Shown here piece by piece: positions 1-64,000 of a stretch of 64,000 nt of DNA. The notes below the pieces were generated by a model, which was not told where the DNA came from, did not search any database, and saw only the letters and a program-made list of their open reading frames with translations. Position 1 is the first letter of the stretch; each line of letters starts with the position of its first letter. The stretch covers positions 2,480,001 to 2,544,000 of the forward strand of contig NZ_CP144460.1 of the NCBI RefSeq assembly GCF_040182365.1. Direction: 5' to 3'. A program made the translations under genes and the position numbers. Source of the DNA: Xanthomonas sp. 10-10. Its GTDB lineage: Bacteria > Pseudomonadota > Gammaproteobacteria > Xanthomonadales > Xanthomonadaceae.

Positions 1-1089
1 CCAGGTCTGCCGATTGCGAAAGCAGGCCAACGCATCGATGCTGGCCAGGGTTGCGGCCACTGCTGCGGCATCCCCGTCGCGGTCGATCAGCATCACCGCA
101 ATGCGCGGCCCGCCGGCATGCGCCTGTAGGCGCGCATCGATCAACGCGCGCTGCACATCGCTGGGGTGGCGCACGCCCAGCCAGGTGGCCGGCGACACCT
201 GTTCGGCCATGCCGGCGCTGCGCATCAGCGCATTGACCAGATCCACCGACTTGAACACGCGCGCCTTGTGCGGGCTGAGCGGGGCGACCCGCACTTGGCG
301 GTTGTCGCCGGTCTCGCGTCGCCAGCCGAGCTGGCGGATGCCCTGGCGCAGGTCTTCGTGGCCCTGGTCGCCGACCCCGACCTGATCGCGGCCGGCCTGG
401 CTGAACTGCGCGCTGGACACGCGGAAGTGCGTGAGCGGCCTGGCCAGAAACGCCAGGTTGCCATGGCGCAGCAGCTTGACGTAGATCGCCAGGTCGCCAA
501 CCCAGTGGATCGGCTTGCCGTTCAACATCATCAGCGCATTGCCCAGCGCCAGCAGGTCAGCGCGTCGTGCAAGCACACAGCTCGGCTCGCCGATGAAGTT
601 GATGGCGTGATCGGCCAGGAACGACACCAGCTCCGGCCCGTCGATCAGCACGTCGTCGGCGAACGGAAAGCAGGTAGCCAAGATGTCCGGCAACGGCGCA
701 CCGTCGTCGTCGATGCGCAACCGGCGCGAGGATGCCATCGCCGTGCCGGGATTGCGCTCGATCGCTTCCACCAGCTGCGCAATGCAATCGGGCTCTAGCA
801 CATCGTCGTCGTGCAGGAACTTGACGTACTCACCCTGGGCCAGGCCGATACCCTTAAGCGTACTGCCCAGCTCGCCGAGCCGGGTCGGATTGCGATGGTA
901 GCGGATCGTGAACGGCGCGCCCGCCAGCCTGGACGCCAGCAACGCCTCGATGGCGCCATCGGCATTGTCGTCGCAGATCACGAGCTCCAACGCCATGTAG
1001 GTCTGCGCCAGCACGCTGTCCAGCGCTTGCGCGAAGTAGCCTGGCTTGTAGGTCGGCATGACGATGCTGACCAAGGCTGGAGAACTCAT
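1..1089 (-). CDS. Family 2 glycosyltransferase, likely multi-domain (3' end outside window)
   Basis: The reading frame opens at ATG 1089 and runs without a stop to the window edge (363 codons visible). The N-terminus MSSPALVSIVMPTYKPGYF, followed by LELVICDDN and later FLHDDDVLEPD, is the GT-A fold signature: nucleotide-sugar binding strands and a DxD-type metal site. After about 330 residues a second GT2-like start appears (PRIAVMLIDRDGD, then a TLASIDAL-type helix), so this is probably a tandem glycosyltransferase. Large multi-domain glycosyltransferases beside fliC in Pseudomonas syringae (Fgt type) glycosylate flagellin. Transfer of sugar to flagellin here is inferred from context and from the sigma-54 promoter 67 bp upstream. 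Acceptor and donor are unknown. Confidence 0.85.
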   Translation of the reverse strand, partial: MSSPALVSIVMPTYKPGYFAQALDSVLAQTYMALELVICDDNADGAIEALLASRLAGAPFTIRYHRNPTRLGELGSTLKGIGLAQGEYVKFLHDDDVLEPDCIAQLVEAIERNPGTAMASSRRLRIDDDGAPLPDILATCFPFADDVLIDGPELVSFLADHAINFIGEPSCVLARRADLLALGNALMMLNGKPIHWVGDLAIYVKLLRHGNLAFLARPLTHFRVSSAQFSQAGRDQVGVGDQGHEDLRQGIRQLGWRRETGDNRQVRVAPLSPHKARVFKSVDLVNALMRSAGMAEQVSPATWLGVRHPSDVQRALIDARLQAHAGGPRIAVMLIDRDGDAAAVAATLASIDALACFRNRQTW

Positions 1090-1155
1090 GCAGGATCGAC
1101 CATGTTTGTTAGGGACTGATATCTGAGCGGAATCGGCGAACCGAATTCATCTTGC

Positions 1156-1172
1156 ATGCAAAATATATGCCG
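1156..1172 (-). promoter_or_regulatory. Sigma-54 (-24/-12) promoter of the glycosyltransferase
   Basis: On the minus strand the site reads GGCATATATTTTGCAT, with the invariant GG and GC exactly 10 bases apart and a TTGCA -12 box. It lies 67 bp upstream of the glycosyltransferase start, which fits a leader of about 55 nt. Its -24 box is CGGCAT rather than the consensus TGGCAC. Confidence 0.65.
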
Positions 1173-1512
1173 GATGTGGCCGACTGGTGCGGGGTATCTT
1201 CACAGATCCAACTGCTCCTCCACTGATAGCGCATTGGGCCTACGGACATTGTCAAGCTGTCATCGCGTATTCTGTCCGCACTGGAAGCACCAGCAAGGTC
1301 GGCCGGCCAGAGCTTATGGCAGCAGTCATCTAGCCGAGTCCATAGAAAGGTGTGTATTGCGCGCTGAATGCCTTGAATCAAATAATTTTTCGTGGCGATT
1401 TAAGTGGATTGGGCTCGGTAGGGCTTTTGAAATAAATGTACCTGCATGGATTTTTTGACGTTGAAGAATATTTGTGATATTTTTCGATTCAAATTAACCC
1501 ATCTTAAATCGC
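1173..1512. other. AT-rich intergenic stretch, no gene seen
   Basis: This 340-bp spacer separates the divergent glycosyltransferase and FkbM genes. It is clearly more AT-rich than the rest of the window, like the FkbM gene that follows. Short open frames on both strands lack coding character. I saw no sigma-54 or sigma-28 promoter pointing toward the FkbM gene. Confidence 0.5.
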
Positions 1513-2823
1513 ATGTATCCATTCTTTTCTCATCAGCAACTGACAAGAGAGATTTTTGAGCTTCGAGATTTGCTTGTGAAGCCAAACGGAATGTTTCCTG
1601 TCTGGTTTAATGAGTCGCCAAAAAGCTTTCTTGAAAATAAAGAATTTATAGTTTGTGGCTCAGGTTGTCGATCTGAAATTCGCGTTTTGGCGAAGTCTGC
1701 TAATGTCATTGCTATCGTCGACGATTTTCTTTGCGAAAACCAAAGTCATATATTTGGAATCCCCGTAATTAGCTCTGATGCATGGGTCGCATTGGCGGCT
1801 GGTCAGAGTGGCGTGGTTTCTTGTATTCTGGCTCCGTGCGGGGCAGGCTTTCAGCACTTCAGTAAAGTAGCCGCTCAGTGGGGTTTGCCCGCGCTGCTTC
1901 CGTTGCAATTTCTACATTTACTGGAGTGTTGCAAGGTTGACCGCAGTGGCGAGACCGGTCGATTCTTTTGGTATGGTTACGAATTTTTTAACTCCGTAAT
2001 AAAAAATGTCGATCGCCTTGTGGGAGCGGCGGATCAACTGGTTGATGACTACTCGCGCACCACTTGGCTATGCATACTATTGTACCGATTAACTTTGAAT
2101 CCATTTTATCTCGAGGCGTGTGCAGTAGGTCACGATAAGAAGAAGTTTGGGTTAAATTCTTACTCCACTAACCGCCAATTTTTTGATTTTAATGATCGGG
2201 AAGTATATGTGGATGGTGGTGCTTTTAATGGGGATACTATTGAGGGTTTCTTGCGGGCATGTAAAGGTCAGTTCAAGCAAATTCATTCTTTTGAACCATC
2301 CGCCAGCAATAATCAGTTAATTCGGTCGCGGCTTAATTTGCTGCAAGATCAGTATCTCAAGCCTCTGGCTGCCTCTATTGTCCTCCATGAAAAAGGGTTG
2401 TGGGATATTAATACGACCCTTAGATTTAATCCGGGGCAGATTGTTCCGAACTTTGAAGCCTCTGGGCCTGTTCAACCCCAGTCTGCTCATCTAGTGGAAT
2501 CCAACATCGTTGGTCATATATATGAGAGGTCGCTTGAAGATAATGTTTCGATAACCGTTCCTGTCACGACTATTGACGATGCTACTGACAGATCGGCAAC
2601 ATTCATTAAGCTAGAAATAGAGGGCTCTGAACTCAAGGCGCTCCATGGTGCAAGACAAACGATTGAGAAGAATCGACCGAAGATAGCTCTTTCTCTTTAT
2701 CATAAGCCTGAAGACTTGATGACATTGACTGAATTTATTGCTGAAACGGATATGGATTACAGGCTTGGCTTTCGCCAGCATAATCGGCTATGTCCTGATG
2801 CAATGGTGTTATATTGTTTCTGA
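1513..2823 (+). CDS. FkbM-family SAM-dependent methyltransferase, AT-rich
   Basis: The 436-residue product has a C-terminal FkbM-type methyltransferase domain. The SAM-binding motif VYVDGGAFNGDT is at residues 231-242 and the family motif FIKLEIEGSELKAL lies near residue 365. FkbM enzymes O-methylate sugars or polyketides. The N-terminal 130 residues include a Rossmann-like stretch (FIVCGSGCRSEI, then IFGIPVISSDA) resembling the sugar-binding domain of PglD-type proteins, which may recognise the glycan. The gene is strikingly AT-rich and lies on the opposite strand to the rest of the island, next to an insertion sequence; this points to recent horizontal acquisition. No good ribosome binding site precedes the ATG. 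The substrate is not determinable. Confidence 0.8.
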   Translation: MYPFFSHQQLTREIFELRDLLVKPNGMFPVWFNESPKSFLENKEFIVCGSGCRSEIRVLAKSANVIAIVDDFLCENQSHIFGIPVISSDAWVALAAGQSGVVSCILAPCGAGFQHFSKVAAQWGLPALLPLQFLHLLECCKVDRSGETGRFFWYGYEFFNSVIKNVDRLVGAADQLVDDYSRTTWLCILLYRLTLNPFYLEACAVGHDKKKFGLNSYSTNRQFFDFNDREVYVDGGAFNGDTIEGFLRACKGQFKQIHSFEPSASNNQLIRSRLNLLQDQYLKPLAASIVLHEKGLWDINTTLRFNPGQIVPNFEASGPVQPQSAHLVESNIVGHIYERSLEDNVSITVPVTTIDDATDRSATFIKLEIEGSELKALHGARQTIEKNRPKIALSLYHKPEDLMTLTEFIAETDMDYRLGFRQHNRLCPDAMVLYCF

Positions 2824-3025
2824 GGCTTGTTTAGAGCTCTGGCTCGCAATAAATTTCTTGGCTGGGCGACCTCACCCCCCCGATTCACAACACTGTTAAG
2901 TGGGAGGCGCCCCCTAAAATCCTTGGTCAGTCAATCACTGCAAAGCATTGTCGGCGATACAGGCGTGGCACAACTTCCAGTTATGCAACGACGCTGGTTT
3001 TTAGCAATGTGCTCCCATGCGCCCG
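2824..3025. other. Spacer between FkbM gene and IS element
   Basis: This 200-bp stretch lies between the FkbM stop codon and the left inverted repeat of the IS. An open frame crosses it but runs straight into the IS end and has no recognisable domain. I see no gene or terminator here. Confidence 0.4.
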
Positions 3026-3037
3026 TAAGCTCCCCCG

Positions 3038-4033
3038 TCAAGCAGGCACTTCAAAAGTAGAGCTTTCGGCGTGCTTGTTGCGGTACTCGACCGGGGTCAT
3101 TCCGCCGAGCGAATCATGGGATCTTGCTTCGTTGTAGTCGATCATCCACCAGTGGGCGGCTTCGCGCACATCGTCGAGGCAGGCGAAGAAATTCAGGTCG
3201 AGCACTTCCTCGCGGAACGTGCGATTGAAGCGCTCAATGAAGGCATTCTGATTTGGCTTTCCCGGCTGGATGTACTGCAGTGCGACGCCATTCGTCTTGA
3301 GCCAGCTGGTGAACGCTTCGCCCAGGAACTCGGGGCCGTTGTCCGAGCGCACCACCTGCGGCAAGCCATGATCGCGTTTGATCTGCTCGAACACACGCAC
3401 AAGCCGTTGCGAGTTGATCGAGGTGTCAACCTCGATGTGCAGCGCCTCGCGATTGAAGTCATCCACCACGTTGAAGGTGCGAAAGCGTCGTCCGCATGCC
3501 AGCGCATCGCTCATGAAGTCGACCGACCAGACCGTGTCTGGCAGCCTCGGCACGTAGAGCGGCACCCGCTCACGCTTGGGAAGGCGACGCTTTGCAGCGC
3601 GGCGTAGGTTGAGCTTCATGGCCTTGTAAACGCGATAGATGCGTTTGGGATTCCAGCCTGGTTGCTGCTTGCGAAGGTAGTCGCTGCACTTCCAGAAGCC
3701 ACGACTGGGGTGCGCTTCAACGTAACGCGCGATCTCGGCAATCAGCTCGGCATCGCGCACCGTCCAGTCCAGAGGCGGTGCGTACCAGGCGGCACGCGAC
3801 AGCCCGACGCATGCACAGGACCGGCGCAACGGCCGCGCGTGGACCTCGATAAGGAACCGCACCGCCTCGCGCTTACGCGCCGGCCCTAGAGTTTTTTTGC
3901 GATCAGGTCCTTCATTGCCGCGTTGTCGAGCGCCAACTCGGCGTACATCCGTTTGAGCTTGGCGTTCTCGGACTCGAGCTCCTTGACCCGCAGCAGCTCG
4001 GACGCCTCCAAGCCGCCGTACTTGCTCTTCCAC
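3038..4033 (-). CDS. IS3-family transposase OrfB (DDE integrase domain)
   Basis: OrfB carries the retroviral-type integrase core of IS3 transposases: VWSVDFMSDAL supplies the first Asp, VRSDNGPEF the second, and NAFIERFNRTFREEVL the Glu. An HTH_21-like segment (SRAAWYAPP to YLRKQQPGWN) precedes it. The frame is open to 4033, but the first ~50 residues (MEEQVRRLGGVRAAAG) read like an out-of-frame shadow of OrfA. The real product is most likely the OrfAB fusion made by -1 frameshifting at the A7 run on the minus strand, after which the peptide continues KKTLGPARKREAVRF. The protein moves the IS and has no host role. Confidence 0.9.
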   Translation of the reverse strand: MEEQVRRLGGVRAAAGQGARVRERQAQTDVRRVGARQRGNEGPDRKKTLGPARKREAVRFLIEVHARPLRRSCACVGLSRAAWYAPPLDWTVRDAELIAEIARYVEAHPSRGFWKCSDYLRKQQPGWNPKRIYRVYKAMKLNLRRAAKRRLPKRERVPLYVPRLPDTVWSVDFMSDALACGRRFRTFNVVDDFNREALHIEVDTSINSQRLVRVFEQIKRDHGLPQVVRSDNGPEFLGEAFTSWLKTNGVALQYIQPGKPNQNAFIERFNRTFREEVLDLNFFACLDDVREAAHWWMIDYNEARSHDSLGGMTPVEYRNKHAESSTFEVPA

Positions 4034-4152
4034 TGGTAATAGGTCGCCGTGCTGATGCCGACTTGGCGACAGATGTCTTTGACTGGAACGCCTGCGTCAG
4101 CCTGCTTGAGCGTGGCGATGATCTGTGTCTCGGTGAACTTCGATGTGCGCAT
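3886..4152 (-). CDS. IS3-family transposase OrfA (HTH protein)
   Basis: This 88-residue protein begins MRTSKFTETQIIATLKQAD and has the HTH_8 domain of IS3 OrfA (KDICRQVGISTATYYQWKSK, residues about 25-44). A leucine-zipper-like coiled coil follows (LLRVKELESENAKLKRMYAEL). OrfA binds the IS ends and dimerises with OrfAB. It ends IAKKL-stop right at the A7 slippery run and overlaps OrfB by 148 bp, the normal IS3 arrangement for programmed -1 frameshifting. Confidence 0.9.
   Translation of the reverse strand: MRTSKFTETQIIATLKQADAGVPVKDICRQVGISTATYYQWKSKYGGLEASELLRVKELESENAKLKRMYAELALDNAAMKDLIAKKL
3892..3898 (-). other. Programmed -1 frameshift site of the IS3 element
   Basis: Seven consecutive A residues on the minus strand (T7 on the plus strand) sit four codons before the OrfA stop. 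A one-base slip back joins LIAKK to KTLGPARK of OrfB. A homopolymeric A7 is a common IS3 slippery sequence. Frameshifting efficiency and any stimulatory structure are not visible. Confidence 0.7.
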
Positions 4153-4222
4153 GGAACCTCCTGACTTGGGAACGATGCCAGAAAGATCTACTTATGCGGT
4201 GTCTGCCGATCGGGGGAGCTTA

Positions 4223-4338
4223 CGCGCCCACGCCGTCCTGCAGCAGAGCAGACGCCTGCTGACAGGTTGTTCCGTTCGCAAGCGGAGAAGCAGATCGACG
4301 TGCGTCATCGGCTGGCGCAGTTGAGCCAACGGATGTAG
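4223..4338 (+). pseudogene. Possible 3' remnant of a gene cut by the IS
   Basis: Immediately outside the right IS end a plus-strand frame reads ADRLFRSQAEKQIDVRHR followed by LAQLSQRM and a TAG at 4336-4338. The amphipathic, charged sequence looks like a genuine protein C-terminus, and the frame is open from the IS boundary with no start codon. It may be the tail of a gene whose 5' part was lost at the IS insertion. The family is not recognised and chance coding is possible. Confidence 0.3.
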
Positions 4339-4462
4339 TGGGCACCGTTGGAGCAGGGGCTTTCACCGGACTTTCGGGGCTTGCCGGGCTCCCGAGAGAC
4401 AATCAGAAACTGTACGCACCGCATGTCCAGGAGAGGGAGCAATTGACAAGATCCAATGTACA

Positions 4463-6283
4463 TCAAACATTTGCGACAAGCGTACGTTGCGACGCAACGG
4501 TATTGATGAAGACTGCATCCACCACGCGGCAGTAACCTTGTGCATCGACGCTGGCGGAAAGGCAGGTATGCAACTGGAACCCTTGCTGTTGCATGAAAGA
4601 GACCAATTCCTGACAAGTGTAAGAGCCGTGGAAACGCTCGATCACCGACAGCTCCAGCATGACATAGGTCATCTTGCGCAACGACTCGACCGCGCCCCGC
4701 AGGATCTGCAGTTCGTAGCCCTCTGTATCGATCTTCAACAAAGTAGTGCGGTCGGTTTCGTGCAACTGTGCGAAGACATCATCCAGGCGATGCAATTCCA
4801 CCGGCAGGCGGATGATGCGTTCGGCGCCGGTGTCGCGTAGCGAGCTGCTTTCCAGCAGCGAGCTGAGCACCGGTGCGTCTTCGCGATAGTTTATAACTGT
4901 CTGTTCTTTGCGGTCTGACAAACCGATCTGCAGATACTGACTGCTGGGGAACTGCTGACGTAGAGTCTCCACCTGCGCAGCGAACAGCGTGACCGGCTCG
5001 ATGAAGATCACGTGGGCCGGGCTTAGGTTGCGATACAGATCTGGCGTGCCCTCGGCAACGCCGACATCGATGATGGTGTGCACCGTTTCAAGCAGTTGCA
5101 GGTTGCGCCATTTCATGAAGCCGGAAGCCGTGGCGGCGGTGCACTGCATCGGCACTTGCCTATAGCCAATCCATTGGCCAAGAGTGCCCTTGGACGCATC
5201 TGCCGGTAATAGACTACCGTGTGCTAACGCAAGGTTTTCTTCGTCTAACACCAAGTCCGCCGCTCGCGTGTTGGCTTGCGCGGGCAGGGCTTGGCAACGC
5301 AGTGCGGGATAGGCATTGTTGTGTTGCGCAACAAACGTCTGCAATGCCTGATCCTCTGCTTCCAGCAGTATGTAGCGCAATGCTGCCGGTGCTACGATGG
5401 TGCCGGACAGCGCGGTGCATAGCGATGCTGGCACTTCGCGCCAGGCCACGCAGCCGAATTGCTGGGCGAGCGCTAGCGTCAGCTTCATGGCCTGTTCGTC
5501 TGCGTGGTGTTCGATCACTACAAAACGTCCTGTCTGCGCGTGCCACTGTAACCAGGTGCTCAAGAGCGCATTGATCTGCTGGGGTGCAAAGCCATTGTGG
5601 AGGAACCAGCTCATGCTCCAATCGACCGCCCGCCACTGTGGTGGAAGGCGCACGACCGCAACCGTGCTCAGGCCTAGCGCGAGAGCGGCAGCGAGGCGAT
5701 GTGCGCCGTTGAGTAGTCGCCCGTCGCCGTCGAGCGGAATTGCACAATGATCCTGGAAGCCACGTTCGCGCATGTCCTCGATCAGCTTGGCGAATGCGAG
5801 TTCGTAATCGGCCACGCAGCATTTGCCTAACGCGTCGGGCTCCCGGCCTGCGGTGCGCTGCTGGATGTGTTGACGGTAGATGCCGACGGCATCGATTGTT
5901 TTGGCTGACGAATGGCCTAGATAGTGCTGCGCAAACTGCAGTTTTGCCGCGATATCCAGGCGGTCCGACGTCCACAGCGTCAGCGGTGCTACTTGTTCCA
6001 CACTCTGTGGCTGCAACAGGCAAGCTGCCTCAAGCGGCGCATTGTTGCTGCCGAGCCGGTGTGCAGTGACATAACTGTCTGCGGCCTCTTGTGGGGCGGC
6101 ATCGCGCAGAACGCGTGCAAGTTCCAGGTGCCACTGGGGATTCTCCGGCTCCAGCGCAATCGCTTGCGTTAGCCGTCTCTGTGCGCGGCCTACCAACCCC
6201 TGTTTTAGCAACAACATCGCAGCGTGCGCGTGCGCGTACGCGCTGAGCGTGTCGTCGCAACGTCCTGCCTGATAAGCCATCAT
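4463..6283 (-). CDS. TPR-like / FkbM-family methyltransferase
   Basis: The 606-residue product has three parts. Residues about 10-95 look like TPR helices (LVGRAQRRLTQAIALEPENP). Residues about 178-205 contain CAIPLDGDGRLLNGAHRLAA, resembling the DGxHR motif of ParB/sulfiredoxin-fold domains. A C-terminal FkbM methyltransferase domain starts near 408 (HTIIDVGVAEGTPDLY) with the family motif LLKIDTEGYELQILRGA. TPR-methyltransferase fusions are common in flagellin glycan islands, where they may bind or trim glycan intermediates. The start overlaps the preceding gene's stop (ATGA), so the two are translationally coupled. A role in O-methylating the flagellar glycan is inferred; the middle domain's role is unknown. 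Confidence 0.8.
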   Translation of the reverse strand: MMAYQAGRCDDTLSAYAHAHAAMLLLKQGLVGRAQRRLTQAIALEPENPQWHLELARVLRDAAPQEAADSYVTAHRLGSNNAPLEAACLLQPQSVEQVAPLTLWTSDRLDIAAKLQFAQHYLGHSSAKTIDAVGIYRQHIQQRTAGREPDALGKCCVADYELAFAKLIEDMRERGFQDHCAIPLDGDGRLLNGAHRLAAALALGLSTVAVVRLPPQWRAVDWSMSWFLHNGFAPQQINALLSTWLQWHAQTGRFVVIEHHADEQAMKLTLALAQQFGCVAWREVPASLCTALSGTIVAPAALRYILLEAEDQALQTFVAQHNNAYPALRCQALPAQANTRAADLVLDEENLALAHGSLLPADASKGTLGQWIGYRQVPMQCTAATASGFMKWRNLQLLETVHTIIDVGVAEGTPDLYRNLSPAHVIFIEPVTLFAAQVETLRQQFPSSQYLQIGLSDRKEQTVINYREDAPVLSSLLESSSLRDTGAERIIRLPVELHRLDDVFAQLHETDRTTLLKIDTEGYELQILRGAVESLRKMTYVMLELSVIERFHGSYTCQELVSFMQQQGFQLHTCLSASVDAQGYCRVVDAVFINTVASQRTLVANV

Positions 6284-8160
6284 GCCGCTGGTTCCTCAAT
6301 CCTGTCGAATACGTAGAACGCGCGTTCGATGATGCCGTCGTCCTTGAGCAGCCCACGCGAATGGACTTGGAACCCTGCAGCCAGCACGTGCTCGATATTG
6401 GCGAAGAAGTCCTTGTCGTTGGTGGCCAAGTTGTTGCTTTCCAGGATAAGTCGCCCGCCCGGCGCCAGTAATCCATGTAGCACCTTCGCGTACTGCGCAA
6501 TGGGTATGCCGATCCACACATGCACTGCAAAGGAGAAGACCACATCGTATCGGCGCCGGTCGTCAACCATGAACTCTGCAAAGCCGCTGCATTCGAATTG
6601 GCAGTTGTCGACGCGGCATGCCGCAGCGAGGCGGCGCGCGATGTCGATCAGCGCTTGGGTATGGTCTATTCCGTGGTAGCTACGTATCACCGGCGCCAGT
6701 GCCAGCCCGAACATTCCGATATTGCAACCGATATCCAACACGCTGGCCTGTTCGGGCAACCAGCTGTCCACTCGGTATTCGGCAAGGCGCCGCAACGTCG
6801 GCCGCTGCCCCGAGAGTTGCCAACCCTCGTGTCCTTGATAGAGCTGGCCACGGCCGAACTGCAGCGGCTCGGCAGCGATCTGCTGCTGGATGGCGTGCAG
6901 GCACGCCTGCCACTGTGCATCATCTGGCGGTGTGCTGTTTAACTTCAGGTTCGAGGGTGGCAGAGCTTGGCATGACGATATCGCAGGGAGTGCCCGTTCC
7001 AGCACTTCGACACGCTCATGCAACCGCGCCAAGCCGTTGCGCGCGACCGTCTCGTGAGCAAGCGCACGTTCCCAGGTCAGTACTTTGGAATAATCCCACC
7101 ATTGATCCAGCGTTTCTCGTGCATGGTGATGAATCAGTGTCGGTAGCTCGCTCAGTCGTGGCGGTTCACACTCGGGGGCTAGCACCTGATGCCAGAATCC
7201 GGGAGACAGGAAAGACTTAAAATGGATCTGCTGATACGCCTGCGTATCTGCCTCAGAGGCGGCAAGGGGCACGAAGGGCTTGAACAATGTATGCACCACC
7301 TTGTCGAACCAAGTTGCCTCCTGAAGCAATCCCGACGAGATACCGATCAATTCGACGTCGTCCTGCGCGCTCAGGATCTGGTAAGCATTCTGCGAGCTGA
7401 TCACCGCACGCTGCCCGGTGATGCGCTCTAACGTGGCACGCTCTTGCTGCGCGAAATCACCGGCAAAAGGATGCGGCTTGTAGAGCAGGCGTCGCGACGC
7501 GCACAACTGCTGCAGCCGCTCGGCAAAATCCTCGCAGCGCAGCGAGCGTCCGTCTTCAGCCAGCAAGGACGCATCGTAGGGCGCTTGGCCGATAAACAGC
7601 ATCGCTCCACCCAGATCGGTGAAGGTGTAGCCACGCTCGTCCTCCATCCGCTTTTGATGCATGCGGATATTGGCAGCCAGCACTGCCGCCTCAAGGCGTA
7701 GCTCTTCGTCCAGGACGGTGTGCGCGGCGATGCGTTCTGCCAGTACTGAATCGTTGCATTGCAGAGCGATGTAGAGGTCGCGCCCAAAACGAAGCGGCGA
7801 AACACGGATGTCGATAAAGGTGATGCGCTGCTGATGACATAACGCGATCAGCCAAGGCGGCATTTCGAAGGACAGAAGCAGATCAGCGCCAAGCAGGTGC
7901 TGCAGCAGATAGGCATTGGCCTGCTCGTTGATCTGGTGATAGCTGGAGGACCAGGTGCCGACGTCTCCCAGTGCCAGTTGCTGAAATCTGGCGAGATCGA
8001 AACCATCACCTCTCTTGCTTGGCGCCGAAGCCCGTGGAACGGTGCCGATATCGATGCCGCATCCTTGACGGATCGGTTCGCGGATCAAATCAAAGAAGCC
8101 TTCTGGAAAGGCGCGCGCCTGCCTGAGCAAATCTGGCAGCAGGACAATTGTTGTCTTCAT
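6280..8160 (-). CDS. Glycosyltransferase-like / SAM methyltransferase fusion protein
   Basis: I choose ATG 8160 (MKTTIVLLPDLLRQ) rather than the longest frame (8349). The upstream 63 codons read unlike protein, and the sigma-54 promoter at 8261-8277 lies inside them. The 626-residue protein has an N-terminal half resembling capsule/GT-B type transferases (RRLLYKPHPFAGD; SSQNAYQILSAQDDVELIG). Its C-terminal half is a class I SAM methyltransferase: ASVLDIGCNIGMFGL at about 472-486, then FSFAVHVWIG and LLAPGGRLILESNN. Fusion of a transferase and a methyltransferase suggests that one protein builds and caps a glycan. It is the first gene of a unit that continues into the TPR/FkbM gene with a 4-bp overlap. 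Substrates are unknown. Confidence 0.75.
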   Translation of the reverse strand: MKTTIVLLPDLLRQARAFPEGFFDLIREPIRQGCGIDIGTVPRASAPSKRGDGFDLARFQQLALGDVGTWSSSYHQINEQANAYLLQHLLGADLLLSFEMPPWLIALCHQQRITFIDIRVSPLRFGRDLYIALQCNDSVLAERIAAHTVLDEELRLEAAVLAANIRMHQKRMEDERGYTFTDLGGAMLFIGQAPYDASLLAEDGRSLRCEDFAERLQQLCASRRLLYKPHPFAGDFAQQERATLERITGQRAVISSQNAYQILSAQDDVELIGISSGLLQEATWFDKVVHTLFKPFVPLAASEADTQAYQQIHFKSFLSPGFWHQVLAPECEPPRLSELPTLIHHHARETLDQWWDYSKVLTWERALAHETVARNGLARLHERVEVLERALPAISSCQALPPSNLKLNSTPPDDAQWQACLHAIQQQIAAEPLQFGRGQLYQGHEGWQLSGQRPTLRRLAEYRVDSWLPEQASVLDIGCNIGMFGLALAPVIRSYHGIDHTQALIDIARRLAAACRVDNCQFECSGFAEFMVDDRRRYDVVFSFAVHVWIGIPIAQYAKVLHGLLAPGGRLILESNNLATNDKDFFANIEHVLAAGFQVHSRGLLKDDGIIERAFYVFDRIEEPAA

Positions 8161-8260
8161 CCGTGGTAGTCCAGTGTTGGCGATCCGCCGCAAAGCCGCG
8201 CTGCAAACCGTAAACGAAAAAGAGGCGATAGGCAGGATGCCGGTGCTGACCGCAGAGCGG

Positions 8261-8277
8261 ATGCAACTTGCATGCCT
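8261..8277 (-). promoter_or_regulatory. Sigma-54 promoter of the two methyltransferase genes
   Basis: The minus strand reads AGGCATGCAAGTTGCAT, with GG and GC 10 bases apart and a perfect TTGCAT -12 box. The predicted start is about 90 nt upstream of ATG 8160, which supports that start. Confidence 0.7.
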
Positions 8278-8374
8278 GTTGGTCGGGCCGCTGCAGAGGC
8301 GTGCGACGTGAGACGAGTATGGATGGCCGGGGCTCTGCATCTCAAGCAAACAGCAGTGTCACATGCCTGCCGTA

Positions 8375-8620
8375 TCAGGCGTTGGCAGCTTGGCGATGGT
8401 TAGCTCCAACCCGGCCGGTGCAGCGTAGCGACAGCAGAATGTATCGGTGTCCAGAACTTTGTCCAAGCAGACCGTTGAGCGACTGGGGCGCGAACTTGTA
8501 CCGAGCTGAGTGGTCTGGCGGGATGGGGTCAATCTTCAGGGTGATCACGCACTCACCACGATCGAGTGCGAAATCGCGGTCAATCAAACCGATGCCATTG
8601 CTCCTTCTGTTCGCCTTCAT
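8375..8620 (-). CDS. Small hypothetical ORF, uncertain
   Basis: An 81-codon frame lies alone in the roughly 500-bp gap between the acyltransferase and the fusion gene. The internal segment LIDRDFALDRGECVITLKID has protein-like alternation but no domain I recognise. No good ribosome binding site is seen, and the sigma-54 promoter of the next gene lies just beyond it. It could be a decayed gene remnant or chance. The rest of 8161-8663 holds only the promoter. Confidence 0.25.
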   Translation of the reverse strand: MKANRRSNGIGLIDRDFALDRGECVITLKIDPIPPDHSARYKFAPQSLNGLLGQSSGHRYILLSLRCTGRVGANHRQAANA

Positions 8621-8663
8621 GCCGGCGCGCGATCGTGAAAAAATACAGTCGACGTGTCATTTG

Positions 8664-9281
8664 CTACCGCAATATGTGTGCGCCGTCCGGCATCAGTGCG
8701 TCAAAAAACGAGCGGTCGGGCAATGTCGGCGGCAGCTTTGCGCCAAGCAACCACTCGCAGTTCTTGCCGACCTTGCTCCCCGGGGCGGCGAAACTACCGG
8801 CTCCAAGCGTGGAGCCTGATCCTATATGCACATGATCGGCCAGGATGACGCCTGCGCGCAGGCTCACGCAGGTTCCAAGCCTGACGTCATGGTCCAGAAT
8901 GACTTGCCGATCCAGCCAGCTGCCCATGCCAACGACACACCCCTTGGCAATATTGCAGCCGGCGCCGACAAAGACATTACCCATCAAGCGCACGCTGTTT
9001 TCGACGATGGCGCTTGGCGACACCAGGTTGTAGGTGCGATACCCGGCCAGCCTGACATCTGCGATCAGTTTCTGACGTGCGAAATTGACCGCACGCTCGT
9101 CGAGCGCCACAAACACCTCGACCTCTTCAGGGCTGTACGCGCTGCAGAGCAGGTCACGGTCGAAGTTGTGGGCATCGGCACTAGGCAACGCAATACGCAC
9201 ACACCCGGGCAGAAGCTGTTCTGCAAGTTCAAAGGCCTCTTCGAGCGCTCGTCCATGCCCTGCAACGACGCGTAAGGTCAC
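8664..9281 (-). CDS. Left-handed beta-helix acyltransferase (NeuD/PglD-like)
   Basis: The C-terminal two thirds is a hexapeptide-repeat left-handed beta-helix (MGNVFVGAGCNIAKGCVVG, VILADHVHIGSGSTLGAG), the fold of sugar O- and N-acyltransferases. The N-terminal part is a degenerate PglD-type domain without the usual glycine loop. I choose GTG 9281, not the longer frame to 9314: GTG overlaps the preceding TGA (GTGA) and follows a GGAGAG ribosome site by about 6 bases. Length is 205 residues. It is the last gene of the vioA-like operon. It probably transfers an acetyl or ACP-borne acyl group to a sugar amine or hydroxyl; the donor is unknown. Confidence 0.75.
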   Translation of the reverse strand: MTLRVVAGHGRALEEAFELAEQLLPGCVRIALPSADAHNFDRDLLCSAYSPEEVEVFVALDERAVNFARQKLIADVRLAGYRTYNLVSPSAIVENSVRLMGNVFVGAGCNIAKGCVVGMGSWLDRQVILDHDVRLGTCVSLRAGVILADHVHIGSGSTLGAGSFAAPGSKVGKNCEWLLGAKLPPTLPDRSFFDALMPDGAHILR

Positions 9282-10420
9282 TGTTGCTCTCCCAGCACAT
9301 GCGTGCGGTACCAAAGATGCTGTTTGACCAGATGTTCTTCGTAATCACCATGTATAAACTGTCGTGATTGTGGGCCGATCCCACTTTGCAGTGTCTCCAA
9401 CACCACAGTGTCTTCCGCAATTACAGTGCGTTCAACGCGAATCAAGCTGCTCAGCAAGGCAGTGAAATTTGTGCGTTGCTCCTTGCGCCGAGCCGTCATC
9501 ATCCATAGGTGGTAGTCGGTTTCACCTGGCGCGACTGGCTCGTATTGCTGCAGCAAAAAATGCTCGCCACGTACGCTGCAAAAGTTCACGTTGGGGTAGA
9601 TAAACCAATTGTAGTAAATCTGTGCGCTTCCGTAGGTGTTGCAAAGTTCACGAAACCAGGACGTGTACTCCTGCAACGGTGCCCTGGTCGGATAACTAAG
9701 TGCGCTCAGCGCCGGCGCTCGGGCCTGTCGTAGTAGTTCCTTCACCATCGATGGCTCATCACTGGATGCGCCAGTCGATTTCACAGATGTGGTCATCGCC
9801 GGAAGGAACGTTTTTGGATGCACGAACGGAACATGGTTGTAGTCCTTAACGTTCTCCATGTTGAGCTTCCAGTTGTAGCGGACTCGGTGGCGGCTGTGGA
9901 TGACCTGCGTGTCCAGGTGCGAGGACGCGTCGCGCAATTGGGCCAGATACGCCTCGGAAAACTGCTCCTGCAGCGCGATGGGGCGTTCGGACAGGTTGAC
10001 GAACAGCAGTTGGCCCACTTCCTCGACATGCAGCTTGTGCAAACAGATGCGTGCACGTTCTTCGTCGTCGAATCGGAACAGGTCCTGATTCGGTATGGCG
10101 CGCAGTTCGCCCTCGGGGCCGAACGACCAAGCGTGGTAAGGACATACCATCGGTCGTTGGCCCGTATTGCTGGTCTGGATCGCGGAGAGCCTGTGCGGGC
10201 ATTGATTGACGAAGGCGCGGATGCCGGCCGTCGTGCGTTGCACCAGCACCGGTACGCCAGCGATCGTTCGAGTGAAGAACTGGTTGCGCTCGCGTACCAT
10301 CGAGCTGAAGCCGGCGAAGTTCCATAGCCGGCCAAAGATCCGTTCGCGCTCCAGTGCAAAGGTCTCAACGCTGGTGTAGTGCTGCGGGTCCAACGCGTGG
10401 CGGGTCATGCAGGCCACCAT
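9278..10420 (-). CDS. Rieske [2Fe-2S] non-haem iron oxygenase, alpha-subunit type
   Basis: The 380-residue product shows both metal centres of ring-hydroxylating-type oxygenases. The Rieske cluster is CPH (C74, H76) plus CPYH (C93, H96). The mononuclear iron motif is N190-x2-D193-x2-H196-x4-H201. Such enzymes hydroxylate, desaturate or demethylate organic substrates and need a reductase, which is not encoded nearby. ATG 10408 is an equally possible start. It sits between two sugar acyltransferases in an operon with ACP and KASIII, so its substrate is more likely a sugar or an ACP-bound acyl chain than an aromatic pollutant. That assignment is inference. Confidence 0.85.
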   Translation of the reverse strand: MVACMTRHALDPQHYTSVETFALERERIFGRLWNFAGFSSMVRERNQFFTRTIAGVPVLVQRTTAGIRAFVNQCPHRLSAIQTSNTGQRPMVCPYHAWSFGPEGELRAIPNQDLFRFDDEERARICLHKLHVEEVGQLLFVNLSERPIALQEQFSEAYLAQLRDASSHLDTQVIHSRHRVRYNWKLNMENVKDYNHVPFVHPKTFLPAMTTSVKSTGASSDEPSMVKELLRQARAPALSALSYPTRAPLQEYTSWFRELCNTYGSAQIYYNWFIYPNVNFCSVRGEHFLLQQYEPVAPGETDYHLWMMTARRKEQRTNFTALLSSLIRVERTVIAEDTVVLETLQSGIGPQSRQFIHGDYEEHLVKQHLWYRTHVLGEQQ

Positions 10421-10448
10421 GTCGCGGCAACCGGCAGCATCGGCGGAT

Positions 10449-11096
10449 TCATGCCTGCGCTCGCGGCTTGTTGAAAATCGAGCGAGCCGGGTTGCCGATT
10501 ACGGTCTGGCCAGCAGGCACATCGTTGAACACCACCGAGCCCATGCCGACCACAGCACCTTCCCCAATGGTGATGCCGCGTGCGATCAACGCTCCAGTAT
10601 TGATCACCGCACCGTTGCCGACGGTGACGTTGCCGGCCAGCACGGAGCGTGGCCCGATATGCACATAGTCTCCAATGATGACATCGTGCCCGATCAAGGT
10701 GTCCTGGTCTATGAAACCATATCCGCCGATGCGGCAGTCCACGCCGCAATTCACGTCGTAACCGAAGTAGGTAGGGCCGTAGATCGTGCGCGCGCCAAGT
10801 GTGCAGCGCGTGCGCACTGAAATGAACTGCGCACCTTTCGCCAACAGCGGCGCGACCTGCCGTTCCCGCATCGCGGGGTCGCCGACGGCGGCGACAAAAA
10901 TCAGATCGGACGCCGGGACGAAGCTCTGTGGATCGCCAAGCCAGGGGTAATACAGCGCCGGCGAGACGGCGTCAGCGCCGCGTTCGTCGAGAAAACCGGC
11001 AATGATCCAATCGATCCCGTGGCTGTAATCCACCTGCAGCTGTGCAAGCACTTGTCGCCCTAGTCCGCCAGCGCCCACGATGACAACACGTTTCAT
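10449..11096 (-). CDS. NeuD/PglD/VioB-like sugar N- or O-acyltransferase
   Basis: ATG 11096 gives a 215-residue protein beginning MKRVVIVGAGGLGRQVLAQL, the nucleotide-sugar-binding glycine loop of PglD/NeuD. Hexapeptide repeats follow (TLIGHDVIIGDYVHIGPRS, GALIARGITIGEGAVVGMGS), ending PAGQTVIGNPARSIF. An AAGGA ribosome site lies 7 bases upstream. The family N-acetylates UDP- or dTDP-4-amino-4,6-dideoxy sugars, or O-acetylates sialic acids. Next to a VioA-like aminotransferase it is the best candidate to acylate the 4-amino group (VioB role). Whether it uses acetyl-CoA or the local acyl-ACP cannot be read from sequence. Confidence 0.8.
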   Translation of the reverse strand: MKRVVIVGAGGLGRQVLAQLQVDYSHGIDWIIAGFLDERGADAVSPALYYPWLGDPQSFVPASDLIFVAAVGDPAMRERQVAPLLAKGAQFISVRTRCTLGARTIYGPTYFGYDVNCGVDCRIGGYGFIDQDTLIGHDVIIGDYVHIGPRSVLAGNVTVGNGAVINTGALIARGITIGEGAVVGMGSVVFNDVPAGQTVIGNPARSIFNKPRAQA

Positions 11097-11110
11097 GATC
11101 AGTTCCTTAC

Positions 11111-11878
11111 TCAGCTGATGGTCAATCCGCCGTCCATCACCAGGCTGGTGCCGGTGATCCAACGGCTAGCGCCCGACAGCAGGAAAATAGCAGCGTTGGC
11201 CACGTCGTCAGGTTGCCCGAAGCCCAACGGATAGTTGTCGCGTTCTGCTTCCAGCGAGCCGACGACTTGCGCGGTGGCATCCAATAACGGTGTATCGACC
11301 AACGCAGGTGAGAGGCAATTGACGCGGATGCGGCGCTTGATGACTTCCATCGCAAGACAACGCGAATATGCGATCAGCGCCGCCTTGGAAGCAGAGTACG
11401 CGCCGACCCCAGCAACACCGATATGCGCGGCGATGGATGCAATGAACAGAATCGCGCCGTCGGCAGCAATCAGATTGCGCTTTAGGAGGGCCTGGGTAAG
11501 CAGCACCGGCGCATCGACATTGGTCGACTGCACCTCGCGCAGGTGCGCTTCGGTGACCATGCGTGCCGGACACAGCCGCGAGATGCCTGCGCTATGCACC
11601 ACGCCTTGCAGTGATGCACTCAATGCCGCCACCAGCGCATCGCGCTCGGATGCAACGGTCAGATCGGCGAGCACGGCCTGGTGCGGCAGTTCCGAAATGG
11701 CTTGCAGCTCGCTCAACGTCGCTTCCAGACGCTGCGCGTCGCGTCCGGTAACGATCAGCTCGCTGCCCATACGTGCGCAACTTAACGCAATCGCTTTACC
11801 CAGCCCCGAACTGGCACCGCTCACCAGAACGCGCTTGCCGGTCAGGCTGAAGGGATTGAAAGGAACTTGATCGTTCAC
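11111..11878 (-). CDS. SDR-family oxidoreductase (FabG-like)
   Basis: This is a classical 255-residue short-chain dehydrogenase/reductase. It has the cofactor loop GASSGLG (21-27), S148, and the YSASK active site with Y161 and K165. The C-terminus SRWITGTSLVMDGGLTIS is typical of FabG-type enzymes. Between an acyltransferase and the KASIII/ACP pair it probably reduces a 3-ketoacyl-ACP to 3-hydroxyacyl-ACP; reduction of a keto-sugar is an alternative. It lies 14 bp upstream of the NeuD-like gene in one operon. Confidence 0.85.
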   Translation of the reverse strand: MNDQVPFNPFSLTGKRVLVSGASSGLGKAIALSCARMGSELIVTGRDAQRLEATLSELQAISELPHQAVLADLTVASERDALVAALSASLQGVVHSAGISRLCPARMVTEAHLREVQSTNVDAPVLLTQALLKRNLIAADGAILFIASIAAHIGVAGVGAYSASKAALIAYSRCLAMEVIKRRIRVNCLSPALVDTPLLDATAQVVGSLEAERDNYPLGFGQPDDVANAAIFLLSGASRWITGTSLVMDGGLTIS

Positions 11879-11924
11879 GTTTTGTCGTTGTCTGGTTGTT
11901 TTGAAAAAAGCACAAATTCCGAGC

Positions 11925-12965
11925 TCAGGTTTCGATCAAATCAGGAAACACCGCATCGTTGATGTCCAATATGCAGGTGCCCCACGACAGACCGATGCCG
12001 AAGCCACACAGCAGCACGCGCTTGGGGCCGGATTCCAGTTCCTTGTTGATGCGTGCGGTCATGGTCACCGGCAGCGAAGCGCCGCTGGTATTGCCGAAGT
12101 CGCGCAGCGTGGAAGGCACCTTCTCCACCGGCAGGCCGAGCTTTTTGCGGATGGTTTCGTTGATCATGCGGTTGGCCTGGTGGAACACGAAGTAATCGAT
12201 GTCCTCCTTGGCCACGCCGGTGTAGTCGAGCAGTTTCTGCACTGCCGGCGGGATGCGCTGGGTGGAGAAACTCAGCACGGCCACGCCATCGAGTTGCAGA
12301 TCCACACCGCGCTTCCACTGGCCATCTGCTTCCTCGCGGTAGGGTACAAGGTGCTGTATGCCGACCGGTTCGCGGTGTCCGCCTACCGGCAGGATGATCG
12401 CGCGATAGCCACTGCCATCGCTGTTGAGGTCGAAATGCATCGGCGGCGCGTCGGCTCTGAACTCCAACGCAGTGGCGGTGCCGGAATCGGAAAAGATCGG
12501 GTCTTCCAGATTGGCGCTGCGGTCGCCGACCAGCAGCAGGCCCTTCTTGACGCCGCCGGCGGCGATCATCGAGCCCAGCAGGTTGATGCCGAACGGGTAG
12601 GCCGAACAGCCCAGGTTAACGTCGAAGGCGACCGTGGCATGCGACAGCCCCAGTCGATCCTGCAGGATGATGGCGGTGGCCGGGATCGGATAATCCGGCG
12701 ACTGGGTCACCACGATCAGCGCATCGATCTCCTCGCGCTTCCACTGCAGCTTCTCAAGCAGCACTTCGGTCGCATCGAAGGCCATGTCGGAGAAACACTG
12801 CCACTCCGAAGCCATGCGGCGCGTCTCGATGCCGATGTTGCGCACCAGGCGCTCGCGCTCGGAGCGGATCTGCGGCCGGCAGTCGGTGAGATTGGACACG
12901 ACCCGCTTCGGCACGCAGGTCGCCATGCCGGCAAAGCGGACGTTGTGCAGCGTGGAGGTCGGCAT
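11925..12965 (-). CDS. 3-oxoacyl-ACP synthase III (KASIII/FabH-like)
   Basis: Start ATG 12965 (MPTSTLHNVRFAGMATCVPK) gives 346 residues, and GAGG lies just upstream. The thiolase-fold catalytic triad is present: C120 in VNLGCSAYPFG, H262 in VFHQANRM and N292 in FGNTSGAS. KASIII enzymes condense an acyl-CoA with malonyl-ACP. This is an accessory copy outside a fatty-acid operon, paired with its own ACP 5 bp upstream. It probably makes the short 3-ketoacyl chain that the SDR reduces and an acyltransferase attaches to the amino sugar, as proposed for the modified viosamine of P. syringae flagellin. Confidence 0.85.
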   Translation of the reverse strand: MPTSTLHNVRFAGMATCVPKRVVSNLTDCRPQIRSERERLVRNIGIETRRMASEWQCFSDMAFDATEVLLEKLQWKREEIDALIVVTQSPDYPIPATAIILQDRLGLSHATVAFDVNLGCSAYPFGINLLGSMIAAGGVKKGLLLVGDRSANLEDPIFSDSGTATALEFRADAPPMHFDLNSDGSGYRAIILPVGGHREPVGIQHLVPYREEADGQWKRGVDLQLDGVAVLSFSTQRIPPAVQKLLDYTGVAKEDIDYFVFHQANRMINETIRKKLGLPVEKVPSTLRDFGNTSGASLPVTMTARINKELESGPKRVLLCGFGIGLSWGTCILDINDAVFPDLIET

Positions 12966-12970
12966 GGTAC

Positions 12971-13195
12971 TTACGCCTCGGTCAGTTTGTAGAGATCGCC
13001 GACGGTGACGGCTGCAGTGAGATCTTCGCCGGTGATGGTCTTGCTGTATTCCATGTCGAACATGACGATCACACCCAGCGCTGCCAGCGAGTCCCACTCC
13101 GGCAATTCCAGTAGCACGGTGTCCAGTGTGACCTCCACCGGCTCCTGGAAGTCGGTGGCGGAGAGGAAGTTCTCGATAAATGTTGCCTGGGTCAT
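12971..13195 (-). CDS. Acyl carrier protein (dedicated)
   Basis: This is a 74-residue acidic protein with the phosphopantetheine site in EWDSLAALGVIVMFD (Ser36). Length and helix pattern match ACPs. It stops 5 bp before the KASIII start. A private ACP in a glycan operon implies that the acyl decoration is assembled on a carrier rather than taken only from acetyl-CoA. Confidence 0.88.
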   Translation of the reverse strand: MTQATFIENFLSATDFQEPVEVTLDTVLLELPEWDSLAALGVIVMFDMEYSKTITGEDLTAAVTVGDLYKLTEA

Positions 13196-13259
13196 GCGAG
13201 CTCGCCTGGTTGCCTGTTGAAGAGATGGGAGTCTGAAATGCAGGTTCAGCGTGGTGCGA

Positions 13260-14369
13260 TCATGTTGCCTTTGCGCCGGCGATCAGGTCGGCAATGGTAT
13301 CGACCTGTTCGCTGGTCAAACCGGGAAAGATCGGCAGGCACAATACTTGGGCGGCCACCGAGCGCGCTACCGGCAGCCGCGCCGGTGCCGACGAGGGCAG
13401 GGCGCGATACATCGGGAAGTCGCTGATCAACGGATAGAAATACCGTCGTGCCAGGATGCCGTGCTCGCGCATCAATTGGTACAGCGCATCGCGCGCCAGC
13501 GGGTAGTCGTCCTGCACCAGGATCGGAAAATACGCATGATTGGCGCTGGAATGCTGCGGTGCTGCGACGCAGCGGATGCCACGCACCTCGCTCAATCGTT
13601 GCCGGTATTGCGCGTCGATGGCGCGGCGCTGCGCAATGGCCTCGTCGATATGCTTGAGCTGCAACAGGCCGAATGCCGCGCTGATTTCGTTCATTTTGCC
13701 GTTGATGCCCGGTGCCACCACCGTGGTTTCGTCGACGAAGCCGAAATTCTTCAGATGCCCGATGCGTTGGTAGGTTCTTTCGTCCGGGCACACGATGGCG
13801 CCGCCCTCGAAGGTGTTGAATACCTTGGTGGCATGAAAGCTCAACACGCTCAGGTCGCCGTGGCGCAGGATCGATCCGCCGGCATCGCGCACGCCAAACG
13901 CATGCGCTGCGTCGTAGATCACCTTGAGGTTGTAGATGTCGGCGATGCGGGTGATGGCAGTGGTATCGCACGCGGTGCCATAGCAATGCACCGGCATGAT
14001 GGCGGTGGTCTGCGGGGTGATGGCCGCCTCGATCTTGGACGGGTCCATGTTGAGCGTCACCGGGTCGATATCCACGAATACCGGAGTGATGCTCTTCCAC
14101 AGCAACGAGTGCGCCGTGGCCACGAAGGAGTAGGGGGTGGTGATGACTTCGCCGGTGATGCGCAGCGCCTGCAGGGCGGTGATCAACGCGGTAGTGCCGT
14201 TGGTCAGCAGGGCCAGATGCGGCACTCCCAGGTAGTCGCACAGCGCCTGCTCGAGCGCACGGTGCATCTCCCCCCCGTTGCTGACGATGCGACTGGTCCA
14301 GATCCGTTCCAGGTACGGCAGAAAGTCTTCCAGCGGCGGCAGCAGCGGACTGGTGACGGGGATGGGCAT
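13260..14369 (-). CDS. vioA: DegT/DnrJ/EryC1 sugar aminotransferase (VioA-like)
   Basis: ATG 14369 (MPIPVTSPLLPPLEDF) gives 369 residues; the longer frame adds an unlikely leader that overlaps the sigma-54 promoter. PLP-binding features are D153 in IYDAAHAFG and the Schiff-base lysine K182 in SFHATKVFNTFEGG. The family aminates NDP-keto-6-deoxy sugars. VioA makes dTDP-viosamine (4-amino-4,6-dideoxyglucose), the sugar found modified on P. syringae flagellin. Regiochemistry (3- or 4-amino) cannot be decided here, so the symbol is by analogy. It is the first gene of the operon running down to 8664, directly behind a sigma-54 promoter. Confidence 0.8.
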   Translation of the reverse strand: MPIPVTSPLLPPLEDFLPYLERIWTSRIVSNGGEMHRALEQALCDYLGVPHLALLTNGTTALITALQALRITGEVITTPYSFVATAHSLLWKSITPVFVDIDPVTLNMDPSKIEAAITPQTTAIMPVHCYGTACDTTAITRIADIYNLKVIYDAAHAFGVRDAGGSILRHGDLSVLSFHATKVFNTFEGGAIVCPDERTYQRIGHLKNFGFVDETTVVAPGINGKMNEISAAFGLLQLKHIDEAIAQRRAIDAQYRQRLSEVRGIRCVAAPQHSSANHAYFPILVQDDYPLARDALYQLMREHGILARRYFYPLISDFPMYRALPSSAPARLPVARSVAAQVLCLPIFPGLTSEQVDTIADLIAGAKAT

Positions 14370-14442
14370 CAATGCCTCGCTGGGACGGTGGATGTCGGGG
14401 TTCCGCCGCAACCGGCGGTTGCGGACGGAGTGATCCTGTTGA

Positions 14443-14459
14443 AGCAAGCGCTATGCCAG
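14443..14459 (-). promoter_or_regulatory. Sigma-54 promoter of the vioA-acp-KASIII-SDR operon
   Basis: The minus strand reads TGGCATAGCGCTTGCTT, with GG-N10-GC spacing and five of six consensus bases in each box. It lies between the fleQ stop and the vioA start, giving a leader of about 63 nt. Confidence 0.75.
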
Positions 14460-14485
14460 CGGGCGCTGGCGGAGCGGTGGCCGGC

Positions 14486-15970
14486 TCAGTTCGCCAGCTC
14501 GGTCTGCTCGCGGTCGATGCCGTACTTGCGCAGCTTCTCCACCAGCGTGGTGCGGCGCAGGCCGAGTAACTGGGCTGCATGCGCAACCACCCCCTGGGTG
14601 CGTTCCAGCGCCTCGTTGATGAGGGCCAGCTCGATGTTGGCCATATGGCCACGCAGGTCGATGCCATCGTCGGGCAGGCTGGCAGCAGAGACCGGTTCGG
14701 CGTCGGCGGTCTTGGGTTGCAGCGTCACCACATTGCTAGGCAAGGCGTTGACGTCGGCAGGCGCCGCCACCAGGGCCGGCTCCGGCGGCAACTCGACCGG
14801 AATGGACGATGCGAAGTCGCCGCGATAGCGCGCCGGAAGGTCCTGTACGCGCACCAACCCACCCGGATGCAACACCGCCAGGCGCTCCACCAGGTTGGTC
14901 AGTTCGCGCACGTTGCCCGGCCAGTCGTAGCTGCGCAGCGCCTGCAGCGCCTCATCGGCAAAGCGCACTTCGCCGCGACCGGTACGCGCCAGCTGGCCGG
15001 CGATCGTCTGCACCAGGCTGGCAAGATCGTCGACGCGCTCGCGCAACGCCGGCATTTCGATCGGGAACACGTTGAGGCGATAGAACAGGTCCTCACGGAA
15101 CTGCCCGTCGCTGATGCGGGTTTCCAGATTGCGGTGGGTGGCGGCGATCACGCGCACATTGCAGCGGATGGTCTGGCCGCCGCCAACACGCTCGAAACTG
15201 CGCTCCTGCAGCACGCGCAGCAACTTCACCTGCATCGGCAGGCTCATGTCGCCGATTTCGTCGAGCAGCAGGGTACCGCCCTCGGCCATTTCGAAGCGGC
15301 CCTTGCGGGTGGTCAGCGCACCGGTGAAGGCGCCTTTTTCGTGGCCGAACAGTTCGCTTTCCAGCAGGTCCGGCGGGATCGCGCCGCAGTTGATCGCCAC
15401 GAACGGCCCATCACGGCGGGGCGAGTGCTGGTGGATGGCGCGCGCGACGACCTCCTTGCCGGTGCCCGATTCGCCCAGCACCAGCACCGTGGTGTCGAAC
15501 GCTGCCACCTGGTCGATCAGCCGGCGCAGGCGGGTGACCGCCTCGCTGTTGCCGGTCGGCCCGGTGTCCTGTTGCACGCCGGCCTGGTGCTCGGCATCCA
15601 GGCGCTTGAGGCTTGCGCGGCGCAGCAGCGCTTCCAGCTGCGCGTGGCGCAGCGGCGTGTCCAGCGCCCAGACATTGGCTTCGTGCAGGCCATGGGTCTG
15701 CGCAAACGTGGTCGGGCTGCCTTCCATCAACAGTACCGGCGGCGGCAGCTTGGCATCGGCCAGCCAGTCGAAGAATTTGTCGGCCTGCGCGGCGTCCTGC
15801 GCCGAGCCCACCATCACCGCCATCCACTCATCGTGGCGGTGACGGCCAGGATTGATGTCGGCGCCGTCGGTGACCCAGCGGGGATTGAAGTCCATGAACT
15901 CGAGCAGCGAGACGGTGCGCTCGGCGCGCACGGCGTCACTGTCGATCAACAGAATGCGGGACTCACTCAT
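14486..15970 (-). CDS. fleQ: FleQ, sigma-54-dependent flagellar master regulator
   Basis: The 494-residue enhancer-binding protein has a FleQ-type N-terminal receiver-like domain (1-120, MSESRILLIDSDAV). A AAA+ domain follows, with Walker A GESGTGKE (166-173), the sigma-54 contact loop GAFTGA (213-218) and Walker B GGTLLLDEIGD. A Fis-type helix-turn-helix ends the protein (VVAHAAQLLGLRRTTLVEKL). FleQ activates RpoN flagellar promoters and is antagonised by c-di-GMP in related species. Its start overlaps the end of vemR by 8 bp, forming an rpoN2-vemR-fleQ operon. Six GG-N10-GC promoters in this window are its likely targets. Confidence 0.95.
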   Translation of the reverse strand: MSESRILLIDSDAVRAERTVSLLEFMDFNPRWVTDGADINPGRHRHDEWMAVMVGSAQDAAQADKFFDWLADAKLPPPVLLMEGSPTTFAQTHGLHEANVWALDTPLRHAQLEALLRRASLKRLDAEHQAGVQQDTGPTGNSEAVTRLRRLIDQVAAFDTTVLVLGESGTGKEVVARAIHQHSPRRDGPFVAINCGAIPPDLLESELFGHEKGAFTGALTTRKGRFEMAEGGTLLLDEIGDMSLPMQVKLLRVLQERSFERVGGGQTIRCNVRVIAATHRNLETRISDGQFREDLFYRLNVFPIEMPALRERVDDLASLVQTIAGQLARTGRGEVRFADEALQALRSYDWPGNVRELTNLVERLAVLHPGGLVRVQDLPARYRGDFASSIPVELPPEPALVAAPADVNALPSNVVTLQPKTADAEPVSAASLPDDGIDLRGHMANIELALINEALERTQGVVAHAAQLLGLRRTTLVEKLRKYGIDREQTELAN

Positions 15971-16346
15971 TCCTGGCTCCTTCCGTCAGGCCCTCCAGGA
16001 TTGGCATGACTTCCTGGATATAGGACAGCTTGCTGACAAAATTGTCAGCACCCGCGCGAAGAGCGTGTTCACGATGCTCGGCATCGTCGAAGTGGCTCGC
16101 GATGACAATATACGGCGGATCGTCCTGTGTCTTGATCAGACGCGTGGCCTGCAGGCCGCCCATCTCGGGCATGGCCAGATCCATCAACACGACATTGGGG
16201 CGCAGCGACTCAGAGCGCTCGATCGCTTCCAGTCCATTGGCGGCACTGCCCACGATGTTGAGCCACTCCACTTTGCGAAAATGACGCATCGCAGCGTTGA
16301 TGAAGCCCTCGTGGTCGTCGACCAGCAGCACGGTGAGTTTGCTCAT
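15963..16346 (-). CDS. vemR: VemR, single-domain response regulator
   Basis: This 127-residue protein consists only of a receiver domain: acidic pocket LLVDDHEGF, phosphorylation site VVLMDLAMPEMGG and conserved Lys in NFVSKLSYI. There is no output domain. Its place between rpoN2 and fleQ matches VemR of X. campestris, which affects motility, exopolysaccharide and virulence and is reported to act with RpoN2 and FleQ. It begins 8 bp after the rpoN2 stop, so the three genes are co-transcribed. Confidence 0.92.
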   Translation of the reverse strand: MSKLTVLLVDDHEGFINAAMRHFRKVEWLNIVGSAANGLEAIERSESLRPNVVLMDLAMPEMGGLQATRLIKTQDDPPYIVIASHFDDAEHREHALRAGADNFVSKLSYIQEVMPILEGLTEGARNE

Positions 16347-16354
16347 AGTAGTCC

Positions 16355-17758
16355 TTATCCCGCTCGCGCAAGCAGCGGTTTGTTGTTACGGCGGCGCTCG
16401 CGGGCCGGGGCGATGTCCAGTTGTTCGCGGTACTTGGCCACGGTCCGGCGCGCAATATTAACGCCCTGACGCGACAACAGGCCGGCGATGGCTTCGTCGG
16501 CCAGCGGGCGACCCGCCGGCTCGCTCTCGATCAAGCGACGCACCATGGCCTTGACCGCCTGGCCGGAGACACTGGCGCCTTCGAGCCGCACGGCGAAGAA
16601 ATGCTTGAGTTCGAAGGTGCCACGCGGGGTTTGCAGGTATTTGCCGGTGGTGATGCGCGAAATGGTGGATTCGTGCATGCCGATCTCGTCGGCGATTTCC
16701 TTCAGGGTCAGCGGTGCCATCGCTTCTTCGCCGCGCGCCAGGAAGGCGGCCTGGCGTTCGACGATTGCACGCGTGGCGCGCAGCAGGGTTTCGTAGCGCA
16801 TCGACAGGCCGCGGGTCAGCCAGCGCGCTTCCTGCAACATGTCGCGCAGCGGCTGTGCGGCATCGCCGGCCTCTGCCAGCGCGCGTTCGTGCACAGGGTT
16901 GATGCTGACGCGATGGGTGGTGGCCGGGTTCAACGCCACGCGCCAGCTGCCATCGGCATGCCAGGCGAGCACATCCGGAATCACGCTGGCGTTGCTTTCC
17001 TGCAGCAGGTCGTCGCCCGGACGCGGCTGCAGCGACAGGATCAGCCGCACCGCTTCGCGCGCATCGTCCACTTCGGCATCGTGCGCACGCGCCAGCAGCG
17101 CGTAGTCGTGGCTGGCCAGCAGATCCAGATCGCCGGCCAGGATGCGCGCGGCCAGATGACGGGCCGGCACGCGGCCGGGCAGGGCGCTCAACTGGGCTTG
17201 CAGGCATTCGCGCAGGTCGCAGGCGGCCAGGCCCGCCGGGTCGCCGTGCAACAGGCGGTGGCGGCTCGCTTCCACTGCCTCGACAGTCATACCCAGGCGC
17301 GTGGCGCCGAGCTGCTGCAGCGTCGACAGTGCCTCGGTCAGATACCCGGCATCGTCGGTCTGCTCCAACCAGAACGCGGCGGCCCCCAATGCGGCCTCGT
17401 CCAGGTCCAGCGCCAGTTCGCGCAGGATGCGCACATGCGGGTCGGTGGACTCGCCGGCGGCCACGCGCTGCATGCGGTCGTCGTCGCCGTCGTTCCAGCT
17501 ACTGCTCTGCACGTCCCACATCGTGCTTTCCGGCAGCTCGTCGAAGGCGGCGACATCGCTGGCGCCATCGTCGTTGGTGGCGGCCTCGTCCCCGTTATCG
17601 GCCAGCTCTTCCAACTCCAGCAACGGATTGGTTTCCAGGGCGCGACGGATTTCCAGTTCCAACTGCATGCCGTCCAGTTGCAACAGACGGATCGACTGCA
17701 GCAGCTGCGGGGTGAGGTGCAGTTGCTGGCCAAGCTGGGCGGAAATGGTCGTCTTCAT
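16355..17758 (-). CDS. rpoN: RpoN2, RNA polymerase sigma-54 factor
   Basis: The 467-residue sigma-54 has the N-terminal activator-interacting region QLHLTPQLLQSIRLLQLDG and the acidic region II. The core-binding and HTH regions follow (LTLKEIADEIGMHESTISR), ending in the RpoN box ARRTVAKYRE near residues 436-445. Xanthomonas carries two rpoN genes, and the flagellar copy next to vemR-fleQ is named rpoN2. It reads the GG-N10-GC promoters of the flagellar and glycan operons in this window. Confidence 0.95.
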   Translation of the reverse strand: MKTTISAQLGQQLHLTPQLLQSIRLLQLDGMQLELEIRRALETNPLLELEELADNGDEAATNDDGASDVAAFDELPESTMWDVQSSSWNDGDDDRMQRVAAGESTDPHVRILRELALDLDEAALGAAAFWLEQTDDAGYLTEALSTLQQLGATRLGMTVEAVEASRHRLLHGDPAGLAACDLRECLQAQLSALPGRVPARHLAARILAGDLDLLASHDYALLARAHDAEVDDAREAVRLILSLQPRPGDDLLQESNASVIPDVLAWHADGSWRVALNPATTHRVSINPVHERALAEAGDAAQPLRDMLQEARWLTRGLSMRYETLLRATRAIVERQAAFLARGEEAMAPLTLKEIADEIGMHESTISRITTGKYLQTPRGTFELKHFFAVRLEGASVSGQAVKAMVRRLIESEPAGRPLADEAIAGLLSRQGVNIARRTVAKYREQLDIAPARERRRNNKPLLARAG

Positions 17759-18011
17759 GGAAGCGCTTCCGAAGGGCGCTGCATGCAGCAGCGATGGAAC
17801 GCATCTTGCAGGACAAAGCGACGGGTTTCTAATCAGGGAGTCAGGTGAGGTGGCTCATGATTTTCCTGACAGTGTGTCGGGAATCCCCTGACAGGATGGG
17901 CGAGCTCAAGCGTGCCTGACGGAATTCCGTCACTGTTTTCGTTGCGGCAGCCCTGTGCGGGCCGCGCCGGGTCCTTCGAGCCACCGATACGGCGATTGCG
18001 GCTGCAATCGC
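17759..18011 (-). promoter_or_regulatory. Leader/promoter region of rpoN2 with operator-like repeats
   Basis: The gap contains a perfect 16-bp palindrome, TGACGGAATTCCGTCA (17917-17932). It also holds two plus-strand copies of CCTGACAG (near 17864 and 17887), the first within an imperfect palindrome TTCCTGACA-GTG-TGTCGGGAA (17863-17883). Such spaced dyads suggest a binding site for a dimeric regulator of rpoN2, but the protein is unknown. No -24/-12 box is seen here. Confidence 0.4.
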
Positions 18012-18644
18012 TCAGACCAGTTCGTTGTGATGCTTGGCGGCCAGCAGGACCAGGTCGTTGGCGCGACGGCAGCCCAGCGACTCCATCATGCGCGCGCGAT
18101 GGGTCTCCACCGTCTTGACGCTGATGCCCAGGTCGGCGGCAATTTCCTTGTTGCTCTGGCCGCGACCGATCTCGCGCAGGATCTCGCGCTGGCGCGGCGA
18201 CAGCGCCGCAATACCCACTGGTTTTTCGCGGCCCAGCATCGGCGCAATCATCTTGGACGAGATCTGCGGGCTCAGGAACACCTGGCCGGCAGCGGCAGCG
18301 CGCAGCGCCAGTTCCAGCTCCAGCGGCGCAGCGTCCTTGACCACGAAACCGACCGCGCCACGATCGAGCGCATCGCGCACATGCACCGGGTCGTCGTGCA
18401 TCGACATCATCACCACATGGGTGCGTGGTGCGGCGCGCAGCACGTCGGTCATGGCGTCCAGACCGCTACGGCCAGGCAGGGACAGGTCCATCAGCACCAG
18501 ATCCGGGCGATGCAGGGATGTCATGTCCAGGGCTTGTTGCGCGTTGCTGGCCTCACCGACGACATCGATGCCGGCAAAGGTTTGCAGCAGCCTGGACAGG
18601 CCTGCACGGACAAGGGTGTGATCGTCGACGATGATGACTCGCAC
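18012..18644 (-). CDS. NarL/FixJ-family response regulator (LuxR HTH)
   Basis: I chose GTG 18644 (VRVIIVDDHTLVRAGL); upstream codons of the open frame are not protein-like, and 210 residues is normal for the family. The receiver domain has phosphorylation site VLMDLSLPGRSG and Lys in GFVVKDAA. The C-terminal LuxR-type HTH is LSPRQREILREIGRGQSNKEI and onward. No partner kinase adjoins it. It follows the fliD-fliS-fliT-pilZ run on the same strand and may be transcribed with it. Its targets are unknown, though motility is likely by position. The ribosome site is weak. Confidence 0.85.
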   Translation of the reverse strand: MRVIIVDDHTLVRAGLSRLLQTFAGIDVVGEASNAQQALDMTSLHRPDLVLMDLSLPGRSGLDAMTDVLRAAPRTHVVMMSMHDDPVHVRDALDRGAVGFVVKDAAPLELELALRAAAAGQVFLSPQISSKMIAPMLGREKPVGIAALSPRQREILREIGRGQSNKEIAADLGISVKTVETHRARMMESLGCRRANDLVLLAAKHHNELV

Positions 18645-18714
18645 GGCGCAGAAGAGACCTTTTTTCGGTATGGGGCACCTTAGCCGACCCGGCGCCCGGC
18701 GCCAACCATCGGGA

Positions 18715-19287
18715 TCAGCGCTGGCGGCGGGCGTCGGCGATCTGACGGCGATGCAGACGAAACAGATGACGTTCCAGAGCCTCCTGCAACCCGGGTGAGA
18801 GTGGCGCGAACCGCAGCCAAAGCCACTGATCGTGACCATCGCCTGCGCTGGCCAGTACCTCGGCGGGAAGCTGTACCAATTCAGGAAGCCAGTCGGACGG
18901 TTGCAGGCAGACGCTGCCGGTCGTGCCCGGCACGTGGCTGGTTGCGCAATTCAGGCGGATCCCGCGGACCGACCAATGCACCATGGTCTGGATCAGGCCG
19001 CTGTCGCCCTGGCGCACCAGGCGGCCGATCAGCGCGAGCATCAGATCGAGCTTGGCATCCATCCGCTGCACCAGCAGCGGCAGTTCGCCACGGTCTTCGC
19101 TGCTCTCATCGCTACGCAGGTCTTCGACCTGGCCCAGGCTGCGCAGCAGCGTCTCTGCGGCACTGTGCGAGCCCGCATCGGCATCGGCACCGGCGCGGAA
19201 GCCGGCCGGCAGACGCAGTTCGCAACTGAGCGTGTCGGCAAACAGCTCGGCATCGGCGGAGGGCGCGAGTGTGCCGAGCGCGGTCAT
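18715..19287 (-). CDS. PilZ-like (atypical) flagellar-cluster protein
   Basis: The 190-residue protein has a central helix (LPLLVQRMDAKLDLMLALIG) followed by a beta-rich C-terminal half (VHWSVRGIRLNC, GSVCLQPSDWLPELVQL). This architecture resembles PilZ-like c-di-GMP-related proteins of Xanthomonas. The canonical RxxxR and D/NxSxxG ligand motifs are not evident, so it may not bind c-di-GMP itself. Its ATG overlaps the fliT stop by one base (TGATG), implying co-translation with the filament chaperones. A role in motility is inferred. Confidence 0.55.
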   Translation of the reverse strand: MTALGTLAPSADAELFADTLSCELRLPAGFRAGADADAGSHSAAETLLRSLGQVEDLRSDESSEDRGELPLLVQRMDAKLDLMLALIGRLVRQGDSGLIQTMVHWSVRGIRLNCATSHVPGTTGSVCLQPSDWLPELVQLPAEVLASAGDGHDQWLWLRFAPLSPGLQEALERHLFRLHRRQIADARRQR

Positions 19288-19580
19288 CAGATCCGTCCGA
19301 CCCGGGCGTAGGCGCGGCTGGCCGACGAGGAGGTGCGCTGGGCGCGGATCAGATCCAGGAGCTTGCGGCGGCGTTCGAGCATCATCCGCATCAAATCCTG
19401 CTGCATCGTCTGCAAGGTCTGCAGCGCGTCGCGGTCCTGGCTCAGATCCGCGTGCTGCGCATACTCGCGCAAGTGCAGGTCGTGGCTGTCGAGCAGGAAC
19501 GGCATCGCCTCGAAATCCTCTTGCGCCATGGCAAGGCGGAGGTCGGCGATTTCGGCTTGGAGGCTTTGCGCGCTGTGCAT
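19287..19580 (-). CDS. fliT: FliT-like flagellar export chaperone
   Basis: The 97-residue helical protein (MHSAQSLQAEIADLRLAM to ERRRKLLDLIRAQRT) lies right after fliS, the usual place of fliT, and has the size and amphipathic-helix pattern of FliT/FlgN chaperones. FliT guards the FliD cap protein before export. Sequence conservation in this family is low, so the call rests mainly on size, composition and position. Confidence 0.65.
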   Translation of the reverse strand: MHSAQSLQAEIADLRLAMAQEDFEAMPFLLDSHDLHLREYAQHADLSQDRDALQTLQTMQQDLMRMMLERRRKLLDLIRAQRTSSSASRAYARVGRI

Positions 19581-19588
19581 GGCTGGAC

Positions 19589-20002
19589 TCAGGAAACCGC
19601 AGCGAGGCCGCGTTGTTCGAGGGGAATGGAGTTCCACGCCGAATCGATTTCGCTGAGCAGATCCAGCGCTTCGGTCAACGCGGTCTCGTCGTTGTGCAGG
19701 TTGGCAGCGGTCAGGCGCTGCATGACGTAGTCGTACAGGGCCGACAGGTTACCAGCGATTTCGCCACCGGCTTCGTGATCGAGCGAGCCGTTCAAATGAC
19801 CGACGATCGCGCAGGCTTCGCCGATGGCCTTGCCCTTGCGTGCCTGGTCGCCCTGCACCATGCAGGCCTGGGCCAGGCGGATGCGCTGGCAGGCACCGGC
19901 GAACAACAGCGACACCAGCTTGTGCGGGTCGGCTTCGGTGACGCTGGTGGACACGCCGACCTTGCGGTATTGCTCGGCATACTGACGATTGGAACCGTAC
20001 AT
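19589..20002 (-). CDS. fliS: FliS, flagellin export chaperone
   Basis: The 137-residue protein starts MYGSNRQYAEQYRKVGVST and contains EADPHKLVSLLFAGACQRI and a later LYDYVMQRL, the family hallmarks. FliS binds the FliC C-terminus in the cytoplasm and prevents premature polymerisation. It lies between fliD and fliT as usual. The longer open frame to 20074 lacks a better start. Confidence 0.93.
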   Translation of the reverse strand: MYGSNRQYAEQYRKVGVSTSVTEADPHKLVSLLFAGACQRIRLAQACMVQGDQARKGKAIGEACAIVGHLNGSLDHEAGGEIAGNLSALYDYVMQRLTAANLHNDETALTEALDLLSEIDSAWNSIPLEQRGLAAVS

Positions 20003-20153
20003 GGATGACTCCCTCAATTGGCTGGCCTTCGCTGGTCCCGGAGCGGGGTGCTCCTGCGACAACGCTCCTGCCAAGAGGCAAGGCCGACATCACGATAGGT
20101 ACTTCTTGTATCGGCAACATCGGCGTACGACTTGAGGACTGGCATCACGGAAA

Positions 20154-21479
20154 TCAGCTTGTCAGCAGGCTGCTGAGCGAGCTGGTGCTGCTCTGCAGCT
20201 TGCTGATCATGGTTTCCATCGCGGTGAACTGCGCGGTGTAGCGATCGGAGAGCTTGGTCATGCGCGCGTCGAGGTCGTCCAGGTCGGACTCGTAGCCCTT
20301 GATGGTCTTGTTCAAGCTGTCCGAACGCAGGGTCAGGGTGCCATTGGTGGCGTTGACGTTGCTGTCCAGCAACTTGGTCATGGCCGAGCCGTATTTGCTG
20401 TCCTTGCCGAACACCTCGGCAGCGGCGCCGCCGTCGGCGGCGATGGCGGTGTCGAACTTGCCGCCGTCGAAGCTCATCACGCCATCCTTGTCGATGTTCA
20501 GGCCCAGCGCCTTGAGTTCGGTAAGGTTGCCACTGACCTGGCCGCGCAGTTGCTGCTGCAGGCTGCGCACCAGCGAGTCGCCTGTCAACGCCGCGGCGGT
20601 CTTGGTGGTGGCGTCGTAGGCGCTGCTCTTGGCCAGCAAGGTATTGGCGGTGTTGTAGGCGGCCGCGTAGGCGGTGAGGTTGGCCTTCAGGCCGCTGGTG
20701 TCGGCCGCAACGCCCAGGTTGACCTTGGTGCCTTCGGCGGCCTTGGTCAGGTTGAGCACCACGCCCGGCACGATGTCGCTGATGGTGTTGGAGCTGGACG
20801 TGCGCTCGAAGCCGTCCACGCGCACCAGCGCATCGGCGGCGGCCACGGTCTGGTTCAACCCGCCGGTGACGCCGGGGCCATAGGTGAGCCCGCTCAGGCT
20901 GGGGTCGCTGGCACTGACGGTCAATGCGCCCTTGGTGCCGGAGTCGACCGCGTTGAACACTAGGTGCTGGCCATCGTTGGCGGTCACCACGCTGGCAGTG
21001 ACGCCCTTGCCGCCGGCGGCCTTGTTGATGGCGGCGGCGATGTCGGTGAGCTTGTCGGTGCCGCTGATGTCCACGGTGATGCTTTTGTCGCCGTAGCCAA
21101 TGGTCAGCGTGCCGCTGCCGACGGTGGCATCGGCGGTGAACGCGCCGGAGGCGAGCTTTTGCGCGCTGGCCAGCGAGACCACTTCCACCGAGTAGTTGCC
21201 GGGAGCGGCCGAACTGGTGGTGGTGGCGGTAAAGCCGGCATCGGTGGGGACCGTGGCCTTGTAGGCGTTGGTATCGGCGCTGCTGACGACCTTGTCCAGC
21301 GCAGACTTGAGCGTGGTCATGCTGCTCTTGATCTGGCTGATGGCCGACAGCTGCGTGGTCGCTGCGGTGCCGGCCTTGTTGATGCGCGCCTGCTCCGGAT
21401 CCTTCTGACGGGATACCAGGGTGGACACCACGGTGGGGATATCCAGCCCGGAGCTGGACGTACTGATCACCGATGCCAT
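20154..21479 (-). CDS. fliD: FliD, flagellar filament cap (HAP2)
   Basis: Start ATG 21479 (MASVISTSSSGLDIPTVVST) follows GAGGAATGCAAC. The 441-residue protein has the FliD N-domain, a Ser/Thr/Ala-rich variable centre and the C-terminal coiled segment (LDDLDARMTKLSDRYTAQFT). It forms the pentameric/hexameric cap that folds flagellin at the filament tip. It has its own sigma-54 promoter about 115 bp upstream, separate from the sigma-28 promoter of fliC. Confidence 0.95.
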   Translation of the reverse strand: MASVISTSSSGLDIPTVVSTLVSRQKDPEQARINKAGTAATTQLSAISQIKSSMTTLKSALDKVVSSADTNAYKATVPTDAGFTATTTSSAAPGNYSVEVVSLASAQKLASGAFTADATVGSGTLTIGYGDKSITVDISGTDKLTDIAAAINKAAGGKGVTASVVTANDGQHLVFNAVDSGTKGALTVSASDPSLSGLTYGPGVTGGLNQTVAAADALVRVDGFERTSSSNTISDIVPGVVLNLTKAAEGTKVNLGVAADTSGLKANLTAYAAAYNTANTLLAKSSAYDATTKTAAALTGDSLVRSLQQQLRGQVSGNLTELKALGLNIDKDGVMSFDGGKFDTAIAADGGAAAEVFGKDSKYGSAMTKLLDSNVNATNGTLTLRSDSLNKTIKGYESDLDDLDARMTKLSDRYTAQFTAMETMISKLQSSTSSLSSLLTS

Positions 21480-21594
21480 GTTGCATTCCTCGTCTGGGCA
21501 TCCGGACAGCGGATGCATGGGATTACCAGACGGGTATCGGCCGCATCCGGGGGGACTTGAGCGGTGCCGATACGTCTGGCTGACCGCAACGCTG

Positions 21595-21611
21595 ATGCAA
21601 CTTCCGTGCCT
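21595..21611 (-). promoter_or_regulatory. Sigma-54 promoter of fliD-fliS-fliT
   Basis: The minus strand reads AGGCACGGAAGTTGCAT: GGCAC, N5, TTGCAT with exact 10-base GG to GC spacing. It lies between the fliC terminator and fliD. Confidence 0.8.
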
Positions 21612-21650
21612 GCCGCGTCAATCGCCCGGCGTCAAAAAATCCGCGCCCAC

Positions 21651-21680
21651 AAAAAAGCCCCTCCGAAGAGGGGCTTTTGA
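21651..21680 (-). terminator. Rho-independent terminator of fliC
   Basis: On the minus strand a stem AGCCCCTC-TTCG-GAGGGGCT is followed by TTTTTT, a textbook terminator 35 bp after the fliC stop. Confidence 0.9.
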
Positions 21681-21714
21681 TTCGCTGCAAAGCGCTGCTG
21701 ATGCCTCAGGCAGG

Positions 21715-22914
21715 TTACTGCAGCAGGCTCAGCACGTTCTGCGGAACCGACTTGGCCTGGGCCAGCATCGCGGTACCGGCCTGCTGCAGGATCTGCGTGC
21801 GGGTCAGTTCGGCGGTTTCCTTGGCGTAGTCGGTGTCGCGGATACGGCTACGCGAGGCCGACAGGTTTTCCGAGGTTGCGCTCAGGTTGGCGATGGTGGA
21901 GGTGAAGCGGTTCTGCACCGCACCCATGTCGGCGCGCGAGGAGTTGACCGCTGTCAGCGCCTTGTCGACGATTTCCAGGGCCTTCTGCGAGCCGGAGAAC
22001 GTGGAGATATCCAGGCTGCTCAGGGTCGACGCGGTGGAGCCGGAAGCGGCCGAGGCGGTGGTGATGCCGGCGCCGACGGTGATGCCGGTGGCGCTGGAGG
22101 TACCGGCGGTCAGCGAGGTGAAGTCCTGGCCAGCCTTCAGCGATTCGATCTGCACCGTACCGTCGGTCTTGATCGAGGCGTACATGCCGGTCTGGTCCAG
22201 CTTGTCGTTGATGGCCGCAGCGACCTTCTTGTTCACGTCGGCAGCGGTGTCGCCGGAAGCGACCTTGACGTCGGCGATGGTGACGCTCTTGGCCGCGCCG
22301 CTGGCATCCTTGAACGACAGGCTGATGCCGCTGACCGAACCCGACGCGGTGGCGGTGCCGGTCACGCCAGCGCCGGAGACGGCGGCGGCGAAGTTGGCCT
22401 TGCCCAGCGAATCGACATTGGCGTCGACGATGCTGTTGATGCCGATGGTCTGGCCGGCGTCGGCGCCGACCTGGAACAGCGCGCCGGAGAAGTCGCCGTT
22501 CAACAGCTTGGTGCCGTTGAAGTTGGTCTGGTTGGCAACGCGGTCGATTTCGGCGGTGAGCTGCTTGACTTCCGAGTTCAGCGCGTCGCGGTCGGTGGCC
22601 GAGTTGGTGGCGTTGGACGACTGCACCGACAGCTCGCGGATACGCTGCAGGTTGCTGCCGATTTCGACCATTGCGCCTTCGGCGGTCTGGGCCAGCGAGA
22701 TGCCGTCGTTGGCGTTGCGCGAGGCAACGTCAAGGCCGCGGATCTGCGTGGTGAAACGCTCGGAGATCGCCAGACCTGCGGCGTCGTCCTTGGCGCTGTT
22801 GATGCGCAGACCAGACGACAGACGCTGGATGCTCGTCGACATGCTGGCGCTGCTGGTGTTGAGGTTACGCTGAGCGTTCAGCGACATTACGTTGGTGTTG
22901 ATTACCTGTGCCAT
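21715..22914 (-). CDS. fliC: FliC, flagellin
   Basis: The 399-residue flagellin starts at ATG 22914 (MAQVINTNVMSLNAQRNLNT) behind AGGAGA. The D0/D1 domains are conserved at both ends (C-terminus GTAMLAQAKSVPQNVLSLLQ). The centre (about 170-310) is Ser/Thr/Ala-rich and variable, offering O-glycosylation sites. The flg22 epitope region is residues 30-51; residue 43 is Asp, the canonical residue. Only one flagellin gene is present in the window. Transcription is from a sigma-28 promoter with a leader of about 190 nt. It is the presumed acceptor of the glycan made by the 1-14 kb island. Confidence 0.97.
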   Translation of the reverse strand: MAQVINTNVMSLNAQRNLNTSSASMSTSIQRLSSGLRINSAKDDAAGLAISERFTTQIRGLDVASRNANDGISLAQTAEGAMVEIGSNLQRIRELSVQSSNATNSATDRDALNSEVKQLTAEIDRVANQTNFNGTKLLNGDFSGALFQVGADAGQTIGINSIVDANVDSLGKANFAAAVSGAGVTGTATASGSVSGISLSFKDASGAAKSVTIADVKVASGDTAADVNKKVAAAINDKLDQTGMYASIKTDGTVQIESLKAGQDFTSLTAGTSSATGITVGAGITTASAASGSTASTLSSLDISTFSGSQKALEIVDKALTAVNSSRADMGAVQNRFTSTIANLSATSENLSASRSRIRDTDYAKETAELTRTQILQQAGTAMLAQAKSVPQNVLSLLQ

Positions 22915-23232
22915 TTTGATTTCTCCTAAGCGATTTTTCCGGCAAGGGGGACTTGCCCGGAGCCTCCGCAGGGGGGCCATCAAGTTGGCCGTTGCCGCTG
23001 CTGAGATGAATAACGGCGTTGCGTCGGGAACCTTTAGCGAAATCCAGTATTTTTTTACTGTTTTTCTGCTGCGGGACGAAATGCGTAAGCGTTGTGTATC
23101 AAGGGGTTTGGTTTATTCGGCAGCACCCCGTCAATCTTTAGCGTTGGTATAACTGTTCGAAAAATAAACTCCGTCCGCCTGCGCAAGTGCTCACGCGCAG
23201 GAGCGAAGAAAACGCAGGTTTTCTGCTGCAAA
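22915..23232 (-). promoter_or_regulatory. Long 5' leader and promoter region of fliC
   Basis: The 318-bp gap between flgL and fliC holds the sigma-28 promoter (listed separately) and a leader of about 190 nt. The leader carries AT-rich and purine-rich stretches and an AGGAGA ribosome site. Such long flagellin leaders often allow post-transcriptional control. No gene is seen. Confidence 0.6.
23113..23140 (-). promoter_or_regulatory. Sigma-28 (FliA) promoter of fliC
   Basis: The minus strand reads TAAA, 15 bases, then GCCGAATAA. This is the FliA consensus (TAAA-N15-GCCGATAA) with a single insertion-like difference. Confidence 0.85.
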
Positions 23233-24438
23233 TCAGCGGATCAGGTTGAACAAGGACGAGGACTGCATCTGCTGAAAAATGGTCTGAGCGGCCTGCAGGG
23301 AGGCCTTCTCGAGTTCGTACTGCCCGATCGCCGAGGCGTAGTCCAGATCGCGGATCGACGACAAGGTGGTCTTGAGCGTGACTTCGTTGGATTCAAGCAA
23401 GGAGTTGGCGTTGTCGATGGCCGACAACTGCGCGCCGCCGGAGGCGCGCGCATCGATCATCTTCGACGAAGCCTGTGCGATGTCGCGCATGGAGGTCTGC
23501 AGCGTATTGATCATCGCCGCCTTCTGCGGCTGGGTCAGCGTATCGGAGTTGAGCGCGCCGACCAGATCGTCGATGGTGGAGAACACGTCCTTGGTGGTGG
23601 AGGCGCCGATCTGGAAGCTGTCGCCGACCGCCGGTGCGCCGCTGATGCGCATGCGCACGCCGGCTGCGGTGATGTCGTCGCCATCCTTATAGGTGCCGGT
23701 GCTGACCACCGTATTGGTGCTGTCGCGCACCTCGTAGGTGTCGGCGGCGGTGAACTGCACGCTGTAGCTGCCGCCGTTCCAGCTGCCGGTACTGGCATCG
23801 CGGCTGAAATCCAGCAACAGCCCGGTGCCGGTATTGGCGTTGGAAGGGTGCGCGTCCACGGTGCCGTCGCCGGTGCGGATACGCATGAAGATTTCGCTGC
23901 CAGGCAGGGTGTCGCTGACAAAGGTGTCCGGTGCCACTTCGACCTGCTTCTGGGTCTGGTCGCCGTTGTAGACGACGCCGCCATTGCTCTTGATGAACGG
24001 CGCGCTGCCATCGGCGGTGCCGCCGAACAGATAGCGCCCGGTGCCGTCGGTGCTGTTGGCCAGGCTGACCATGCTGTCGCGCAACGCGGTCAGCTCCGAG
24101 GCGATCGCCTTGCGGTCGTCGGGGCTGAGCGAGGAATTGTTGGCCTGCACCGCCAATTCGGTGACGCGCGCCATTTTGTCGCCGGCTTGCGAGAGCGCGT
24201 TTTCCTGCAGGCCCAGGCGGTTCTGCACGTTGTTGGCGTTCTCGCCGAAACGCGTGATCGCGGCCAGCGCACGGTCCAGGCCCACTGCGGTGCCCGCGGC
24301 GACCGGATCGTCCTTGGCGGTGACCAGGCGCTGGCCGCTGGACAGCTGCGACTCGAGCTGGTTCAGCCGCGTCTGCTTGGCGCCCATCGAGGCGATCGAC
24401 TGGCTGTACATCATGCTGGTGGAGATACGGTCGGTCAT
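23233..24438 (-). CDS. flgL: FlgL, hook-filament junction protein (HAP3)
   Basis: The 401-residue protein starts MTDRISTSMMYSQSIASMGA and ends QAAQTIFQQMQSSSLFNLIR, with flagellin-like coiled ends. It joins the filament to FlgK. The ATG overlaps the flgK stop by one base (TGATG). The open frame extends much further upstream but only as a shadow of flgK. Confidence 0.93.
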   Translation of the reverse strand: MTDRISTSMMYSQSIASMGAKQTRLNQLESQLSSGQRLVTAKDDPVAAGTAVGLDRALAAITRFGENANNVQNRLGLQENALSQAGDKMARVTELAVQANNSSLSPDDRKAIASELTALRDSMVSLANSTDGTGRYLFGGTADGSAPFIKSNGGVVYNGDQTQKQVEVAPDTFVSDTLPGSEIFMRIRTGDGTVDAHPSNANTGTGLLLDFSRDASTGSWNGGSYSVQFTAADTYEVRDSTNTVVSTGTYKDGDDITAAGVRMRISGAPAVGDSFQIGASTTKDVFSTIDDLVGALNSDTLTQPQKAAMINTLQTSMRDIAQASSKMIDARASGGAQLSAIDNANSLLESNEVTLKTTLSSIRDLDYASAIGQYELEKASLQAAQTIFQQMQSSSLFNLIR

Positions 24439-26312
24439 CAGCGTACGGCGCCCAGGATGGCTTGGAAGATGGTGTCGGCGGTGGAGATCATCTGTGCGGC
24501 GGCCTGATAGGCCTGCTGCAGCTTGAGCATGTTGGCGGCTTCCTCGTCGAGGTTGACGCCGGAAATCGAATCGCGGCTGGCCTGCGCCTGGTCGTTGATG
24601 ACCTTCTGCGCGTCGGCGGCGTAATCGGCCGCGCGCGCCGCCGAGCCCACCGACGTGGTCAGGCCCGACAGCGCGCCGTTGAGCGTGACGGTGCCGCCGC
24701 TGAGCGCTTTGGCATCGTCGATCTTGGCCAGCAACTTGGCATTGCCGTTGTCGCTGGAGCCGGCGCCCATCGGGCCCACGCCGAACGTATCGCCGGCCTT
24801 GGGCGCGCCATCCAGCGTGAAGCTCCAGCCGTTGGCGCTGATGGCCTGGCCGGCGGTGTAGGCGAACGGGCCGGTACCGTCGATGGTGTATTGATTGGCG
24901 TCGATGAACTCCACCGACGACGGGGTCAGCAGCGCCGGGTTCTGCGCATTGGTGACCTTGACGTCGCTGATCTTGCCCGAGCCCAGGTTGGCGACGGTGG
25001 CGGTGGCCTTGACCGGGGTGGCCGCGGCAATGCGCGACGGGTCGGTGATGGCCACCGATAGGGTGCCGGCCAGTCCGGCGGTGGGCTGCAGCAGGAATTT
25101 GTCGCCGTTGGCCGGTGTACCGCCAACCACCATGCTCACGCCATTGAGCACCAGCGGGTTGGCAGGGGTACCGGTGCCGGTCATCGGCACCGCCGCGCCG
25201 GTGCTGGCGCTGGTGGCCTTCCACGCAGTGCCGTCGAAGCTGAGCGTGACGTTCTGCCCGTCCACCGCCGACATGTTGCTGAAGCTGGCGGTCAGTGACG
25301 CGGTGCCGGTGTTGCCCGGGTTGGCCGCAGTGGTAGGCGAACCGATATTGAAGAAGTTGCCGCCCATCGCGCCGTACAGGTCCATGCCCTGCGCGTGACC
25401 GGCGTTGAAGGTGCTGGCCATGCCCACCGCAAGGCGGCCCAGTTCGGCCTGGGTCGGCTCCAGCACGCTGCTGCGAAATTCCAGCAGGCCGCCGATCTGG
25501 CCGCCCAACGAACTGGCGCTGAGGCTGACGTTCTGTCCCTGGGTCTGCATCGCCACCTGCAGCTTGGTCGGCTGGTAGGGGTCGGCGACGGTGGTGAGCT
25601 TGGACGAGGTGGTTCCCACCACCAGCGCCTGGCCACCGGCGGTGAAGACATTCATGAAGCCGCCGTCCTGCATCACCGCGGTGCCGCCGGTGTAGCCCAC
25701 CAGCTTGCTCACCAGCGCATCGCGCTGGTCCAGCATGTCCGGCGACGCGTTGGCCGCGCTGTTGCCGATGGTGCCGTTGATCTTGGCGATCTGCTGCGTC
25801 AAACGGTTGACTTCGTCCACCGAGGACGTCAATCCGCTGTTGACTTCATTGCTCAGGCTGTCCATCTGCCCGTTGAGCTGCTTGAAACGCGTCGCCAGCG
25901 AATTGCCGCTGTCGAGCATGCTCTGGCGCTCGGCGGTGGAGGACGCATTGGACGACACCGCACTGGTGGAGTCGAAGAAGTTCGACCACAGCCCGGCCAC
26001 ATTGGTGGCGGTGTTGGAATACAGCGCGTCCACGCGGTTGGACAGCGAGGACAGCTGCTGCAGGCGCGAGAGTTCGCCGCCGCTGTCGAGCAGGCGCGAG
26101 ATGGCCAGCTGATCCGCCACCCGACCCACATCGGTGATCTTGGCGCCATTGCCCACGAACGCGTAGCCCATGTCGGTGGGCGTGCGCGTTGCAAATTCCA
26201 CCCGCTGGCGGCTGTAGCCTTCGGTATTGATGTTGGCGACGTTATGGCTAACGGTCGACAACGCCCGTTGGAAGGCGATCAGCGCGCTGGTCCCGGTGGA
26301 CATGATGGACAT
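24438..26312 (-). CDS. flgK: FlgK, hook-filament junction protein (HAP1)
   Basis: The 624-residue protein has the rod-hook-HAP N-motif (MSTGTSALIAFQRALSTVSH, NVANINTEGYSRQRV) and the C-terminal motif SGVNLDEEAANMLKLQQAYQAAAQMI. The ribosome site GAGG lies 8 bases before ATG 26312; ATG 26303 is an alternative. It links the hook to FlgL and the filament. Confidence 0.95.
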   Translation of the reverse strand: MSIMSTGTSALIAFQRALSTVSHNVANINTEGYSRQRVEFATRTPTDMGYAFVGNGAKITDVGRVADQLAISRLLDSGGELSRLQQLSSLSNRVDALYSNTATNVAGLWSNFFDSTSAVSSNASSTAERQSMLDSGNSLATRFKQLNGQMDSLSNEVNSGLTSSVDEVNRLTQQIAKINGTIGNSAANASPDMLDQRDALVSKLVGYTGGTAVMQDGGFMNVFTAGGQALVVGTTSSKLTTVADPYQPTKLQVAMQTQGQNVSLSASSLGGQIGGLLEFRSSVLEPTQAELGRLAVGMASTFNAGHAQGMDLYGAMGGNFFNIGSPTTAANPGNTGTASLTASFSNMSAVDGQNVTLSFDGTAWKATSASTGAAVPMTGTGTPANPLVLNGVSMVVGGTPANGDKFLLQPTAGLAGTLSVAITDPSRIAAATPVKATATVANLGSGKISDVKVTNAQNPALLTPSSVEFIDANQYTIDGTGPFAYTAGQAISANGWSFTLDGAPKAGDTFGVGPMGAGSSDNGNAKLLAKIDDAKALSGGTVTLNGALSGLTTSVGSAARAADYAADAQKVINDQAQASRDSISGVNLDEEAANMLKLQQAYQAAAQMISTADTIFQAILGAVR

Positions 26313-26323
26313 GGGCGTTTACC

Positions 26324-27502
26324 TCAACGACGGGTGGTGCCGAACCCGGCGGGCTCGGCGGTACTGGCGTAACGGTTGGACAGATCTGCCGCTGCGTTGC
26401 CGATGGCGGCCACCGCGCGGTCGATGGTCGGCCCGTTGGCGATCGCCGCGATCTTGGCTGCGTAGCCCGGATCGGTGGCGTAACCGGCCTGTTGCAAGCC
26501 GCGTGCAAAACCGCTGATATCGGTGCCGGCCTGCAAGGCGCCCTGGTAGCGGCTGTTGTTCTTCAACAGGCGCACGTAGTCGGCAAAGCTCTCCTCGGCC
26601 GAGCCATAGGCGCGGAAATCGGCGGTTTCGGTTGTTTTGACGCCGTTGACGTATTCGTGGGTGCCGGTGGTGACCCTGGCGCCGTTCCAGCCGGTGGCCT
26701 TGATGCCGAACAGGTTGTTGGAATCGCCGCCGTTGCCGATGCCGCGCCGGCCCCAGCCGGTTTCCAGCGCGGCCTGCGCGACCAGCGCACGCGGGTCCAC
26801 GCCCAGTTCGCGCGCGGCCTTCTGCGCATGCGTCCAGATCTTGGCGACAAAGCCTTCCGGAGTGCGCTCGCCCAGGCTGGCCGCAGCGCTGCTGGCCGCG
26901 CTCGCGTTGACGGCGGCATTGGCATCGGCGGCATCGCTGGCGGCCACGTCGCTCCAGCGGTCGTTGGCCGAGGGCCAGCTCAGTGCGGCTGCATCGTCGC
27001 TGCCGGCATCGCTGCTGCCGGTGCGACCGGCGATCATGTCCAGCACCTGGCTCATGCCGACGCCGCCCAGCGCACCTGCGCCGAGCTTGGCTGCCGCGCC
27101 CAGGGTCGCGCCGATGCCGCTGGCGGCGCCATCGCGGGCGGGCAGCGGCAACGAGGCATCGCGCTTGCCGGCCACCAGCGAATAGGCCTTGGCGGCGTCG
27201 GCGGTGCTCAGCGAGGTGTTCAACGCCGGGCCGCCGGTATCGCCGCTCAGCTGCTTGGAGATCATCGCCGACAGGCCCAGGCCCTTGCCTTCGGTCAGCG
27301 CCTTGGCCATCTGCTGGTCGTACATCTCGCGGAACATCTGGTTTTCACCCGGAAACATCGGGTCGCCGGAGCTCGCATCGCGCATGCTCTTGACCAGCAT
27401 CTGCGCGAACTGGCCTTCGAGCTGACGGGAGACCTTGTCGATCTTTGCCGGATCGGCCTTGGTGCTCGGGTTGAGATCAATGGGCGAGGCTGCGATACGC
27501 AT
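26324..27502 (-). CDS. flgJ: FlgJ, rod assembly protein with peptidoglycan hydrolase domain
   Basis: The 392-residue protein has two parts. The N-terminal rod-capping domain is about 1-100 (LEGQFAQMLVKSMRDASSGD, QMFREMYDQQMAK). The C-terminal GH73 glucosaminidase domain starts near 215 (PEGFVAKIWTHAQKAARELG, AQAALETGWGRRGIG with the catalytic Glu, NLFGIKATGWNG). It is exported to the periplasm by the flagellar system and opens the cell wall for the rod. An Ala-rich linker separates the domains. It starts 1 bp after flgI. Confidence 0.95.
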   Translation of the reverse strand: MRIAASPIDLNPSTKADPAKIDKVSRQLEGQFAQMLVKSMRDASSGDPMFPGENQMFREMYDQQMAKALTEGKGLGLSAMISKQLSGDTGGPALNTSLSTADAAKAYSLVAGKRDASLPLPARDGAASGIGATLGAAAKLGAGALGGVGMSQVLDMIAGRTGSSDAGSDDAAALSWPSANDRWSDVAASDAADANAAVNASAASSAAASLGERTPEGFVAKIWTHAQKAARELGVDPRALVAQAALETGWGRRGIGNGGDSNNLFGIKATGWNGARVTTGTHEYVNGVKTTETADFRAYGSAEESFADYVRLLKNNSRYQGALQAGTDISGFARGLQQAGYATDPGYAAKIAAIANGPTIDRAVAAIGNAAADLSNRYASTAEPAGFGTTRR

Positions 27503-27503
27503 G

Positions 27504-29325
<1,822 letters not shown>

Positions 29326-29363
29326 GGCGTGGATTCCTGAGAGGGCAGCGACCGGCGGGCCGA

Positions 29364-30149
29364 TCAGACGTTGTTGTTCAAGTAACCGAGCATCGAGTCG
29401 GTGGTGGAGATCGCCTTGGCGTTCATTTCGTAGGCGCGCTGGGTCTCGATCATGCTCACCAGCTCTTCCACCGTATTGACGTTGCTGCCTTCCAGCGCGC
29501 CCTGCACGGTGGTACCCAGGCCGTTGAGGCCCGGAGTGCCGTTCTGCGCGGGGCCGGAGGCGGTGGTTTCGACGAACAGGTTCTCGCCCTTGGACTGCAG
29601 GCCCGAGGGGTTGATGAAGTCGGTCAGCGTCAGCGCACCGATTTCCTGCGCGGCGGCCTGCCCGGCCAGGGTCACGCTGATGGTGCCGTCGTTGCCGATG
29701 GTCAGCGACTGCGCGCCTTCGGGCACCTGGATGCCCGGCTGCAGCGGGTAGCCACTGTTGGTGACCACTTCGCCCTGCGCGTTGATCTGGAAGGTGCCGT
29801 CGCGGGTGTAGGCCGAGGTACCGTCGGGCATTTGCACTTCGAAGAAGCCGCGCCCGTTGACCATGACGTCGAGCGCGCGGCCGGTCTGCTGCTGGCTGCC
29901 CTGGTCGAAGCCCTTGAAGGTGGATACCACGCGCACACCGGTGCCCAGCTGCAGGCCGGTCGGCAGCTGCGTCTGCGCCGACGTCGAGCCGCCTGGAGCG
30001 CGCACCTGTTGATACAGCAGGTCTTCGAACGCGGCACGGTCGCGCTTGAAGCCGGTGGTATTGGTATTGGCCAGGTTGTTGGAAATGACCGACATGCGCG
30101 TCTGCTGCGCATCCAGTCCGGTTTTGGCGACCCACAAAGCCTGATTCAT
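29364..30149 (-). CDS. flgG: FlgG, distal rod protein
   Basis: ATG 30149 (MNQALWVAKTGLDAQQTRMS) gives 261 residues behind a GAGG site. The rod signature NNLANTNTTGFKRDRAAFED is near the start and EELVSMIETQRAYEMNAKAI near the end. It is separated from flgF by an unusual 918-bp repeat-bearing gap, so flgGHIJKL may need its own promoter. Confidence 0.95.
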   Translation of the reverse strand: MNQALWVAKTGLDAQQTRMSVISNNLANTNTTGFKRDRAAFEDLLYQQVRAPGGSTSAQTQLPTGLQLGTGVRVVSTFKGFDQGSQQQTGRALDVMVNGRGFFEVQMPDGTSAYTRDGTFQINAQGEVVTNSGYPLQPGIQVPEGAQSLTIGNDGTISVTLAGQAAAQEIGALTLTDFINPSGLQSKGENLFVETTASGPAQNGTPGLNGLGTTVQGALEGSNVNTVEELVSMIETQRAYEMNAKAISTTDSMLGYLNNNV

Positions 30150-31067
30150 GACCCGATTCCTCGTTAGACCCGGGGATGTGTTCCGGGTACGGCTGGGTAT
30201 ATGCACGTGCCGTGCCAAAGCCGCGCCGGATTTTTGCCGGCTGTGCGCTGGATCACGCGGAGCGGGCGCGGCGGCCTGCGCGGGGCAGGGGGGGGCGGAT
30301 AGGCTGCGGCTAGGCGGAAGCGGTGGAAACCTGCGCCGCAGATCAGGCGCGGCAGAGCGCTCGCCGGTCAGCGAGGAGTTCGACGAGCTGTAAACCCTTG
30401 GCGCTGCGTGCGGAAGGGTTCTTGGGATTTGCCGGCTGGCATTGCGACGCAGTCGACAGGGTGGTTGGTCGAGGGCGCGGTGCCCTCACCGCTCGCGGGA
30501 CACGCCGCAAGTACGTCCATGTAGGCTCGGTGGCGGCATCCATGCCGCCACACGGTCCTGCAAGCGGCGAGGACACCGCACCAGAGCGTTTGCCGGTTGC
30601 TTTCAAAGCTTGTCCATTGCTCGGCTTGTATTGAGAAGATGAGGGGTGGCGCCGTTCCTCAGCAACCCATGTCAGGCAGTGTTTGCACCCTGCGGACCGA
30701 CCGTCTCGACTGGTCCTTGCCCGCCCACCGTCGCGGGACCTTACGCGGCATGGATGCCGCGTAAGAGCCTACAGGGACGTACTTGCGGCGTGTCCCGCGA
30801 CGGTGGGCGGGCAAGGGCCCTGCAACCAAGTCACAAACCAGCGCTCTGCAGCGAAGGCCCAGATCAGCAGCATTGCCAACCTCACACACCTGGCCGACAA
30901 ACCATCGGTAGTCAGCGTCAACCGCGTACGAACCGCCTGCGAGACCGCAGGAGTCGGAGTCGAAGGACATGTCACTTCGCGAGCCACGTCCCCCTGGCGG
31001 CCGCCATCCAGGTGCGCGGCAGAGCTGCAAAACCAATCGGCGGGAGGGCAGTGGGCGTCAGTCGCGC
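30150..31067. repeat. Repeat-rich intergenic insert between flgF and flgG
   Basis: This 918-bp stretch interrupts an otherwise tight flg operon. Two copies of a Xanthomonas-type repeat lie in opposite orientation: 30494-30528 matches the reverse complement of 30765-30799 at 34 of 35 positions. The second copy sits in a 25-bp perfect inverted repeat (30715-30739 and 30792-30816) enclosing the palindrome TTACGCGGCAT/ATGCCGCGTAA (30741-30764). Open frames here only translate the repeats. No sigma-54 or sigma-28 promoter for flgG was found inside. Confidence 0.75.
30715..30816. repeat. Cruciform-forming inverted repeat (25-bp perfect arms)
   Basis: Left arm 30715-30739 (CCTTGCCCGCCCACCGTCGC and on) is the exact reverse complement of 30792-30816. 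A nested 11-bp-arm palindrome lies at 30741-30764. In RNA on either strand it would form a long branched hairpin that could attenuate or stabilise the flg transcript. Confidence 0.85.
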
Positions 31068-31823
31068 TTAACCGCTGACACGCAGCAGCGAATTGGCCGA
31101 CTGGGCGTTGTCGTCGCCGTTCTTGATGATCTTGACCTGCATTTCAAACTGCCGCTGCAGCTGGATCATCTCCACCAGCGCGCCGGCGGCATCCACGTTG
31201 CTGCCTTCCAGCATGCCGCTGTTGACGGTCTTGCCGGTGGCCACCGCGAACGCCTGCGCCGGGTCGGTGCTGGTGTTGCGCATCAGCCCGTCGGGGCGCC
31301 GCGTCAGCCGGTCGGCGGGGGCATCGACCACCTTCATCTTGCCGACGATGGCCATGGTCTGCGGCCCTTCGCCCTGCGGAATGATCGAGATGCTGCCGTC
31401 GCTGCCGATTTCCATCGCCTGGTGCGGCGGAATGGTCATCGGGTTGCCGCCTTCATCCAGCACCGCGTGGCCGTTGGCGGTGACCAGCTGGCCATTGGCG
31501 GTGAGCGCCAACTCGCCGTTGCGGGTGTAGGCCTCGCTGCCGTCGGGCGACTGCACCGCCAGCCAGCGGTCCTGCTGCAGCGACACGTCCAGCGGGTTGC
31601 CGGTCACCTTCTGATGGCCCTGGCTGCGGTCGAAGCCCTGGTCCACATGCAACGCATCGATCCGCGACGGATAGCCCTTGCCTTGGATCTTGAACGCCTC
31701 GGTATTGGCCAACGCGGCCTTGAACCCCACCGTATCGACGTTGGCGAGATTGTGCGACACGGTGCTCTGTGCCTGCAGGGAGGCACGGGCACCGGTCATC
31801 GCAACGTAGAGAGCTTTGTCCAT
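31068..31823 (-). CDS. flgF: FlgF, proximal rod protein
   Basis: ATG 31823 (MDKALYVAMTGARASLQAQS) gives 251 residues. The rod motif STVSHNLANVDTVGFKAALA and the C-terminal GALVEMIQLQRQFEMQVKII are present. The longer open frame upstream only translates the GGGAATC repeat (RFPIPDSRFPI) and is not part of the protein. Confidence 0.94.
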   Translation of the reverse strand: MDKALYVAMTGARASLQAQSTVSHNLANVDTVGFKAALANTEAFKIQGKGYPSRIDALHVDQGFDRSQGHQKVTGNPLDVSLQQDRWLAVQSPDGSEAYTRNGELALTANGQLVTANGHAVLDEGGNPMTIPPHQAMEIGSDGSISIIPQGEGPQTMAIVGKMKVVDAPADRLTRRPDGLMRNTSTDPAQAFAVATGKTVNSGMLEGSNVDAAGALVEMIQLQRQFEMQVKIIKNGDDNAQSANSLLRVSG

Positions 31824-31828
31824 GGGGC

Positions 31829-31998
31829 ACCGGGAATCGGGAATCGGGAATCGGTAATGGAGAATCGGGAATCGGGAATCGGGAATCGGGAATCGCAAAA
31901 GCGGGATTGCGGGGACTGGGGAGTTGGGGACAAGGCCGGCATCGATTACGCGCGACGCCGGCTCTTACGATTCCCTAATCCCGATTCCCCATTCCCAG
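31829..31998. repeat. GGGAATC-bordered inverted-repeat element A
   Basis: About nine GGGAATC-type heptamers run from 31831 to 31895, and their inverse (GATTCCCTAATCCCGATTCC) lies at 31969-31996. A unique core of about 70 bp separates them. The element fills the flgE-flgF spacer. Elements B and C share the same borders. Confidence 0.75.
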
Positions 31999-32001
31999 CC
32001 G

Positions 32002-33225
32002 TTAACGGATATTGATAATCGTCTGGGTGACCTGATCCTGGGTCGAGATCATCTGCGAGTTGGCCTGGAAGTTGCGCTGGGCCACGATCATGTTCACCAG
32101 CTGCTCGGTCAGGTCCACCGTGGAGGCTTCCAGCGAGCCGGACTCGATCTGGCCCAGGTCCGAGGTGTCTGGCGCACCGGTGCGGGCGGCGCCGGAGGTG
32201 TAGCTTTCGGCCCACATGTTGTTGCCCTGCGACTGCAGGCCCTGCGGGTTGACGAAGCTGCTCAGCGCAACCTGGCCCAGCGGCTTGTCGGCACCGTTGG
32301 AATAGCGCGCGAACACCACGCCGCTGGTGTCGATGCTGATCTCGTTGAGCTTGCCGCTGGCATAGCCGTCCTGGCGGGTGTCGCGCAGGGCGAAGGCTTC
32401 GCCGTACTGAGTGGAGCCGCTGACGTCCAGGCGCATGTTCAGCACGCCGGCACCGGTGCTGGGGGTGAACGGGTCCATCGTGATGATGCCGTTGGCCGGG
32501 GTGGTCAGCGAGCCGGTGTCGGAGAACTGCAGCGTGGTCGGCGCACCGACCGCCGCACCGTCCACGTAGTTGTGCACCTGCCATTCGTTCGGGTTGGCGG
32601 TCTTGACGAAATAGGAGGTCTGCACGTGGCTGACGCCCAGCGAGTCATAGACGTTGATGCCGCCGGTGGAATGGCTGTAGGTCTTGTCGTCGGCCGGGCT
32701 GAACGGGGTCACCGTCGGTGCGGTGGCATTGCCGGGCAGGGTGAAGGCCAGGTTGACCGTGGAGGTCGACTTGGGCGGGCTGTCGGTGGTCAGCAACTGC
32801 AGGTCCGACAGGCGGCCCACGTCGAAGCCATTGCCGCTGGGGTTGGGCGCGAACACCTGCAGGCGCGCACCCTGCGGATTGACCACGTAGCCATTGGCAT
32901 CGGTCTGGAAGTTGCCGGCGCGGGTGTACATCTTGGCGCCGTTGGAGGTCACGGTGAAGAAGCCCTCGCCGGAGACGGCCAGGTCCAGGCTGCGCCCGGT
33001 CGGGTCGATATTGCCCTGCGAGAACTGCTGCGCCACGTTGCTGACCCGCACGCCCGACCCAACCGCATTGCGCGACAGGCCGTAGCTGGTGCTCTGGAAC
33101 ATGTCGGCGAACTCGGCGCGCGATTCCTTGAAACCGGTGGTATTGACGTTGGCGATGTTGTTGGAGGTGACGTTCAGATCGGCATTGGCTGCGTTGATGC
33201 CGGACAACGAGGTATTGAAAGCCAT
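32002..33225 (-). CDS. flgE: FlgE, flagellar hook protein
   Basis: The 407-residue protein starts MAFNTSLSGINAANADLNVT with SNNIANVNTTGFKESRAEFA and ends VDLTEQLVNMIVAQRNFQAN. It polymerises into the hook under the FlgD cap. Length and order (after flgD) are typical. Confidence 0.95.
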   Translation of the reverse strand: MAFNTSLSGINAANADLNVTSNNIANVNTTGFKESRAEFADMFQSTSYGLSRNAVGSGVRVSNVAQQFSQGNIDPTGRSLDLAVSGEGFFTVTSNGAKMYTRAGNFQTDANGYVVNPQGARLQVFAPNPSGNGFDVGRLSDLQLLTTDSPPKSTSTVNLAFTLPGNATAPTVTPFSPADDKTYSHSTGGINVYDSLGVSHVQTSYFVKTANPNEWQVHNYVDGAAVGAPTTLQFSDTGSLTTPANGIITMDPFTPSTGAGVLNMRLDVSGSTQYGEAFALRDTRQDGYASGKLNEISIDTSGVVFARYSNGADKPLGQVALSSFVNPQGLQSQGNNMWAESYTSGAARTGAPDTSDLGQIESGSLEASTVDLTEQLVNMIVAQRNFQANSQMISTQDQVTQTIINIR

Positions 33226-33256
33226 GGATGAGTTCCTTTGAGTGTCGGTTGCCGGC

Positions 33257-33928
33257 TCAGCTGACGCGGAGCACGTTGGCGAGCGGGGACGTACCGAGCC
33301 CCGTCAGGTTGAGATACAGGCCGTCCGAGCCGATCGTGACGCTGTCCACCGGTGCATCGACATAGGTGGACAATTTGCTCTTGGAACCGGCGGTGTCGGT
33401 CTGGGTGGCGGTAATGCCGTACTTGCCGGCAGCCATGCGGTTGCCGTTGGCGTCGGTGCCATCCCAGGCGAACGACACCTCGCCGGCGGCGCTGGCCGGC
33501 ACGCTGAGCTGCTTGACGAAGGCGCCGTTGGCATCTGTGATTTCGAAGTTGACGGTGCCGGCCGAGGTCGCCGCGACCACGCCCTTGGCCGAGCCGGTGG
33601 CGTCGATGGCGACCTGCGCGGAGGGCACCAGCACGTTGTGCCCGACCAGCGCCGCGCCCTTGAGCACCTGGTCGGCGTTCATCGAATCGGAGAAGTTGCC
33701 GACCTTGGTATTGAGGTCGCCAATGCCCTGCACGGTGGAGAACTGCGCCAACTGGCCCAGGAACGCGCTGTTTTCCATCGGTTTGAGCGGGTCCTGGTGT
33801 TGCAGCTGCTCGGTCATCAACTTGAGGAAGTCGGCCTGGCCCAGGGACTCCTCCTTCTTTTTCGTGGAGGCGGCGCTGCTGGTGCTCAGCCCGAGACTGG
33901 CGTAGAGGTCACTGCCGATCGTGCTCAT
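33257..33928 (-). CDS. flgD: FlgD, hook assembly cap
   Basis: The 223-residue protein has the FlgD core LGQADFLKLMTEQLQHQDPL, NSAFLGQLAQFSTVQGI and a C-terminal FlgD Ig-like domain (AAGEVSFAWDGTDANGNRMA). It caps the growing hook and is later replaced by FlgK. Confidence 0.94.
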   Translation of the reverse strand: MSTIGSDLYASLGLSTSSAASTKKKEESLGQADFLKLMTEQLQHQDPLKPMENSAFLGQLAQFSTVQGIGDLNTKVGNFSDSMNADQVLKGAALVGHNVLVPSAQVAIDATGSAKGVVAATSAGTVNFEITDANGAFVKQLSVPASAAGEVSFAWDGTDANGNRMAAGKYGITATQTDTAGSKSKLSTYVDAPVDSVTIGSDGLYLNLTGLGTSPLANVLRVS

Positions 33929-33965
33929 CTGGAATGGTCCGTTAGTAAAGGTCAGCTAGGATGGG

Positions 33966-34373
33966 TCAGCGACCCATCGTGAGAGTCGCGAGCGCCAGTT
34001 CCTTGGCGGTATTGAGCATTTCCACGCCGGCCTGGTAGTTGCGCGAGGCCGAGATCATGTTGACCATCTGCGAGACCGGGTCCACGTCGGGCGAGAACAC
34101 GTAGCCGTCGGCATCGGCCAGCGGATGGCCTGGCTCGTAGCGACGGATCGGCGGCGCGTTGGTGGTGGTGATTTCCTTGACGTTCACCGAGGTCAGGCTG
34201 GGGTCCTGGCGGCTCTGCTGGGCCTGGAAAATCGGCTCGATCGGCTTGTAGGTCGCTTCTGCAGAACCGGCCACCGAGTCGGCATTGGCCAGGTTGGAGG
34301 CAATGGTGCTCAGGCGGACCGACTGCGCATGCAGCGCCGAGCCGGCCACATCGAAAATGGGAAGATTGCTCAT
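33966..34373 (-). CDS. flgC: FlgC, proximal rod protein
   Basis: The 135-residue protein has the rod motif LSTIASNLANADSVAGSAEA and the C-terminal VNMISASRNYQAGVEMLNTA. It follows flgB by 3 bp and precedes flgD. Confidence 0.95.
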   Translation of the reverse strand: MSNLPIFDVAGSALHAQSVRLSTIASNLANADSVAGSAEATYKPIEPIFQAQQSRQDPSLTSVNVKEITTTNAPPIRRYEPGHPLADADGYVFSPDVDPVSQMVNMISASRNYQAGVEMLNTAKELALATLTMGR

Positions 34374-34376
34374 GAC

Positions 34377-34778
34377 TTATTGGCCCGTGATCGCGGTGAG
34401 CATCGAGCGCACCTTGGATTCGAGGAAGCTCAGCGACGCGCGGTATTCCAGCGCGGCGCGGCCGTAGGCGGCGCGTTCTGCATCCGGATCGACGGTATTG
34501 CCGTCCAGGCTTGGCTGGTCGGATTCGCGGGTGATCTGGAACGGATTGAGCCCGGCGCTGCCGCCCACTTCGTAGTGCTTAGCGTCGGTGGCCTGCATCA
34601 GGCCGCCGTCCTGCACGCCCTGGGCCGATTTCAGCGCCGCTTCGAAGTTGAGATCCTTGGCCTTGTACCCGGGGGTGTCCACATTGCTCAGATTGCTGGC
34701 AATGAGCTTCATGCGCTGCTCGCGCAGCGTCAACGCGTCGCCATGGACGCCGAGGAAGGACGAGAAGGGATTGGACAC
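34377..34778 (-). CDS. flgB: FlgB, proximal rod protein
   Basis: The 133-residue protein has MKLIASNLSNVDTPGYKAKD near the N-terminus. It is the first gene of the flgBCDEFGHIJKL run and lies about 32 bp behind a near-perfect sigma-54 promoter. Confidence 0.95.
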   Translation of the reverse strand: MSNPFSSFLGVHGDALTLREQRMKLIASNLSNVDTPGYKAKDLNFEAALKSAQGVQDGGLMQATDAKHYEVGGSAGLNPFQITRESDQPSLDGNTVDPDAERAAYGRAALEYRASLSFLESKVRSMLTAITGQ

Positions 34779-35109
34779 GGTGCTCTCCCGCGAAGTGTTG
34801 CCAGGGAGGAAGCAATGTTTGTGCCAATCGAGGTGGCGCGGGCCGCAGAACGCGGAGAACGATCGGCGCTGCCGACGAACGGCAACTTGCCGTCCGGAAG
34901 ATGCGATGGAGCCCTGTCCACGAAGTTTGCTTCAATCAAGCGCGGCAAGCCGGAAGGTTCGGCCTTCCCGGAGGCGCGGTCTGGCGTCGCAGGTGCCGCC
35001 TCGAGGGCGCGTCGACGCACCGACCCAATTTATCCGCGGCGGTGTGCTTGCAGCCCGGCGCAGCGCGCTGTCCTGCGATCGGCGCCGATCCGGCGGCCGA
35101 GCAACTTGC
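34779..35109. other. Spacer between flgB and cheV
   Basis: The 331-bp gap holds the sigma-54 promoter of flgB (listed separately) at its flgB-proximal end. The remaining roughly 280 bp, including the end of the convergently placed leader, shows no gene or clear terminator; overlapping open frames there look accidental. Confidence 0.5.
34810..34828 (-). promoter_or_regulatory. Sigma-54 promoter of the flgB operon
   Basis: The minus strand reads TTGGCACAAACATTGCTT, matching the consensus TGGCAC-N5-TTGCW exactly with GG-N10-GC. Confidence 0.92.
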
Positions 35110-36054
35110 TCAGGCCGCTTCGGCGACGACTTTCAGGCGGGCCAGCACGTAATCGGCCAATTCGTGGGCGCTGTACTTGGCCACGAAGGCATTGGCGCCG
35201 ACCTGTTCGACCATGGCGTTGTTGAACACGCCCGACAGGGAGGTGTGCAGCAGGACGTACAGGCCTTGCAGGCCCGGCGTGCGCCGGATTTCCGTCGTCA
35301 GCGTGTAGCCGTCCATTGCCGGCATTTCAATATCGGAGATCACCATCGCATAGCGGTCGGCCGGGTTTTCGCCCGACGCGGCCACCTGCAGCAGGTGATC
35401 CAGCGCCTGGCGGCCGTCGGACAATAAGGTTGCCGACACGCCCAGCTGGTCGAGCACGCTGCGGATCTGCTGACGCGCCACTCGCGAGTCGTCCACCACC
35501 AATACCTGGAACTGGCGGTCGTAGGCCACCAGCTGCAGCGACGGGTCCAGCTGCACGTCCTTGCTGACCTTGGCGATGTCGGCCAGCACGCTTTCCACGT
35601 CGATGACCTGGATCAGCTCGCCCTGGAACCGCGTCACCGCCGTCAAATAAGTGGCTTCGGCGCCAAGTTCCGGCGGCGGGTGGATATCTTCCACCGCGAT
35701 ATTGACGATGCGCTCCACGCCGCTGACCAGGAACCCCTGGACCGAGCGGTTGAACTCGGCCACCACCAGGTAGCCCGGTCCGTTCTCGGAGTGCGAATCG
35801 CGCTCCGGGTGGCCGATGGCCAGGCCCAGATCCAGTACCGGCACCGACCGCCCGCGTACGTCGGCAACGCCGGCGAACTCGGTGGGCAGGCCGGGCACCT
35901 GGAACAGCTCGGGCCGGCGCAGCACTTCCTGGACCTTGAAGACGTTGACGCCAAAAAGCTGGCGTCCGCCCAGCCGGAACAGCAGCAGCGCCAGTCGGTT
36001 GTGGCCAGCCAGTCGGGTGCGCTGGTCGATGCGGTTGAGCAGATCGTGGGTCAT
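35110..36054 (-). CDS. cheV: CheV, chemotaxis coupling protein with receiver domain
   Basis: ATG 36054 (MTHDLLNRIDQRTRLAGHNR) gives 314 residues. A CheW-like domain covers about 20-165 (LFGVNVFKVQEVLRRP, VADVRGRSVPVLDLG). The receiver domain follows (VLVVDDSRVARQQIRS, phosphorylation site MVISDIEMPAMDG, Lys in AFVAKYSAHEL). CheV links transducers to CheA and adapts through phosphorylation. It lies next to flgB with divergent flgA upstream, the order seen in Pseudomonas. Confidence 0.95.
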   Translation of the reverse strand: MTHDLLNRIDQRTRLAGHNRLALLLFRLGGRQLFGVNVFKVQEVLRRPELFQVPGLPTEFAGVADVRGRSVPVLDLGLAIGHPERDSHSENGPGYLVVAEFNRSVQGFLVSGVERIVNIAVEDIHPPPELGAEATYLTAVTRFQGELIQVIDVESVLADIAKVSKDVQLDPSLQLVAYDRQFQVLVVDDSRVARQQIRSVLDQLGVSATLLSDGRQALDHLLQVAASGENPADRYAMVISDIEMPAMDGYTLTTEIRRTPGLQGLYVLLHTSLSGVFNNAMVEQVGANAFVAKYSAHELADYVLARLKVVAEAA

Positions 36055-36115
36055 GGGGCAGATATCGACAGCGCCGCCTGGAAACTTGAGGGCTTTGTGG
36101 CTGGTCGGGGGTGCT

Positions 36116-36303
36116 CTCGGGAATGGAGAGTCGGGAATGGGGAATCGTAAAAGCGAGGGATGGGCTTTCCGCAGCAAGCCCGAGGCGAAGGGCAGTGAAT
36201 TTGCCTGCTGATAGCTTTCACCTAGTAAAAATCGCACGGCAGCAACGAAGGCCGACCACTTCTCAGCCACCCTAACCGATTCCCCATTCCCGATTCCCTA
36301 TTC
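36116..36303. repeat. GGGAATC-bordered inverted-repeat element B
   Basis: The border TCGGGAATGGGGAATCGTAA (near 36131-36150) is mirrored by CGATTCCCCATTCCCGATTC (near 36278-36297). A core of about 125 bp, unlike those of elements A and C, lies between. The right border abuts the flgA sigma-54 promoter. Confidence 0.7.
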
Positions 36304-36309
36304 GAAAAC

Positions 36310-36326
36310 AGGCACGCCGCTTGCAG
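36310..36326 (+). promoter_or_regulatory. Sigma-54 promoter of flgA
   Basis: The plus strand reads AGGCACGCCGCTTGCAG, with GG-N10-GC spacing, 33 bp before ATG 36359. Confidence 0.85.
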
Positions 36327-36358
36327 TGTCTGTTCCGTCTTCCTCCGGATCTGGTCCC

Positions 36359-37003
36359 ATGCGCCTGCTCCTGCTTGTCATCTTGTTGGCTGCCGCTCCG
36401 GCCTGGGCCCAGAGCTATCAGTCTGTCGATTCCATCCGCGCTGCGGCGCTGGCCACCGTCGGCCCGGACGCCGAAGCCGAGGCCACGCTCGATCCGGGGC
36501 TGCGCATGCCGGCCTGTCCGATCGCATTGCAGGCCCAGCCCACCGGTACCAATACGGTGGAGGTGGCCTGCCCGCAGCCGGCCGGTTGGCGCCTGTTCGT
36601 GCCGTTGAAGGTGCGCCGCAACCAGGATGTGCTGGTGCTGCGTCGCGGCATCAGCGCTGGAGAAACCATCTCGCTGGCCGATATCAGTATCGAGAAGCGT
36701 GACGCCGCCCGCATTGTCGGCGCGGTACTTGCCGATCCGGTGGCCGCAGTGGGCAAGTCCGCTCGCCGCATCCTGCCGGCCGGCTCGCTGCTCTCGGCCA
36801 ACGATCTGGTGACGCAGCGGCTGGTCCGGCGCGGCGACACCGTCCCGCTGGTCTCGCGAAATGGCGGTCTGGAGGTGCGCATGAGCGGTCGCGCACTCTC
36901 CGATGCCGGCGAAAACGAGCGCGTTTCCGTCGAAAATTCCTCGTCGCGCCGGGTGGTGCAGGGGATTGTTGAAGCGAGCGGAACCGTTGTGGTCTCCAGG
37001 TAA
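36359..37003 (+). CDS. flgA: FlgA, P-ring assembly chaperone
   Basis: ATG 36359 (MRLLLLVILLAAAPAWAQSY) gives a 214-residue periplasmic protein with a signal peptide. A SAF-type domain follows (VLVLRRGISAGETISLADIS, RILPAGSLLSANDLV), ending with the FlgA core VRMSGRALSDAGENERVSVEN. It helps FlgI form the P ring. A GTG at 36326 in the same frame overlaps the promoter and is rejected as start. Confidence 0.95.
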   Translation: MRLLLLVILLAAAPAWAQSYQSVDSIRAAALATVGPDAEAEATLDPGLRMPACPIALQAQPTGTNTVEVACPQPAGWRLFVPLKVRRNQDVLVLRRGISAGETISLADISIEKRDAARIVGAVLADPVAAVGKSARRILPAGSLLSANDLVTQRLVRRGDTVPLVSRNGGLEVRMSGRALSDAGENERVSVENSSSRRVVQGIVEASGTVVVSR

Positions 37004-37013
37004 AAATTTTCTA

Positions 37014-37040
37014 TAAAGTTTTTTTTCTGGGTGCCGTTAT
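37014..37040 (+). promoter_or_regulatory. Sigma-28 promoter of flgM
   Basis: TAAA (37014-37017), 15 bases, then GCCGTTAT (37033-37040) matches the FliA consensus. It gives FlgM class-3 feedback expression in addition to read-through from flgA. Confidence 0.85.
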
Positions 37041-37069
37041 CCCCTACGACCTGTAGAGGAGTTCCTGAC

Positions 37070-37381
37070 ATGACCCAGAAAATCGAAGGCAATCTACCGA
37101 CCGCTGCCACCCTTCGTACCGCGTCCACGAGCAGCAAGATCGCTTCGGCCGGCGAAGATCGCGCGTCCCCGGTTGCCGCAACCCCGCCCACCGACAGCGT
37201 CAAGCTGACCGGCGAGGCGACCAACCTGCAGAACCTGCAGCGCGAGCTTTCGCAGTCCTCGGCGATCGACACCGGTCGCGTCCAGGCGGTGAAGGATGCG
37301 TTGCAGAACGGCAGCTACTCCATCAATCCGGATGCCATCGCCAGCCGCATGATGGATCTGAATCAGCAACTGGCGGGTTGA
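37070..37381 (+). CDS. flgM: FlgM, anti-sigma-28 factor
   Basis: The 103-residue protein starts MTQKIEGNLPTAATLRTAST. Its C-terminal half holds the FliA-binding helices (DTGRVQAVKDALQNGSYSIN, DAIASRMMDLNQQLAG), and the N-terminus looks disordered. A GAGGAG ribosome site precedes it. FlgM blocks FliA until the hook is complete and is then exported. Confidence 0.95.
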   Translation: MTQKIEGNLPTAATLRTASTSSKIASAGEDRASPVAATPPTDSVKLTGEATNLQNLQRELSQSSAIDTGRVQAVKDALQNGSYSINPDAIASRMMDLNQQLAG

Positions 37382-37396
37382 TTCCCGACTTAAAGG

Positions 37397-37729
37397 ATGA
37401 ACGTGAACGAGTTCCTGCAACGTCTCAGCGATGCGCTGGCCGGCGAGCGCCAGGCATTACTCGAGAACGACATCGATGGGTTGATGCGGCACACGCAGGA
37501 CAAACTGTCGGCGCTGCGCGCGCTTGAAGCGGCAATGCCCGAAGGCCAAGAAGACCGCCTGCGTGAGCTGGCCGAAGCCAACCGTGCCAATGGCGCGCTG
37601 CTGGCACGCCGCCGCCGCGAGGTGAACTGGGCATTGCGGCACCTGGGGCGTACCGAAAGCGCGCCCTCGTACGATGCCAAGGGCCAATCCAACGTGCTGC
37701 GCGGCGGACGTTCGCTGGCAGTGGCCTGA
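37397..37729 (+). CDS. flgN: FlgN-like export chaperone
   Basis: The 110-residue all-helical protein (MNVNEFLQRLSDALAGERQA, REVNWALRHLGRTESAPSYD) follows flgM by 15 bp, the standard flgN position. FlgN escorts FlgK and FlgL to the export gate. Confidence 0.88.
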   Translation: MNVNEFLQRLSDALAGERQALLENDIDGLMRHTQDKLSALRALEAAMPEGQEDRLRELAEANRANGALLARRRREVNWALRHLGRTESAPSYDAKGQSNVLRGGRSLAVA

Positions 37730-38029
37730 TCCAGCCATCCTGCGTCGGGCGTACGCACCGTGGGTGCTGCGCGCAGATCGATGCGCTGCCAGAAGGCGAT
37801 GCGGCGTTGCTGCCGTCGACAAGGCCGGCTGGCCGACGTTGCAGTACCGACAGAGAAGAACGGCGTGGAGTGACCGCCGTGAGATCACGCACGCGCGCCA
37901 CTGCAGATCACCGGCCGCGCCCTCCGGTCGTGCATGAAGTCGTTTCAGCGACGGCCCTAAGACCAAGCGGCGATACGGCCGCCCCAGGGTTGGGCGTATA
38001 TTGAGGCGTCCTTGCTGCCGCCCTGTCCC
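37730..38029. other. Gap after flgN, no gene seen
   Basis: This 300-bp stretch between flgN and the histidine kinase gene contains no convincing coding frame, terminator or recognisable promoter. Confidence 0.4.
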
Positions 38030-39256
38030 GTGACCGTCAAGTTTTTTCTCAACCAATCGTTGTTGCCGTCTTCGACCATCCTGCGCGCATTCGGCGACCA
38101 GATGCTTGAAGGCGTGTTGCTGTTCCGCGCCGATGGGCAGCTGATCCTGGCCAACGCCGTCGCGCGTCAAAGCCTGTGCAAGGAAGACCCCGCCGACGAT
38201 CGCAACCTGGGCGAGCGGATCTCGCAGGTCTTGCCATCGGATGCGCTGAATCAGGCACGCAGCAAGGGCAGTTGGACCGGCAGTCTGCCGGTGGCCGACC
38301 GCGTGGTCATCGCGCACCTGTATTACAACGAAGAGCAGGGCGTCGGCCACTTCCTCGCGTTGTTCCACAACATCGAAGGTCAGCAGGATTACGAGCGCGA
38401 GCTGCAACAGCGCCATGCCGAACTGCGCCAGGCCTATATGCGCTTGAACGGGGCGCAGGACAAGCTGCTGCAGTCGGAAAAGATGGCCTCCATCGGCCAG
38501 CTGGCCGCCGGCGTGGCGCACGAGATCAACAACCCGATCGGTTACGTCCACTCCAATCTGGGCAGCCTGCAGGAATACCTGCGCAGCCTGTTCACGCTGA
38601 TTGAAGCCTACGAGCGCGCGCTGCAGGCGCCGGACCCGAAGGCCTTGATTCCGGAAATCGACGAAATCCGCAACCGCGCCGACATCGACTTCATCAGCCG
38701 CGATCTGCCGCAGTTGATGGCCGAATCGCGCGAAGGCATCGAGCGGGTGACCCGCATCGTGCGCGACCTCAAGGACTTCTCGTACTCGGACCGTTCCGAG
38801 TCGTGGAAGATGGTCGACCTGCACGCAGGCCTGGAATCCACGATCAACATCATCTGGAACGAGCTCAAGTACAAGGTGACCCTGGAGCGCAATTACGCCG
38901 AGCTGCCGCTGGTGGAATGCCTGCCGTCCGAGCTCAACCAGGTCTACATGAACATGCTGCTCAACGCCGGCCAGGCGATCGTCGAGCGCGGCACGATCAC
39001 CGTCACCACCGGGCGCGACGAGGCCGAAAACGTCTGGATCCAGTTCCAGGACAGCGGCGCCGGTATCGCTCCGGATCTGCTGCAGCGTATCTTCGACCCA
39101 TTCTTCACCACCAAGCCGGTCGGCAGCGGCACCGGCCTGGGCCTGTCGATCTCCTACGGCATCATCAACAAACACCACGGCCGCATCGACGTGGAAAGCG
39201 TGCCAGGGCAGGGCGCCAGCTTCCGCATCGTGCTGCCGATCCGGCAGCCGAAGTAG
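38030..39256 (+). CDS. ravA: PAS-containing sensor histidine kinase (RavA-like)
   Basis: The protein has about 408 residues counting from GTG 38030; ATG 38102 is the next candidate. There are no membrane helices. An N-terminal PAS-like domain is followed by a coiled coil, the H-box [20 protein letters not shown], and a HATPase domain ([47 protein letters not shown]). It is a soluble kinase. Its closeness to RavR suggests it is the RavA kinase reported to feed that regulator. No ribosome site decides the start. Confidence 0.8.
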
Positions 39257-39267
39257 CGCTGGCGCGC

Positions 39268-39497
39268 TGGGAATCGGGAATAGAGAATGGGGAATCGTAA
39301 GAGCGGATTGCTTCGCTCTTTTTGATTCCTGCAACGAAAGTGCTGACGCGCTTGCATTGTTAGCGGGAGCTATGTGGTGACCTGCCAACCTTGACTGTCA
39401 TTACAGGAAGATGGCTTGCGCAAAGCAGTAGCGCAAAGCTCGCCGAAGCCGTCTTCTGCTCTCCCGATTCCCCACTCCCGATTCCCTATTCCCGGCC
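39268..39497. repeat. GGGAATC-bordered inverted-repeat element C
   Basis: The border TGGGAATCGGGAATAGAGAA and on (39269-39302) is mirrored by CCCGATTCCCCACTCCCGAT and on (39463-39495). The core of about 160 bp differs from elements A and B. The element fills the gap between the convergent ravA and ravR genes, where it could act as a bidirectional barrier to transcription. Confidence 0.7.
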
Positions 39498-41207
39498 ATT
39501 CCGCAATTCGTCATGGGTACGGAACGCCTGGCGAATATGCTCGCGCAGTTCGTCGTCGTTCCAGGGCTTGGTCAGGAAGCGGTAGATCGCGCCGCGGTTG
39601 ATCGCCTCGGTCACCGTGGCCAGATCCGTATAGCCGGACAGCACCAGGCGTACGGTGTCTGGGTAGAGCATCTTGACCCGGCCCAGGAACTCGGTGCCGC
39701 TCATGTCGCTCATGCGCTGGTCCGACAGGATCACCTGCACGTCGTTGGTGGCCAGCAGGTCGAAGGCATCACGTACGTTGCCGGCGGCCAGGATGCGGTA
39801 GCCGTCGCGGCGGAACAGGCGCACCAGCGAGCGCAGCACGTTCTCTTCGTCGTCCAGCAGCAGCAGGGTGCGGTCGGGGCGGCTTTCGGCAAACGATTCC
39901 GGGCGCAGATAACGCCGACGCAAGGCCATGCCGGCGGACTCGGCCGACATCGGCTCGCCGAACAGATAGCCCTGGAAGATGTCGCAATCGTTGCGGCGCA
40001 AAAACCCCAGCTGCGCCTGCGATTCCACGCCATTGGCAATGACCGTCATGCCCAGCTGATGGCCCATCGCGATGATGGCGCGCGCGATCGCCGCCTCGCG
40101 GCTGCCGGCCGGCGCGCTCTTGATGAAGCTGCGGTCGATCTTCAGCCGGTCCACCGGGTAACGCACCAGGGCGCTCAGGCTGGAATCGCCGGTGCCGAAG
40201 TTGTCCAGGCTCAGGCTGATGCCTTCATTGCGCAGGTTGGCCATCGTCTCGTGGACGAAATTGACGTTGTTGGTCAACGCGCTTTCGTTGATCTCCAGGG
40301 TCACGAACTGCGCCGGCACGCCGGCGGTCTGCAGCATCGCCATCACTTCGTTGAAGAAGCCCGGCCGCAACAGCTGCAGCGTGGAGACATTGACCGCGAT
40401 GCTGAAATCGTCGAAGCCCTGATCGCGCCACAGACGCGCCTGACGCACTGCGTTCTGCAGCACCCATTCGCCGATCTGCACGATCACGCCCAGGCGCTCG
40501 GCGGTGCGCATGAAGCGCTCCGGCACCAGCATGCCCAGGGTGGGCGATTGCCAACGCAGCAGCGCCTCCATGCCGACGATGCGGCCGTCGCGCGCGCTGA
40601 CCAGCGGTTGATAGCGCAGGCGCAGCTCGCCATGCGGGATCGCATCGACGATCTGCCGCGCAATGATGCTTTCGCTATGCGCGTTGGTCGCAGAATTGCG
40701 CGTGTACAGGCGCACCGTGTTGCCGCCTTCGCGCGCGGCCTGGTAGCTGGCTTCCTCGGCGTAGTCGAGCAGGATCGAGAGCGAGGTCGAGTGTTCCGGA
40801 CACAGGCTGATGCCGACCTTGCCGGTCATGAACAAGGTGTACGGCAGCACCGACAGCGGCAATTCCAGCTGCTGGCGAATCTCTTCGGCAAAATCCTCCG
40901 GCAACGGGGTGTCGTCGCGGCGCACCGCCACGATGATCATCTCGTCGCTGCCGTGCCGCCACAGCTTGCCGCGCGTGCCAAGAAATTCCTGCAATCGGCG
41001 CGCGGCCAGCGTCAGCGCCTGATCGCCGACCTCGCCACTCATGTTCTCGTTGATCGAGGCAAAGTGGTCGATATCGACATGGAAGATCATCAACGGCTGG
41101 CCGCCGGACGCGGCCGCGTCGACCAGATGCAGCAATTCGGGATTGCCCGCGCCCAGGCGTGTCGGTTTGACGATTTCCAATCCGGGCGGGATTACGGGGC
41201 TCCACAT
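39486..41207 (-). CDS. ravR: RavR, GGDEF-EAL-receiver c-di-GMP phosphodiesterase/regulator
   Basis: The 573-residue protein has, in order, a degenerate GGDEF domain (site GSDEM, 86-90), an EAL domain (EALLRW from 214; NVS at 273; LEINES at 304) and a C-terminal receiver domain (D452, D453, phosphorylation site D496 in VILSDQRMS, K547). This unusual domain order matches RavR of X. campestris, a c-di-GMP-degrading virulence regulator. Two usual EAL positions differ: DNFGTG in place of DDFGTG (335-340) and ANGVES in place of AEGVET (391-396). It starts 3 bp after the ravS stop. Confidence 0.92.
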   Translation of the reverse strand: MWSPVIPPGLEIVKPTRLGAGNPELLHLVDAAASGGQPLMIFHVDIDHFASINENMSGEVGDQALTLAARRLQEFLGTRGKLWRHGSDEMIIVAVRRDDTPLPEDFAEEIRQQLELPLSVLPYTLFMTGKVGISLCPEHSTSLSILLDYAEEASYQAAREGGNTVRLYTRNSATNAHSESIIARQIVDAIPHGELRLRYQPLVSARDGRIVGMEALLRWQSPTLGMLVPERFMRTAERLGVIVQIGEWVLQNAVRQARLWRDQGFDDFSIAVNVSTLQLLRPGFFNEVMAMLQTAGVPAQFVTLEINESALTNNVNFVHETMANLRNEGISLSLDNFGTGDSSLSALVRYPVDRLKIDRSFIKSAPAGSREAAIARAIIAMGHQLGMTVIANGVESQAQLGFLRRNDCDIFQGYLFGEPMSAESAGMALRRRYLRPESFAESRPDRTLLLLDDEENVLRSLVRLFRRDGYRILAAGNVRDAFDLLATNDVQVILSDQRMSDMSGTEFLGRVKMLYPDTVRLVLSGYTDLATVTEAINRGAIYRFLTKPWNDDELREHIRQAFRTHDELRNGRE

Positions 41208-41210
41208 GAC

Positions 41211-43343
41211 TCAACGTCCACCATCTTCGTGGACGGACTCGCCGGCCGGGTGATAGGGCAGGCGCAACGTCACGCGCGTGCCTGCTCCGGGTGCAGAGTC
41301 TATCGCGAGCACGCCGCCGACGGTTTGCGCGCGCTCACGCATCACGATCAGTCCAAGCCCGCGCGGGCCTTCCGGCTCGAAGCCATCGCCGTCGTCGCTG
41401 ACTTCCAGGCGGAAACTCTCGCTGTCGATCGATTGCAGGCTCATGCGAACCTCGCCCGCGCATGCATGCCGCAAGGCGTTGGTCAGGCTTTCCTGCGCAA
41501 TCCGGAAGCAGGCCTGCTCGATCTCGTTGCCCGGGCGGACGTCGAGCGCCTGGATGTCCAGTTCCAGGCGCACGTGCGAGGCGCGGAACAGCATCGACGC
41601 CTGCCAGCGCAACGCCGCTTCCAGCCCCAGCGCGTCCAGTTGCGGCGGACGCAGCAGCATCGACAGGTTGCGCAGCTTGGTCACGGTGCTGTCGGCCAGC
41701 GACACCACTTCCAGCAGGTCTTCGCGGCGCGCGTCGGGATCCGGTTCGTCCAGCGCGGCGTGCGCGGACAGCTTCATCGCCGTGATCGCCTGGCCGATAT
41801 CGTCGTGCAGATCGCGCGAGATCGCGCGGCGTTCGTCTTCCTGCAGCGAGAACAGGCGCTTGGCCATGGCCTGCAGCTCCGCGTTGCTCTCGGCCAGCGC
41901 GTCGCGTATGCGCTCGGGCTCGCTCAGGTCGCGCACCACCAGCAGCTTGCAGCTGCGCCCGCCATAGCGGATATCGCCGGCCGACAAGCCCGCATAGAAC
42001 GTGCTGCCATCGCGACGGCGCATCGCCCGCGCACTGGACACCGGCTCATTGCGATCGCTGCCGGCGCGCAGATACTCGCGCACCACCGACAGGTCGGAAT
42101 CGCCGACCAGCGTCTGCAGGGGCTCGCCCAGGATGGTTTCGCCCTGGAAGCCGAACTGGATCGAGCCGGCGGCATTGGCGTACATCACGTGCTCGTCGGC
42201 GAGGATCAGCACGCCGTCCGGCAGCACCCGCACCAACTCGCGGAACTGTTCTTCGCGTTCGCGCAGCAGACGCCGCGACTGTTCGCGTTCGCTGACATCC
42301 TGCAAGGTGCCGTGCACATGCCGCGCGCCGCTGGGCAGGGTCACGCTCTCTGCGCGAAGATGCACGGTGCGCGGTTGCGAATCGCCGCCGGTGAGCGGCA
42401 GCAGCACATCGATCTGTACCTCGCCGCCGGTGCACATGTCTTCGATCATGCGTTCGATGCGCGTCTGGGTGGCGGTGTCGGACGCGGTCAGCAGCTCTTC
42501 CAGCCGATGTTCGCGGCGATGCATCGGCACGCTGCGCCCCAGGATGCGGTAGACCGCCGACGAATAACGGCCGAGGCCGGTGGTGCGATCAAGCTGCCAT
42601 GAGCCCAACCGCGCGATGCCTTGCGCTTCTTCCAGCCGCTCCAGCGCTTCGTCGCGCAGATGCTGCGCCTGTCGCTCTTCGCTGCGGTCCACTGTCACCA
42701 CCAGGCGGGCAGGGCCGCTGGCCAGATGCAGCTGATTGCTGCGCACCTCGACATGCCGCAGCCCGCCGCGGGTCAGCAGATCTTCGTTCAACACGCAGGT
42801 GGCATCGCCCTTGCCGCGGATCTGCGCAATGATGTCTTCCAGACGCGCACCATCGGCGTTGGGCCAGATCGCCTGCAGCGTCTGCTGCAGGAATTCGTCG
42901 CGCTCCCAGCCGAAGAATTCCAGCGCCGCCGGATTGGCGTCGAGGATGCGCAGGGTGGCCAGGTCGTAGATGAAGGCCGGGCTGGGCAGGGCCAGGAACT
43001 TGGCCTGCAGCAGGGCCTCGGACTGCGCCAATTGCGCATGCTCTTCCACGATCAAGGTCATGAAGCGCCGCAGCACCAGGTGGATCACGATGCTCGACAC
43101 CAGCAGGAAGCTGGCGTCGGACCAGCGCTCCGGTACCGCCGCACCAGCCAGGTTCAGCAGTCGGTTGCCCAGCAGCAGCCACACCACGCCGATCAACAGG
43201 TACAGCCCGGTCAGCGTCCACAGGCCTTGCTGCAGGCGTTCGGCCAGGCGAAGTCGGGACACCGGAGGCGACGAGAACGCGGGCGCTGCGACAGGTTGGT
43301 GCATGGGTCCGCGGACGACCTCTGGAGCTGGCGATGCGGACAT
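41211..43343 (-). CDS. ravS: RavS, membrane multi-PAS histidine kinase
   Basis: The 710-residue protein has two membrane helices at about 38-60 (LTGLYLLIGVVWLLLGN) and 84-104. At least three PAS domains follow (about 125-480). A HisKA_3 dimerisation domain has the phospho-acceptor H513 in SRDLHDDIGQAITAMKLSA, and a NarX-type HATPase ends it (ESLTNALRHACAGEV, DDGDGFEPEGPRGLGLIVMR). It is the cognate sensor of RavR. The start may instead be ATG 43304 (MHQPVAAP). Confidence 0.9.
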   Translation of the reverse strand: MSASPAPEVVRGPMHQPVAAPAFSSPPVSRLRLAERLQQGLWTLTGLYLLIGVVWLLLGNRLLNLAGAAVPERWSDASFLLVSSIVIHLVLRRFMTLIVEEHAQLAQSEALLQAKFLALPSPAFIYDLATLRILDANPAALEFFGWERDEFLQQTLQAIWPNADGARLEDIIAQIRGKGDATCVLNEDLLTRGGLRHVEVRSNQLHLASGPARLVVTVDRSEERQAQHLRDEALERLEEAQGIARLGSWQLDRTTGLGRYSSAVYRILGRSVPMHRREHRLEELLTASDTATQTRIERMIEDMCTGGEVQIDVLLPLTGGDSQPRTVHLRAESVTLPSGARHVHGTLQDVSEREQSRRLLREREEQFRELVRVLPDGVLILADEHVMYANAAGSIQFGFQGETILGEPLQTLVGDSDLSVVREYLRAGSDRNEPVSSARAMRRRDGSTFYAGLSAGDIRYGGRSCKLLVVRDLSEPERIRDALAESNAELQAMAKRLFSLQEDERRAISRDLHDDIGQAITAMKLSAHAALDEPDPDARREDLLEVVSLADSTVTKLRNLSMLLRPPQLDALGLEAALRWQASMLFRASHVRLELDIQALDVRPGNEIEQACFRIAQESLTNALRHACAGEVRMSLQSIDSESFRLEVSDDGDGFEPEGPRGLGLIVMRERAQTVGGVLAIDSAPGAGTRVTLRLPYHPAGESVHEDGGR

Positions 43344-43389
43344 AGTAGCCGTAACTGATCCCGGTTCGGTCGCGCCCCAAACACCCGCC

Positions 43390-43416
43390 TCAACTAATCC
43401 GTCGGGCGGCCGTTAT
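43390..43416 (+). promoter_or_regulatory. Possible sigma-28 promoter of the PAS-GGDEF-EAL gene
   Basis: TCAA (43390-43393), 15 bases, then GCCGTTAT (43409-43416) resembles FliA sites. The -35 box is TCAA, not TAAA. It lies 47 bp before GTG 43463. Confidence 0.45.
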
Positions 43417-43462
43417 CCATTGCGACCCCGAGGCCGGGGACGATCCTTCGGAGTGTTCCAGA

Positions 43463-46249
43463 GTGGACTCAGGCGTCATTGCAAGCATGCTGCAGCACCC
43501 GCTGACCTCAGCGGTGGTGTTGTTGGATGCGCATGGCCAGCCCCTGGCGGCCAATCGCGTTGCGCAGTCCCTGGGGCTGCCGGCAACCCTTGGTGCGTAT
43601 GCCGAAGTGCTGGAGAGCAGCCGCGTCCAGGTGGCCGAAAACGGCGGCATGGCGGCCTGCGTGTTGCCTGGAGCCGGGGGCGGACGGCTGGAAGGCTGGC
43701 TGCGTGCGGTCTGCGACGAACATGGCCAGATCATGGCCTTCACCCTGAGCATTCCCGAGCCGGTGGGCGCCGATGGCACCAGCCGCTGGGAAATGGGCCT
43801 GGACAGCGCCGACCACGGGTTGTGGGACTGGGATATCCCGGCCGACGTGGTGTACCGCTCCGAACGTTGGACCCGCATGCTCGGTTATTCCGAGCAGCCC
43901 CTGCCGAACAATCTCACCGCGTTGTCCGGGCTGATTCATCCCGACGACCACGCGCAGGTCAGCGCCGCGGTCCAGGCGCATCTGGACGGGCGTACCGATA
44001 CCTACGTTGCCGAGTTCCGGCTGCGCCAGCACGACGGCCAATGGCGCTGGATCCTCGATCGCGGCCGCGTGGTCTCGCGCACCGCCGATGGCCGCCCGCT
44101 GCGCATGGTCGGCACCCATACCGACGTGCATCACCACAAATTACTCGAGCAGCAGCTGCGCGAGCAGCAGGCCCAGCTCGAAGAGGCCCAGCGCATCGCC
44201 AGCATGGGTAGCTGGAGCTGGGATTCGCTGAAGGACAACCTGTGGATCTCGCAGGATTTCCTGCAGCAGCTCGGCATGACCCAACTGCGTTTGAGTGGGA
44301 TTCGCGATCTGCTGCGCCTGCTTGCCCGGCCCTCGGTCGCGCAACTGCGCGGTGCCTGGCGCAAGATCAAGCACGAAGGCCTGCCGGTGCATTTCGAGCT
44401 GGAGGTCAATGGCCTGCTCGGCGTCAATCCGCATCATCTGCGGGTCTGGGCGCAGCCGGTGTTCGATGGCGACGGCAGCATGGTGCGTGTGCTGGGCCAG
44501 TTGCAGAACGTCACCGAGCAGCGGCAGACCGATGCGCTGATCCGCTGGCGCACCGAGTTGCTCAATCGCGTGTCCGCGTTGGGCAAGATCGGCGGCTGCG
44601 AAATCGAGGTCGACACCCGCCGCATGCAGTGGACCGAGGAGTGCTACCGCATCCACGGCCTGCGCAAGGAAAACATCACCCTGGAGCAGGCGCTTGCGCT
44701 GTACACCCAGGATTCGCGCGACGCTTTCGAAGCGGCGCTGCTGCGCATCTCCGATGGCGGCCTGCCCGAGCAGCTGGAGCTGTGCTTCTACCGCAACTCC
44801 GGTCAACGCATCTGGGTGCAGGTGCTGATCGAACTGGACCGTCGTGAAGGCCTGCCGCCACGATTCGTCGCCTTGTTCCGTGATGTCACCCGCGAGCGCG
44901 AAGCCAACGAACGCATCGAGCTGCTGGCGCACTACGACCGCCTGACCGGACTGCCGAACCGCTTCCTGCTGCGCGAGCAGGCAGAGAACGCCATTCGCGA
45001 GGCGCACGAGCGCGGCCAGGTGCTGGCCATGCTGCTGATCGATCTGGACGGTTTCAAGAGCATCAACGACTCGTTCGGCCATGCCACCGGCGACAATCTG
45101 CTCAAGCTCGCGTCGGCGCGCCTGCATCAGCATCTGCGCAACAGCGATCTGTTCGGCCGCTTCAGCGACGACGAATTCATCGTACTGCTGCGCGATCTCT
45201 CCGAGCCGGAGGACGCCGGCCATGTCGCGCGCAAGTTGATCAGCGCGCTGGGCGAGCCGCTCCGCAAGGACCACGTCACTCTCAAGCTCGGTGCCAGCAT
45301 CGGCATTGCGCTGCAGGGAGAAGGCCTGTCGGATTTCGACAGCCTGCTGCGCGCCGCCGATGCGGCGATGTATGCGGCCAAGGAATCCGGTCGCAACACC
45401 TTCCATTACTACAGCCAGGACGTGCTGCTGCGTGCGCAGCGCCGGCTGGAGCTCGAGCATGCGCTGCAGGGCGCGCTCGAGCGCGAAGAGTTCACGCTGG
45501 TCTACCAGCCGCTGGTCAATACCGTGGGCGATGCGTCGCCGGCGATCGAAGCGCTGATGCGCTGGAATCGTCCTGGCCATGGTCCCTGCAGTCCGGTCGA
45601 ATTCATCCCGATCGCCGAAGAGTGCGGCGAGATCGTGCGTCTGGGCGAGTGGGTGATCGGCGAAGCCTGCCGCCAGGCGGTGGTCTGGGACCGCGCCGGC
45701 CTCAATTTCAGCCGCATCGCCGTCAACGTCTCGGCCGTGCAGTTGCGCGAACGCGGCTTTGCCGAGCGCGTGCTGGAAATCTGCCGCGACAACAGCTGGC
45801 CGCCATCGCGGCTGGAGCTGGAATTGACCGAATCCGCGCTGATTCGCGATTCGGATTCGCTGCGCCGTTGCTTCGAATTGTTCGAGCAGAATGGCGTGCT
45901 GCTGGCGGTGGACGACTTCGGTACCGGCTTTTCGAACCTGCATTACCTCAACCGCTTCCCGGTGCAGCGCCTGAAGATCGACCGCAGCTTCGTGCAAGGC
46001 ATGCTCGACGATGCCAACACCGCCGAGGTCACCCAGGCCATCGTGCATCTGGGCCATGCGTTGGGCATGCAGGTCGTCGCCGAAGGCGTGGAGACCGTGC
46101 AGGAAGATGCTTTGCTACGCCAGCAGGGCTGCGACGAGATCCAGGGCTACTTCTACTCGCGCCCCTTGTCGCCACGCGACATGGCGCAGTGGCTGCGCGA
46201 GGCCGAAGCCGGCATGCGGCTGGGCGCACGGCTGGTGATTGCCAGCTAA
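43463..46249 (+). CDS. PAS-GGDEF-EAL c-di-GMP signalling protein
   Basis: The 928-residue soluble protein begins at GTG 43463 (GGAG 9 bases before; ATG 43487 is possible). Several PAS/PAC units (about 105-460) lead to a GGDEF domain whose site is SDDEF (568-572). The EAL domain starts at E696 (EALMRW) and keeps NVS, LELTES, DDFGTGFSN, LKIDRSF and AEGVET. The EAL domain thus looks catalytically complete while cyclase activity is doubtful. It diverges from ravS. A possible FliA promoter places it in the motility regulon. Confidence 0.92.
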   Translation: MDSGVIASMLQHPLTSAVVLLDAHGQPLAANRVAQSLGLPATLGAYAEVLESSRVQVAENGGMAACVLPGAGGGRLEGWLRAVCDEHGQIMAFTLSIPEPVGADGTSRWEMGLDSADHGLWDWDIPADVVYRSERWTRMLGYSEQPLPNNLTALSGLIHPDDHAQVSAAVQAHLDGRTDTYVAEFRLRQHDGQWRWILDRGRVVSRTADGRPLRMVGTHTDVHHHKLLEQQLREQQAQLEEAQRIASMGSWSWDSLKDNLWISQDFLQQLGMTQLRLSGIRDLLRLLARPSVAQLRGAWRKIKHEGLPVHFELEVNGLLGVNPHHLRVWAQPVFDGDGSMVRVLGQLQNVTEQRQTDALIRWRTELLNRVSALGKIGGCEIEVDTRRMQWTEECYRIHGLRKENITLEQALALYTQDSRDAFEAALLRISDGGLPEQLELCFYRNSGQRIWVQVLIELDRREGLPPRFVALFRDVTREREANERIELLAHYDRLTGLPNRFLLREQAENAIREAHERGQVLAMLLIDLDGFKSINDSFGHATGDNLLKLASARLHQHLRNSDLFGRFSDDEFIVLLRDLSEPEDAGHVARKLISALGEPLRKDHVTLKLGASIGIALQGEGLSDFDSLLRAADAAMYAAKESGRNTFHYYSQDVLLRAQRRLELEHALQGALEREEFTLVYQPLVNTVGDASPAIEALMRWNRPGHGPCSPVEFIPIAEECGEIVRLGEWVIGEACRQAVVWDRAGLNFSRIAVNVSAVQLRERGFAERVLEICRDNSWPPSRLELELTESALIRDSDSLRRCFELFEQNGVLLAVDDFGTGFSNLHYLNRFPVQRLKIDRSFVQGMLDDANTAEVTQAIVHLGHALGMQVVAEGVETVQEDALLRQQGCDEIQGYFYSRPLSPRDMAQWLREAEAGMRLGARLVIAS

Positions 46250-46722
46250 GCGGTTGGCGATGCTGGCACCGCATATGTGGCGCCGCGCAGTATCACCAGT
46301 TATCTGATCGGCTCCGTCCCGCTGCGCTGCGGTATGGTGACAGGTGACAGGTGACAGGTTTGCTGCCTGCCTGTTGCCGGCGATCTGGCGCAGAACCCGA
46401 CCTGATGTGCAGCACGTGCAGCGCAAGCGGCGCGGATCGCGCTTGCTCGTCACAGGCGACACTGGCATCGTGTAGACACCTCGATGTTGTCGTTGCTGGA
46501 CAGGGACACAACCCGGTCCAGACGCATCGCCTGATGGGTCGGTGCAAGATGTTATGGATCTCCCCGGAAGCGGTTGGAACATCCTCCGAACGGATCCAGC
46601 ATGGCTCGATAGCGCCACGAAGAACGAGGGCTGTTGTTCAGTGCATGCATGACTGCCAGCGTACCCGTGTCACGCGATACGCATCGACCGATGTAGCGTG
46701 ATCGACCGGCGTCGTGCCGGCC
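46250..46722. other. Intergenic region with a short tandem repeat
   Basis: No coding gene is visible in this 473-bp stretch. At 46337-46357 the 7-mer GTGACAG is repeated three times in tandem, a possible slippage site. The rest is unremarkable. Confidence 0.45.
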
Positions 46723-47406
46723 TTATTCCGGTTCGAACGACAGCTCGCGCCTCCAGAGCAGCGGCGTGCGCTCTCGCCGTTCATCAGGGAAGAAAAGGGA
46801 CAGATAGCCGGCTGCGATCGCACGGCTGCGAAGTTTCAAGCCAACGCCTTCTGCTGTCACCACGGTCACCGCGGTCACCGTGCCTTGTGGATTGACCTGC
46901 ATTTCCCAGACAAGGCGGCCATGCCACTCGGCAGGCGGGATCGCTGTGTCATGGTTCGGGCGGCCAACCACATACGGTGTTCCCGGATCGTTCGACAGTG
47001 GCGAGTCTGCCAGCCTGGCATGGACCTGCAACGTCTCTTCCCCGGTGCGCCCATCTCCCGTGCTTGCGCGAAACGTCCACAGGCCAGGCTTGCCTCCCTG
47101 GCCCAGATCGGCACCGTAGCAGCGCTTAACGCCCCGGTAGTCGGGGTAATGGTGGTTCGACACTTCCTGCCCGGAGGCATCGAACGCCTTCACTACCAAC
47201 CCACCTACATCGGTGTCGGCGAGATTGGTCGCGACACACACCTGGTGAGTGTGCTGACCATCGGTCAAAAACTGGATGGTTTGCTGGCGGGCAATCGAAT
47301 GAGGTGGCCGGGCATCCCAGAGAAATTCAAGATACACCTTGTCATCTGCCGCATTGGCCGAGTGAGAAAGTGCTGCCGCGAACAACGCCAGGCGACCGGC
47401 TTTCAT
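46723..47406 (-). CDS. Secreted protein with TonB-C-like end, unknown function
   Basis: The 227-residue protein has a signal peptide (MKAGRLALFAAALSHSANAA). The middle is beta-rich with two Cys. The C-terminal segment LVWEMQVNPQGTVTAVTVVT and onward resembles the TonB C-terminal fold (a 'G.V..v.v..s.G' pattern). There is no membrane anchor or Pro-rich linker, so it is not a classical TonB. I do not recognise the family and cannot name a function. Confidence 0.6.
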   Translation of the reverse strand: MKAGRLALFAAALSHSANAADDKVYLEFLWDARPPHSIARQQTIQFLTDGQHTHQVCVATNLADTDVGGLVVKAFDASGQEVSNHHYPDYRGVKRCYGADLGQGGKPGLWTFRASTGDGRTGEETLQVHARLADSPLSNDPGTPYVVGRPNHDTAIPPAEWHGRLVWEMQVNPQGTVTAVTVVTAEGVGLKLRSRAIAAGYLSLFFPDERRERTPLLWRRELSFEPE

Positions 47407-47682
47407 GGCATCCAGTGCTCAATCCGAAGAAGACAGCAATGCTGATCGCCCGACTTGGTGACGGGCTCAGGAAGTGAGATGGATGGTAGAGGCCTTGGCC
47501 AGGCCTGACAAACCACAGCCGGTGTGAGCGAGTCTCGGCCGGGCAGGGGGGCAAGGAGCGCGTACGCACGGCATCAGCGATGCCGGGAGGAGCGAAGGAA
47601 GCGGACGGCTCAGGCACCTGAGATCGGGCAGTCCAACAACACGGCGGGGCGCCTGCCGAGGCACGCCCAGCCGTTGACGGGG
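47407..47682. other. Gap, no gene seen
   Basis: This 276-bp stretch separates two small minus-strand genes. No coding frame, strong hairpin or promoter match was found. Confidence 0.35.
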
Positions 47683-47970
47683 TCAGCGGGCCGACGCACC
47701 GACGGCGGCGCCGTCCAGGCCGAGGTCCCAGGCCACGGTCGCAAACAGCAGGTCGTCTTCGCTGCAATCGCGGCGCGGGTTGATCAGCGCCTTGACTTCC
47801 TCGCGTGCGGCTAGTTCCAGCCGTTCCAGTGCGGCCGGCAACCGTACCCGCCGCAGCACCGGTCTGGCCGCTTCGCTCTGTGCGATGCGCTGGGCATGGG
47901 CGGTGGCCAAGGCTGCTGCCTGCAGTGCGGCAGTGGGGTCGGCATCGGTGGTGGGGGCAAGAAGCGTCAT
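47683..47970 (-). CDS. Small Ala/Leu/Arg-rich hypothetical protein
   Basis: The 95-residue helical protein (MTLLAPTTDADPTAALQAAA, LPAALERLELAAREEVKALI, DLLFATVAWDLGLDGAAVG) lies 86 bp downstream of the chemotaxis transducer on the same strand. No family is recognised. It might share the transducer's transcript past a weak terminator. Confidence 0.5.
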   Translation of the reverse strand: MTLLAPTTDADPTAALQAAALATAHAQRIAQSEAARPVLRRVRLPAALERLELAAREEVKALINPRRDCSEDDLLFATVAWDLGLDGAAVGASAR

Positions 47971-48000
47971 AAGCGGAACACCGGGTCGTTACGGAACGAC

Positions 48001-48024
48001 AAATCCCCGGAAGGCCGGGGAATG
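48001..48024 (-). terminator. Weak terminator-like hairpin after the chemotaxis transducer
   Basis: The stem TCCCCGG-CCTT-CCGGGGA on the minus strand is followed only by TTTGTC. It could partly stop the transcript before the 95-residue gene. Confidence 0.4.
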
Positions 48025-48056
48025 TCGGGATCAGAAGCCGCGGGGAGACATCGGTC

Positions 48057-49247
48057 TTAGAACAACTCGACCGTGCCGGCACCCATGCCCTGCTGTGCGA
48101 CCGGCTTGTGTGGCGGGCGTTCCCACTCCACACGCATGTCGCGCAGACGGCTGGACACCTTGGCCAGCGACGCAACCAGGTCGCTGTCGTAGACGCCTCC
48201 ATTGCGATGCAGCAGTTCCTGCAGTGCCACCGCCTCGCGGTTGATCGCGGTGAGGCGATCGAGGTGGGTGTGGATCCCGCTCAAGGTCTGCGTGGCAATG
48301 TCTTCGAACTGCAGGGCGCGGACCGCTTCGGCCACGCTGCCGTCGATGGACCGAGCGCACTCGGAGATTTCGCGCATGCCATCGCCCAACGAGGCGTTGA
48401 TCTGGGCGACGTTCTCCAGCATGGCGGCCGATTCATGGCGCGCCTCGCGGGAGCGGTCCATGTGACGCGAGGCCAGCTGCGAGACCGTTTCACGCACCTT
48501 GGCGATCGATTCCTTGGAGCTGTGGGCCAGCTTGCGGATCTGTTCGTTGAAGGTGGTGGAGCGTTCGGACAGGTTGCGCACCTCGTCGGCCACCACCGCG
48601 AAGCCGCGACCGGCTTCGCCGGCACGTGCTGCTTCGATGGCGGCGTTCAACGCCAGCAGGTTGGTCTGGTCGGCGATCGACTTGACGTCTTCCAGCAACG
48701 CGAAGATGCCATCCAGGTGCTGGGCCATCTCATCGATGTGATGGACGGTGTTGGTGCTCTGGCCGCTCACCTGTTCCAGCGCTTCCACCAATTGCTCCAT
48801 GCGGGAGCTGGCGTGCTGGGCGAAGCGGGCGACGTCGACGCCGGCACTGCCATCGTCGCCTGCGCGGTCGACGATGCGGGCCAGTGCCTGGCTCTGCTGG
48901 CGCGACTTGCGGTTCATCGCTTCGAAGCTGCCACCAAGACCGGACACGGCCTGGCGGATCAGTTCGCGGGCACGCTCGACTTCCGAGCGCGAACCGTCGA
49001 CTTCGTTGCTGACGAACGTACGCAGTTCGTTGAGCAGCTGGTCCTGCTCGCGCAGGATGCGGGTCTGGTCCGGGTTGCGCCGGAACTGGGAATACGTCAC
49101 CCAGGCAGCGAAAACCAACCAACTAAGGGTCATGGTCGCCAGGATTGCCCAGCGCACCGAGGCGGGCCAGTCGAATCCGACAGCGAAGGGAAACAGCAAG
49201 GTCAGAGCCAAAGGAGCGGCTAGACGGATGAGTGGACGTGAATACAT
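48057..49247 (-). CDS. Methyl-accepting chemotaxis-type transducer without a ligand domain
   Basis: ATG 49247 ([20 protein letters not shown]) gives 396 residues. Two membrane helices (about 7-25 and 33-54) are joined by a very short loop (GFDWPAS), so no periplasmic sensor domain exists. The cytoplasmic signalling tip is canonical ([40 protein letters not shown]). It may sense membrane or cytoplasmic state. A sigma-28 promoter precedes it, tying it to the flagellar class-3 genes although it lies about 12 kb from the flg genes. Confidence 0.9.
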
Positions 49248-49275
49248 GGGCGTTCTCGGCAGAGTCACGGTTGCT

Positions 49276-49302
49276 GTATCGGCACTACCCCCGTGGTCTT
49301 TA
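49276..49302 (-). promoter_or_regulatory. Sigma-28 promoter of the chemotaxis transducer
   Basis: The minus strand has TAAA, 15 bases, then GCCGATAC: seven of eight -10 bases match the FliA consensus with exact spacing. It lies 29 bp before ATG 49247. Confidence 0.85.
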
Positions 49303-49392
49303 GCGACGATCACCATATCGTCCTGCCCATGCGCTTGCGATCGGCGAGCGCTACCGCCTGTTGCGGGCGCCTCAAACCGCCTGGTTTGCCGC

Positions 49393-50010
49393 TCAGCGCA
49401 GCGCGCGGTCCACCGCTTCGCTCATCGCGCGTTTGGCAAACAGGAAATCCCACAGGCTGCCCCCCATCTGCCGCCACAGCACCGCCGAACGCACCGCTGC
49501 CAGCAACAATGCACGGATTTCAGCGACCACCCCTGCCTGGCCGAGGTAATGCGGGTTGCCCTGCACCATGACCTTGGGGCGCAGATGGCTGATGGTCTGG
49601 GCGTACAGCCCGCCCAGCGCACTGAGCACATCCGGATGAGCGCTATCGTTCAGGTTCTGCGCCTGGCGGGCGGCGGACGCGATGCCGCCGGACACCGTGG
49701 AGACGGTCGTGGTGTCGCGTACGAAACGGCGCTCCAGTTGCAGCACTGCCAGCGCCAGGCGCGGCAGCACATCGTCCTGCGCCTGGTTGCGGAAGTAGTT
49801 GTGCAACAGGCGCAGACCGGGCGCTACCGCCGCTGCCGAGCCGTACACGGCCTCCGGCGATGCCGCATCCACCCGGAACACGCTGTCCATGGCGGTGCGC
49901 ACCGTCGCCGCTTCCGAATGGCCGGTCTCGGCAATCCGCCGCACCTGCTGCAAGGCCTGTGCGACGCCGGCAAGCGCCAGCACACGGTGATCCATGGAAG
50001 AACTCATCAA
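49393..50010 (-). CDS. hflD: HflD homologue
   Basis: The 205-residue helical protein ([58 protein letters not shown]) matches HflD. In E. coli HflD is a membrane-associated modulator of lambda CII stability. In many gammaproteobacteria it lies directly after mnmA, as here, overlapping by 4 bp. Its general cellular role remains unclear. Confidence 0.92.
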
Positions 50011-51143
50011 GCCACACCCTCAAGAGGAAAAGAAGATCCCGCCAGCTGGCGCTCCAGCGGCGCATCGGTGGCGGCAATGACCGCACCGCCCAGGCATTCC
50101 TCGCCGTCGTACAACACCAGCGATTGCCCGGGCGTCACCGCCCGCTGCGGCCGCTCGAAGCGTACCTGCACGCTGCCGTCGTCCTGCACATCCACCGTGC
50201 ACGGCTCGTCCGGCTGCCGATAGCGGGTCTGCGCAGTGCAGCTGAAGCGGCGCGCAGGCGGTGCACCGGTCACCCAGTGAGCCTGCTCGGATTGCAGCCA
50301 GCACGATTGCAGCAAAGGGCTGTCGCGGTCCTGGTCCACGTACAGCACGTTGCTGGCCACATCCTTGCCGACCACGTACCAGGGCGCTGCCGCCCGGCCA
50401 CGCACGCCGCCGATGTTCAGGCCTTCGCGCTGACCCAGGGTGAAATAGAACACCCCCGGATGGTCGGCGATGCGTTGCCCCTGCGGGTCGCGGATCTCGC
50501 CGCTGCGGGCGGGCAGGTAGCGCCCCAGAAATTCGCGGAAGTCGCGCTCGCCGATAAAGCAGATCCCGGTGGAATCCTTCTTGGCGTGGGTTGGCAGGCC
50601 AGCGTCCTGGGCGATGCGGCGCAACGTGCTCTTTTCCAGATCACCGATCGGGAACAAGGTGGCAGCCAGCTGGGTCTGCCCCAGTTGATGCAGGAAATAG
50701 CTCTGGTCCTTGCCGCGGTCGGCACCGCGCAGCAGGCGCCAGCGACCGCCGCGATGCGCCACCTGCGCATAGTGGCCGGTGGCGATGCGCTCGGCGCCCA
50801 GCGCCTGGGCCGCATCCAGAAAGTGCTTGAACTTGACCTCGCGGTTGCACAGCACGTCCGGGTTCGGCGTGCGCCCGGCCGCGTATTCGGCCAGGAAATG
50901 CTCGAATACGCCGCTCCAGTATTCGCCGGAAAAATCGCGAAAGTGGAACGGGATACCCAGCACCCCGCAGACCGCCACCGCATCGCGCCGGTCGTCTTCG
51001 GCGCGGCAATCGCCACTGCCGTCGTCGGCCCAGTTCTGCATGAACAACCCGGCGATCGGCTCGCCTTGCTGCGCCAGTTTCCACGCCGCCACCGACGAAT
51101 CCACGCCGCCCGAGACGCCCACCACGATGCGCGGCGTACTCAT
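50007..51143 (-). CDS. mnmA: MnmA, tRNA 2-thiouridine synthase
   Basis: ATG 51143 ([20 protein letters not shown]) gives 378 residues. The PP-loop SGGVDSS is followed by the two catalytic cysteines in [12 protein letters not shown] and [12 protein letters not shown]. It makes s2U34 in tRNA-Lys, -Glu and -Gln with sulfur relayed by Tus-type carriers. Its ATG overlaps the nudix stop (ATGA). Confidence 0.96.
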
Positions 51144-51598
51144 GCGACGTGCCGCACCAAGGCCAGCGGGTGACGCTGCCCGGCCAGGAAGTCGGCCACC
51201 ACTTCCCACACCAATGGACTGCGCAGCCGATCGGTCGCCTCGCGCAACTCATCCGGGGTCATCCACAGCGCACGCACCACGCCGGTATCCAGGCTGCGCT
51301 CCGGGTGATGGGTCACCGCCTCGCCAACGAACGCGAAGCGCAGGAAGCACTGGCCGCTTGGTGCCACCCACTGGTAGGTGCCGATGAAGTGGGTCAGCCG
51401 CACGTCCCAGCCGGTCTCTTCCAGGGTCTCGCGCACCGCCGCGTCCAGCAGGCTTTCGTTCGGCTCCAGGTGGCCTGCAGGCTGGTTCAGCAACAGCCTG
51501 CCTGCGATGGTCTCTTCAACCTGCAGCAAGCGCCCATCGCGCACCACCACGGTGGCCACGGTGACATCCGGGTGCCAGCGCTGTTCGGAAGTGCTCAT
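51140..51598 (-). CDS. Nudix hydrolase (NudJ-like)
   Basis: The 152-residue protein has a complete nudix box, [20 protein letters not shown] then TGW (residues 42-64). NudJ, encoded beside mnmA in many gammaproteobacteria, removes phosphates from nucleoside tri-/diphosphates and thiamine pyrophosphates. It is translationally coupled to mnmA. Confidence 0.88.
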
Positions 51599-51849
51599 CG
51601 GTCGTGCTCCTGGGCGGGCGCGGGGCCGGCCATTGCGCCGGTCACCGCATCGGTGCCGAGGCGACCCGCACGGCCGCGTGGTGCGGACAGGGGCGCGCAG
51701 GCATGCCGGGATGCTGCGGAAGACGGCGCCAGTCGCAGCGCGGTCGGGGTATCGGTCATCAAGGGCCAGCCGGGGATATCGGAGACAAATTGTGCGGGCC
51801 GCGGCGCAAATCGTCCAATGCGTGCGGCGATGAACCGTATAATGGCTGG

Positions 51850-52170
51850 ATGCCTCGGAAGACCTCTCACGAACACGATCATGGCCTCACGGTCGAAGCC
51901 AGCAAGCCTGAAGTGGCGCCACCGCCGCGTTACCAGGTGCTGCTGCTGAACGACGACTACACCCCGATGGACTTCGTGGTGACCGTGCTGCAGCAGTTTT
52001 TCAACCTCGATCTGGAGCGGGCCACCCAGGTCATGCTGCATGTCCATACCCGCGGGCGCGGGGTCTGCGGGGTCTACAGCCGCGAAGTGGCCGAGTCCAA
52101 GGTGGCGCAGGTCAACGAATTTTCGCGCATGAACCAGCACCCGCTGCTGTGCACGATGGAACAGGCCTGA
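51850..52170 (+). CDS. clpS: ClpS, N-degron adaptor of ClpAP
   Basis: ATG 51850 ([19 protein letters not shown]) gives 106 residues. The family motifs [20 protein letters not shown] and [20 protein letters not shown] are complete, including the Asn-Asp of the N-degron pocket and the Met nearby. It delivers N-end-rule substrates to ClpA, encoded 142 bp downstream. Confidence 0.95.
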
Positions 52171-52312
52171 GCGAGCCTGGAGGTCGTTCCAGCAGCGCAA
52201 CAGTGTGGCTGCGATCACGTGCTAACGCCGTCTGAACATGCCTATCCGATAGGGTTGTGGAAAATCCCGACAAAAGCCGCATATTGTTGGCAACAGCCGT
52301 TCGGAGTTACCA

Positions 52313-54595
<2,283 letters not shown>

Positions 54596-54622
54596 TCGCC
54601 GTAGCAGGTTCGATGAGTTCCA

Positions 54623-54653
54623 GAAAAGCCGCTCGGATGAGCGGCTTTTTTTA
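54623..54653 (+). terminator. Rho-independent terminator of clpA
   Basis: Stem AAGCCGCTC-GGAT-GAGCGGCTT followed by TTTTT, about 30 bp after the clpA stop. Confidence 0.92.
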
Positions 54654-54956
54654 TGCCCGGACGGTGCGATGTCGTGCCAACGGCGAGTGACCGCCTGATT
54701 GCCCGAACTCGCTCAGTGCAACACCCGGGTTCTGCAACCAGATCTGGCGACGCAGGATAGACGGGGCGCGGGACAAGCAGGCACTGCCATCTGCTCAAGC
54801 GATGCGTTCGAAGGGTGGTGCCCGAGTGCGCGGTTTGAGGTCGGCCAGCGATCGGACATCCGTCAGCAGCTCACCGATCGCATTTGACCAGGGAATATGC
54901 AACGCGTTTGCCCACGCTTGGCTAAGACACACGCCCCTCACCAAATCGCGGGCACG
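54654..54956. other. Gap between clpA and infA, no gene seen
   Basis: This roughly 300-bp stretch separates convergent clpA and infA. I searched for a tRNA gene by eye and found none. No coding frame stands out. Confidence 0.4.
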
Positions 54957-54982
54957 ACAAAAAGCGGCCAATGACCGCCTTG
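54957..54982 (-). terminator. Probable terminator of infA
   Basis: On the minus strand GCGG-TCATTGG-CCGC is followed by TTTTTG, 20-45 bp after the infA stop. The stem is short. Confidence 0.45.
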
Positions 54983-55001
54983 CGTCTCACACCAGAACCG
55001 C

Positions 55002-55220
55002 TTACTTCATGCGGTAGGTAATACGACCCTTGGTCAGGTCGTAGGGAGTCATCTCAACTTTGACCCGGTCGCCGGTCAGGATGCGGATGTAGTTCTTGCG
55101 CATACGGCCGGAGATATGGGCGATGATCTCATGCCCGTTTTCCAGCTTGACCCGGAACGTGGTGTTGGGAAGCGTCTCGCTGACGCTGCCTTCGAATTCA
55201 ATGGAGTCGTCTTTCGACAT
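55002..55220 (-). CDS. infA: Translation initiation factor IF-1
   Basis: ATG 55220 ([20 protein letters not shown]) gives 72 residues with the S1/OB-fold core [20 protein letters not shown] and [20 protein letters not shown]. It binds the 30S A site during initiation. The longer frame (55238) adds six residues with no better start site. Confidence 0.97.
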
Positions 55221-55300
55221 GTAATCCTGTGCAATCAAAGCTGGCCCGGAAGGGCCGTAAGGGACGGCATTTTACGCCCCATCTCCCCGTGGTGCAAATT

Positions 55301-56050
55301 TTATGTTAAGCGGGCTTCACCCAGCGCCGTGACGGACCGTTCGCCGTAGCGTTCGGACCAGCTGCCGGCCGGTTCCGCCAGGCCAACCTGGCGCCGCACG
55401 TGCTGCAGAAACTCCGGGCGTGGCATGTGGTGCGCACCCAGGCTGAGCAGGTGCGGGTTTTCCACCTGCGCATCGATCAGCGGCCATCCGCGCGCATGCA
55501 GGTCGGCGGCCAGGGCGGCGAGTGCGACTTTAGAGCCGCCGCTTTCCGCGCTGAACATGCTTTCCCCGAAGAACATCCGGCCGACCGCCACGCCGTAGAT
55601 GCCGCCGACCAGGCGCGTGCCATCGAACACTTCCAGTGAATGCGCGTGGCCGCGATGGTGCAGATCGACATATGCAGCCTGCATCTGCTCGGTAATCCAG
55701 GTGCCGTCCTGTCCGGGACGCGGACTGGACGCACAGGCGGCAATGACCTGTTCAAATGCGGTATCGGCACGCAGTGTCCAGCGGCAATTGCGCAACTGTC
55801 GCTTGAAGCGCGACGACAGGCGCACGCCATCGCTGCGAAAGACCATGCGCGGGTCGGGGCTCCACCACAGGATGGGTTGTCCGTCCGAAAACCAGGGGAA
55901 GATGCCGTGCGCATACGCGGTGAGCAGGCGTTGCGGCTGCAGGTCGCCGCCGATGGCGAGCAGGCCATCGGGCTCGCGCAAGGCCCGTTCGACCGGGGGG
56001 AACGGACTGGCAGGGTCAGGTGACAGCAGGTGGGGCAGGGCGCGCGACAT
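55301..56050 (-). CDS. aat: Leucyl/phenylalanyl-tRNA--protein transferase
   Basis: The 249-residue protein has the family signatures FPPVERALREPDGLLAIGGD, HGIFPWFSDGQPILWWSPD and GRMFFGESMFS. Aat adds Leu or Phe to N-terminal Lys/Arg, making the degrons that ClpS-ClpA destroy. The clpS-clpA-infA-aat grouping therefore puts degron writer, reader and unfoldase within about 4 kb. Confidence 0.96.
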   Translation of the reverse strand: MSRALPHLLSPDPASPFPPVERALREPDGLLAIGGDLQPQRLLTAYAHGIFPWFSDGQPILWWSPDPRMVFRSDGVRLSSRFKRQLRNCRWTLRADTAFEQVIAACASSPRPGQDGTWITEQMQAAYVDLHHRGHAHSLEVFDGTRLVGGIYGVAVGRMFFGESMFSAESGGSKVALAALAADLHARGWPLIDAQVENPHLLSLGAHHMPRPEFLQHVRRQVGLAEPAGSWSERYGERSVTALGEARLT

Positions 56051-56090
56051 GAGCTGAGTCTAGCGGTGCCGCGTGCGCGTGGCACATCGG

Positions 56091-57209
56091 TCAGTCGCGA
56101 AACGGGCTGTGGTCTGCCAGTTCTATCGCATGCCTGGCCACGGCCTCGCGCTCGTCGGCGCACCACTGCGCCAGCGGTTCGCGGAAACCGGGGTCGGCGA
56201 TCCAGTGGCGGCTGCGGACCAGTGTCGGCAGAAAGCCGCGTGCGATCTTGTGCTCGCCCTGCGCGCCGGGCTCGAAGCGGGCCAGGCCCTCGCGCAGGCA
56301 ATACTCCAGGCCCTGGTAGTAGCAAGTTTCGAAGTGCAGGCCGGGCAGGGCGTCGCCGCCCCAGTAACGCCCGTACAGGGTGTCGTGGCCGCGCAGGCAC
56401 AGCGCGCCGGCGATCGGGCGGCCATCGAGATCGGCCAGGAACATCACCAGCTGGCGCGGCATGGCCGTTGCCAGGTGCTGCAGGAACTGCGGCGTCAGCG
56501 CGGGCGAATTGCCGTACTCGTTGAAGGTCTTCAGATAGAAGCCGTACATCGCGGCCAGGTCGTCCTGGCTGGCGTCGTCGCCATGCACCACGCGCATGCG
56601 GATACCGGCCCGCTGCACCTTGGCCCGTTCCTGGCGGATGTTCTTGCGGCGCTTGTGGTCCATCGCCGCCAGAAAACTTTCGAAATCGCGCCAGCCGCTG
56701 GTGTTGTGCCAGTGGTATTGCAGGTCGTTGCGTTCCAGCCAATCGGCATCGAATGCGGCATCTTCATCGGCCAGATGAAAATTCACGTGCGCCGAGGACA
56801 GGCTGCTGCGCTCCACCAGCTCGCGCATCGCGGCCAACAGGTATCCGCGCCATCTAGGCGCGCCGAGCAGGCGCGGGCCGGTCACCGGCGAGTAGGGCAC
56901 CCCGCACAGCCACTTGGGAAAATACTCCTGCCCGTAACGCGCGTACGCGTGTGCCCAGGCGTGATCGAACACGAACTCGCCGTGCGAATTGTTCTTCAGA
57001 TACCCCGGAGCCGCAGCGACCAGCGTGTCGCCCTGCCACAGGGTCAGATGCAGCGGATTCCAGCCCCAGTCCGGGCGCAGGCAGCCTTCGCGTTCCAGGC
57101 CTTGCAGAAATGCAGCGCTGACGAAGGGGTGGCTGCCGTCGTGCAGCGCGTCCCAGGCGCCGGCCTGAAGCTCTTCCAGCCGGCGGCACCAGCGGGCTGT
57201 CACGCTCAT
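56091..57209 (-). CDS. GNAT-fold protein of the COG3146/DUF482 family
   Basis: The 372-residue protein has the family motifs HPFVSAAFLQGLE, AAPGYLKNNSHGEFVFDHAW, YFPKWLCGVPYSPVTGPRLL and KRRKNIRQERAKV. Members have a FemAB/GNAT-like fold and are annotated as putative acyltransferases. No substrate is established. It lies 57 bp after trxB on the same strand. Confidence 0.8.
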   Translation of the reverse strand: MSVTARWCRRLEELQAGAWDALHDGSHPFVSAAFLQGLEREGCLRPDWGWNPLHLTLWQGDTLVAAAPGYLKNNSHGEFVFDHAWAHAYARYGQEYFPKWLCGVPYSPVTGPRLLGAPRWRGYLLAAMRELVERSSLSSAHVNFHLADEDAAFDADWLERNDLQYHWHNTSGWRDFESFLAAMDHKRRKNIRQERAKVQRAGIRMRVVHGDDASQDDLAAMYGFYLKTFNEYGNSPALTPQFLQHLATAMPRQLVMFLADLDGRPIAGALCLRGHDTLYGRYWGGDALPGLHFETCYYQGLEYCLREGLARFEPGAQGEHKIARGFLPTLVRSRHWIADPGFREPLAQWCADEREAVARHAIELADHSPFRD

Positions 57210-57266
57210 GCGCGCGGTCCGCTGGTGCTGCTGTCCGCGCGGCGCGGCCGGCGGTCAACGGCCATC

Positions 57267-58410
<1,144 letters not shown>

Positions 58411-58518
58411 GTTGGCCGCCGGGCATGCTGGCAACCGGCGCTCATTCAACTGCTGAAACCGTGGCCTCAGTCGTTTATTATCAACCACTAACAGCATTTT
58501 TCTAAGGTCTGGCTACAG

Positions 58519-60873
58519 GTGGCAAAGCAGGTTCCCGAACGCAGCAAGCCCGCAGAGGGCAAATCGTCGTCGCGCAAGACGGCGGTGGCGGACAATCCGC
58601 GTCGGCAAAAGCTCTGGCGCGACCTGGCATTGATCGCGGTGGCGCCGTTGCTGCTGTATCTGCTGGCCAGCCTGTTCACCTACTCGGCGACCGATCCTGG
58701 CTGGTCGCGCACCGGCAATCTGGTCGCGCCGATCCACAACATGGGCGGCAGATTCGGCGCGATGGCGGCGGATGTGTTGCTGCAGCTGTTCGGTTACGTA
58801 GCCTTCCTGCTGCCGGTGATCCTGGGCGCAGTGGCCTGGATCGCACTGATCGGCGAGCGCGAGGAGCAGAGCCAGAGCGATCTCGGGCCGGCGCTGCGGT
58901 TGGTCGGCATGGTGGGCTTTTTGATCTCTTCGACCGGCTTTTTGCACCTGCGCCTGTTCCAGGGCGAGGTGGCGGAGGCTGGCGGCATTCTCGGCAAGCT
59001 GGTCAGCGGCTCGCTCAGCTCGGGCTTTGGGGCGTTGGGCGCCAATCTGTTCGTGGTGGTGCTGTTGCTGGTTTCGATCACGCTGGCGACCGGGTTGTCG
59101 TGGTTTGCGGTGATGGAGCGCATCGGCAAGTGGGTGCTGGCGCTGGGCCCGTTGATGCAGCGCAAGACCCACCAGGCGACCGAGTGGCAGCAGACCCGCG
59201 TGATGCGCGAAGAGCGCGAGGAAGTGCGCAAGGTCGATGCGGTCAAGCAGGCCAAGCGTGAGCCGGTCAAGATCGAACCGCCGCCGGCACCGGTGGTGGA
59301 AAAGAGCGAGCGCGCCAAGCGCGATACGCAGATTCCGATGTTCCAGGGCGTGAGCACCGATGGTTCGGACCTGCCGCCGCTGGCCCTGCTGGACGACCCC
59401 AAGCCGCAGGCCAAGGGTTATTCGGAAGAGACGCTGGAGACGCTGTCGCGGCAGATCGAGTTCAAGCTCAAGGATTTCCGCATCGAGGCGCAGGTGGTCG
59501 GGGCCTATCCGGGCCCGGTGATCACCCGCTTCGAGATCGAGCCGGCGCCGGGCATCAAGGTCAGCCAGATCAGCTCGCTGGACAAGGACATTGCGCGCGG
59601 GCTGTCGGTCAAGTCGGTGCGCGTGGTCGACGTGATTCCGGGCAAGTCGGTGGTCGGCTTGGAAATCCCCAACGTCACCCGCGAGATGATCTTCCTGTCC
59701 GAGCTGCTGCGTTCCAAGGAATACGACAAGTCGGCCAGCCCGCTGACGCTTGCGTTGGGCAAGGATATCGCCGGACGTCCGACCGTGGCCGATCTGGCGC
59801 GCATGCCGCATCTGCTGGTGGCCGGTACCACCGGCTCGGGCAAGTCGGTGGCGGTCAATGCGATGGTGCTGAGCCTGCTGTTCAAGGCTTCGCACAAGGA
59901 GCTGCGGATGCTGATGATCGACCCGAAGATGCTCGAACTGAGCGTCTACCAGGGCATCCCGCATCTGCTGGCGCCGGTGGTCACCGACATGAAGGAGGCC
60001 GCCAACGGCCTGCGCTGGTGCGTGGCCGAAATGGAACGCCGCTACAAGCTGATGAGTGCGGTGGGGGTGCGCAACCTGGCCGGCTTCAACAAGAAGGTCA
60101 AGGACGCCATCGATGCCGGTCAGCCGATGATGGACCCGCTGTTCAAGCCGAACCCGGAACTGGGCGAGGCGCCGCGGCCGCTGGAGACGCTGCCGTTCAT
60201 CGTGATCTTCATCGACGAATTCGCCGACATGATGATGATCGTCGGCAAGAAGGTCGAAGAGCTGATTGCGCGTCTGGCGCAGAAGGCGCGTGCGGCCGGC
60301 ATCCACTTGATCCTGGCCACGCAGCGCCCGTCGGTTGACGTGATCACCGGCCTGATCAAGGCCAATATCCCGACCCGCGTGGCCTTCCAGGTCAGCTCCA
60401 AGATCGACTCGCGCACCATCCTGGACCAGTCCGGCGCCGAGGCCCTGCTGGGCAATGGCGACATGCTGTATCTGCCGCCGGGCACGGCGCTGCCGGACCG
60501 TGTGCACGGTGCATTCGTCAGCGACGAGGAAGTGCACCGGGTGGTCGAGCATCTGAAGGCCAGCGGGCCGGTGTCGTACGTGGAAGGCGTGCTGGACGAA
60601 GTGCAGACCATGGGCGATGGCACCGTGGTGGGCGCAACCGGCTTGCCGGAGAGCAGTGGTGGCGGCGGGGACGAGTCCGACCCGCTGTACGACGAGGCGC
60701 TGCGCATCGTCACCGAAACCCGGCGCGCATCGATTTCCGGTGTGCAGCGTCGCCTGAAGATCGGCTACAACCGCGCCGCGCGCCTGATCGAGGCAATGGA
60801 AGCGGCCGGGGTGGTCAGCCAGCCCGAGCACAACGGAGATCGCACCGTGTTGGCGCCGCCACCGCCGAAGTAA
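58519..60873 (+). CDS. ftsK: FtsK, DNA translocase
   Basis: The 784-residue protein starts at GTG 58519 (no better ATG). Four membrane helices lie within about 33-210. A short linker leads to the motor: Walker A GTTGSGKS (436-443), Walker [11 protein letters not shown] near 565, and a C-terminal gamma winged helix ([20 protein letters not shown]). It pumps chromosome ends through the septum and activates XerCD. The linker is short compared with E. coli FtsK. Confidence 0.96.
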
Positions 60874-61162
60874 GCGTAGTGGTGACGTCGCTGCGCGGTG
60901 CGGCGCGCTGCGTTGGAACGCGGCGCATTGGGAACTCGGCGGGCAGGGGCTCCACTTGCGCAGGGCGCCCGCGTGATCGTGCTTGACCCGCCAGGCCTGC
61001 CAGTGCGGGACGCCGCATGCCGCATCTGCATTGTTCAAATCGCCGCAACCAGCGCTGCCGTACGCACCGATGCCGCATTGTTGGAAGCCGATCCTGTCAT
61101 TGCCGGGCACACCGGCTACCCTAGCGGACAAGTGCCGCTCCGGCCCGTCGTGATCGAGACCC
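60874..61162. other. Gap after ftsK, no gene seen
   Basis: This 289-bp stretch lies between ftsK and the transglutaminase-like gene. The open frames crossing it are shadows. No terminator is obvious. Confidence 0.4.
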
Positions 61163-63085
61163 ATGCTGCGTCGTCCCTTGTTGCTGCTCGTGCTGTTGAT
61201 CTGCGCTCCGCTGCTTGCCCAGGCGCAGCAGCGCCCCGCGCCTGCCGCGGCGGCGCGCACCCAGGCCGATACCAACTACAGCTTCGTGCGCTATCGCGCC
61301 GACTACGAAGTGCGCGCCGATGCCAGCAGTGTGGAAACCGACGAATACGAGATCCTGCTCAAGACCAAGTCGGCAGTGGAGCAGTTCAGCCAGGTGCGGC
61401 TGAGCTACAGCGAAAAGATGGAGACGCTGGAGGTGCTGGAGGCGTATACCGTCACCGCCGAAGGACTGCGTCAGGACGTGGCGGCCGACAAGATCTACAC
61501 CCAGGAAAGCTATTCCAGCGCCTCGGCAGCGATGTATGCCGACCGCAAGGTCAAGGTCGTGGTGTTCCCGAACCTGGCGCCGGGTGCGCGCATCGTCTAT
61601 CGGGTGCGACGTGCGCAGAACACGCCGTACTTCCCCGGTTACTTCAGCCTGTGGGAAACCTTCAGCGTCTTCGCGCAGTACGACGATGCGGTGGTGACAT
61701 TGGTCGCGCCCAGGTCGCTGCCGATGCATCTGTCCGCGCGTGGTCTGCAGGGCAGCACCAAGCCGGTGGTGCGTGGCGATCAGGCGCGCTGGGAATGGCG
61801 CTACCAGCGCTCCACGCCGATGAAGAACCAGAACTGGAGTGCGGCGACCTGGGAGTTCAGCCCCACGCTGATGGCCAGCACCTTCGACAGCTGGTCGCAG
61901 ATGGGCCTGGCCTATCACGTCAAGGGCGGACGCGCCGCCGCGGTGACGCCGGCGATCCAGTCGCTGGCCGACGAGGTGACCCGCGGTATCGATGAGCCGC
62001 GCGCGCAGGCTGCTGCGTTGTATGCGTGGGTGGCGCGCAATATCCGCTACGTGGCGGTGTACCTGGGCAACGGCGGTCTGGAGCCCAACAGTGCCGACAG
62101 CATCCTGGCCAACCACTACGGCGACTGCAAGGACCACACCGTGATCCTGGAAGCCTTGCTGGCGGCCAAGGGCATCGCCAGCACACCGGTGCTGATCGGC
62201 GCGGAAGGCGGTCCGACGCTGCCGGCAATCCCGGTGCTGGGGCGCTTCAATCACGCCATCACCTATATCCCGGCCTTCGATCTCTACGTCGATTCGACCA
62301 ACCCGTACGCGCGCTTCGGCCAGCTGCCGGCCAGCGATCTCGGCGCGCCTGTCGTGCATACACGCGACGGTAAGGTCACCCAGACCCCGCCCAACGATCG
62401 CAAGGTCAACCGATACGTTGCCCGTACCGAATACCGCTTCACGCCGCAGGGCGGCTTGCAGGGCATGACGACGCTGGACAGCGGCCAGACCGGCGAAGTG
62501 GGGTTGCGCGCGATGTTCGTGCAACTCAATGCGCAGAACCGCAACCGCATCGAGGAATCGATCATTGCCCAGTCCGGCTTCGTTGGCACCGGGGATCTGC
62601 TGATTCAGGGCGATCCGCTGGATCTGGAGGCGCCGTTCAACTATCGCTACAGCTTCCTGGCCAACGATGCGGTGGATTTTTCGGTGGTCGGCGGTATGAC
62701 CTTGCCGGACATGCCGGGCGCCGAGTCGACGCGCGGGATCTACACCACCACCTCGGCCGAAGACAACCTGACCCCGTTCTACTGCAACGACAGCGTGCGC
62801 GAGGAAACCTACGTGGTGACCTTCCCCGACACGGTGCCGATCATCGCCATCCCGCGCAGCAGCACCTTTCGCAATGCCGCCGGCGAGTACGCGGTGGACT
62901 GGTCGCGCCAGGGACAGACGGTCACTGCGGTCCATCGTCTGCAACGTGCGGCGGTGCACGGGCCGCAGGCCTTGTGCCAGCCACAGGATTACCGTGCGTT
63001 TCGCGAGTTGTATCAGCAGGTGCGACGCGGCTTCCGCGGGCAGATCGTCTACGGCGATCTGTCCAAGGTGCAGACCGCGCACTGA
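61163..63085 (+). CDS. Secreted DUF3857/transglutaminase-like protein
   Basis: The 640-residue protein has a signal peptide (MLRRPLLLLVLLICAPLLAQ). A DUF3857 domain covers about 40-230. A transglutaminase-core domain follows, with the Cys of NHYGDCKDHTVILEALL, the His of FNHAITYIP and the Asp of DLYVDSTNP as a possible catalytic triad. A C-terminal beta-rich DUF3858-like part ends it. Such periplasmic proteins are widespread in Xanthomonas and their substrates are unknown. Confidence 0.85.
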   Translation: MLRRPLLLLVLLICAPLLAQAQQRPAPAAAARTQADTNYSFVRYRADYEVRADASSVETDEYEILLKTKSAVEQFSQVRLSYSEKMETLEVLEAYTVTAEGLRQDVAADKIYTQESYSSASAAMYADRKVKVVVFPNLAPGARIVYRVRRAQNTPYFPGYFSLWETFSVFAQYDDAVVTLVAPRSLPMHLSARGLQGSTKPVVRGDQARWEWRYQRSTPMKNQNWSAATWEFSPTLMASTFDSWSQMGLAYHVKGGRAAAVTPAIQSLADEVTRGIDEPRAQAAALYAWVARNIRYVAVYLGNGGLEPNSADSILANHYGDCKDHTVILEALLAAKGIASTPVLIGAEGGPTLPAIPVLGRFNHAITYIPAFDLYVDSTNPYARFGQLPASDLGAPVVHTRDGKVTQTPPNDRKVNRYVARTEYRFTPQGGLQGMTTLDSGQTGEVGLRAMFVQLNAQNRNRIEESIIAQSGFVGTGDLLIQGDPLDLEAPFNYRYSFLANDAVDFSVVGGMTLPDMPGAESTRGIYTTTSAEDNLTPFYCNDSVREETYVVTFPDTVPIIAIPRSSTFRNAAGEYAVDWSRQGQTVTAVHRLQRAAVHGPQALCQPQDYRAFRELYQQVRRGFRGQIVYGDLSKVQTAH

Positions 63086-63184
63086 GCCAGGCAGCTGCCG
63101 CTGCATGAACGCGGCCGTCCGATAGCGCTCGCCCATTCATCTATGAAGCTTCAGAATTGGCGTACTCCTTCCTGGAAAACCGCG

Positions 63185-63814
63185 ATGCATCGTCAGCTCC
63201 GCTATGCCGTCCTCGCCACCGCCCTGTTCGCCGGCACCGCGTTTGCCGGTGCGCGCCAGGAACTGGACACGTTCACCCGTGGCCTGAAGGGCCTGGATGG
63301 GCAGTTCAACCAGCAGGTCACCGATGCCAACGGACGGGTCAAGGAGCGTTCGAGCGGGCGGGTGGCACTGTCGCAGCCGCGCCAGTTCCGCTGGGAATAC
63401 GCCAAGCCTTACAAGCAACTGATCGTGGCCGATGGCAAGAAAGTGTGGGTCTTCGATCCCGACCTGGAGCAGGTCACGGTGCGTGCACAGGGCAACGAAG
63501 AGCAGAACAGCCCGCTGGTGGCATTGATCGACCCCGCGCGGCTGGACAAGCAATACGATGTCAGCGAAGAAGCGGCCCCGCGTGATGGCCTGCAGTGGCT
63601 GTCGCTGACGCCGAAGGTCGACACCGAGGCCAGCTTCCAGATGGCGTCGCTGGGCTTCGGCAAGGATGGCCTGGCCAAAATGGAAGTGGTCGATGCGGTA
63701 GGTCAACGCACTGCGATCAGTTTCAGTGGCTGGAAGCGCAACCCCGCGTTTGCGGCCGACACTTTCCGTTACACCCCGGCCAAGGGTGTGGATGTGGTGG
63801 GCGACGCGCAGTAA
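63185..63814 (+). CDS. lolA: LolA, periplasmic lipoprotein carrier
   Basis: ATG 63185 (MHRQLRYAVLATALFAGTAF) places a clean signal peptide at the start and follows GGAAA; ATG 63143 would add 14 residues. The mature part shows the LolA pattern GLKGLDGQFNQQV, RFRWEYAKPYKQ-type strands, LIVADGKKVWVFDPDLEQVT. It carries lipoproteins from LolCDE to LolB. In many gammaproteobacteria it follows ftsK, as here, with one gene between. Confidence 0.93.
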   Translation: MHRQLRYAVLATALFAGTAFAGARQELDTFTRGLKGLDGQFNQQVTDANGRVKERSSGRVALSQPRQFRWEYAKPYKQLIVADGKKVWVFDPDLEQVTVRAQGNEEQNSPLVALIDPARLDKQYDVSEEAAPRDGLQWLSLTPKVDTEASFQMASLGFGKDGLAKMEVVDAVGQRTAISFSGWKRNPAFAADTFRYTPAKGVDVVGDAQ

Positions 63815-64000
63815 CCCTGTAGTTGCGGGGCACTGACTCCGCATTGTCAGGCTGCCGCTCCTAGCCCCTTGCGCTTTGCCCGCGGATGTCGCGCCTTCCT
63901 GCGCGAAGGCGTCTGCGCGGCGCCTGTCGTGCTCCGGATGCGGTCGCCAACGTGCATCAGTGCCGCGAACGCCTCTCCGACCGTGAGAGTCCTGTCGCGT

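Follow-up and report, generated by a model that had tools for sequence, protein, structure and literature searches.

A Rieske oxygenase linked to acyl-chain genes in a putative flagellin glycosylation island of Xanthomonas

Introduction

What does a Rieske non-heme iron oxygenase do in an operon whose other genes appear to build and acylate an amino sugar? The question is raised by a locus beside fleQ in Xanthomonas sp. 10-10, within the 64,000-nucleotide stretch of DNA analysed here (the window). The genomic context itself is not new. Table 1 of PMC4020848 lists the flagellin island of P. aeruginosa PAK/PA103 as orfA-orfG, with orfF a "2Fe-2S ferredoxin" and orfG an acetyltransferase. For the flagellar cluster of Xanthomonas, Table 5 of PMC3826837 includes XCV2007, a "Rieske 2Fe-2S family protein", together with a putative Rieske orthologue in that of X. 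oryzae PXO99A. These entries contradict the first-pass annotation of this DNA, which was aware of no published flagellin glycan pathway that includes an enzyme of this type.

The gigX island of X. oryzae is reportedly the subject of Yu et al. 2018. This ten-gene island, gigX1-gigX10, has been reported as a determinant of flagellin glycosylation (cited in PMC8657755 and PMC6859632), and a review places gigx1-gigx10 under RpoN2/FleQ regulation. We infer that the Rieske gene of the X. oryzae flagellar cluster is one of the gigX genes. Among the literature matches listed, in the parts available, no substrate or job was found assigned to the island Rieske protein, and the whole PAK flagellin glycan structure was stated to be unsolved in 2011 (excerpt of PMC3927599).

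Results

All seven genes of the operon proposed in the first-pass annotation are present as open, co-directional genes on the minus strand between 8664 and 14369. The island extends past 8664 and is flanked by fleQ on one side and a GT2 gene on the other; rpoN, fliS, fliD and fliC lie upstream. The Rieske and beta-helix genes overlap by four bases, GTGA, the GTG start of the latter being our choice. The features are as follows.

14486..15970, minus strand: FleQ, sigma-54 activator adjoining the operon (PF06490 FleQ and Sigma54_activat)
14443..14458, minus strand: sigma-54 (-24/-12) promoter match TGGCATAGCGCTTGCT, exact, preceding the aminotransferase gene
13260..14369, minus strand: sugar 4-aminotransferase (VioA/DesI-like), DegT family (domain, PDB relatives, PLP lysine)
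12971..13195, minus strand: private acyl carrier protein, ACP (weak AcpM match, DSL serine)
11925..12974, minus strand: beta-ketoacyl-ACP synthase III, KASIII (family matches; Cys, His, Asn)
11111..11878, minus strand: FabG-like SDR (family matches, conserved residues)
10449..11096, minus strand: NeuD/VioB-type sugar N-acyltransferase (TIGR03570; VioB 7txp the best PDB match)
9278..10408, minus strand: Rieske non-heme iron oxygenase (domains, ligands, fold)
8664..9281, minus strand: left-handed beta-helix protein of NeuD fold, partner of the Rieske gene (fold, co-inheritance)
6280..8157, minus strand: protein with a C-terminal methyltransferase domain, its N-terminal part without a Pfam match
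4463..6283, minus strand: TPR and FkbM methyltransferase protein (domain search)
1..1116, minus strand: N-terminal part of an 1184-aa GT2 glycosyltransferase, crossing the left window edge

The exact -24/-12 site lies about 74 bases ahead of the first operon gene. Two exact sigma-54 matches occur in the window, where 0.10 is expected, and among 20 aminotransferase rows from Xanthomonas/Pseudoxanthomonas, all of plus-strand genes outside the window, 18 have an exact match. A pattern with wrong spacing yields 11 sites against 17.5 expected, none of them at the operon.

Pfam and NCBIfam place the enzymes in the DegT/DnrJ/EryC1 aminotransferase, FabH-type KASIII, FabG-type SDR and NeuD/VioB-type acyltransferase families, and the last two genes in Rieske plus Ring_hydroxyl_A and in the hexapeptide proteins, respectively. 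The ACP has no Pfam match at 0.001 and one weak NCBIfam match (21 of 146 bits, AcpM), and its DSL serine is present. The best PDB sequence relatives are 2po3 for the aminotransferase (5.9e-66) and VioB 7txp for the NeuD-type enzyme (1.3e-22). That the active sites are intact, as originally noted, agrees with the recurrence of the window's catalytic residues in relatives. Among rows above the score cut-offs in KASIII-bearing loci, the PLP lysine is kept in 46/46, the ACP serine in 54/54, the KASIII Cys, His and Asn in 66/66 each, and the SDR Tyr, Lys and Ser in 87, 86 and 68 of 87. The window's NeuD/VioB-type enzyme retains both the catalytic His and the GNPA motif.

The Rieske ligands C, H, C and H (C-X-H ... 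C-X2-H) are each present in 63/63 members. The iron ligands are His (63/63), His (63/63) and Asp (61/63), which form a 2-His-1-carboxylate site, and the bridging acidic residue is Asp (43/63) or Glu (20/63). The structure model has a pLDDT of 93.9 and a Foldseek E value of 2.8e-24 to 3vca. Its nearest folds are stachydrine demethylase (3vca/4qup), 3n0q and CntA; stachydrine demethylase and CntA, both Rieske monooxygenases, share the fold with it, but at an identity of only about 20-23% and with other substrates according to their entry titles. In contrast, the sequence profile ranks aromatic dioxygenase alpha chains first (7yls/8h2t, 9o71, 9jp5), with CntA just behind, and the best NCBIfam match, GbcA, reaches 92 of 670 bits, far under the cut-off. 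The chemistry is therefore left unfixed by relatives that point to aromatic dioxygenases by profile and include demethylases by fold. No reductase gene is present within the operon, as the first-pass annotation had it. Four FAD_binding_6 proteins are encoded in the whole genome, two without and two with NAD and Fer2 domains as well, the latter being candidate electron donors.

The fold of the beta-helix protein resembles the PglB acetyltransferase domain, PerB and PglD (TM about 0.73-0.82). The gene and its NeuD-type fold agree with the second beta-helix protein described earlier, but its naming as an acyltransferase is doubtful because a His occupies the catalytic column in only 4/46 family members (the window included), compared with 41/45 NeuD proteins. 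Other columns of the partners carry His in up to 21/46. The C-terminal GNPA motif has a role in acyl-donor binding. It is kept in NeuD (G 45, N 40, P 45 and A 44 of 45), whereas the aligned columns of the partners have Asn in 4/46 and Pro in 34/46, with Gly outside the five commonest letters. In their N-terminal domain, one Asn and one Arg are invariant (46/46).

The closest published layout is the a-type island of P. aeruginosa PAK/PA103, whose gene order in the excerpt of PMC4020848 (aminotransferase, ACP, 3-oxoacyl-ACP enzyme, reductase, transferase, 2Fe-2S protein and acetyltransferase, inside the flagellar cluster) is identical to that of the window's seven genes; orfF is likened to the window's Rieske protein by annotation and gene order. 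The PAK-type island is located between flgL and fliC, as are those of L113, L121 and L141, whereas the window's island adjoins fleQ instead. P. aeruginosa PA7 (L121) carries Rieske and beta-helix genes in a PAK-type island, where, unlike in the window, an additional FkbM gene separates Rieske from NeuD. Identities between PA7 and the window are 82% for KASIII, 78% for ACP, 69% for the aminotransferase, 52% for SDR, 46% for NeuD, 37% for Rieske and 28% for the beta-helix protein.

The first-pass annotation had instead likened the first five genes to the P. syringae viosamine island (vioA, vioM, vioT, vioS, vioB, vioR and acp), whose product is N-(3-hydroxy-1-oxobutyl)-2-O-methylviosamine (excerpt of PMC3927599). 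The resemblance stands in part: VioA, KASIII (VioS), SDR (VioR), ACP and VioB have equivalents in the window, judged by family and PDB relatives. However, the gene list in that excerpt contains neither a Rieske nor a second beta-helix gene, both of which the window has, and the PAK order is identical; P. syringae was thus dropped as the nearest model.

The layout is conserved in other genomes, in line with the neighbourhood check proposed in the first-pass annotation. Among 40 stretches fetched for holding a Rieske match (one of them, L110, a filler), 29 carry the aminotransferase-ACP-KASIII-SDR-NeuD-Rieske set beside fleQ, 28 also with the beta-helix gene; the remaining one, L098, ends at a contig edge. 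Two SDR genes occur in 28 of these 29 relatives, versus one in the window.

Linkage of the Rieske gene to KASIII across 80 named loci, the best-scoring among the matches listed, is the new observation here. KASIII accompanies Rieske in 54/59 loci with a Rieske score of at least 304 bits and in 0/21 below, as counted with an HMM trained on those same loci. The linked loci are mostly from Pseudomonadota, also from Flavobacterium, and include viosamine-like and some nonulosonic-acid-like clusters. In L159, L165, L166 and L172, which share a cluster with a NeuB representative, Rieske stays with KASIII/SDR despite the change of sugar genes. In a tree of rows of at least 200 bits and 250 aa, computed with long-branch warnings, a single branch (100/99) splits 69 linked or high-scoring Rieske proteins from 23 others.

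Rieske distances correlate with those of KASIII at r=0.225, of NeuD at 0.710 and of the beta-helix partner at 0.929; with KASIII held constant the last value is 0.926, and 0/500 permutations are as high. The adjacency rule finds 37 loci with a Rieske-beta-helix pair, an undercount, as the pair is present in L114 and L118 too. No partner lies beside Rieske in five Flavobacterium loci and in Asticcacaulis.

Discussion

Very probably, the product of this operon is an amino sugar with an unusual acylation, destined for the flagellum; the role in flagellin amino-sugar acylation first suggested for it accords with the fleQ/rpoN neighbourhood, the exact -24/-12 site and the relatives 2po3 and VioB. 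These relatives likewise suggest the identity of the sugar and its N-acylation, and the X. oryzae island suggests RpoN/FleQ control. An oxidised sugar or acyl group, the expectation of the first-pass annotation, is still the likely Rieske product. We favour, with a probability of about 0.56, a sugar-donor operon of an RpoN/FleQ-controlled flagellin glycosylation island in which the Rieske enzyme oxidises a short N-acyl chain on Qui4N. The aminotransferase would yield dTDP-4-amino-4,6-dideoxyglucose (Qui4N, viosamine), KASIII and SDR would build a short beta-keto or beta-hydroxyacyl chain on the private ACP, and the VioB/NeuD enzyme would transfer it to the 4-amino group. The Rieske enzyme may then oxidise the chain, most simply by hydroxylation, assisted by the beta-helix protein and by a reductase encoded at another place in the genome. 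Completion and transfer of the sugar would fall to the methyltransferases and the GT2 protein.

Action on the acyl chain, which we infer, is the likelier choice of substrate since KASIII accompanies high-scoring but not low-scoring Rieske genes. Counting against it, Rieske tracks NeuD and the partner better than KASIII; with these distances, action on the finished sugar also fits.

Hydroxylation of the sugar ring, e.g. at the 6-deoxy carbon, with the site then acylated by the beta-helix protein or methylated by FkbM, is a less probable alternative. The co-inheritance of Rieske and beta-helix genes, undiminished with KASIII held constant, would suit it, as would an FkbM-type cluster (representative PF05050) in 29/61 loci examined. 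However, Rieske accompanies KASIII/SDR through clusters of differing sugar genes, some NeuB-type; five Flavobacterium loci and those of Asticcacaulis show no adjacent partner, and in the partner's version of GNPA the G and the N are missing. A role in O- or N-demethylation or in oxidation of the amine, in the manner of the C-N-cleaving stachydrine demethylase and CntA, is unlikely: the top Foldseek matches, the GbcA match and the island's methyltransferases point that way, but identity is low, the profile places aromatic dioxygenases higher, and adding and then stripping a methyl within one pathway would be odd. A passenger gene without a glycan role is very improbable, given that ligands are kept in 61-63 of 63 members and the same position recurs in many genera with co-inherited neighbours, even though the P. 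syringae island manages without Rieske (gene list in the excerpt of PMC3927599) and 3/17 sampled Xanthomonas genomes have no match at 1e-40.

A chemical precedent for the favoured acyl-chain oxidation is the animal enzyme CMAH, a Rieske enzyme that we liken to the window's protein by chemistry. CMP-Neu5Ac hydroxylase makes N-glycolylneuraminic acid and so hydroxylates a nucleotide sugar on its N-acyl group. If the 2Fe-2S gene in islands of this type is recognised as a conserved Rieske oxygenase that is tied to acyl-chain genes and inherited together with a partner, acyl-chain oxidation predicts one oxygen on the N-acyl group of flagellin glycans in Xanthomonas, in P. aeruginosa and in other bacteria. 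The logic would then match that of CMAH, in bacteria instead of animals.

For the beta-helix protein, we tentatively propose a NeuD paralogue largely done with acyl transfer that has become a subunit devoted to a Rieske enzyme specific for glycans, the two forming an exchangeable glycan-diversifying cassette. Its retained N-terminal domain may offer the oxygenase the acylated sugar nucleotide as substrate, perhaps in a symmetric trimer-on-trimer complex, both proteins presumably being trimers. Some islands would hold two of these cassettes, each of a different clade. By oxidation, the cassette could diversify surface glycans, and its exchange would supply strain-specific flagellin decoration.

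Tandem duplication is ruled out for the double-Rieske loci L117, L118, L119, L144 and L146, whose copies fall in different clades. In L172, both copies belong to one clade, which is compatible with such a duplication. The single locus scored with three Rieske genes, apparently L142, has one gene read as two ORFs.

Gene organization and regulation

The Pfam and NCBIfam matches confirm the protein families that the first-pass annotation had proposed for the operon genes. The window spans 2480001-2544000 on one contig of 5.17 Mb, and the operon genes and two neighbouring features lie in it as follows.

14369-13260, minus strand, sugar aminotransferase (AT)
13195-12971, minus strand, ACP
12974-11925, minus strand, KASIII
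11878-11111, minus strand, SDR
11096-10449, minus strand, NeuD/VioB-type acyltransferase (NeuD)
10408-9278, minus strand, Rieske oxygenase
9281-8664, minus strand, beta-helix protein (the partner)
3038-4152, minus strand, two-ORF insertion element (HTH_Tnp_1 and rve), IS3-like, flanked by a TPR-FkbM gene and by the FkbM gene after it
1-1116, minus strand, GT2 glycosyltransferase (1184 aa) crossing the left edge (L196:9563-13117)

The operon comes after fliC, fliD, fliS, rpoN and fleQ (the last by Pfam) on the same strand, with a four-base overlap (GTGA) between its Rieske and beta-helix genes. The fleQ and rpoN genes are 100% and 99% identical to those of Xanthomonas sp. 3793 (L117). GC content is 59-67% where the flagellar genes lie (14-24 kb), as against 45-47% around an FkbM gene of opposite orientation (1513-2823, plus strand). 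The GT2 protein, whose length is close to the 1173 aa of P. syringae VioT (PMC3927599), is a candidate transferase for the finished sugar.

A perfect sigma-54 site (TGGCAYRN4TTGCW) occupies 14443-14458, and the aminotransferase ATG follows about 74 bases further on; the 64 kb window holds two exact sites where 0.10 are expected, the other being at 34811-34826 (minus strand). When 40 aminotransferase rows of relatives were scanned, with the window and minus-strand genes excluded, the site was exact in 18 of the 20 Xanthomonas or Pseudoxanthomonas rows, and in 17 of those 18 it lay 91-104 bases ahead of the domain start; the remaining 20 rows had 1 to 4 mismatches. A review places the X. oryzae glycosylation genes gigx1-gigx10 under RpoN2/FleQ regulation.

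Relation to flagellin glycosylation islands

The best PDB relative of the aminotransferase is 2po3 (5.9e-66), entered as '4-dehydrase' and known as CalH, and that of the acyltransferase is VioB (7txp, 1.3e-22), crystallised with TDP-4-amino-4,6-dideoxy-D-glucose. Catalytic residues of the window enzymes recur in aligned relatives, and the catalytic Ser is replaced by Ala in 19 of 87 aligned SDRs. The window has a single SDR (11111-11878), whereas 28 of the 29 fleQ-linked relatives fetched have two, only L072 resembling the window.

Rieske matches led to the retrieval of 40 stretches, one of them a filler, and in 29 of these AT-ACP-KASIII-SDR(-SDR)-NeuD-Rieske adjoins fleQ. In 28 of the 29 the beta-helix gene comes next; the exception (L098) stops at a contig edge. 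Outside Xanthomonas too, flagellar genes lie within the stretch (L113, L118, L121, L124, L141, L142 and L159). We regard it as very likely that the operon is a flagellin amino-sugar acylation island, and we hold with equal confidence that the Rieske acts in this acylation pathway.

Table 1 of PMC4020848 lists for P. aeruginosa PAK/PA103 an aminotransferase (orfA), ACP (orfB), 3-oxoacyl-ACP (orfC), reductase (orfD), transferase (orfE), 2Fe-2S ferredoxin (orfF) and acetyltransferase (orfG), and Table 5 of PMC3826837 lists the Rieske gene XCV2007, for which 12 of 15 genomes, including X. oryzae PXO99A, have an ortholog or a putative one; the island type is therefore already known. PMC3927599 describes the P. 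syringae viosamine pathway and its product. With the layout known, what appears new is the family-wide link between Rieske and KASIII and the degenerate partner, for neither of which an earlier description was found among the papers listed in the literature searches; nor did a paper on a Rieske role in flagellin or amino-sugar glycans appear among them.

Distribution of the Rieske and its link to KASIII

The Rieske model (pLDDT 93.9) has stachydrine demethylase, 3n0q and CntA as nearest folds, and the sequence-profile search ranks aromatic dioxygenase alpha chains (7yls/8h2t, 9o71, 9jp5) on top, followed by CntA. No ring-hydroxylase beta subunit was matched by Pfam among ten window proteins scanned. 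Matches at E 1e-40 or better occur in 30 of 297 family-sample genomes (own included) and 2 of 54 genera, with none in 3 of 17 sampled genomes of the window's genus. At 1e-30, 4 of 398 phylum-sample genomes match, own included; at 1e-10, 47 of 274 class-sample genomes do, and except in the own genome the identity does not exceed 35%. Xanthomonas Rieskes at the same position are of two types, the window's (63-78%) and another (33-36%).

In the named-genome scan, KASIII is present in 54 and KASIII plus ACP in 53 of the best 80 loci of 593 matching stretches (577 confirmed). Within these 80, all 54 KASIII-bearing loci reach at least 304 bits for the Rieske, and KASIII was found in none of the 21 loci below that value; since these loci also served to train the HMM, this gap is descriptive. 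Of the 59 loci that attain 304 bits, five are without KASIII: in L120 and L143 the Rieske is at a contig end, L163 is a 4.9 kb contig, and L147 and L160 have the Rieske-beta-helix pair alone. In a tree of 92 rows, which gave long-branch warnings, one branch (100/99) parts 69 linked or high-scoring Rieskes from 23 others.

Probable exchange of the Rieske and its partner

In the tree, the window Rieske forms a group (100/93) with those of X. phaseoli, a Pseudomonadaceae bin and P. californiensis; three Xanthomonas of the same type join next (100/100). This placement indicates exchange between families. L113 shares 53-83% identity with the window in the operon, but only 27-30% in flgK and flgL, 49-51% in fliC and 36% in fliD.

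Across 27 single-Rieske loci, window included, the distance correlation of the Rieske is 0.929 with the beta-helix protein, 0.710 with NeuD, 0.373 with ACP and 0.225 with KASIII, and that of KASIII with ACP is 0.807. With KASIII held constant the Rieske-beta-helix value is 0.926, and 0 of 500 permutations were as high. Each of five islands (L117, L118, L119, L144, L146) contains two Rieskes of different clades. Judged from these correlations and two-clade islands, the Rieske and its partner behave as an exchangeable cassette next to a more constant ACP-KASIII core.

In Xanthomonas sp. 3793 (L086:8724-11672 / L117), two Rieske-beta-helix pairs of different clades occupy one island. The X. albilineans group (L104-L108, L147) has an extra pair unaccompanied by the other operon genes; L147, the sole representative of this set in the tree, clusters with the second Rieskes of L119, L146 and L144.

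Substrate of the Rieske

The oxidation is placed on the acyl chain mainly because the sugar genes vary across loci while the acyl-chain genes remain. A gene cluster with NeuB as representative is common to L159, L165, L166 and L172, a cytidylyltransferase cluster is common to L131, L164-L167 and L172, and five Flavobacterium loci have the order ACP-KASIII-SDR-Rieske-KASIII-NeuD. We thus consider the acyl chain the probable site of action. Counting against this placement, the evolution of the Rieske tracks NeuD and the partner more than KASIII, a pattern that would fit an acylated sugar nucleotide, or the sugar ring, as substrate. For the whole account, in which the Rieske oxidises an N-acyl chain on Qui4N of the flagellin glycan, we estimate a probability of about 0.56.

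In Asticcacaulis (L164-L167, L172), Rieske-KASIII-SDR genes lie near a cytidylyltransferase, with NeuB-type genes in L165, L166 and L172, and a PhyH-type dioxygenase cluster occurs in L162 and L164-L167. These gene sets suggest nonulosonic acids that bear oxidised acyl groups.

The beta-helix partner

The partner model (pLDDT 95.4) folds like PglB-AT, PerB and PglD (TM about 0.73-0.82). Its alignment is uncertain owing to the degenerate beta-helix; as aligned, His occupies the catalytic column in 4 of 46 partners versus 41 of 45 NeuD proteins (in another alignment of NeuD, 38 of 45), and up to 21 of 46 partners have His at other columns. The G and N of the C-terminal GNPA of NeuD are not retained (n=46), a Pro aligns with the GNPA Pro in 34 of 46, and one Asn and one Arg of the N-terminal domain are invariant (46/46). 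A mainly non-catalytic partner is tentatively considered, and a substrate-presenting subunit seems rather unlikely. The catalytic-column His is retained in the P. californiensis copy and in the window's own partner, which may have acyltransferase activity.
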